DNA from: Halanaerobium saccharolyticum
GTDB lineage: Bacteria; Bacillota; Halanaerobiia; Halanaerobiales; Halanaerobiaceae
Direction of reading: 5' to 3'
NCBI RefSeq assembly: GCF_003053565.1
Contig: NZ_QAXS01000033.1
Location: 1 to 34,754, forward strand
DNA: 34,754 bases
Part shown: positions 1-34,754 of the stretch, piece by piece
Layout: each line of letters begins with the position of its first letter
Position numbering within the stretch: the first letter of the stretch is position 1
Program-made: the position numbers and the translations under genes
Notes under the pieces: model-generated
Database searches by the model: none
Seen by the model: the letters and a program-made list of their open reading frames with translations, nothing else
Told to the model about the DNA's origin: nothing

Positions 1-25
1 TGGTTTCTGTGATATCTTTGTCCAT
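1..25 (-). CDS. Transposase, N-terminal fragment (runs off the window)
   Basis: Only the first eight codons are inside the window (M-D-K-D-I-T-E-T), starting with ATG at 25-23 behind AAGGAG, nine bases upstream. It is identical to the fragment at 34730-34754. That it is a transposase is inferred from its place in a repeated element with a defined tip; no catalytic motif can be seen. Confidence 0.5.
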
Positions 26-163
26 AGTATATGCTCCTTATTTTTTGGGATTTGGACAAAGACTATCCTAATCCCAATTATAAGGAGTTTTTCTAATTTA
101 AGCAAGTATTTTCGCTAAAAATCGAACTTGACTTTTCTTAAATATTTTTATGCAATGCTAGTG
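1..163 (-). mobile_element. 5' end of an IS element (left copy, partial)
   Basis: These 163 bases are the exact reverse complement of 34592-34754. Read on the minus strand they give an IS tip (CACTAGCATTGCAT at the inner edge), a promoter, a ribosome site AAGGAG and a start codon at 25-23 that opens a reading frame leaving the window. Identity stops sharply at 163/164, which sets the inner tip of the element. Too little of the transposase is present (MDKDITET) to name the IS family. The two copies face outward. Confidence 0.8.
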
Positions 164-175
164 ATATGATATAAA
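147..175 (+). promoter_or_regulatory. Possible hybrid promoter across the IS edge
   Basis: TTTATG (147-152) and TATAAA (170-175) are 17 bases apart and face the gene at 303. The -35-like box lies inside the IS end and the -10-like box in the flanking DNA. Both boxes are common in A+T-rich sequence, so this is weak. The rest of 164-302 shows no other feature. Confidence 0.25.
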
Positions 176-302
176 AGAAAGTTAGACAAATTTTTAAACT
201 GATAAATAAAAAGCAGGGTAGAGTAAATTTTTGGCGAATATAATTAATATAGCTATATCTGCAAAATTTAATTTTATTAATTGAAAATTTGGCGTATTTG
301 GG

Positions 303-737
303 GTGTTTAAATTGAATTTTCTCAGTACTTTAGAACTTGGATTTACATATATTTATACTGCTGCATTTATAATTTTTGCTCTTGGTATTTTTTTATTGTA
401 TCAGAGAAATAAAAGAATTTATCTGTGGTATTTTACAGTTTTTGCAGGCCTGAGCTTTTTAGCAAATGCTGTTGATATACTCTATTATTATTATAATTTT
501 AAGATTTTATATTTTTTCTATGCTATTTTTATACTTTTTGAAGCTTATTACTTATTAAAAGCTGTCCATACATATTTTTCACTGGAGCTCAATCAATTTT
601 ATCTCAAAACCTTAAAATTTTTAGTTTTTATTTTAATTCTGAGTTCTTTAAGTCTGAACCGTTTTGTAATCTTTGCTCCAGCACTGCTCTTTCTTGCTGC
701 AGCTTTTTTTAAAAGTGGAGAAATCTTTTTTAATTAG
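303..737 (+). pseudogene. Broken PAS-GGDEF-HD-GYP c-di-GMP protein, membrane part
   Basis: This is the first piece of a c-di-GMP signalling gene. It starts at GTG 303, or more likely at TTG 312, which has GGGGTG six bases before it. The 144 residues are strongly hydrophobic, with about four to five membrane helices, as in the N-terminal sensor region of such proteins. The frame ends at TAG 735-737, but reading through it continues without a break in the same frame (A-F-N-N-Y-F...) into the next piece, which opens at 879. A single CAG-to-TAG change would explain the stop. With the IS3 element removed and TAG read through, the gene from 303 to 4030 gives one chain of about 669 residues. Disruption is seen directly; the sensor role is inferred. 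Confidence 0.75.
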
Positions 738-878
738 GCCTTTAATAATTACTTTAAATTTGCAGGAGCCAACAGTTGGGCGCTGGGGACAATAGTCTTT
801 TTTCTGCCCTATCTGCGTTTTAACTCCTATTTTGAAAAGTACGGGATCTTTTTAAAGGGACTATTTGCTCTTTTATTT

Positions 879-1409
879 ATGCTGAGCATTTTTGCAATCT
901 ATTATGAAGATTTGCAGTACCGCTTAAAAATAAGGGAAGAACAGTATCACAAATTATTTAACCAGTCTCCAGCTGGAATGTTATTACTTGATAAAGATGG
1001 GACAATTATTACAGTTAATGATTCGATCTGTCAGTATACAGGTTACAGCAAAGAAGAGCTTGAGGGAGAAAGTATGTTTAAAAACCTGGTGCCGATTGAA
1101 TATAAAATACGAGCTCAAAAAAGTATTCAGGATATATTAAATGGGGAAGACAAAGAATACATAATGAAAACCTATGATAAAAATAATAAATTAAAATATT
1201 TTTTAATGAAAGAAACTAAGTTTATTCAGTCAAATTTTAGAACTGCAATTTTAAGTATGAGAATAGACTATACGGACTATAAAATAAAAGAGGAAAAAAT
1301 TAAATATTTAAGCTATCATGATAATTTAACAGATTTATATAACAGAACTTTTATGGAAGAAGAGATGAAGAGATCGGTGTTTGTCAAGAAAGTTGTCGCA
1401 TTTAGTTAA
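879..1409 (+). pseudogene. Broken PAS-GGDEF-HD-GYP protein, PAS and start of GGDEF
   Basis: This second piece lies in the same frame as 303-737. ATG 879 is an internal Met of the ancestral protein, not a proven start. A last membrane helix (to about residue 10) leads into a PAS domain (about residues 22-120; FNQSPAGMLLLDKDG, YTGYSKEELEG) and then the first helix of a GGDEF domain (YLSYHDNLTDLYNRTFMEEE). Native sequence ends at 1374, where the IS3 element begins; the last 11 or so codons (to the stop at 1409) are IS sequence. Joined to 3093 after removing one AGAT copy, the reading becomes M-K-R-L-N-D-S-R-R-L-P-I-S, exactly what a GGDEF domain should have. Confidence 0.85.
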
Positions 1410-1444
1410 AAATTTCTTTGAATACCACTCTTGCAGAAGCTAAT

Positions 1445-2548
1445 TTAAGAACTCTGTTGCTTGAGATATTTTTCAACTTCAGCAGTATCCATTGGATTTA
1501 AAGTTACATATTCTGGTAGGGTCCAATCTCTAACATCACCTGACCATCTTTCTGGATGTTCTGCTTTAGCTTTTAAATATGTTTCATTTCGCTTTTTCAT
1601 TATCTCTATATCAAGCCCGTAATGTCTCTGGTAGGGAGATAAAAACTTAATTCCGCTATGTAAATGCTGGTGATTATACCAGCGAACAAACTCTGCTACC
1701 CATTCTCTGGCTTCATTTAGGTCCTTAAAGCCTTTATTGGGATAAACTGGTCTGTATTTCATTGTCTTAAATAATGATTCAGAATATGGATTATCATTAC
1801 TTACTCTTGGTCTTGAAAAGGAACTCTGTACTCCCAATTTTTCAAGTGTTGCCAAAAATGTTGCTGCTTTCATTGGACTTCCATTATCAGAGTGTAGTAC
1901 CAGTGGTTTATCTTTTGCTGCTATGCCCTGAGCTAGTGAAGCTTTTCTAATTAGCCTGCTAGAGTATTCAGCATTTTCAGTTTCCCAGACTTCATAGGCA
2001 ACTATCATTCTGCTGAACATATCAACGATTAAATAGAGCTTAAAGAAGCTGCCTTTAATCATCGCATTCAGCCAGGTGATATCCCAGGTCCAAACTTGGT
2101 TGGGAGCAGTAGCAATATGAGTAGGAGCTTCTCGTTTTACAGGTTCTTTACTTTTAGCTCTATGAGTATTCATTTTTTCTTTATCTAAGACTCTATAGAA
2201 AGTGGATTCTGAAGCAATATATTTTCCCTGTTCAGCAAGCTTGGGAACAATTTTAAAAGGTGGTAGATCTGCGAATTCTTTACTATTTGAGACTTCAATT
2301 ATTTCCTGTCGTTCAGATTCAGTTAGCTTATTTTTGGGTTCTGGTCTTTCAATCAGAGGTCGCTGATCTTCTTTAACAGCACCATCCTTGGTCCATCTTT
2401 GATAGGTTCTGATTGATATTTCAAGTTCTTCACAAGCTTTAAACAGCCTGCAGCCATTTGCATGTGCTTCATCAATTAGTTCTACCGCTTTTTTGCGATC
2501 TGAAATTCCTATTAATCGTCCTCTGGGTCCCCCCAGATCGCTCGGGCC
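1445..2548 (-). CDS. IS3-family transposase orfB (made by -1 frameshift)
   Basis: This is the catalytic half of the transposase. The frame is open from the A6G slippery site at 2554-2548 to the stop at 1445, about 367 residues. It begins G-P-S-D-L-G-G-P-R-G, then a helix-turn-helix stretch (ISDRKKAVELIDEA; LEISIRTYQRW), an HTH_21-like region, and the rve integrase core from about 2100 downward. The DDE triad is intact: Asp in WTWDITWL, Asp in LVLHSDNGS, Glu in NPYSESLFK, with 35 residues between the second Asp and the Glu. No start codon with a ribosome site lies near its beginning; an internal ATG at 2173 would lose the N-terminal helices. It is best read as the C-terminal part of an OrfAB fusion of about 520 residues. 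Confidence 0.88.
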   Translation of the reverse strand, partial: GPSDLGGPRGRLIGISDRKKAVELIDEAHANGCRLFKACEELEISIRTYQRWTKDGAVKEDQRPLIERPEPKNKLTESERQEIIEVSNSKEFADLPPFKIVPKLAEQGKYIASESTFYRVLDKEKMNTHRAKSKEPVKREAPTHIATAPNQVWTWDITWLNAMIKGSFFKLYLIVDMFSRMIVAYEVWETENAEYSSRLIRKASLAQGIAAKDKPLVLHSDNGSPMKAATFLATLEKLGVQSSFSRPRVSNDNPYSESLFKTMKYRPVYPNKGFKDLNEAREWVAEFVRWYNHQHLHSGIKFLSPYQRHYGLDIEIMKKRNETYLKAKAEHPERWSGDVRDWTLPEYVTLNPMDTAEVEKYLKQQSS

Positions 2549-3006
2549 TTTTTTCTGAGCACCAGTAATGCTGCAGTTTCAGCAAGAGCTTTTTCCTTTT
2601 CGCGAAGTTCTTTTTCTAATTCTTTAGCTTTCTTTTTCTCTTTTTTAAGGTTATCTTTTAGTTTTTTAGGATCTTCAAATTTGTTTTCATTGGCATTCTG
2701 ACACTGTTTAATCCAGCTTTTTAATTCTTCGACATGAATGCCTTTTTCACGGCAGTATTTAGCAGTTTCTATTTCGGAAAGACTTGCAGTTTCTAAAACA
2801 GCCTGAAATTTATCACTGGAAGTCCATTTGCTTGCTTTTTTATTGTTAGTTGGATTATTTTCTAAAACTTTCGTTCTCCATTTGTAGAGAGTTGGTTTAG
2901 GTATATTAGTTTCTTTAGCCAAAGCAGGTACTTTTTCAGCATTAGGAGGAGCCAGTCTTTTAAATATGGATTCTTTCAATTCTTTTGGATAAACAGTTCT
3001 TGACAT
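2512..3006 (-). CDS. IS3-family transposase orfA
   Basis: This 164-residue protein binds the IS ends in the IS3 family. Residues 1-50 carry a helix-turn-helix (YPKELKESIFKRL, then KPTLYKWRTKVL), a second similar helix pair follows at about 60-100 (ETAKYCREKGIHVEELKSW), and residues 105-150 are a highly charged coiled coil (KKEKKKAKELEKELREKEK), the usual leucine-zipper-like dimerisation part. The ATG at 3006 has AAGGAG nine bases upstream. Near its end the codons AGA AAA AAG form the slippery site that leads into orfB. OrfA ends 12 codons later at 2512. At 164 residues it is longer than a typical IS3 OrfA (about 100). Confidence 0.88.
   Translation of the reverse strand: MSRTVYPKELKESIFKRLAPPNAEKVPALAKETNIPKPTLYKWRTKVLENNPTNNKKASKWTSSDKFQAVLETASLSEIETAKYCREKGIHVEELKSWIKQCQNANENKFEDPKKLKDNLKKEKKKAKELEKELREKEKALAETAALLVLRKKARAIWGDPEDD
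2548..2554 (-). promoter_or_regulatory. Programmed -1 frameshift site A AAA AAG
   Basis: On the minus strand the bases read A-AAA-AAG in the orfA frame, the canonical IS3 slippery heptamer. A -1 slip moves ribosomes from orfA into orfB, which is open from this point onward. A run of six G follows about 14 bases later; I could not define a clear stimulatory stem. Confidence 0.85.
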
Positions 3007-3040
3007 ATTAATTCTCCTTAGGATTTATTGTTGTTACTCT

Positions 3041-3070
3041 ATTATATACAGATTTTGTGTCCCACGACAA
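3041..3070 (-). promoter_or_regulatory. Promoter of the IS3 transposase
   Basis: On the minus strand, TTGTCG (3070-3065) and TATAAT (3046-3041) are 18 bases apart, upstream of orfA. The -35 box sits inside the terminal inverted repeat, as is usual for IS elements. Confidence 0.6.
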
Positions 3071-3127
3071 CTATCCTAACACATAGGGAGATTAAATGAT
3101 TCACGCCGACTGCCGATTTCTGTTATT

Positions 3128-4030
3128 ATGATTGATGTCAATGGACTTAAACTCTTTAATGACACCTTTGGCCATCAAAAAGGGGATCAGCTCTTAATTA
3201 AAACCGCAGAAGTCTTAAAAAAATCAACCAGGGCTTCTGATTTGATTGCCCGCTGGGCGGGAGATGAATTTGCAATCCTGCTGCCCTCTACTTCTAAAAA
3301 AGATATGGAAAAAATAATAAATAGAATTCAAAAAAACTGTGAGCAAACTAATAAAGATCAGATTTCGATTTCTCTGGCTCTGGGAGCAGCAATTAAAAAT
3401 GAGGTAAATGAAGATTTATTTGAGATATTTGAGCTGGCAGATAAGAGAATGTATCAGCAGAAGATGAGTCAGGGGAAGAAAGCAAAAAGAAAATTAATCT
3501 CAAATATTTTACTTTCACTGGCAGAGAAAAGTTATGAAGACAATTTTCATATTCAGCGATTAAAAGAAAAAGCAGCTGACTTTGCAGATTATTTAAAACT
3601 TAAAAGTTCAGAGAAAATTAAACTGATTGAATTGGCTGAACTGCATGATATTGGTAAGATTTCAATATCAGAAAAGATATTAAATAAAAAAGGTAAATTA
3701 AATAAAAAAGAATGGGAAAAGATAAAAAAACATTCCGAAGTTGGTTATAAAATTGCTGCAGCCTCCAAGGAGTTTGCTTCTCTGGCGAAGCTTATTCTGC
3801 ACCACCATGAAAACTGGGATGGAAGTGGTTATCCTGAGGGATTAAAAAAAGAAGAAATCCCCTATCTAGCAAGGATTATCTCCATTGTTGACGCTTATGA
3901 TGTTATGTTAAATAAGAATCTATATTCTAAAAAAATGAACAAAAAAGAAGCGATTGAAGAGCTTAATCGAGCAGCAGGGAGCCAATTTGATCCAGCTTTA
4001 ACTGCCGAATTTATTAATTTTATAGAGTAA
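3128..4030 (+). pseudogene. Broken PAS-GGDEF-HD-GYP protein, rest of GGDEF plus HD-GYP
   Basis: This is the 3' piece of the disrupted gene. Native sequence resumes at 3093; ATG 3128 is an internal Met. Residues 1-120 are the body of a GGDEF domain (MIDVNGLKLFNDTFGHQKGD), with the signature changed to A-G-D-E-F, a variant known in some active diguanylate cyclases. Residues about 130-300 are an HD-GYP phosphodiesterase with its motifs present: LHDIGK, then HHHENWDGSGYP, then VDAYDVM. The domain would hydrolyse c-di-GMP. No ribosome site precedes 3128 and no promoter is evident, so expression is doubtful unless transcription leaves the IS. If it were translated it would be an HD-GYP protein without its sensor. 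Confidence 0.85.
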
Positions 4031-4065
4031 ATATAAATTAAATGCTCAATTTCCAGCTGAAAATT

Positions 4066-4491
4066 TTAATAATGGTAATTAATTTTATCAGCATAAATCT
4101 TACCCAGATAGGGCAGGAGTATAATCTGGGCACCGATTAAACCGGTTCCCTTTTTATGCTGATCCATTGCCAGTAAGAGCAGAAAGTGCTCAATAAAACC
4201 ATAACCAACCAAACCAACAAAAACCCCACCTAAATAGACAAAAATATTTAGAAAATACCAGAGGTACTGCGGCATTCGATAGCGGTATTTGTTGAACCAC
4301 ATTTTTAAATTATGTATCCCCCAGAAAGAAGAAGTAAAAAAGTAAGCAAAAATAATAGCTGTGAAAACTACAGCTATTTTCGAAAAAGAAAGTAAAAAAG
4401 CAGCAGCAAGTCCTAATCCAAAACCAATTAGACCACTTATTGTTGCTTTTCTGCCAAGTTTAATTATAAATTGATCCTGATTATACATCAT
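4066..4491 (-). CDS. Small integral membrane protein, unknown function
   Basis: The product has 141 residues and about four hydrophobic segments (roughly residues 16-36, 40-58, 78-105 and 116-132) separated by a short basic loop (MWFNKYRYRM). I do not recognise the family. Two ATG codons stand at 4491 and 4488, with AGGTG about ten bases upstream. It follows the ArsR-type regulator on the same strand after 80 bases and so may be co-transcribed with it. On its other side it faces the broken c-di-GMP gene, 35 bases away. Nothing in the sequence gives a substrate or enzymatic motif. Confidence 0.7.
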   Translation of the reverse strand: MMYNQDQFIIKLGRKATISGLIGFGLGLAAAFLLSFSKIAVVFTAIIFAYFFTSSFWGIHNLKMWFNKYRYRMPQYLWYFLNIFVYLGGVFVGLVGYGFIEHFLLLLAMDQHKKGTGLIGAQIILLPYLGKIYADKINYHY

Positions 4492-4570
4492 TAGTGCACT
4501 ACACCTCGTAAAATATATTTAATCGAACTGTCTGACTAATTTAAAGTGATAGAACTGAGTTTCTCATGGT

Positions 4571-5476
4571 TTAACTATAAATTAGCCTTACATAGATACT
4601 CTGATTATAATTTCCAAAATTCTCACCAAAGATAGTTAAGCCGCCCTTGTTTTCAGCTTTTTCTGGAACAGCAATTTTAAATTTAAAATTGCTCTTATGG
4701 TCAAGCTCCAGTTGATCAATAGTAACTTCGGAAATTTTTGATCCGTCGATAAAGGTTCCGTATTTACTAACTGAAAGTAATTTTAGCAGACCATACTGAT
4801 TCCAGTTGGGATACCACCAGGAAGGTGTGAAAATTCCTTTGGTTTCTCCAAAATCACCAGGACTTGTCCAGCTGCCCAGTTCCTGATCATTTAAATAAAA
4901 GAAGATATCGGATGGCCAGTCACTGCAGACACCAGGAGCCTCTGAGCTTATTTCCATTGAAATTTGAATTTCTGTAAGTTTTTGTCCCGGTTTTAAATAA
5001 TTTGGCAGTCTGTATTCAATAAAACCTTTAGTAAACCATAAAATTTGACTATTTATTCTTTCCGGATCAGCAAAGAAACTCGGATCATCAACTTCACCAA
5101 TTATATGATCCTTATTGGCCAGACCACAGGTGGGATAGACATCATAGTCAGAAAAATGACCAACTGCTATTTCAGATTCATAAAATTTTTCTTCTGTTTT
5201 CTTTTTTAGGTCAAAGATAAGTTTATCCTCGTGTAAATAACATAATTTTTGATTACCTCTGGCTGCAGACTCAGTTGAAACTTTTATCAGTCCACATTCT
5301 TCAAGCTTTTTGACATGAGAGGTAATTGCACCGTTTGTTAATCCCAACTTTTCCGCAAGCTCATTCATATTGAGCTGGTGATATTCAGATAATAATTCCA
5401 AAATTCTAATTCTGGATTCTGAACTCAGAGCTTTAAAAGTATTTAAACCATCTCTTAAATTATCAATTAAAATCAA
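4571..5476 (-). CDS. ArsR-type transcriptional regulator with large C-terminal domain
   Basis: A winged helix-turn-helix of the ArsR class fills about residues 5-75 (ALSSESRIRILELLSEY; LNMNELAEKLGLTNGAITSH; VKKLEECGLIKV). It is followed by a linker and a C-terminal region of about 190 residues (110-301), rich in Trp, Tyr and Gly, starting near YPTCGLANKDH. That region looks like a beta-sandwich and probably senses a ligand. No ArsR metal-binding Cys pair is seen in the helix. A longer frame opens at ATG 5494, but its codons 3-5 are the ribosome site itself (GGGGGGAG, 5488-5481), so I place the start at TTG 5476, giving 301 residues. It is divergent from the arabinan transport operon and is the obvious candidate regulator for it; this is inferred from position. 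Confidence 0.82.
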   Translation of the reverse strand: MILIDNLRDGLNTFKALSSESRIRILELLSEYHQLNMNELAEKLGLTNGAITSHVKKLEECGLIKVSTESAARGNQKLCYLHEDKLIFDLKKKTEEKFYESEIAVGHFSDYDVYPTCGLANKDHIIGEVDDPSFFADPERINSQILWFTKGFIEYRLPNYLKPGQKLTEIQISMEISSEAPGVCSDWPSDIFFYLNDQELGSWTSPGDFGETKGIFTPSWWYPNWNQYGLLKLLSVSKYGTFIDGSKISEVTIDQLELDHKSNFKFKIAVPEKAENKGGLTIFGENFGNYNQSIYVRLIYS

Positions 5477-5509
5477 AATTCTCCCCCCAAACATTATTTA
5501 TTTTAGTCA

Positions 5510-5538
5510 ATTATAAAACAAAATCAATAAAAAATCAA
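5510..5538 (-). promoter_or_regulatory. Promoter of the ArsR-type regulator
   Basis: On the minus strand TTGATT (5538-5533) and TATAAT (5515-5510) are 17 bases apart. Transcription would begin near 5503. An ATG at 5494 would then have almost no leader, which supports the start at TTG 5476. Confidence 0.6.
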
Positions 5539-5652
5539 ATTTAAGCATTTGTTTTAATAAATAATTTAATAATCTTTTTCCTTTATGCAATACTAAAATA
5601 TAGAAAAAATAAAAAATATAATTTTAAGCGCTGATTTAACAGGGATAATAAG

Positions 5653-5669
5653 ACAATCGTTAAAATTGT
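5653..5669. promoter_or_regulatory. Possible operator, inverted repeat upstream of the transport operon
   Basis: ACAAT and ATTGT are separated by seven bases, just upstream of the -35 box at 5692. It is a candidate site for the divergent ArsR-type regulator. In this A+T-rich stretch such a short repeat may occur by chance. Confidence 0.3.
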
Positions 5670-5691
5670 TAGATTATTTAATTATATTAAT

Positions 5692-5721
5692 TTGACATTA
5701 ATCTAAAATATATGCTATACT
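5692..5721 (+). promoter_or_regulatory. Promoter of the arabinan transport operon
   Basis: A consensus TTGACA (5692-5697) lies 18 bases before TATACT (5716-5721), which is preceded by TGC, an extended -10. The start of transcription would be near 5728, leaving a leader of about 250 bases before the first gene. It is the strongest promoter-like sequence in the 502-base gap between 5477 and 5978. Confidence 0.7.
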
Positions 5722-5731
5722 TTTAGTGAAA

Positions 5732-5833
5732 ATTAAAGAACTAAAGTTTCTATTCAACTTTTAATTTAAGATTAGAAGTCTATAAGAGTAGTAATAAGTA
5801 CTATTAAGTTGAATTTATCAATTGTTCTTTAAT
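5732..5833 (+). promoter_or_regulatory. Nested inverted repeats in the leader of the transport operon
   Basis: Beginning about four bases after the predicted transcription start, ATTAAAGAAC (5732-5741) pairs perfectly with GTTCTTTAAT (5824-5833). Inside it ATTCAACTT (5752-5760) pairs with AAGTTGAAT (5806-5814), and TAATA/TATTA lies near the tip. In RNA this is one long interrupted stem of about 100 bases. It does not match a riboswitch class that I recognise, and no T-tract follows, so it is not a plain terminator. It could equally be a set of DNA operator half-sites. Confidence 0.5.
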
Positions 5834-5843
5834 CAATACTAAA

Positions 5844-5855
5844 ACAAACGCTTAT
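5844..5855 (+). promoter_or_regulatory. Weak LacI-type operator-like site
   Basis: ACAAACGCTTAT has the central CG and left half of a LacI-family operator, with 8 of 12 positions symmetrical. It lies downstream of the promoter, where a repressor could block transcription. It resembles the better site at 20662-20673. Confidence 0.3.
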
Positions 5856-5922
5856 AACCTTATAATTTCACTTAATGAGCAAATTAATTAAATCTGGAGG
5901 TGGATAATCAACAAAAAGCAGT

Positions 5923-5934
5923 ATCAAGCTTGAT
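5923..5934. promoter_or_regulatory. Perfect 12-bp palindrome in the leader
   Basis: ATCAAGCTTGAT is fully symmetrical and lies 44 bases before the first gene. A second GGAGG stands upstream at 5896-5900 with no usable start codon behind it. The palindrome may be an operator; its function is unknown. Confidence 0.3.
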
Positions 5935-5978
5935 CAGATTTAAGATTCAAAATTTATAATTATAAGGGAGAGGAAAAA

Positions 5979-7988
5979 ATGAAGAAATTTACAAAAGTAT
6001 TTTTTCTAACAGTTTTAATAATGAGTATTTCACTAACTGCTTTTGCTGGAGCTGGAGAAGAGGCTGCTAAAAATCCTGTATCAGGAATTGTACCATTTTC
6101 TGAATCTGGAATCACGGAATTTAACGAAGCACCTATGTTAAAAGAAAAAGTTGAAGCTGGTGAATTACCTCCGGTAGAAGAAAGACTACCTAAAGAACCG
6201 GTAGTTGTTCAGCCGGAAGAAGAAATCGGAAATTATGGCGGCAGCATGACCTTTACTCAGTTTGGACCTGAAGGTTTAGGGGTTAATGGTCATGTTTTAG
6301 TGGAAACACCTTTACTTAAAAATAGAGATTTTGACAACTTAATTACCATTCCAAACTTTGCTAAGGACTGGGAATACAGTGAAGATGGTAGAACATTTAC
6401 TCTTTATTTAAGAGAAGGAGTAAAATGGTCTGATGGTGATGACTTAACTACTGAAGATCTGCAGTTCTGGTATGAAGATATTTTACTTAACGAAAGTTTA
6501 ACAACTGCAGTACCTATTGCCTTCCGTCCTGGTGGAGAAATCATGGAATTAGAAATAGTAGACGAATATACAGCTAAGTTTACTTTTGCAATTCCTAACT
6601 ATAACTTCCACGAAGCTATGGATGCAACCTGGTATGCAGGTTTAGAATTCTTCCCACCTTCTCATTACATGAAGCAGTTCCATCTTGATTATAATGAAGA
6701 CGCAGATGAACTTGCTCAAGAAGAGGGTTTTGACAGCTGGATTCAGTATTTCAACAACAGACTGTCCTGGGAATTCTTTGATCCTAAGCCAGTTGGCAGA
6801 CCTGTATTATCTGCCTGGGTTCCTACACAGGTTACTTCAACCGGTAGAATTTACGAACGCAACCCATATTACTTTAAAGTAGATACTGAAGGTAATCAGC
6901 TGCCCTATATTGATGAGCAGAGAACTATTTACACTCCTGATGCACAGGCTAGACTAATGAATGTTTTATCAGGGGAAATTGACTATATCAGTTCTTTCTT
7001 ATCATTCTCAGATTACCCTACTCTGAAATCTAGTGAAGAAGATGGAAATTATAATGCCTGGATTGGTGACTCACTATGGGCCAGCAGAGTAACTTTCTCT
7101 GTTCAGCAGCAGCCTGTAAATGCAAAAGATATGTGGGAAATTCTGGGTGATGTAAGATTCCGTCAGGCTTTATCCTTAGCCTTAGATAGAAGTGAAATAA
7201 AAGAATTAGTATTTATGGGACAGGGTGAAGAAAGACAGCTTGCTTACCACCCGGGTACAGTTCCAGAAGAAGCTTATAATGAAGAATGGGCAACAGCTTA
7301 TGCTGAATATGATCCAGATAGAGCTAGAGAATTACTCGATGAAATGGGAGTTGTCGACCAGGATGGAGATGGCTGGAGAGAAAAACCTAATGGTGATGAC
7401 CTGTTACTGCAGCTTTTAGGTAACTCTTCTCGAGCAGTGGCTATGAACACAGCACAAATGGCTGAAGGATTCTGGAATGACATCGGAATTAATGTCAATT
7501 TTGATTCTGTAGAAGAAGGATTATTCTTTGCAGAGATCTGGGAAGGTAGAACACAGATTTCAACTACCTTTATGACAGGTTCTCTACCTCCATGGGATCA
7601 GTATGTACCTGCAGAAGATACATTTAACGGTTATGGTAACTGGTTCTTAGACTATGATCCTTATAATGGAACAAGAAAGCCTGCAGAAGAAATTCCTGAA
7701 GGCAGAAGAGAATTGGCTGTTGAGCCACCTGCAGATATCATTGAATGGTATGAAAATGGTCATATGATGGATCATGTTACTCCTGAAAGTCAGATTACTT
7801 TATTAAATTATATTGGTAATAAGATTGCAGAAGAAATTCCATCTATTGGAACAGTTGGTATGGCTGGACATGTTGGGGTATCTAAAAACGGTCTTAGAAA
7901 TGTAAGAAAAGTTGGAGATAACCCCAGTATTGGTGCTACCAGAAATGCATATGTTGAACAGTTCTACTGGGAAAATCCAGAAGAGTAA
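5979..7988 (+). CDS. Family-5 extracellular solute-binding protein (oligosaccharide/oligopeptide ABC importer)
   Basis: This periplasmic binding protein feeds the Opp/Dpp-type importer encoded next to it. The 669 residues begin with a signal peptide (MKKFTKVFFLTVLIMS, cut after AFA at about residue 23) with no lipobox Cys, so the protein is free in the periplasm of a diderm cell. The body is SBP_bac_5: the entry motif FAKDWEYSEDGRTFTLYLRE at about 129-148, then KWSDGDDLTTEDLQFW; FRQALSLALDR near 397. DQDGDGW (about 460) resembles a calcium-binding loop. The family is named for peptides, but in Thermotoga and relatives members carry oligosaccharides, and the downstream GH51/GH43 genes point to arabino-oligosaccharides; that substrate is inferred. 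The start has AAGGGAGAGG just upstream. It is the first gene of the operon. Confidence 0.93.
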   Translation: MKKFTKVFFLTVLIMSISLTAFAGAGEEAAKNPVSGIVPFSESGITEFNEAPMLKEKVEAGELPPVEERLPKEPVVVQPEEEIGNYGGSMTFTQFGPEGLGVNGHVLVETPLLKNRDFDNLITIPNFAKDWEYSEDGRTFTLYLREGVKWSDGDDLTTEDLQFWYEDILLNESLTTAVPIAFRPGGEIMELEIVDEYTAKFTFAIPNYNFHEAMDATWYAGLEFFPPSHYMKQFHLDYNEDADELAQEEGFDSWIQYFNNRLSWEFFDPKPVGRPVLSAWVPTQVTSTGRIYERNPYYFKVDTEGNQLPYIDEQRTIYTPDAQARLMNVLSGEIDYISSFLSFSDYPTLKSSEEDGNYNAWIGDSLWASRVTFSVQQQPVNAKDMWEILGDVRFRQALSLALDRSEIKELVFMGQGEERQLAYHPGTVPEEAYNEEWATAYAEYDPDRARELLDEMGVVDQDGDGWREKPNGDDLLLQLLGNSSRAVAMNTAQMAEGFWNDIGINVNFDSVEEGLFFAEIWEGRTQISTTFMTGSLPPWDQYVPAEDTFNGYGNWFLDYDPYNGTRKPAEEIPEGRRELAVEPPADIIEWYENGHMMDHVTPESQITLLNYIGNKIAEEIPSIGTVGMAGHVGVSKNGLRNVRKVGDNPSIGATRNAYVEQFYWENPEE

Positions 7989-8052
7989 ACTGCATTATCT
8001 GAAGACAGCTAATATAAAATAATATAAAAGCTGATTTAGACCAATCTAAATT

Positions 8053-8103
8053 ATTCCAGATACTAAATATATTTTACGATTTAGTATCTGGAATTTATTT
8101 TAC
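8053..8103 (+). terminator. Terminator-like hairpin between binding protein and permease
   Basis: A perfect 16-bp stem (8053-8068 with 8079-8094) with a 10-base loop is followed by a T-rich stretch (TTATTTTAC). It lies between the first gene and the permease of the same operon. Partial termination or 3'-end protection here would give more binding protein than permease. Confidence 0.75.
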
Positions 8104-8146
8104 AAATTTAAAATTATTTTAAGCTGATTTTAAAGGAGGGAAAATA

Positions 8147-9130
8147 TTGTTAAGTTATATTTTAAGAAGAACAATGATTATGATTCCAATGATTATTTTA
8201 ATTTCTATGGTTTCATTTTTAATTATAACTTTACCACCGGGAAGTTACATAGATTCTTATCTTGCTAATTTACAGAGAATGGGTGGAGAAGTTGAACAAA
8301 GCCGGGCTGACGCTCTGGCAGATCGTTATGGTTTAAATGATCCAATTTATGAACAGTACTGGAAGTGGGTTAAAGGCTTTCCAAGTGGAAATTTTGGGAT
8401 GGTCTTCAGTGAAGAAAGGCCGGTTATGGATGTAATTCAGGAGCGAATAGGTTTTACAATTTTAATTTCAGTTTTAACCTTATTATTTACCTGGATCTTA
8501 TCAATTCCCATTGGTATTTATTCAGCCGTCAAACAGTATTCTTTTGGAGATTATTTCTTTACTTTTTTTGGTTTTTTAGGAGTTTCAATTCCAAACTTTT
8601 TACTGGCGATAATAATCATGTTTACGGGATTAAGATTCTTTGGAGTTAATTTATCCGGTTTAATGCCTGCAGCCTATATGGGTGAACCCTGGACTCTGGC
8701 AAAAATAGCAGAGGTTCTAAAGCGGATCTGGGTTCCAGTTGTGGTGGTTGGAACAGCAGGAATGGCCGGTTTAATCCGAATAATGAGAGCTGAAATGCTG
8801 GATCAATTACGTCAACCATATATTCAGATGGCTCGTTCTAAGGGTGTAGATGAGATTAAAGTAATTATTAAATATGCAGCCAGAATTGCTGTTAACCCTT
8901 TAATTAGTACAGTTGGCTGGTTATTACCGCAGATTATCTCTGGAGGAACAATTGCCGGTATTGTACTTGGACTCCCTACTCTTGGACCAAAATTATATGA
9001 TGCTTTAAAAATACAGGATATGTATTTAGCCGGAACAATTATTTTTATAAATATTGTTTTAATCTTAATCGGTACTTTATTATCTGATATTTTACTTGCT
9101 TTAGTTGATCCCCGAATTCGTTATGATTGA
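8147..9130 (+). CDS. ABC transporter permease, DppB/OppB type
   Basis: This inner-membrane subunit has 327 residues and about six membrane helices, the first near residues 8-30 (MIIMPMIILISMVSFLIITL region of the DppB family). The family's periplasmic segment YGLNDPIYEQYWKWVKG follows at about 64-80, and the EAA coupling loop lies near 235-270 (ARSKGVDEIKVIIKYAARIA), which docks onto the ATPases. It starts at TTG 8147 with AGGAGGG six bases upstream. It pairs with the permease 29 bases downstream. Family and role are clear; the sugar substrate is inferred from the operon. Confidence 0.93.
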   Translation: MLSYILRRTMIMIPMIILISMVSFLIITLPPGSYIDSYLANLQRMGGEVEQSRADALADRYGLNDPIYEQYWKWVKGFPSGNFGMVFSEERPVMDVIQERIGFTILISVLTLLFTWILSIPIGIYSAVKQYSFGDYFFTFFGFLGVSIPNFLLAIIIMFTGLRFFGVNLSGLMPAAYMGEPWTLAKIAEVLKRIWVPVVVVGTAGMAGLIRIMRAEMLDQLRQPYIQMARSKGVDEIKVIIKYAARIAVNPLISTVGWLLPQIISGGTIAGIVLGLPTLGPKLYDALKIQDMYLAGTIIFINIVLILIGTLLSDILLALVDPRIRYD

Positions 9131-9159
9131 TTAACTGAAGTTAGAAAGGAGGAAATTTA

Positions 9160-10293
9160 GTGAATAACCCTAAAAAACAAGAAAAAATTACAAAAGATAC
9201 AGAAATTACTATGGGAGATCCCTTTAAAGCAAAATCTCACTGGCAGCTGATGTGGCAGGAGTTTAAAAATCATAAACTTGCCATGGGTGGAATTGTAGTT
9301 TTAATAATTTTATATGTAAGTGCACTTTTTGCAGGTTTTTTAACTCCCTATAATCCAAATGAAAGATTTTCTGAATACCAGAACATTGCTCCTCAGACAA
9401 TTAAATTCATCGATGAAGACGGCCTTTCTGCTCCTTATGTCCACCCAGTTGTTGGTGAAAGAAATATGGAGACACTGGCCATGGAATATACAGTAGATGA
9501 GAGTCAGAAAATACCCGTTGATTTTATTTATCGTACAGAAGATACATATAAATTTATGGGTCTATTCGAAACAAATCTCAAGCTTTTTGGTTCAGCTGAA
9601 ACTCAAATCTTTCTCTTTGGAACTGATGGACTGGGAAGAGATGTTTTCAGCAGAACTATTCACGGTGCTCGCCTGTCACTGACAGTTGGACTAATCGGTA
9701 TATCTGTCAGCCTTGTTTTAGGTTTACTGCTGGGAGGTATCTCTGGTTACATGGGCGGTATGGTTGATAACTTTATTCAGAGAGTGATTGAGTTTACTTT
9801 AGCTATTCCTAAAATCCCACTCTGGATGGGGCTTGGTGCTGCTTTACCACAGGACTGGACTGTTATCCAGGTTTATTTTGCAATTACAGTTATTTTATCT
9901 CTAACAGGCTGGGTAGGAATGGCACGTGTACTAAGAGGTCAGATACTTTCCTTAAAAGAAGAAGACTTTGTTAAGGCAGCCAGAGCAGCTGGTGCTAAAG
10001 GTGGAAGAATTATTTCTAAGCATTTACTTCCCAACTGTATGAGTTATATTCTGGTTAACCTGACCCTTGCAATTCCTGGCATGATTATTGGTGAGACTGC
10101 ACTCAGTTTCTTAGGTTTAGGACTTAGACCACCTGCAGTTAGCTGGGGTGTTTTACTTCAGGAAGCACAAAATGTACGAGCTGTAGCTGATTATCCCTGG
10201 TATTTTATACCCGGTATTTTTGTTATCATTGCTGTGCTGGCATTTAACTTTGTTGGTGATGGCTTAAGAGATGCTGCAGATCCATATCATTAA
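9160..10293 (+). CDS. ABC transporter permease, DppC/OppC type, with extended periplasmic loop
   Basis: This second permease has 377 residues and starts at GTG 9160 with AAAGGAGG seven bases upstream. After a charged cytoplasmic tail, the first helix lies at about 41-64. The family motif FGTDGLGRDVFSR (about 150-162) precedes the remaining helices, and the EAA loop is near 270-290 (KAARAAGAKGGRIISKHLLP). Between helix 1 and the GTD motif there are about 85 residues, clearly more than the usual 30-40 of DppC; the extra part is soluble and would sit in the periplasm against the binding protein. Longer loops of this sort occur in other Opp-type sugar permeases. Confidence 0.92.
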   Translation: MNNPKKQEKITKDTEITMGDPFKAKSHWQLMWQEFKNHKLAMGGIVVLIILYVSALFAGFLTPYNPNERFSEYQNIAPQTIKFIDEDGLSAPYVHPVVGERNMETLAMEYTVDESQKIPVDFIYRTEDTYKFMGLFETNLKLFGSAETQIFLFGTDGLGRDVFSRTIHGARLSLTVGLIGISVSLVLGLLLGGISGYMGGMVDNFIQRVIEFTLAIPKIPLWMGLGAALPQDWTVIQVYFAITVILSLTGWVGMARVLRGQILSLKEEDFVKAARAAGAKGGRIISKHLLPNCMSYILVNLTLAIPGMIIGETALSFLGLGLRPPAVSWGVLLQEAQNVRAVADYPWYFIPGIFVIIAVLAFNFVGDGLRDAADPYH

Positions 10294-10333
10294 TACTGCA
10301 GAAATATTGCAGATAAAGGCGGGATAAATAATT

Positions 10334-11347
10334 ATGAAAAATAATGATATATTACTGGAAGTTGATAATTTAAGAACTTATTTTGATACAAGAAGAGGAC
10401 TTGCCAAAGCGGTTGATGGTGTAAGTTTTGATCTATATAAAGGAGAAACTCTAGGTATAGTTGGAGAAAGTGGCTGTGGTAAGAGTATTACTTCACTTTC
10501 TATTCTAAATCTTGTTCCCCAGCCTAAGGGTAAAATCCACGGGGGAGAGATCAAACTGCACCGCGAAGATGAAGTTGTTGATATAGCAAAACTCAAAAGA
10601 ACAGGAAAGAAGATGAAAGATATTCGGCGCAAAGATTCAGCTATGATTTTTCAGGATCCGATGTCATCTTTGAGTCCTGTTTATACAGTCGGCTCTCAAA
10701 TTATGGAGGGAATTATGCTCAGCCATGATGTGGATAAAGTTGAAGCCAGAGAAATGGCGATAGAAATGCTGAGGAAGGTAGGTATTTCTCCAGCAGAACA
10801 GAGAATCAATGATTATCCCTATCAGCTGAGTGGAGGAATGAATCAGCGGGCAATGATTGCTGTTGCTTTAGCTTCCAATCCCAACCTGCTGATTGCTGAT
10901 GAGCCAACAACTGCGCTTGATGTTACAGTAGAAGCTCAGATTTTAGAATTAATGGCAGAGCTACAGCAGGAATATCAGATGTCAATTATGTTTATTTCTC
11001 ATGATCTGGATGTAATTGGTGAAATTTCAGATCGAGTTGTAGTTATGTATACAGGTAAGGTAGTAGAAGTAGCAGAGGTAGAAGAATTATTTTACAATCC
11101 TTCTCACCCTTATACTCAGGGGCTGCTGCAGTCCATTCCGAAGATTGGGCGCAAAAAAGAATTAAAACCAATCAGCGGCTCAGTACCTCAGATCTATAAT
11201 CTGCCAGATGCCTGTCATTTTGCACCACGCTGTCCGCACAGAATGGATATCTGTACTAAAAAAGAACCACCAACTTTTGACTTAGGCGGCGGCCACCAGG
11301 CAAAATGCTGGCTTTATGAGGAAGGAGGAGAAAATAATGAAGGATGA
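10334..11347 (+). CDS. ABC transporter ATPase, DppD/OppD type
   Basis: This is one of two cytoplasmic motor subunits of the importer, 337 residues. The Walker A motif GESGCGKS is at about 44-51, the Q-loop at [12 protein letters not shown], the ABC signature LSGGMNQR near 165, Walker B LLIADEPTTALD near 186, and the switch His in FISHDLD. The C-terminal oligo_HPY tail is present with its Cys cluster (CHFAPRCPHRMDIC ... C). The ATG at 10334 is preceded by a modest GGCGGG. It overlaps the next gene by 11 bases, so the two ATPases are translationally coupled. Confidence 0.95.
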   Translation: MKNNDILLEVDNLRTYFDTRRGLAKAVDGVSFDLYKGETLGIVGESGCGKSITSLSILNLVPQPKGKIHGGEIKLHREDEVVDIAKLKRTGKKMKDIRRKDSAMIFQDPMSSLSPVYTVGSQIMEGIMLSHDVDKVEAREMAIEMLRKVGISPAEQRINDYPYQLSGGMNQRAMIAVALASNPNLLIADEPTTALDVTVEAQILELMAELQQEYQMSIMFISHDLDVIGEISDRVVVMYTGKVVEVAEVEELFYNPSHPYTQGLLQSIPKIGRKKELKPISGSVPQIYNLPDACHFAPRCPHRMDICTKKEPPTFDLGGGHQAKCWLYEEGGENNEG

Positions 11348-12377
11348 TCAGTTGATTTTAAAGGTTAATGACCTGAAAAAATACTTTCCAGTTAAAAAAG
11401 GTATCTTCAGAAAAGTAGTCGGCCAGGTTAAGGCTGTAGATGGTGTCAGCTTTACTTTAAAAGAGGGAGAAACCCTCGGTCTGGTTGGAGAATCTGGCTG
11501 TGGAAAATCTACTACTGGAGAAACACTAATGAAACTTGTTGAACCAACAGCTGGAACAATTGAATATAAAAATGAAGCTGGTGACTGGAGAGATTTAACT
11601 AAAATTGATGATCAGGAATTTTATTCATATAAAAAGGACATTCAGATGATTTTTCAGGACCCGATGTCCTCTTTAAATCCAAGAATGTCTGTCAGAGATA
11701 TTATCGTTGAACCACTTGAAATCCACGGAATCGGCACTAAAGAATCACGAACAGAAATGGCTAAGGATCTTTTAGATCAGGTTGGATTAAGTGAGTTTTT
11801 CTTAAACCGCTATCCACATGAGTTTAGCGGCGGTCAGCGTCAGCGGATTGGTATTGCCAGAGCTTTAACTTTAAATCCAAGAATTATAGTCTGTGATGAG
11901 CCGGTTTCTGCCCTCGATGTTTCAGTTCAGGCTCAGATTTTAAATATTTTAGAGTCACTGCAGGAAGAGATGGGTTTAACCTATATCTTTATTGCTCATA
12001 ACTTAAGTGTGGTTGAACATATCAGTGATCGAGTAATGGTTATGTATCTGGGGAAAATTGTGGAGATTGCTTCAGCTGATGACCTCTATGATAATCCTCT
12101 ACATCCATATACAGAAATTTTACTGCAGTCAATTCCGGAGGGTGATCCAAGATCTAAAAAGAAGAGGGGAAAAATTGATGGAATTGTTCCTGATCCTTCT
12201 AATCCTCCCAGCGGCTGTAATCTTCACCCCCGCTGTCCTTACGCGGAGGATATCTGTCAAAAGGAAGAACCACCTTTAAAGATAATTGACGAAGATAGAG
12301 AACATTTTGCAGCCTGTCATTTTGCAGAAAAACTTGAGCTGGCAGGTTATAGTGATTTAGTTGAAAAGAAAGCATAG
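11337..12377 (+). CDS. ABC transporter ATPase, DppF/OppF type
   Basis: This partner ATPase of the preceding gene has 346 residues. Walker [11 protein letters not shown]-loop [12 protein letters not shown], signature FSGGQRQR, Walker [13 protein letters not shown] and switch His in IAHNLS are all present, with the oligo_HPY tail and its Cys cluster ([14 protein letters not shown]). The frame is open from 11316, but AAGGAGG at 11322-11328 lies inside that extension and serves the ATG at 11337, which starts [12 protein letters not shown]. The gene's first 11 bases overlap the end of the previous one. Confidence 0.95.
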
Positions 12378-12413
12378 TAAAAAAATATTATTAAGAGAAG
12401 GGAAGAAGAGTAG

Positions 12414-13922
<1,509 letters not shown>

Positions 13923-13938
13923 ATAATGAAATATAAAA

Positions 13939-14017
13939 GGTTATCAGCTTTTTATATAGAAATAAAATAATAATGAAAAATCTTTCTATTTGAAATATTT
14001 ACTCGAAGCTGATAGCC
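13939..14017 (+). promoter_or_regulatory. Intercistronic stem-loop between GH51 and GH43 genes
   Basis: GGTTATCAGCTT (13939-13950) pairs with AAGCTGATAGCC (14006-14017), 11 of 12 plus one G-U, and a second stem inside it pairs ATAGAAA (13956-13962) with TTTCTAT (13983-13989). A T-rich run follows at 14018-14036, just before the ribosome site of the next gene. It could be a partial terminator or an RNA-processing or stability element. Confidence 0.55.
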
Positions 14018-14052
14018 TGTTTTATTATTTAAATTTCCGGGAGGTAATATTG

Positions 14053-15375
14053 ATGACAAATAAATTATTTGACTTAAATATTGAATTGAAAGGCGATTTA
14101 AAGGCACATGATCCGGCACTGGTAAAAGAAAATGATCAGTGGTATTTGGTCCATACAGGTAAGGGAATTGGGTTTAAATCTTCTAATAACTTAAGTGAAT
14201 GGCACAGTCAGGATTCAATTTTAAATGAAGCACTTTCCTGGTGGGGCGATTATGTAGAAAATTTTGACCGCGAAAATGATGCCTGGGCTCCGGATCTTGA
14301 ATATTTTAATGGCAAATGGTGGCTTTATTATTCTGTTTCAGAATTTGGAACTAAAAATTCTTTAATCGGACTGCTTTCAGCAGAAAGTATAGAAGCTGCA
14401 GACTGGCAGGATGAAGGACTTGTAATAACTTCTACTCAGGGCCAGGATTTTAACAGTATTGACCCCAATCTTTTTATAGATCCAGAGGGAAAACCCTGGC
14501 TTGTTTTTGGTTCCTGGTTTGATGGAATAAAGCTGACAGAATTAAATAAAGAAACAATGAAACCGGAAGGTGAAATTTATTCTTTAGCCCACAGGATGGT
14601 AGGGAAAAGGCCGGCAGGTATTGAAGCACCTACTTTAACCTATAAAGATGGCTATTATTATCTTTTTGCCTCGATTGACCACTGCTGTCGGGGAAATAAA
14701 AGTGACTATAAAATTGCCTGCGGTAGAGCTGAATCAATAACCGGTCCCTATTATGATCAGGATGGGACTTCCTTAATGGATAAAGGGGGCAGTATCTTAG
14801 CTGCTGCTGATCGAGAATTCACAGGATATGGTGGTCAGGATCTATTCGAAAATAAATACTTAGTCCATCATGCCTACCACCGCCACAGCGGGGAATATAG
14901 ATTTTTTATTAAGGAACTCGATTGGGAAGACGGCTGGCCCAAAATAAAAAATTATGATTTAAAAATTAATTCATATTATAAGCTTAAAAATTTAGAAAAT
15001 CAGAAAACTGCAGCAGTAGAAGCTGCCAAAACTGAAGCCAGAGCCAGAATTATCTGTAATAACAATCAAAAGGCCCATACCAATCACTGGCTGATCTATC
15101 CGATAGATGCCGAATATTACAGGATTCAAAACAGAAATAGTCTCCTATATCTAGAAGTAGGAGATGCTGATAAATCTGATGGTGCCGATATTCAGCAGTG
15201 GAGTAATACCCGCCATATCTGTCAGGAATGGGAACTGATTAATTTAAGAGATAATATCTATAAAATTATAAATCGAAATAGCGGTAAAGCTTTAACTAAA
15301 TTGGAAGATGATTATTTAGTTCAAAAAGAGGATCAAGATTTAGACAGTCAGAAGTGGAAACTGGATTCTTTATAA
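14053..15375 (+). CDS. GH43 endo-arabinanase-like enzyme with C-terminal ricin-type lectin domain
   Basis: The enzyme is predicted to cleave alpha-1,5-arabinan chains by inversion. The start is ATG 14053, eight bases after GGGAGG; a longer frame from 13990 would read through the ribosome site and the hairpin. Of 440 residues, about 10-300 form the five-bladed GH43 propeller with all three acids: Asp20 (AHDPAL), Asp137 (SIDPNL) and Glu191 (GIEAPT). The segment IDHCCRGNKSDYKIACGRAE is typical of the arabinanase branch. Residues about 305-440 look like a ricin B/CBM13 domain (ADIQQWS, EWELI, YKIINRNSGKAL, QKWKL), probably binding sugar. There is no signal peptide, so it would act on imported oligomers. 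Exo- rather than endo-action cannot be excluded. Confidence 0.88.
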   Translation: MTNKLFDLNIELKGDLKAHDPALVKENDQWYLVHTGKGIGFKSSNNLSEWHSQDSILNEALSWWGDYVENFDRENDAWAPDLEYFNGKWWLYYSVSEFGTKNSLIGLLSAESIEAADWQDEGLVITSTQGQDFNSIDPNLFIDPEGKPWLVFGSWFDGIKLTELNKETMKPEGEIYSLAHRMVGKRPAGIEAPTLTYKDGYYYLFASIDHCCRGNKSDYKIACGRAESITGPYYDQDGTSLMDKGGSILAAADREFTGYGGQDLFENKYLVHHAYHRHSGEYRFFIKELDWEDGWPKIKNYDLKINSYYKLKNLENQKTAAVEAAKTEARARIICNNNQKAHTNHWLIYPIDAEYYRIQNRNSLLYLEVGDADKSDGADIQQWSNTRHICQEWELINLRDNIYKIINRNSGKALTKLEDDYLVQKEDQDLDSQKWKLDSL

Positions 15376-15411
15376 AACTAAGAGCTGATTATATGACGAG
15401 GAGTGGCAAGT

Positions 15412-16896
15412 ATGAATAAATTAAATATTAACTTAGACGAAAAGAAAGAAAAGATAAATAAAAATATTTACGGACATTTTGCTGAACACCTGGGTAGATG
15501 TATTTATGAGGGTTTTTGGGTTGGAGAAGATTCTGAGATTCCTAACCAAAACGGAATTAGAACAGATGTAGTTGAAGCACTGAAAGCGATTGATATCCCA
15601 GTTTTAAGATGGCCTGGTGGCTGTTTTGCTGATGAATATCACTGGAAAGATGGTGTTGGCCCCAGAGAAGAAAGAGCAACAATTGTTAATACTCACTGGG
15701 GTAATGTAACTGAAAATAACCATTTTGGAACTCACGAATTTATGAAATTATGTGATCTTCTTGATGCTGAGCCATATATATCCGGTAATGTAGGCAGTGG
15801 TACGATTAGAGAAATGCAGGAATGGGTAGACTATATTACCCATGATGGTGAGTCTCCTATGTCAGACTGGAGAAAAGAAAACGGCCGAAAAGAACCCTGG
15901 CATTTAAAATATTTTGGTGTTGGTAATGAAAACTGGGGCTGTGGTGGTAACATGAGGCCCGAATATTATGCAGATCAGTACCGAAATTACCAGACCTATG
16001 TCCGCAGTCACGGGGATAATGAAATTTTCAAGATTGCCTGTGGAGCTAATGTAGATGATTATAACTGGACCGAAGTTTTAATGAAAAATGCAGCCCGCCA
16101 GATGGACGGCCTAAGTCTTCATTATTATACAATTCCCGGTGATTTCTGGGAAGGAAAGGGTTCAGCTACTGATTTTAAAGAAGATGAATGGTTTATCACT
16201 TTAAAGAAAGCTCTTAAAATGGATGAACTGATTAAAAAACACGGTGCAATTATGGATCAGTATGACCCGGAAAAAAGAATTGCTATGATTGTTGATGAAT
16301 GGGGAGCCTGGTATGATGTTGAGCCCGGTACTAATCCCGGCTTTTTATATCAGCAGAATACACTGCGGGATGCACTGATTGCTGGAGTAACTTTAAATAT
16401 TTTTAACCAGCATGCTGACCGCGTCAAAATGGCCAATATTGCCCAGACTAACAATGTTCTGCAGGCAATGATTTTAACTGATGAGGAAGATATGATCTTA
16501 ACTCCGAGCTACCACGTGTTTGAAATGTATAAAGTTCATCAGGATGCAGATCTACTGCACTTTGATCTAAAAAGTGAAAATTACAAATTTGAAGATCAGG
16601 AAATTCCAGCCCTAAATGCTTCTGCTTCTGTTAATGAAGCAGGCGAAGTTAATATTACTGTCTGTAATTTAGATCCCAATAAAGAGATCGAATTAGATAC
16701 AAACTTATTTGCAGACAAGCTGAACCTATCTCAGGTTAAGGCCAGAGTTTTAACTGCAGATAAATTAAATGCCCACAACAGTTTTGAAAATCCAGAAAAT
16801 TTAAAGCCGCAGGAATTAAAAGCAGTAGAACTAGCTGACAATCAACTCAAGGCAAAACTACCGGCTGCTTCTGTAACTTTAATTACTTTAAACTAG
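15412..16896 (+). CDS. Alpha-L-arabinofuranosidase, GH51 (second, distinct type)
   Basis: This second cytoplasmic GH51 enzyme has 494 residues from ATG 15412, which has GAGGAG eight bases upstream; a GTG at 15403 overlaps that ribosome site and is rejected. The acid/base Glu173 is in [10 protein letters not shown] and the nucleophile Glu296 in VDEWGAWYD. The family's [18 protein letters not shown] is at 68-85, and [12 protein letters not shown] follows the nucleophile. It is clearly divergent from the enzyme at 12414 (GNENW against GNEMD), so the two probably differ in linkage or chain-length preference, for example side-chain against main-chain arabinose; which does which cannot be read from sequence. 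It is 36 bases after the GH43 gene. Confidence 0.95.
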
Positions 16897-16908
16897 GTGG
16901 GGCTAAAA

Positions 16909-18081
16909 ATGAATAATTACACTGATCAGATTACAGAAATTGAAAGTTTGGAAATTACAGCCTCAGACCCGGCAGAAATTAAGCTGCCTGAAAAAGTAAA
17001 AATTTATCTTGATGATAAATTCAGCTATCGTGGTGTCAGCTGGGAAGCTTTAAACTTAGATAAGCTAAAAACTGAAGGGGAAATATTGGTTAAAGGAAAG
17101 ATTAATCAGCTTAATTATCCGGAGCCGCTGGTAGAGCAGAGAGCTGATCCCTATATCTATCAGCACAGTGATGGCTACTATTATTTTACCGGTTCTTATC
17201 CTGATTATGATCGAATTGTTCTGCGGAGAGCCAAAAAGATAAGTGACTTAAAAGAGGCAGAAGAATATCTGCTCTGGGAAAAATATGATGAGGGAGAAAT
17301 GAGTAAACATATCTGGGCTCCAGAACTTCATTATATTGACGGTAAATGGTATATATATTATGCTGCCGGCAGAGAAGACGATGTCTGGGCTATCCGTCCC
17401 TATATTCTGGAATGTCAGGACGATAATCCACTTACAGGTAACTGGGTCGAAAAAGGTGAGATAAATATTGAGTTTGAGAGCTTCAGTCTTGATGCAACAA
17501 CTTTTGAACATCAGGGTAAAAGATATTTAATCTGGGCTCAAAAGGTTGCAGATGACACTATTTCTAATCTCTATATTGCAGAAATGGAAAACCCCTGGAC
17601 TATAAAAAAACAGCATTTACTTTCAGAACCCGAATATGACTGGGAACAAATTGGTTTTGATGTAAATGAAGGTCCGGCGGTAATCAAAAGAAATGGTAAA
17701 ATATTTGTTAGCTTTTCTGCCAGTGAAACAGGAGCACCTTACTGTATGGGGCTTTTAACTGCCGATCAAAACAGTGATCTACTGGACCGCAGTTCCTGGA
17801 CAAAGACTGAAAAACCTGTTTTAGAGACTTCAGAAGCTACATCTCTTTATGGCCCCGGTCATAATTCGTTTACCAAATCGGAGGATGGAGCTACAGATCT
17901 GCTGGTCTATCATGCCAGATCCTACGAAAAAATTGAGGGTAATCCACTTTATGATCCCAACCGCCACGGCAGAATTCAGGAAATCTTCTGGCAGGAAAAT
18001 GGAGAACCATACTTTGGCTACCCTGGTTTAAAGTTAGCTGCCAAAGTTGAGGCCACAGTAAAGATTAAATTAAAAAAATAA
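16909..18081 (+). CDS. GH43 arabinosidase-type enzyme with N-terminal Big_4-like domain
   Basis: This is the last gene of the arabinan operon, 390 residues. The start is ATG 16909 behind AGGTGGGG; the GTG at 16897 overlaps that site. Residues about 15-66 look like a bacterial Ig-like Big_4 domain (KVKIYLDDKFSYRGVSWEAL, then LDKLKTEGEILVKGK). GH43 follows with its acids Asp80 (RADPYIY), Asp195 (SLDATTF) and Glu254 (NEGPAV), the typical HIWAPELHYIDGKWYIYYAA, and the metal-site-like GPGHNSF. It probably removes arabinose from oligosaccharides as an exo-enzyme. It has no signal peptide, although Big_4 domains are mostly found on exported proteins. The gene is almost joined to the GH51 before it. 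Confidence 0.88.
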   Translation: MNNYTDQITEIESLEITASDPAEIKLPEKVKIYLDDKFSYRGVSWEALNLDKLKTEGEILVKGKINQLNYPEPLVEQRADPYIYQHSDGYYYFTGSYPDYDRIVLRRAKKISDLKEAEEYLLWEKYDEGEMSKHIWAPELHYIDGKWYIYYAAGREDDVWAIRPYILECQDDNPLTGNWVEKGEINIEFESFSLDATTFEHQGKRYLIWAQKVADDTISNLYIAEMENPWTIKKQHLLSEPEYDWEQIGFDVNEGPAVIKRNGKIFVSFSASETGAPYCMGLLTADQNSDLLDRSSWTKTEKPVLETSEATSLYGPGHNSFTKSEDGATDLLVYHARSYEKIEGNPLYDPNRHGRIQEIFWQENGEPYFGYPGLKLAAKVEATVKIKLKK

Positions 18082-18097
18082 GAATAAATTAATTATG

Positions 18098-18139
18098 GGA
18101 GTTTGTTCTAATAGAGCAGGCTCCTTGTTATTTTTCTTT
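18098..18139 (+). terminator. Intrinsic terminator of the arabinan operon
   Basis: A 12-bp stem, GGAGTTTGTTCT (18098-18109) with AGAGCAGGCTCC (18113-18124), including G-U pairs, has a three-base loop and is followed by a T-rich tail (18125-18139). It lies 16 bases after the last GH43 gene. Confidence 0.85.
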
Positions 18140-18200
18140 AAATGTATTATTATTGCATATAGAGAATAAGTAAGAAGTATAAAGAAGGGGTGAATAATTT

Positions 18201-19067
18201 ATGAAGTTTAGAAAACTTGGAAAAACAGGTTTAAATGTTTCTGAAATAAGTTTCGGCGGCATAATGTTAATGGATACACCTCAAAAAGAAGCAAAGCGGA
18301 TTGTAGAAACTGCAGTCAAGAAGGGGATTAACTTTTTTGATGTGGGACCCACTTACGGAAATGCTCAAAATATTCTGGGGCCGGCACTTAAGCCGTTTCG
18401 AGATAAAGTCTATCTGGCAAATAAAACTGAACCAGGTCAAACAAAGGATCAGGTAAGAAGAGATATGGAAGAATCACTGAAACTGCTGGACACTGACTAT
18501 TTTGATCTCTACCAGCTGCACGAGGTTACAGATGAGGATGCTTTAAACAGCGCTCTGGGAGAAGGGGGAGCACTGGAGGCAATCATCGAAGCAGAAGAAG
18601 AGGGTTTAGTTAAAAATATTGGATTTTCCGCTCATAAAGAATGGGCAGCCCTAAAATTAATAAAAAGTTACGATTTTGATACAGTGATGTTTCCGATCAA
18701 CTGGAACTACTGGTTTAATTACAATCAGGGTCCTGAAGTAATTAAAAAGGCCAGAGAAAAAGAGATGGGCATCATTGCAATCAAAGCTCTGGCACAGCGA
18801 CAGTGGCAGGATGGGCGTCAGAATAATTATAATACCTGGTATAAACCGATTTATGATAATGACCGCCTGGCTGAACTGGCACTTAAGTTTACCCTGTCTC
18901 AGGATGTAGATACAGCTGTCAGCCCTGGTGATAACCGGATGCTTGATCTTGCTTTAGATATCTATGAAGAGAATGACGAAGACTTAAAAATTTCCGAAGC
19001 AGAATTAGAAGAATTAAAAGGCTTTTTAGAAAGTCACGGCGGTAAATTATATCCAATTCCAAAGTAA
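18201..19067 (+). CDS. Aldo/keto reductase family oxidoreductase
   Basis: This is a cytoplasmic NAD(P)H-dependent carbonyl reductase of the AKR fold, 288 residues. The catalytic tetrad is visible: Asp47 (FFDVGPTYG), Tyr52, Lys75 (YLANKTEP) and His107 (YQLHEV). The N-terminal MKFRKLGKTGLNVSEISFGG is typical. The cofactor-binding end (ALAQRQW ... VSPGD) is shortened relative to AKRs that read RGT/SNF, so its substrate is uncertain. It follows the operon terminator and has AAGGGGTG before its ATG. Its nearness to sugar genes suggests a sugar aldehyde or alcohol as substrate, but this is only context. Confidence 0.88.
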   Translation: MKFRKLGKTGLNVSEISFGGIMLMDTPQKEAKRIVETAVKKGINFFDVGPTYGNAQNILGPALKPFRDKVYLANKTEPGQTKDQVRRDMEESLKLLDTDYFDLYQLHEVTDEDALNSALGEGGALEAIIEAEEEGLVKNIGFSAHKEWAALKLIKSYDFDTVMFPINWNYWFNYNQGPEVIKKAREKEMGIIAIKALAQRQWQDGRQNNYNTWYKPIYDNDRLAELALKFTLSQDVDTAVSPGDNRMLDLALDIYEENDEDLKISEAELEELKGFLESHGGKLYPIPK

Positions 19068-19115
19068 AATAATAACTTTAACTATAATTAAATCTGACAG
19101 GTAAATATACTTAAG

Positions 19116-19170
19116 ATACCGTTCTTTAAAAATAACAGTTAAAAAGCTGTTTAAGTTTAAAGAACGGTAT
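19116..19170. terminator. Bidirectional terminator between convergent genes
   Basis: A perfect 15-bp stem (19116-19130 with 19156-19170) encloses a 25-base loop with a smaller AACAG/CTGTT pair. The stem ends in A/T-rich runs on both sides. It sits between the aldo/keto reductase and the facing AAA+ ATPase gene and could stop transcription from both. Confidence 0.75.
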
Positions 19171-19207
19171 TTGATTTTGAGCTTAATTTTTTTATTTTTA
19201 AATTCTG

Positions 19208-20479
19208 CTATTTTTGCCAGTGCATTTCTTTTTTTAGCTGATCTATAAACTGGCGAGCTGTGCGCCCTGAGCGGCCATTATTCCATTTGCTCCACTGGAG
19301 AGCACGTTTTTCCAGCTCACTATTTTTAAGTTTGAGATCTGCCTGGGCAGCCAGCTTTCTTACTATCTTTAGATAATCAGCCTGAGAGGGGTTGCTGAAC
19401 ATTAAGGTCAGACCGAATCTTTCGGAAAGTGATAATTTTTCATTTAAAATGTCATTTTCATGAACTTCAGATTCCCGGTCCTGCCACTTTTCTCTGACCA
19501 GATGTCTGCGGTTGCTGGTGGCATAGAAGAGGACATTATCCGGTCGGGATTCAATACCGCCTTCCATAACTGCTTTTAGGTATTTATATTCAGTTTCAAA
19601 TTCTTCGAAAGAAAGATCATCCATAAAAATAATAAAATGAAGGCCGCGCTCGTTTAAGTATTCAAGAATAGCAGGTAATTCCTTGATCTGGGAGCTGCTG
19701 ATTTCTATTAATCGCAGTCCCTGCTGATAAAACTTATTTACTAAAGCCTTGACTGAAGATGACTTTCCCGTCCCACTGTCTCCATAGAGGAGGACATTAT
19801 GAGCCTGAAATCCATTTAAAAAACTCTCAGTATTTTCTATCAGTTTTTTTTGCGTGTTCTGATAGGAAATTAAATTAGCAAAAGTTATTGAATCAGGGTT
19901 GTTAACCCGGCTTAATTTGTTATTCTGCCAGTAAAAAGCTCTGCTCTCATTTAATATCGAGGCACCGTGCTGATAGTAGAAATCCAGCAGAGCTTCCAGA
20001 TTGTCTTCATGATTAGAGCTGGCAAAAAGCGGCTGAAATAAACCTTCTTTTTCTAAATCAAGTTCAGAATCTGCAAGCTTAAAATCGCTTAGATGCACAA
20101 ATTCTTTTAAACCAGCAGCTGAAGCTAAGTCACTAAAAGAAAAAGCAAATAATTTATTGATAATTTTGAGATCATTAGCTGCCAGTCTATATAAGCTGGA
20201 ATCTTCTGTGATTTCACCTTTTTCAGCCTTTAAACTAAAAATATTTTCGGAAGCAGTAATTATTTTTTTGAGATAATTATGCCAGATATCACCCTGCAGG
20301 CCTTCTCTAATACTTAAATCAATCAGTTGATAGATTAAATCAGTCAGGATTTGCTCTGAGTTATTTTCATTATTTAAACTCTCTTTTAAATTGAGAATTA
20401 AACTGTTAGTTTTGATTTCCTGAAATAAAATGAGTTTTTCGCAATTCTTTAAAGCACTTCTTATTTGTGTATAATCCAA
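19208..20479 (-). CDS. DUF815-type AAA+ ATPase
   Basis: This 423-residue cytoplasmic protein belongs to a widespread but poorly characterised ATPase family. Residues 1-200 are helical and divergent. The AAA+ module follows with Walker A GDSGTGKS at about 233-240, Walker B FIIFMDDLS at 282-290, a sensor-1-like YATSNRRHLV at 319-328, and LSERFGLTLMFSNP with an arginine finger-type region near 350. The C-terminus ends in a helical lid (RSGRTARQFIDQL). It starts at TTG 20479 with GGGGTG seven bases upstream. It is transcribed alone, away from the alpha-glucosidase operon. Function in the cell is unknown. Confidence 0.85.
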   Translation of the reverse strand: MDYTQIRSALKNCEKLILFQEIKTNSLILNLKESLNNENNSEQILTDLIYQLIDLSIREGLQGDIWHNYLKKIITASENIFSLKAEKGEITEDSSLYRLAANDLKIINKLFAFSFSDLASAAGLKEFVHLSDFKLADSELDLEKEGLFQPLFASSNHEDNLEALLDFYYQHGASILNESRAFYWQNNKLSRVNNPDSITFANLISYQNTQKKLIENTESFLNGFQAHNVLLYGDSGTGKSSSVKALVNKFYQQGLRLIEISSSQIKELPAILEYLNERGLHFIIFMDDLSFEEFETEYKYLKAVMEGGIESRPDNVLFYATSNRRHLVREKWQDRESEVHENDILNEKLSLSERFGLTLMFSNPSQADYLKIVRKLAAQADLKLKNSELEKRALQWSKWNNGRSGRTARQFIDQLKKEMHWQK

Positions 20480-20520
20480 ATTATTTCACCCCTATTTGTA
20501 TTATCCTTATATTAATAGTT

Positions 20521-20549
20521 ATTATATCAGATCTGACATAATTTTTACA
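20521..20549 (-). promoter_or_regulatory. Promoter of the AAA+ ATPase with a palindrome in the spacer
   Basis: On the minus strand TGTAAA (20549-20544) and TATAAT (20526-20521) are 17 bases apart. Directly before the -10 box lies the perfect palindrome TCAGATCTGA (20527-20536), placed where a repressor would block the polymerase. Confidence 0.5.
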
Positions 20550-20660
20550 TATTAGCTAAAAAAATTCTAAAAAACCCTTGCAAAAAGATTAAAAATATAT
20601 TAACATTGAATTAACAAACAAATTGAGAATAAATAAAAACAATATTTTTTTGTCGAAATG

Positions 20661-20676
20661 TGCAAACGATTGCGCA
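20661..20676. promoter_or_regulatory. LacI-family operator upstream of the alpha-glucosidase operon
   Basis: GCAAACGATTGC (20662-20673) has the central CG and the GCAA...TTGC arms typical of LacI/GalR/MalR operators; only the two bases beside the centre break symmetry. A TATAGT at 20689-20694 lies just downstream, so a bound repressor would overlap the promoter region. The LacI regulator at 26462, the last gene of the cluster, is the likely binder. Confidence 0.7.
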
Positions 20677-20722
20677 ATAACTTTTAATTATAGTAAGCTA
20701 AAGTTTGAGAGGGGTTATGTTG

Positions 20723-23131
20723 ATGGATAATAGTGAAGCTCTACTTCAGGGCAAAAGCAGAGATGATAGCAGTGATTATCATAAGCTGCAGGGTGTTCTA
20801 AATTATGAAATTAAGTCCAATCAAGTTTTATTTGATTTTGAACATGCCAGTTTAACAATAGAATTTTTAAGAGCTGATATTTTTAGATTGATTATGGCTC
20901 ATTCCAATCAGCCTGTAAATTACAATACAACTGAAGCTGTGATTGAACATAGTCTAAGCTGTGATAATTTTGAAGTTGAAGAAAATAAAGAAAATATTAT
21001 CATTAAAACTGAAGCACTCAGGCTTGAAGTTAGAAAAGATAAATTTCTGCTCAGTGTCTTTGATCAGAAGGGTAATCTAATCCATCAGGATCACAGTGAT
21101 TACGCCCTGGGCTGGAAAAAGCAGAAAGTTAGAGCCTGGAAATCTTTTGAGAACAGCGAAAGATTTTATGGTCTGGGAGAAAAGACAGGCTGGCTTGATA
21201 AAAAGGGTAGACGTTATGAAATGTGGAACCATGATACTTTTGTTCCTCATGTTGACGATACTGACCCCTTATATCAGTCAATCCCATTTTTGATTTCCTA
21301 CAGTCCTGAAAACAGTTATGGTATTTATTTTGATAATTCATATAAAAGCTTTTTTGATCTGGGCAGTGAAGGACAGGATTACTATTCTTTCTGGGCTGAA
21401 GGTGGAGATTTAGACTACTATTTCTTTAACGGACCATCTCTGAAAGAAGTAGTTCAAAAATATTCAAAAATAACTGGCACTATGCCCTTACCACCAAAAT
21501 GGTCCCTCGGCTACCACCAGTCCCGCTACAGCTATTATCCACAGGCTGAAGTGGATGAGCTGGTAAAAACATTTAGGGATAAAGAAATCCCCTGTGATGC
21601 CTTCCATTTTGATATTCATTATATGGACGAATATAAGATTTATACCTGGGATGAAGACAGCTTTCCTGATCCTGAGGCAATGTTTAAAAATATGGCCGAA
21701 AATGGAATTAAGGGCGTTACAATTATTGATCCCGGGGTGAAAAGAGACCCAGAATATAAACTTTATCAGGAAGGTATGGAAAATGATTATTTCTGTAAAT
21801 ATCTTGATGGTAAAGTCTTTATAGATAAAGTCTGGCCGGGCAACTGCGCTTTCCCCGATTTCACCCAGTCAAAGGTAAGAGACTGGTGGGCCGGACTGCA
21901 GAAAGATTATGTAGAGCTTGGAGTTAAGGGTATCTGGAATGACATGAATGAACCGGCTGCCTTTAATGAAACAGACACCATGGATGTTAATGTAATGCAT
22001 CAAAATGATGGTGATCCTGGAACTCACCGCAGGTTCCACAATTTATATGGGTTTTTAGAAGATAAGGCTACTTTTGAAGGCTTAAAGGAAAGTCTTGCCA
22101 ATGAAAGACCTTTTGTGCTGACCAGAGCCGGCTTTGCTGGTATTCAGAGATATTCTGCTGTTTGGACAGGAGATAACCGCAGTTTCTGGGATCATATAAA
22201 AGTTGCGATGCCGATGCTGATGAATCTTGGTCTGTCAGGTGTCAGCTTCTGCGGAACAGATGTTGGTGGTTTTACCGGCAACAGTAATGGTGAGCTTCTA
22301 ACCCGCTGGACTCAGATGGGAGCCTTTGTTCCTTTCTTTAGAAACCACTGTGAGGTTAGGGCAATTTCTCAGGAGCCGTGGTCTTTTGGAGAGAAATATG
22401 AAAAGATAATAAAAAAATATATTGAGCTGAGGTATAAATTTATCACTCATCTTTATAATCTTTTCTATCAGGCTTCTCAAACAGGTATCCCTGTTATGAG
22501 GCCGCTAATTATGGAATTCCCGGAAGATAAAAAATGCGAAAATTTATCTGATCAGTTTATGATTGGTGAGAGTTTAATGGCTGCTCCGGTTTACCAGCCG
22601 GATCAGGATAAAAGAATGCTCTACCTGCCGGAAGGAAAATGGATTGATTTCTGGACAAATGAAATCTATCAGGGCGGAGAGCATATAATAGTTGACGCAC
22701 CATTAGATACTCTACCACTTTTTGTTAGAGCGGGAAGAATTATTCCGCTTAATCAGAAGTTAAATTATGTAGATGAAAAAGAGATTGAGACTCTAGAATT
22801 AAATGTATTTTTAACTGAAGATAATAATCTGGGAACTTACAGTCTTTATGATGATGATGGTATTTCCTACAACTATCAGAATGGGGTTTACAATCTAACT
22901 GAGTTTAACTATCAGTATACTGACAATCAGATAATTTTTAATATAGAAAAAAAAGAAGAAAACTATCAGCAGGAATTTAAAGATTATAAGTTGGTTTTCA
23001 ATAATTTAAATAAGGATCCTCAAACAATTTATGTTGATGGTAATGAACTAAGTGAGTTTTCTTACTCTGATAACACACTGGAATTTGAAGTTCCAGTTGT
23101 TATAAATAAAATTACCATAGAATTAAGTTAA
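20723..23131 (+). CDS. Alpha-glucosidase, GH31
   Basis: This is a cytoplasmic retaining alpha-glucosidase of 802 residues with no signal peptide. The nucleophile Asp (about 407) lies in GIWNDMNEPAAF and the acid/base Asp (about 484) in WTGDNRSFWDH. The N-terminal beta-sandwich contains ERFYGLGEKTGWLDKKGRRY (about 147-166), and HQSRYSYYP opens the barrel. The WNDMNEP form is that of alpha-glucosidases, whereas alpha-xylosidases usually have KTDFGE. The frame is open from 20705, but GAGAGGGG at 20707-20714 lies inside that extension, so ATG 20723, eight bases later, is chosen. It heads the operon with the MalEFG-like importer and LacI regulator. Confidence 0.94.
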   Translation: MDNSEALLQGKSRDDSSDYHKLQGVLNYEIKSNQVLFDFEHASLTIEFLRADIFRLIMAHSNQPVNYNTTEAVIEHSLSCDNFEVEENKENIIIKTEALRLEVRKDKFLLSVFDQKGNLIHQDHSDYALGWKKQKVRAWKSFENSERFYGLGEKTGWLDKKGRRYEMWNHDTFVPHVDDTDPLYQSIPFLISYSPENSYGIYFDNSYKSFFDLGSEGQDYYSFWAEGGDLDYYFFNGPSLKEVVQKYSKITGTMPLPPKWSLGYHQSRYSYYPQAEVDELVKTFRDKEIPCDAFHFDIHYMDEYKIYTWDEDSFPDPEAMFKNMAENGIKGVTIIDPGVKRDPEYKLYQEGMENDYFCKYLDGKVFIDKVWPGNCAFPDFTQSKVRDWWAGLQKDYVELGVKGIWNDMNEPAAFNETDTMDVNVMHQNDGDPGTHRRFHNLYGFLEDKATFEGLKESLANERPFVLTRAGFAGIQRYSAVWTGDNRSFWDHIKVAMPMLMNLGLSGVSFCGTDVGGFTGNSNGELLTRWTQMGAFVPFFRNHCEVRAISQEPWSFGEKYEKIIKKYIELRYKFITHLYNLFYQASQTGIPVMRPLIMEFPEDKKCENLSDQFMIGESLMAAPVYQPDQDKRMLYLPEGKWIDFWTNEIYQGGEHIIVDAPLDTLPLFVRAGRIIPLNQKLNYVDEKEIETLELNVFLTEDNNLGTYSLYDDDGISYNYQNGVYNLTEFNYQYTDNQIIFNIEKKEENYQQEFKDYKLVFNNLNKDPQTIYVDGNELSEFSYSDNTLEFEVPVVINKITIELS

Positions 23132-23161
23132 GACACAACAAATTAAAAGGAGGAATTTTTA

Positions 23162-24436
23162 ATGAGAAAGTCAATTATCACAGTTTCAATCTTAGTTTTA
23201 GCTTTATCCCTTATCTTTTCTGTAGGTGCTGCTGCTCAGCAGGATCTGGACAAAAAAGAAATTACTGAAGAGGTAACCCTTAAGCTCTGGGAAGCTGACG
23301 AAGAAAGAATCGATACTGAGATTTTAGATCCATTGATTGAAAGATTTGAAAGAAAATATACTAATGTTACTGTAGAAAGAACTCATGCAGGTAGTGTTGA
23401 GGATTTAAGACAGAACACTCAAACTGCTTATATGGGTGGTCAGGGACCTGATCTTGTATTAAGTCCTTTTGATCATATTGGTCCATTTTCTATTATGGGA
23501 CTTGCTCAGCCATTAGATGAGCTGATGAGTCAGGATATGAAAGATAAATATATCGATGCTGCTCTGCCTGGTATGAGCTTACACGGAGAAACTTATGGTG
23601 TACCAGTAACTATGGGTAATCATCTGATGTTAATGTATAATAAGAATATTGTTGACGAAGCTCCTGAGACCTGGTCTGAATTAATTGAAGTTGCCAAGGC
23701 AAATACAGTTGATGAAGATGGTGACGGCCTGGTTGACAAGTATGGTTTAGCATATAACTTAAATGAGCCATTCTGGTGGGCTGCTTTCCACGGTGGTTTT
23801 GACGGCTGGGTATTTGATGAAGAATATAACCCTACTTTAAATACTGAAGCTACTGTAGATGCACTGCAGTTTGTTTATGATCTTAAATTTGAGCATGAAA
23901 TCGTACCAAAAGAATCTGATTATGATCTGATGGACAGCCTGTTTAAAGAAGGTAATGTTGCCTTTATTATTAATGGAGACTGGTCAATAGAAGGTTATAA
24001 GAATGCTGAAAACATCGACCTTGGGGTTGCTCCAATTCCTAGATTCGAAAAAACCGGTAAGTATGGTCAGCCAATGACAAGTGGTAAAGGATTTATTATG
24101 CTGACTGAATTACCTGAGCAGAAACAGATTGCTGCAATTAAATTTATTGATTTCATGACCAGTACTGCAGCTCAGGAACTTTATGTAGATAATAACTTCC
24201 TGCCAAGTAATGATCAGGCTTATGGTTTACCACAAATTCAGAATGATCCAGTTATGAAAGGATCAGCTGAACAGTTAAGAAACGGTAAAGCTATGCCTGT
24301 TGTACCAGAAATGAGAGGTGTCTGGGATGCTGTAAGACCTGCTTTACAGAGTGTTATGAGTGATGACTTAACTCCTGAAGCAGCTGCAGAACAGATGCAG
24401 AAAGAAGCTGAAGAAAATATTAAGAGTATGCAGTAA
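23162..24436 (+). CDS. Family-1 extracellular sugar-binding protein (MalE-like)
   Basis: This periplasmic binding protein of 424 residues belongs to the MalFG-type importer that follows. It has a signal peptide (MRKSIITVSILVLALSLIFS, cut after AAA near residue 25) without a lipobox Cys. SBP_bac_1 features are VTLKLWEADEE at the start of the first lobe, GGQGPDLVLSPFDHIGPF (about 97-114), YGVPVTMGNHLMLMYNKNIV (about 142-161), and FKEGNVAFIINGDW near 262. DEDGDGLVDKYG (about 187) is a calcium-loop-like segment common in such proteins. An AAAGGAGG precedes the ATG. With GH31 upstream, an alpha-glucoside such as a malto- or isomalto-oligosaccharide is the probable ligand; this is inferred. Confidence 0.94.
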   Translation: MRKSIITVSILVLALSLIFSVGAAAQQDLDKKEITEEVTLKLWEADEERIDTEILDPLIERFERKYTNVTVERTHAGSVEDLRQNTQTAYMGGQGPDLVLSPFDHIGPFSIMGLAQPLDELMSQDMKDKYIDAALPGMSLHGETYGVPVTMGNHLMLMYNKNIVDEAPETWSELIEVAKANTVDEDGDGLVDKYGLAYNLNEPFWWAAFHGGFDGWVFDEEYNPTLNTEATVDALQFVYDLKFEHEIVPKESDYDLMDSLFKEGNVAFIINGDWSIEGYKNAENIDLGVAPIPRFEKTGKYGQPMTSGKGFIMLTELPEQKQIAAIKFIDFMTSTAAQELYVDNNFLPSNDQAYGLPQIQNDPVMKGSAEQLRNGKAMPVVPEMRGVWDAVRPALQSVMSDDLTPEAAAEQMQKEAEENIKSMQ

Positions 24437-24453
24437 AGAATTAATTTAAAACT

Positions 24454-24487
24454 AAAAAGAGGGGTTAAACCCCTCTTTTTCTTTTTT
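24454..24487 (+). terminator. Intrinsic terminator between binding protein and permease
   Basis: AAAAAGAGGGG (24454-24464) pairs perfectly with CCCCTCTTTTT (24470-24480) around a five-base loop, and the T-tract runs to 24487. It is a full terminator by sequence, yet the permease genes follow directly with no new promoter visible, so some read-through is expected. Confidence 0.88.
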
Positions 24488-24506
24488 GAAAAAGGGAGGT
24501 AATTAA

Positions 24507-25448
24507 ATGAGTCAACCTGGTGAAAACTTAAGGTTTACATCAGCCTTATCAAATTTTTCGCTCAAAGATTTTTGGAGAGAACATAAATTTTCTTATATGA
24601 TGCTTTTACCAGCTTTTATAGTTGTACTGTTTGTTGTAATTTATCCATTCTTTTATAATTTTAGATTAGCCTTTTCTAACCTTAATATGTATAATATGAG
24701 GCAGTTCATTCAAAATGATGAGCTAACCTATGTTGGAATTCAAAACTTTATTCAAATAGTACAGGAAAGTTCTTTTTGGATTATTCTTTTAAGAACAGTC
24801 GCCTGGACGGTTATTAATGTTGTAGCTCATGTAGGGTTTGGAATCTTTTATGCTATTATACTTGATCGAGATATAATGTTTAAATCTATTTATAGAACTT
24901 TATTAGTAATACCCTGGGCCATTCCCCAGTATATAGTAGTCTTAATCTGGAAGGGGATGTTTAACTTCCGCTATGGTGCTGTAAATTTACTCTTAAGAAA
25001 AATTGGAGTGCCTGGAGTTGCCTGGTTAAGTCAAGCCAGTACAGGTTTTAGTGCAGCTTTGATAGTAAATATCTGGCTGGGGATTCCTTTCATGATGATG
25101 ATTGCCTTAGGTGGATTGCAGAGTATTGATCCTAACTTTTATGAGGCTGCAGAAATTGATGGAGCCAGCAACTGGCAGCAGATTAAACATATTACACTGC
25201 CGCTTTTAAAACCGGTTATGTTACCTGCTGTAATCTTAGGTGTTGTCTGGACATTTAATAATCTGAGAGTAATTTATCTATTGACACAAAATACTCTAAC
25301 CAACAAAATAGATATTTTAGTTACCCATGTCTATCGTTCTGCATTTGAATTTTACCGCTATGGTTATGCTGCAGCATTTTCACTGATTATTTTTGTTATT
25401 TTACTGGTCTGGGCAATTAGCTTTATCGACTATATCAATGCAGATTAA
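24507..25448 (+). CDS. Sugar ABC transporter permease, MalF type
   Basis: This inner-membrane subunit has 313 residues and six predicted helices; the first follows a cytoplasmic tail (KDFWREHKFSYMMLLPAFIV). The family start ...LLPAFIVVLFVVIYPFFYNF is clear, and the EAA coupling loop EAAEIDGASNWQQIKHITLP lies near 212-231. GAAATGAG start is preceded by GGGAGG. It forms a heterodimer with the permease 14 bases downstream. No ATPase gene accompanies the pair in this cluster, so a shared MsmX/UgpC-like ATPase encoded elsewhere must power it. Confidence 0.93.
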   Translation: MSQPGENLRFTSALSNFSLKDFWREHKFSYMMLLPAFIVVLFVVIYPFFYNFRLAFSNLNMYNMRQFIQNDELTYVGIQNFIQIVQESSFWIILLRTVAWTVINVVAHVGFGIFYAIILDRDIMFKSIYRTLLVIPWAIPQYIVVLIWKGMFNFRYGAVNLLLRKIGVPGVAWLSQASTGFSAALIVNIWLGIPFMMMIALGGLQSIDPNFYEAAEIDGASNWQQIKHITLPLLKPVMLPAVILGVVWTFNNLRVIYLLTQNTLTNKIDILVTHVYRSAFEFYRYGYAAAFSLIIFVILLVWAISFIDYINAD

Positions 25449-25462
25449 AAGGAGGTTATTAA

Positions 25463-26338
25463 ATGTCAGTTAAAAAAGATCCTACATGGAAGAAAGTTGT
25501 TTTTCATATAATATTAATTATTTCTGTGATTATTGCGGTTTATCCAGCTTTAAGAGTTTTTGGAACTTCATTAAGACCGGGAGATTCTCTGCATTCAACC
25601 AGTCTGGCGATTATTCCTGATAATGCAACCTTTGAAGCCTATAGAACTTTGATTTTTGATAAAGGTTTTTTAGTCTGGCTCAGAAATTCACTGCTGGTCA
25701 CATTTTTCACTGTGATTATAGGAGTTTCTTTAGCTTCAACAGCAGGTTATGTTTTTTCACGCAAGAGGTTTCCAGGCCGAAAAGGTGGGCTAACATTCTT
25801 TTTATTAACTCAGATGTTTCCGGCAACCATGCTTTTACTGCCGATGTATATACTTTTAGCCCAGTTTGGGTTAACTGAACAGACGATTGTAGTGCCATTT
25901 TTAGGAATGGCTAAAGCCCACATCGGTTTGATTATTATGTATTCTTCAACTGCTTTACCCTTATGTGTCTGGCAGATGAAGGGGTATTATGATACAATCC
26001 CCGAAAGTCTTGAGGAGGCCGCACTGGTTGATGGTTTAAATCAGTTCCAGGCTTTTTATAAGATTATTTTACCACTGGCCAAACCGGCACTGGTAATTAC
26101 AGCTTTATTCTCATTTATGACTGCCTGGAATGAATATATGGTAGCTCGAGTTGTAATGACAGACAACAGTTTATATACCTTACCTGTTGGTCTAACCAAT
26201 TTAGCCGGTCAGTTTAATACTGCCTGGGCTCAATTTGCAGCAGCTTCTGTACTGATTATGATTCCTGTTATGGCAATTTTCTTACTGCTTTCCAGATTCT
26301 TAGTTGGTGGTTTAACACTTGGTGGAGTTAAAGGTTAA
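25463..26338 (+). CDS. Sugar ABC transporter permease, MalG type
   Basis: This second permease has 291 residues and six helices. The first is at about 12-32 (VVFHIILIISVIIAVYPALR), TAGYVFSRKRFPGRKG follows helix 2, and the EAA loop EEAALVDGLNQFQAFYKIIL is near 188-207. The C-terminus ends in the family's GGLTLGGVKG. AAAGGAGG stands before the ATG. It completes the MalEFG-like set; the next gene is the LacI regulator. Confidence 0.94.
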   Translation: MSVKKDPTWKKVVFHIILIISVIIAVYPALRVFGTSLRPGDSLHSTSLAIIPDNATFEAYRTLIFDKGFLVWLRNSLLVTFFTVIIGVSLASTAGYVFSRKRFPGRKGGLTFFLLTQMFPATMLLLPMYILLAQFGLTEQTIVVPFLGMAKAHIGLIIMYSSTALPLCVWQMKGYYDTIPESLEEAALVDGLNQFQAFYKIILPLAKPALVITALFSFMTAWNEYMVARVVMTDNSLYTLPVGLTNLAGQFNTAWAQFAAASVLIMIPVMAIFLLLSRFLVGGLTLGGVKG

Positions 26339-26381
26339 AAAGTAGAATTAGGCTAAATTAAGAGTATTATTCATTACTATA

Positions 26382-26410
26382 TTTAAATCTGAGTAGAATT
26401 GTTATATAAT
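26382..26410 (+). promoter_or_regulatory. Candidate promoter of the LacI regulator
   Basis: TTTAAA (26382-26387) and TATAAT (26405-26410) are 17 bases apart, in the gap before the LacI gene. The -10 is good and the -35 poor. No CG-centred operator is visible here. Confidence 0.45.
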
Positions 26411-26461
26411 ATTAATAGAGATTAAATTTTAATCTCAACTAAACTATAAGGATTGATCAAT

Positions 26462-27481
26462 ATGCCTACTTTAAAAGATGTGGCAAAAAAAGCTGGTGTA
26501 GCGCCATCTACGGTATCGCGAGTTATTAATGACAGTTCGCGAATCAGTGAAGAAACAAAATTTAAAGTCCGAAAAATAATGGATGAAATAGGTTACCATC
26601 CCAATATAAATGCGCGAAATTTGGTTAAGCAGAGATCACATAACCTGGGACTGGTAATTCCTTATTCAACAGAGGAAGCCTTTGCTGATCCATTTTATTC
26701 TGAGATTTTACGTGGAATTGGTGTGCTTGCTCATTCTAAAGGTTTCAATCTACTTTTACTCACCAGTAATGGAGAAGAAGAGGAAAAAAAGACAGTTTTA
26801 AATGCAGTAAGAGGCAAACAAATTGATGGAGTTTTACTTTTAAGGGCCAAAAAAGAAGATGAATTAATTGATGAGTTAACTAAAATTAATTTTCCTTTTG
26901 TTATTGTAGGTCGTCCTGAAGAAAAAGATAAATATTACTGGGTTAATAACGATAATATTACTGCCAGTGAAAAAGTTGTTGATTATTTAATCAAAAATGG
27001 TCACCGAAAGATTGCAATGATTATTGGTGATGATAATTATATAATGAATAATGACCGGCTGGAAGGCTATAAAAGAGCTTTCGAAAAAAATGGTCTAAAA
27101 ATAAATAATGATTTAATACTGAGATCTGATAATACCGATCACCAAAATATATATATGCTTTCTCAGCAGATGATTAAAGAGCATCCGGAAATAACAGCTT
27201 TTTACGGGATGAGTGACACCATGGCTTATACAATAATGCAGGCCATGAATGATATGAATGTAAAAATTCCTGAGGATATTTCAATTGTCGGCTTTAACAA
27301 TAATCCAATGTCAAAAATTGTTTCTCCCCCGCTGACAACTGTAGATATCAATATTTATCTTTTAGGAAATAAAGCAACTGAGCTCTTAATTGGAGTTATT
27401 AATGGTCAGGTTGATAAATATCAGCATACGATTGTTCCGACAAATATTATTGAAAGGGACTCCTGCAAAAAAATAAAATGA
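26462..27481 (+). CDS. LacI-family transcriptional regulator
   Basis: This cytoplasmic repressor-type regulator has 339 residues. The DNA-binding head is classical (TLKDVAKKAGVAPSTVSRVI, then ARNLVKQRSHNLGLVIP as the hinge), followed by a periplasmic-binding-protein-like sugar domain (about 60-335; FADPFYSEILRGIG, IDGVLLLRAKK, MIIGDDNY, YGMSDTMAY, DISIVGFNNNP). The frame is open from TTG 26453, but AAGGA at 26448-26452 touches it; ATG 26462, nine bases later, is the better start. It closes the GH31-MalEFG cluster and probably binds the operator at 20661; the effector would be the imported sugar. Confidence 0.94.
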   Translation: MPTLKDVAKKAGVAPSTVSRVINDSSRISEETKFKVRKIMDEIGYHPNINARNLVKQRSHNLGLVIPYSTEEAFADPFYSEILRGIGVLAHSKGFNLLLLTSNGEEEEKKTVLNAVRGKQIDGVLLLRAKKEDELIDELTKINFPFVIVGRPEEKDKYYWVNNDNITASEKVVDYLIKNGHRKIAMIIGDDNYIMNNDRLEGYKRAFEKNGLKINNDLILRSDNTDHQNIYMLSQQMIKEHPEITAFYGMSDTMAYTIMQAMNDMNVKIPEDISIVGFNNNPMSKIVSPPLTTVDINIYLLGNKATELLIGVINGQVDKYQHTIVPTNIIERDSCKKIK

Positions 27482-27491
27482 TAGAATTTCT

Positions 27492-27523
27492 AAAAACCGG
27501 CAGACTTGTTCTGTCGGTTTTCT
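27492..27523 (+). terminator. Intrinsic terminator after the LacI gene
   Basis: AAAACCGGCAGA (27493-27504) pairs with TCTGTCGGTTTT (27510-27521), 11 of 12 plus one G-U, with a short loop and a T-rich end. It lies about ten bases after the LacI stop and closes the cluster. Confidence 0.82.
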
Positions 27524-27556
27524 GATTACAGCTCAGAATTTGTCATAATATCTCTT

Positions 27557-27585
27557 TTTACATTCAGCTTATCTTATAATATAAT
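27557..27585 (+). promoter_or_regulatory. Promoter of the flippase/glycosyltransferase operon
   Basis: TTTACA (27557-27562) and TATAAT (27580-27585) are 17 bases apart, ending 34 bases before the first gene of the trio. Together with the terminator just upstream this marks 27620-31929 as its own transcription unit. Confidence 0.65.
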
Positions 27586-27619
27586 TATTTTAGAGAATTA
27601 AAGTTTTGGGGGCGGCTCT

Positions 27620-28660
27620 ATGGCTAATTATAAGGATTTTAACTTTAAAAAATATCTCTATTATTTTTTAGTCTTTTTATTTATTTCGGCTTCAATTTTT
27701 TTAATTCTATATTTTATTTTTTCACAGGATTCTGAATTGAAGATTTTAATTTCTTTTTCTTTAGAAAGTACTATCACTTTAATTGCTTTAGTTTTAATTT
27801 ATTACAGTCTGGATGGTTTGAGAATTTATTATATCCTCTCAAGTCTGGATTACAGACTTGAAATTAAAGATATGTATCTTTCTGTTTTTCTAAAATATTT
27901 TATTTCAAATGTTACACCTTTCAGCAGTGGAGGTGGGCTGGCTCAGATTTATTATCTTCAAGATACAGGAGCCGAAACTGGAAAATCAACTGCTGCTGTA
28001 GTACTGAGAACAGTTATTTCTTCAACCATCTTATTATTTGCTGCACCATTAATTATGCTCAGTAATCAGGAATTTTTTTCTTTGGTTACCGGTCCACTAT
28101 ACATTCTGTTATTTATAATCTTTTTAGCAGTTTATTTTACCATGCTTTATTATCTGGTATTTAAAAACAGGTTTTTAAAAAAATTTATTTTAAGGCTCTT
28201 AAACTTTTTTAAAAAAAGAAATTTAATCAGTTCAAAAAAATATAAAAATATTTTAAGATATCTGTTTAAACACCTGGAGCTGTTTTCACACGATATTATT
28301 AAATTTGTAAAGCAGGATTTAAAGTCACTTTTTATTACAATTATTTTAACTATTATTTTTTTAGTTATCGAATATTCTTTTTCTTATTTTTTGCTGCGGG
28401 CACTCGGCTACTATCAGATTAGCTATTTAAATATTATCTTTTTACACACTGTAATTGCTTTTATAATGTATTTTACTCCCACCCCCGGAGCTGCAGGTGG
28501 AGCAGAAGCAGGTTTTATTTTGTTTTACAGGCACTTAGTAGAGAGAAATGATATTTTATCACTGCTTTTTTTCTGGAGATTTTTCACAAAATACCTGGGA
28601 ATATTTATTGGTATGCTTGTATTTACATATCTGGTAATTACAAATAGAGAGGAAAATTAA
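27620..28660 (+). CDS. LPG_synthase_TM/UPF0104-type integral membrane protein (copy 1)
   Basis: This polytopic membrane protein has 346 residues and about eight to nine helices. Members of this family include the flippase half of MprF and AglD-like proteins and are thought to move lipids or lipid-linked sugars. The conserved pieces are VTPFSSGGGLAQIYYLQ (about 93-109), GKSTAAVVLRTVISS (about 119-133) and the C-terminal FTPTPGAAGGAEAGF (about 287-301). No synthase domain is attached. It is the first gene of the trio, with GGGGGCGG before the ATG. It is clearly homologous to the gene immediately downstream, from which it is separated by one base. The substrate is unknown. Confidence 0.85.
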   Translation: MANYKDFNFKKYLYYFLVFLFISASIFLILYFIFSQDSELKILISFSLESTITLIALVLIYYSLDGLRIYYILSSLDYRLEIKDMYLSVFLKYFISNVTPFSSGGGLAQIYYLQDTGAETGKSTAAVVLRTVISSTILLFAAPLIMLSNQEFFSLVTGPLYILLFIIFLAVYFTMLYYLVFKNRFLKKFILRLLNFFKKRNLISSKKYKNILRYLFKHLELFSHDIIKFVKQDLKSLFITIILTIIFLVIEYSFSYFLLRALGYYQISYLNIIFLHTVIAFIMYFTPTPGAAGGAEAGFILFYRHLVERNDILSLLFFWRFFTKYLGIFIGMLVFTYLVITNREEN

Positions 28661-28661
28661 A

Positions 28662-29723
28662 ATGTCAGATCAAAATACTTTTATAGATAAATATTTTAAT
28701 ATCAAAAATTCGCTTCTATATTTTACAATTTTCCTTGTAATTTCAGCAGTTTCTCTGTATTATATTAATCGAATCTATTCTCAGGGGAGTAATCTTGATG
28801 TCTTACTGACTTTCCCTGTAAATATTTTAGTTTCCTTATTCAGCCTCCTGTTTTTCTATTTTATTTTTGATGGTTTGAGATTGTATTTTGTTTTGAAAAC
28901 CCTGAATGCAGAGATTTCTTTTTGGAATGTTTATAAATTAGTTTTTATTAATATTTTTATTTCCAATATTACGCCACTGGCAACCGGTGGAGGTTTTGCT
29001 CAGGTTTATTTTTTACAGAAAAAAGGAGTACCGCTTGGAAAATCTTCGGCAGCTGTTGTGATTAGAACTTTATTATCAGCCACAATGCTATTTTTAAGTG
29101 TGCCTCTGATAGTATTCCGCAACCAGTCAATGCTCAATTTGCTTCCTGGAGATTATGTATTTATTTATCTGGGAGTTTTTCTGGCACTTTATTTTTTAAT
29201 TTTTTATTTATTGATTTTTAAGTTGAGAGTGATTATGAAAGTAATCTATAAGTTTTTTTACTTTTTAAAATCAAAACACCTTTTATCTAAAAAGAGATTT
29301 AGAAAGATAATCAGATATATTTTTGAGCACCTGGAGCTATTTTCTGAAGACCTGGCTTTTTTTATTCAGGGTAAGAAAATATATGTTTTTTTATCTTTTT
29401 TATTTACAGTAATTTTTCTGCTGGCAGAGTTTTCTTTTTCTTATCTTATTTTAAGAGGACTTGGTTACCAGATAAGTTTCTTTAGAATTTTAACTCTGCA
29501 GATACTGGTAGTTTTTATAATGTATTTTGCCCCTACTCCTGGAGCGGCTGGAATTGCAGAAGGTGGTTATTCACTACTGTTTGCAAGATTTGTTGATCAG
29601 AGCGATCTTTTCCCACTGCTTTTTTACTGGAGATTTTTCAGCAAATATATTGGTATACTGATCGGTGTCTTTGTCTTTTTCTTCTTAATAATTAGAGGGG
29701 GGATAGATAGTGAAGAAGAGTAA
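28662..29723 (+). CDS. LPG_synthase_TM/UPF0104-type integral membrane protein (copy 2)
   Basis: This tandem paralogue of the preceding gene has 353 residues and the same helix pattern. The matching motifs are ITPLATGGGFAQVYFLQ, GKSSAAVVIRTLLSA and FAPTPGAAGIAEGGY, and a common central loop RKIIRYIFEHLELFSEDLA corresponds to KNILRYLFKHLELFSHDII in copy 1. The two thus arose by duplication and have since diverged. The last 14 bases overlap the start of the glycosyltransferase gene, so the three are translated together. A heterodimer, or two flippases with different substrates, would both fit. Confidence 0.85.
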   Translation: MSDQNTFIDKYFNIKNSLLYFTIFLVISAVSLYYINRIYSQGSNLDVLLTFPVNILVSLFSLLFFYFIFDGLRLYFVLKTLNAEISFWNVYKLVFINIFISNITPLATGGGFAQVYFLQKKGVPLGKSSAAVVIRTLLSATMLFLSVPLIVFRNQSMLNLLPGDYVFIYLGVFLALYFLIFYLLIFKLRVIMKVIYKFFYFLKSKHLLSKKRFRKIIRYIFEHLELFSEDLAFFIQGKKIYVFLSFLFTVIFLLAEFSFSYLILRGLGYQISFFRILTLQILVVFIMYFAPTPGAAGIAEGGYSLLFARFVDQSDLFPLLFYWRFFSKYIGILIGVFVFFFLIIRGGIDSEEE

Positions 29724-31929
29724 GCTATATTTATTTATTTTAATCATTATTATTTTAATTTTATTTACATATAAAATTTACGCCCCCTACACAATTCAGG
29801 ATTTTAATGCAGTAAATGTTAGAAATATGGACTTAATTAAAAATAATATTGATGACGAAGAATATTCTTTTGCGGTTGTCGGCAATATTGAAAATTCAAT
29901 CGCTATTTTTGATAACCGAATTTTAGAAAAAATTAAAGCAAATAATATGGATTTTATTCTCTCAACAGGAAATAACCTGCGGGATGGAGATGAAAGTAAA
30001 TATCGAGTTTTTTACCGAACTCTAGAAAAATTAAATATTCCCTTTCTAACTGCTATTGGCCGCAGAGAAATTGGAGATGGGGGCAATGAAAACTTTTATA
30101 AACACTTTGGTCCCTTTTATTTTTCTTTTCAAATCGATGATTCTTATTTTATTTTTCTGGATACAACTGAAAACACTAATTTAAACTGGCAGCAGCAGTG
30201 GCTGCAGAGTGAACTTGAGCGGGCAGAAGAATATGAGAAAAAATTTGTGGTGATGAATAAAACACCTCTTAAAGTCGAAAGTGAGTATCTTAAAGATGAA
30301 GATGAGCCGGGTTATATTGAATCAGAGAGTTTAAGAAAATTTTATCAGGAAACATTCAGCAGCTATAATGTTGATTCAGTCTTTTCATCTAATATTGGAA
30401 TATTTTATCAGCAAGAAGTTGGCGGAGTAAATTATTATGTCAGCGGAGGTGCTGGGGGAGAATTAATTTTTGACAATCAGAAAAGTTTTTATCACTATCT
30501 TTTAGTTAATGTTTCAGATAGTGGAGTAGAGGTAAGTGTTGAGCAGCTGGAAAATAACCCCAGTGTTTTTTCAAAATTTCTGGTTAATATCTGGGTTTCA
30601 CTGCAGTCCTTTTTCTATGCAAATTATATCAATATTTTACTGGTCTTATTTATTGGTTTAACAATCTTTTATATTCTGCACCGAGAAATCAATAAAGAAG
30701 TGGATTATTATCGGGATTTTGCCTATGCTAACCATGAAATTAAGGATCAGAAATTAAAGATAGCAATGTTCACTAATAACTACTTTCCGGTCATAGGAGG
30801 AGTTCCAATTTCAATCCAGCGTCTGGCGAAGGCACTGCGGAAAAGAGGACATCAGGTAAAGATTTTTGCACCTGAATATAAGGAAGAAACTGAGGATGAA
30901 TCAAATATTATTCGCTGTAATTCACTTTATCATTATGAAGAAGCGGGTCTGGCCTTTCCGGTAACAAATATTTACTCACCTCAGATTAAAAGAGATTTTC
31001 AAAAAGAAGATTTTGACTTGGTTCATGCTCATCATCCATTCTGGCTGGGGAATAAGGGAAGAAAGCTGGCTGAAAAGTTTAATCTGCCGCTTGCTTTTAC
31101 CTATCATACTCGTCTGGAAAAATATTCTCATTATGTACCCAATATCTTATTTATGCGCAAGTTTTTCAAAAATCGCCTTTCTCATTTTCTAATTAAAAAC
31201 TTTGCCAATAATACAGATGCTGTTTTTGCTCCCACAGAATCTACAAAAGAGTACCTGCGTAATGTTGGAGTGAGCAGATTTATTAAAGTAATGCCAACCG
31301 GAATTGATTTTGATTATTATGACCGCCCTCAGGAGGAAATTGATGCTCTGAGAGATGAGTTGATTGGAGAGGCAGATCACCTTTTAATCTCTGTTTCCCG
31401 GCTTTCTCAGGAAAAGAATCTATATTTTCTTTTAGAGGGGATTAAAAAGCTGAAGGCAAAAAGTGATCTCAACTTTAAATTGATCATTATCGGCAGCGGT
31501 TCTGAAAAGGAAAATATTGAGGACTTTATTAATGATAATCAGCTGGAAAAAGATATCGAATTGATTGGTGCTGTAGACTTCAGAGAAATGGCTAAATATT
31601 ATCTGGCTGCTGATCTCTTTGTTTTTGCCTCAACCACTGAAACCCAGGGGATGGTCTTACTGGAAGCAATGGCTGGGTATAACCCTGTGGTTGCAGTTAA
31701 GTCAAGTGGAATTGATGATGTTATAGAAAATGGTTATAATGGTTTTAAAACTGAAGAGGATACTGAAAAATGGAGCAGTGCTGTGGCAAAAATATTAACT
31801 GATTCTCAAAATTTCGAAGAAACTGCCCAAAATGCCAGAAAAATGGCAGAGTCATCTTCAATTGAGCAGATGGCAGAATCTGCAGAGGAACTATACTATA
31901 AGATACTGCAGCTGAAAAAGTATCAGTAA
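29710..31929 (+). CDS. Membrane fusion: degenerate metallophosphoesterase domain plus GT4 glycosyltransferase
   Basis: The protein has 739 residues and starts at GTG 29710 behind GAGGGGGG. A membrane helix (about 5-23) leads to an outside domain (about 50-280) with the order of a calcineurin-like phosphoesterase: FAVVGNIE, LSTGNNLRDG, TAIGRRE, FVVMNKTP, VFSSNIGIFYQQ, YYVSGGAGG. Every metal ligand of that fold is replaced, so it should not be a phosphatase. A second helix (about 303-323) is followed by a cytoplasmic GT4 domain (about 348-739): NYFPVIGGVPISIQRLA, HAHHPFWLG, FTYHTRLE, PTGIDFDYY, SVSRLSQEKN, and the EX7E pair Glu644/Glu652 (STTETQGMVLLEAM). The GT4 part resembles diacylglycerol-type glycosyltransferases. 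It would add sugar to a lipid at the membrane; the outside domain may bind a ligand or the product. Confidence 0.85.
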   Translation: MKKSKLYLFILIIIILILFTYKIYAPYTIQDFNAVNVRNMDLIKNNIDDEEYSFAVVGNIENSIAIFDNRILEKIKANNMDFILSTGNNLRDGDESKYRVFYRTLEKLNIPFLTAIGRREIGDGGNENFYKHFGPFYFSFQIDDSYFIFLDTTENTNLNWQQQWLQSELERAEEYEKKFVVMNKTPLKVESEYLKDEDEPGYIESESLRKFYQETFSSYNVDSVFSSNIGIFYQQEVGGVNYYVSGGAGGELIFDNQKSFYHYLLVNVSDSGVEVSVEQLENNPSVFSKFLVNIWVSLQSFFYANYINILLVLFIGLTIFYILHREINKEVDYYRDFAYANHEIKDQKLKIAMFTNNYFPVIGGVPISIQRLAKALRKRGHQVKIFAPEYKEETEDESNIIRCNSLYHYEEAGLAFPVTNIYSPQIKRDFQKEDFDLVHAHHPFWLGNKGRKLAEKFNLPLAFTYHTRLEKYSHYVPNILFMRKFFKNRLSHFLIKNFANNTDAVFAPTESTKEYLRNVGVSRFIKVMPTGIDFDYYDRPQEEIDALRDELIGEADHLLISVSRLSQEKNLYFLLEGIKKLKAKSDLNFKLIIIGSGSEKENIEDFINDNQLEKDIELIGAVDFREMAKYYLAADLFVFASTTETQGMVLLEAMAGYNPVVAVKSSGIDDVIENGYNGFKTEEDTEKWSSAVAKILTDSQNFEETAQNARKMAESSSIEQMAESAEELYYKILQLKKYQ

Positions 31930-31937
31930 TAGAACTT

Positions 31938-31975
31938 TCAGGCACCGTGCACCACCCGAATTTTGTCGTTTTATG
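31938..31975. repeat. G+C-rich intergenic fragment, possible REP-type remnant
   Basis: The gap before the GH36 gene holds an unusual stretch with GGCACCGTGCACC (direct repeat of GCACC) followed by ACCCG and TTTTGTCG. It stands out from the A+T-rich surroundings and recalls the GGCACC-type cores of repetitive elements in clostridia. No second copy is seen in the window, so this is tentative. Confidence 0.3.
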
Positions 31976-32005
31976 TCTAAAATAAAATTAATTGGAGGCT
32001 GAATA

Positions 32006-34195
32006 ATGTTGATTAATTTTTTTGAAGAACAAAAGGTTTTTCATTTAAAAAATGAAGAAATAAGTTATGTAATTAAAATATTAAAAAATGGTCAGCTGGG
32101 ACATCTCTACTGGGGTAAAAAAATTGAAAAAGCTGAAAGATTGGACCGCTATGATATCTCTCAGCACCGGCCTTATGAGGCTTATGCTCTTAAAGATGAT
32201 ACGGGCTTTATCTTAGAAAATATAGCCCGCGAATATCCATCTTTCGGCCAGTCTGATTTTAGGGAGCCAGCCTATCAAACCGAAGCAGAAAACGGCTCAA
32301 TTATCAGTGACCTAAAATATCAGGATCATCAAATTTACAGTGGCAAAAAAGAATTAGCCGGCCTGCCCTCAACCTATGTTGAAAAAGAGTCTGAAGCAGA
32401 AACTCTGGAAATAATCCTCTATGATGAGGTGACTGATCTGGAGGTGGTTTTAAGCTATACAATTTTTCAGGATTATCCGATAATTACCCGCTCAGCTAAT
32501 TTTAAGAATCAGGGTCAGCAGAAGCTCAATCTCAAAAGGGCACTTTCAATGAGTGTTGATTTTGAGAATAAAGATTTTGAGCTGCTGCAGCTTTCCGGAG
32601 CCTGGGGCAGAGAAAGAGATATTATCCGCCGCCCACTGGAGCAGGGAATAACCAGAATCGACAGCAAAAGAGGGGGCAGCAGCCACCAGCAGAATCCATT
32701 TGTGGCTTTAGTTGAGCCGGAGACTGATGAGTACAGAGGAGAGGCCTATGGGTTCAGTCTTGTTTATTCTGCTAATTTTATCGCCCAGGCAGAGCGCAAT
32801 CACTATGGTAAAACAAGATTAACAATGGGAATTAATCCTTTTACCTTTAACTGGCTTTTGGAATGTGGAGAGAGCTTCCAGACACCAGAAGTTGTTATGA
32901 ATTATTCTGATCAGGGTTTAAATAAAATGTCTCAAAACTTTCATCAGTTATACAGAAGCCGACTGGTCAGGGGTAAACATAGAGATAAGCAGCGGCCGGT
33001 TTTGATCAACAACTGGGAAGGTACCTATTTTGATTTTGATACAGATAAGATATTAGAGATGGCAGCAGCTGCTGCAGAAGTAGATCTTGAGCTCTTTGTC
33101 CTTGATGACGGCTGGTTTGGGAAAAGAAATGATGATACTTCCTCACTGGGTGACTGGTATGTAAATGAAGAGAAACTGCCCGGAGGATTAGAATACCTGG
33201 CTGAGGAAATAAATAAGCTGGGGATGGATTTTGGCCTCTGGTTTGAGCCGGAAATGATTTCTCCTGACAGTGATTTATACCGTGAGCATCCAGAATGGGC
33301 CATCCAGGTCCCGGAAAGAAAGTCATCAGAATCCAGACAGCAGTTAATCTTAGATTTAAGCCGTAGTGATGTTCAAGATTATATCATTGAGCGGGTATCT
33401 GCTATTTTATCTAAGGCTAATATTTCTTATGTTAAGTGGGATATGAACAGGCCGATGACTGAATATGGTTCTTTAGAGCTTGCTTCTGAAAATCAGAGTG
33501 AGTTAAACCACCGCTATATTTTGGGACTCTACCGAGTTTTAGAAGAGATCACTTCCAGCTTTCCGGAAGTATTGTTTGAAAGCTGTGCCGGTGGTGGAGG
33601 CCGCTTTGACCCGGGAATGCTTCATTATATGCCGCAGACCTGGACCAGTGATGATACTGATGCAGTTGAAAGATTAAAGATCCAGTATGGAACTTCAATG
33701 GTTTATCCAGCTTCTTCGATGGGGGCTCATGTTTCTGCAGTTCCAAACCATCAGGTTGAGCGCAGTACCTCACTTAAAATGCGCTATGATGTGGCAAGTT
33801 TCGGCAACCTGGGCTATGAACTTGATATTACAGAATTAAATAAAGAAGAGATGGAAGCCGTCAAAAAGCAGGTTAATAACTATAAGGAGATCAGAGAGCT
33901 GGTGCAGTTTGGTGATTTTTACCGACTGCGGAGTCCATTTGCAGGTAATTTTACTGCCTGGTCTTATCTAAGTCAGGATCAGGAAGAGGTTCTGGCAGGA
34001 TTTTATCAGGTGCTGGCGACTCCCAACCCGAAAGAGGAGACTTTAAAACTGAAAGGCTTAGATCCTGACAGGGATTATAAGGAGCTAAATAGTGGAGAAA
34101 TTTATGGTGGGGATGAGCTGATGAATTTTGGTATCAAAGTTCCCTATTTAAAAGAAGATTTTTCTTCCAGAGTCTGGAGGTTTAAAGCTGTTTAA
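32006..34195 (+). CDS. Alpha-galactosidase, GH36
   Basis: This is a cytoplasmic retaining alpha-galactosidase of 729 residues, the usual length of the bacterial AgaN/RafA type, with no signal peptide. The nucleophile Asp479 is in YVKWDMNRP and the acid/base Asp549 in TWTSDDTDAVERLKIQYG. LDDGWFGKRNDD (about 367-378), FGLWFEPEMISPDSDLY (409-425) and ESCAGGGGRFDPG (525-537) complete the family pattern. The N-terminal beta-sandwich spans about 1-320. ATG 32006 has TTGGAGG eight bases upstream. It would hydrolyse raffinose-type or galactomannan oligosaccharides after import; no transporter for these is next to it. It follows the glycosyltransferase gene by 76 bases. Confidence 0.96.
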   Translation: MLINFFEEQKVFHLKNEEISYVIKILKNGQLGHLYWGKKIEKAERLDRYDISQHRPYEAYALKDDTGFILENIAREYPSFGQSDFREPAYQTEAENGSIISDLKYQDHQIYSGKKELAGLPSTYVEKESEAETLEIILYDEVTDLEVVLSYTIFQDYPIITRSANFKNQGQQKLNLKRALSMSVDFENKDFELLQLSGAWGRERDIIRRPLEQGITRIDSKRGGSSHQQNPFVALVEPETDEYRGEAYGFSLVYSANFIAQAERNHYGKTRLTMGINPFTFNWLLECGESFQTPEVVMNYSDQGLNKMSQNFHQLYRSRLVRGKHRDKQRPVLINNWEGTYFDFDTDKILEMAAAAAEVDLELFVLDDGWFGKRNDDTSSLGDWYVNEEKLPGGLEYLAEEINKLGMDFGLWFEPEMISPDSDLYREHPEWAIQVPERKSSESRQQLILDLSRSDVQDYIIERVSAILSKANISYVKWDMNRPMTEYGSLELASENQSELNHRYILGLYRVLEEITSSFPEVLFESCAGGGGRFDPGMLHYMPQTWTSDDTDAVERLKIQYGTSMVYPASSMGAHVSAVPNHQVERSTSLKMRYDVASFGNLGYELDITELNKEEMEAVKKQVNNYKEIRELVQFGDFYRLRSPFAGNFTAWSYLSQDQEEVLAGFYQVLATPNPKEETLKLKGLDPDRDYKELNSGEIYGGDELMNFGIKVPYLKEDFSSRVWRFKAV

Positions 34196-34277
34196 AAGAT
34201 GTAATTCTTTTATTCAGGAGATTTAACTAAGATAAAAGCTAAAGATACTAAAAATATAAAAATAAGGAGTATAATTT

Positions 34278-34607
34278 ATGAAAACAAAAAAGATAATTCT
34301 AATATTATTTCTCATTCTGTCACTTAGCTTTGTTTTAACAGGATGTTCTGCTATTGGTGAGTTGAAAACTGAGACTAGAATTAATGATTTTTTAACAAGT
34401 CCAGATGGGCCGGAATATGTATTAAATCAATCATTTAAAAAACTTATAGATGAATTTTCTAATACTCCGGACTTAGATAATTATGAATGGTCCTACAATG
34501 TTAATCTTGAAGATCCAAATATTGTAGATGCCCAAGCAGACTCTGACGGCTCCGGTATTTTAACTGCTAGAAATATAGTTTTAGTTTTTGACACTAGCAT
34601 TGCATAA
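34278..34607 (+). pseudogene. Lipoprotein of unknown function, 3' end replaced by an IS
   Basis: The gene begins with a lipoprotein signal peptide (MKTKKIILILFLILSLSF) and a lipobox LTGC with Cys at residue 23, then a soluble part (SAIGELKTETRINDF, EYVLNQSFKKLIDEF) that I do not recognise. AAGGAG stands before the ATG. From 34592 onward the sequence is the IS end shared with the left edge of the window, so the last five codons and the stop (34605-34607) come from the IS. The native protein was longer; only about 105 residues remain. Confidence 0.75.
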
Positions 34608-34649
34608 AAATATTTAAGAAAAGTCAAGTTCGATTTTTAGCGAAAATAC

Positions 34650-34678
34650 TTGCTTAAATTAGAAAAACTCCTTATAAT
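34650..34678 (+). promoter_or_regulatory. Promoter of the flanking IS transposase
   Basis: TTGCTT (34650-34655) and TATAAT (34673-34678) are 17 bases apart, 52 bases before the start codon. The same promoter exists on the minus strand at 77-105. Confidence 0.65.
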
Positions 34679-34692
34679 TGGGATTAGGATAG

Positions 34693-34740
34693 TCTTTGTC
34701 CAAATCCCAAAAAATAAGGAGCATATACTATGGACAAAGA
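34693..34740 (+). promoter_or_regulatory. Leader hairpin enclosing the transposase ribosome site
   Basis: TCTTTGTCC (34693-34701) pairs perfectly with GGACAAAGA (34732-34740), which is the start of the coding sequence. The loop holds AAGGAG (34716-34721), and the last base of the ATG (34730-34732) is in the stem. Formation would hide or hinder the start site. A competing pair (TTGGGATT with AATCCCAA, near 34678-34710) lies in the same leader. Confidence 0.5.
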
Positions 34741-34754
34741 TATCACAGAAACCA
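34730..34754 (+). CDS. Transposase, N-terminal fragment (runs off the window)
   Basis: Eight codons (M-D-K-D-I-T-E-T) start at ATG 34730, nine bases after AAGGAG, identical to the fragment at 25-1 on the other strand. The family cannot be determined from this length. Confidence 0.5.

Follow-up and report, generated by a model that had tools for sequence, protein, structure and literature searches.

What does a phosphoesterase domain do once every one of its metal ligands has been replaced and it has been joined, through the membrane, to a glycosyltransferase? The question is raised by a gene of Halanaerobium saccharolyticum that lies in the window, by which we mean the whole stretch of 34,754 nucleotides analysed here.

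Architecture of the fusion protein

The open reading frame singled out in the preliminary description is real: it starts at a GTG codon, runs in a continuous frame over exactly 29710-31929 (+) and, in Halanaerobium, encodes in turn a transmembrane (TM) segment, a metallophosphoesterase (MPE)-like domain, a second TM segment and a GT4 glycosyltransferase domain.

29710-31929 (+): pseudo-metallophosphoesterase–GT4 fusion gene, 739 aa; an open reading frame with full-length homologues
29725-29781 (+): first TM segment, residues 6-24, from hydropathy; helix 3-24 in the model
29842-30564 (+): domain of MPE/purple acid phosphatase (PAP) fold, residues ~45-285, metal ligands lost; from profile and structure matches
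30625-30681 (+): second TM segment, residues 306-324, from hydropathy; helix 306-339 in the model
30754-31911 (+): GT4 glycosyltransferase domain, residues 349-734, from Pfam; the nearest curated model is alpha-monoglucosyl-DAG synthase, with a score under its cut-off

The two hydrophobic segments flank the outer domain, and the first is preceded by a basic N-terminus, which was taken as inside. The cell envelope of H. saccharolyticum includes an outer membrane (PMC5007114), which would put the outer domain in the periplasm.

The Pfam Metallophos model gave no match in the N-terminal half of the window protein at E<1, nor in the proteins of loci L073 and L074 at E<0.1. PAPs were matched by the outer-domain sequence itself (phmmer E 0.005), and a plant PAP was found by a profile of the outer-domain family (hmmsearch E 7e-6). 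A profile made from the fused copies only reached intact MPEs at E 3.6e-39, and a chance resemblance to MPEs was therefore rejected.

A structure search with the model of the full-length fusion (pLDDT 69.7) listed GT-B folds only; because these filled the list, the outer domain was folded separately with AlphaFold, from an alignment of 22 sequences (pLDDT 83.1, pTM 0.85). Foldseek matched this model to Rv0805 in the PDB (E 2.6e-12), and VIA-align against PDB MPEs and PAPs gave Z scores of 22-23 over 207-245 residues. GAP50, pig PAP, human PAP, GpdQ and Rv0805 superposed with Z 22.7-23.0 and rmsd 2.5-3.3 over 216-224 residues, GAP50 (3tgh) being the joint-top match (Z 23.0, rmsd 2.5, 223 residues). 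The model has the four-layer β-sandwich of PF00149 members. The MPE fold proposed earlier for residues 45-285 is thus borne out by prediction and superposition (Z ~23 to PAP, GAP50 and GpdQ), and a phosphoesterase fold in the outer domain is well supported by the modelling. Fold and order of elements are common to the outer domain and the PF00149 enzymes (Rv0805, GpdQ, mammalian PAP); unlike these, the fusion is devoid of any metal-ligand motif and continues through its second TM segment into a GT4.

Replacement and fixation of the metal-ligand positions

Alignment with ligand-intact relatives places all five motif changes where the preliminary description had put them: D59N, D88N, GNHD to GRRE, H183N and GHxH to SNIG.

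29884-29886 (+): codon of N59, Asn for the motif I Asp, invariant in the fused clade
29971-29973 (+): codon of N88, Asn for the motif II Asp, invariant in the fused clade
30058-30069 (+): GRRE (residues 117-120) for GNHD; E120 invariant, 118-119 among the most variable
30256-30258 (+): codon of N183, where motif IV has Asn in place of His; three Deferribacterota copies have Cys
30388-30399 (+): SNIG (residues 227-230) for GHxH; N228 invariant

On the unfused side, Deferribacterota supplied three TM-MPE-TM proteins and Ca. Mcinerneyibacterium a secreted-type MPE; further MPEs came from the phylum to which the window belongs. The split between fused and unfused proteins is total. Ligands are complete in every unfused relative examined and absent in 18 of 18 fused copies, which come from 16 genomes of Halanaerobiia, Mcinerneyibacteriota and Deferribacterota; in none of these copies is the PF00149 series D, GD, GNH(D/E), H, GHxH preserved.

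N59, N88, E120 and N228 do not vary among the 16 fused copies that are near-complete, whose overall identity falls as low as 43%; the codons of N59, E120 and N228 show synonymous changes. Positions 118, 119 and 230, no longer metal-bound, rank with the more variable ones; here, at the former N and H of GNHD and the final His of GHxH, drift has been free, whereas the remaining replaced positions are fixed. Beside N59, N88, N183 and N228, the fused clade conserves E120, H262, D151 and Y261, and it has basic residues of its own (K97, R99, K184 and R209), invariant or nearly so, which could hold an anion without metals. In Ca. Mcinerneyibacterium, a 510-aa protein (L080:622-2154) contains two MPE-like repeats, the second of which looks degenerate by eye (HMSNS, GGIVEEG, AGRD, GTSSHAY).

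The dN/dS ratio of the outer domain is roughly 0.06-0.2 for most close pairs and reaches at most ~0.33, in the most distant pair tried; the values are rough, with synonymous sites near saturation in several pairs. They point strongly to purifying selection on the outer domain, whose reading frame and length are maintained in fused copies down to 43% identity. In a tree of fused and unfused outer domains from which the ligand columns were left out, all fused copies lie on one side of a single branch (support 89/78; 91% of bootstrap trees). As the fused copies form one group, a single loss of the ligands suffices; the exact sister group of the clade is unsure, owing to long branches. The earlier proposal of complete ligand loss with the fold kept, under selection for a new role, is strongly supported by the fixation of the dead site in fused copies of all three phyla. 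The counter-case set against it, of homologues with intact ligands beside a merely decayed copy, is excluded, since the intact homologues form a separate, unfused group and the dead site of the fused one is fixed.

Fused copies occur in most Halanaerobium genomes searched, in a related genus of the family, in Halanaerobacter jeridensis, in Ca. Mcinerneyibacterium aminivorans and in several Deferribacterota; none was found in two near-complete genomes of the window's genus (G007 and G010). This patchy distribution is consistent with transfer. A further fused copy, 80% identical and likewise preceded by its own flippase gene, lies in the same genome as the window (G000:C46:17864-20065; L033:5856-8078), and another species (G006) also carries two.

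The glycosyltransferase and its flippase partner

On the inner side, the GT4 domain is intact, as had been noted. Residues ~349-734 match PF13439 (8.7e-32) and PF00534 (3.3e-33), both above the Pfam cut-off, and superpose on the GT-B folds of MshA (Z 26.7), BshA (Z 26.5) and PimA (Z 24.5).

31639-31665 (+): EX7E motif of the GT4 active site, E644…E652, invariant in the alignment

The Arg/Lys donor-phosphate residues of GT4 enzymes are present as well (R564 and K569). Since R564, K569, H466 and E644/E652 are invariant in the fused copies, this half is probably active. The best of all curated glycosyltransferase models is alpha-monoglucosyldiacylglycerol synthase (NF049988, E 3.5e-54), with 184.7 bits against an equivalog cut-off of 400. 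A lipid acceptor is likely, its class not being certain from sequence. In part of a published Halanaerobium lipidome (PMC10782966), DAG and PG are high and no glycolipid class is reported, which weighs against a glycolipid product.

The fusion gene is preceded by two flippase-like genes.

27557-27585 (+): promoter-like site, 11/12, a consensus match only, upstream of the flippase–flippase–fusion run
27620-28660 (+): second flippase-like paralogue, 44% identical to the first and found only at this locus among the loci read
28662-29723 (+): LPG_synthase_TM/TIGR00374 flippase-like protein, 353 aa; PF03706 and TIGR00374 above cut-off

The gene at 28662-29723 overlaps the fusion gene by 14 bases, and a flippase gene is directly upstream of the fusion in 16 of 17 assessable copies. 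In the seventeenth, a transposase gene (L104:8564-9694 (-)) stands between the two, the sole interruption seen. Pairwise identities of fusion and flippase run in step (rho 0.91, 105 pairs), which partly reflects shared species history; genes further from the pair vary between species. Tandem flippase paralogues are a feature of this locus, and in the other genomes read only the 28662-29723 type adjoins the fusion. The module sits inside a sugar-use cluster (20705-27481 and 32006-34195) of GH31, a binding protein, two permeases, a LacI regulator and a GH36 alpha-galactosidase; the cluster surrounds the module in several species and in others does not.

Related glycosyltransferases are found beside flippase genes in the absence of the outer domain. 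Four genomes of another family encode, downstream of a flippase gene, GT4s that are ~40% identical and have no outer domain. In that family of the class (L045-L047 and L049, ~3600-7930) the run consists of an ECF sigma factor, an anti-sigma factor, a protein of 283-312 aa, itself unknown, a flippase and a GT4; the sigma and anti-sigma domains were scanned in L045 only. The run suggests stress-controlled glycolipid synthesis. A stand-alone MPE was considered for loci L045-L047 and rejected, as the 283-312 aa gene before the flippase has no phosphoesterase match.

In two Deferribacterota, an intact TM-MPE-TM relative of the outer domain has on one side the gene of a diglucosyl-DAG-synthase-like enzyme and on the other that of an MprF-like flippase (in L109, E 3.5e-60 and E 2.8e-51, respectively).

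L109:6351-9485 (-) and L110:6635-9760 (-): three overlapping genes, for a diglucosyl-DAG-synthase-like enzyme, an intact TM-MPE-TM protein and an MprF-type flippase

The gene of a PAP2/VTT-domain protein precedes the run in L110. Taken together, the linkage of fusion and flippase and the Deferribacterota operon tie the outer domain, alive or dead, twice to glycolipid synthesis and flipping. The operon and the fusion share the outer domain, the two TM segments and the kind of gene partners; they differ in that the operon protein has its ligands intact and is unfused, and its glycosyltransferase is of the MGDG/UgtP type rather than GT4.

Proposed role and relation to known systems

Most likely, the locus encodes a module that makes and flips a glycolipid, and the former phosphoesterase would be its periplasmic domain for binding or docking. 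The comparative evidence thereby narrows the role to a glycolipid-plus-flippase context, which was absent from the preliminary description. In the mechanism that we propose, the GT4 domain would add a sugar to a membrane lipid of the diacylglycerol or glycosyl-DAG type at the inner face of the cytoplasmic membrane, and the adjacent TIGR00374/MprF-type flippase would move the glycosylated lipid outward. The pseudo-phosphoesterase, without hydrolysing anything, would use the cleft of its old active site to bind a lipid head group or some other anionic ligand of the envelope, and/or dock to the flippase or the envelope, coupling glycolipid synthesis to export. The outer domain would be the non-catalytic descendant of a TM-MPE-TM phosphoesterase, fused to a GT4 lipid glycosyltransferase, and the whole protein would work with the adjacent flippase, an explanation for which we hold the balance to be even. 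It starts from observed features: the fusion, the fold, a ligand loss fixed by selection, the GT4 motifs and a near-constant flippase linkage. To these it adds a lipid acceptor, an anionic ligand and a coupling of synthesis to export, which we infer; the flippase encoded at 28662-29723 may have substrates other than a glycolipid.

Sequence does not separate this binding or docking role from a sensor or a scaffold. A sensor or switch, in which the outer domain would perceive an envelope signal (phosphate, a nucleotide, LPS or another phosphorylated ligand) and control the GT4 allosterically, with the flippase incidental to control, is unlikely, if worth serious weight. The layout of outer domain, TM segments and inner enzyme is receptor-like, and old ligand positions fixed as polar Asn/Glu, with basic residues gained, are what retained ligand binding would predict. 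However, the near-constant flippase neighbour points to a transport partner, and the passage of a signal through two single TM helices finds no support in the sequence.

Less probable still is a pure scaffold, in which the outer domain would have no ligand pocket and would serve to anchor or dock the flippase or a complex of the cell wall. Such a role would resemble that of GAP50, the joint-best structural match, in which a PAP fold serves apicomplexans as the membrane-tethered anchor of the glideosome (PMC8949495). The likeness is one of fold only, GAP50 being eukaryotic, not fused to an enzyme and itself reported to have acid phosphatase activity (PMC8949495), which tells against its use as a model of a mere anchor. 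In addition, the exact fixation of N59, N88, E120 and N228 is more than upkeep of the fold seems to need, although these residues could be structural.

It is very improbable that the replaced site has become a catalyst of some other reaction, one that needs no metal, on the outer side of the membrane. The conservation of E120, H262, D151 and Y261 together with the substituted Asn residues might hint at one; however, H262, D151 and Y261 are conserved in the ligand-intact relatives too and so are not new, and Cys is tolerated for Asn at 183 in three copies. That the outer domain is a degenerating, functionless remnant is scarcely credible and was rejected: every catalytic motif is gone, positions 118, 119 and 230 drift and the gene is missing from some complete genomes of the genus, but frame and length persist to 43% identity under strong apparent purifying selection, the replaced residues are invariant in three phyla and the tree has a single fused group.

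Among described systems, the binding or docking module is closest in gene arrangement to HexSDF of Clostridioides difficile (PMC10128005) and GpgSDF of Pseudomonas aeruginosa (PMC12713373), each comprising a lipid glycosyltransferase, a flippase and a deacetylase and responsible for making a glycolipid. As in those systems, a glycosyltransferase gene stands beside a gene for a flippase of the MprF/TIGR00374 type (in the 16 of 17 copies given above), flippase activity being predicted there as here, and the lipid acceptor of the fusion being presumed. The third member differs, a deacetylase there and here a dead phosphoesterase domain fused to the glycosyltransferase; no deacetylase gene is found beside the window fusion, whose neighbours are flippases, GH36, a LacI regulator and an ABC transporter. 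HexS is annotated as a monogalactosyl-DAG synthase, whereas the window enzyme is a GT4, as is GpgS. The L109/L110 operon is itself HexSDF-like, with a phosphoesterase in the deacetylase's place. A likeness at superfamily level exists to PlcP–Agt (PMC8528852), in which a metallophosphoesterase-type phospholipase is paired with a DAG glycosyltransferase. PlcP, however, is catalytically active, stands as a protein of its own and provides DAG, whereas the fusion has lost the ligands of a catalytically competent MPE phospholipase, and PlcP–Agt involves neither a flippase nor a fusion.

The statement that no system of this form has been described holds for the libraries and literature searched: neither an MPE–GT fusion nor a bacterial pseudo-MPE was found there, most subscription papers lying outside the search. 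The described pseudophosphatases that the search returned are mainly eukaryotic, of the tyrosine-phosphatase and myotubularin families. The present protein is a pseudo-metallophosphoesterase from a bacterium, and its history is clean: intact relatives belong to a parallel glycolipid operon, and one loss accounts for the dead site, which is now fixed and joined across the membrane to an enzyme that apparently works. It makes directly testable what role a phosphoesterase pocket has without metals, and likewise how glycolipid synthesis is tied to flipping, a question shared with the HexF and GpgF flippases. Tentatively, and with the chances against so specific a scheme, we suggest that throughout the fusion family, in its three lineages, the metal-free outer pocket recognises or accepts the head group of a lipid and so couples glycolipid synthesis in the inner leaflet to export by the flippase. 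If this is true, the fusion, as one protein spanning the membrane, would form a point at which glycolipid asymmetry is controlled.
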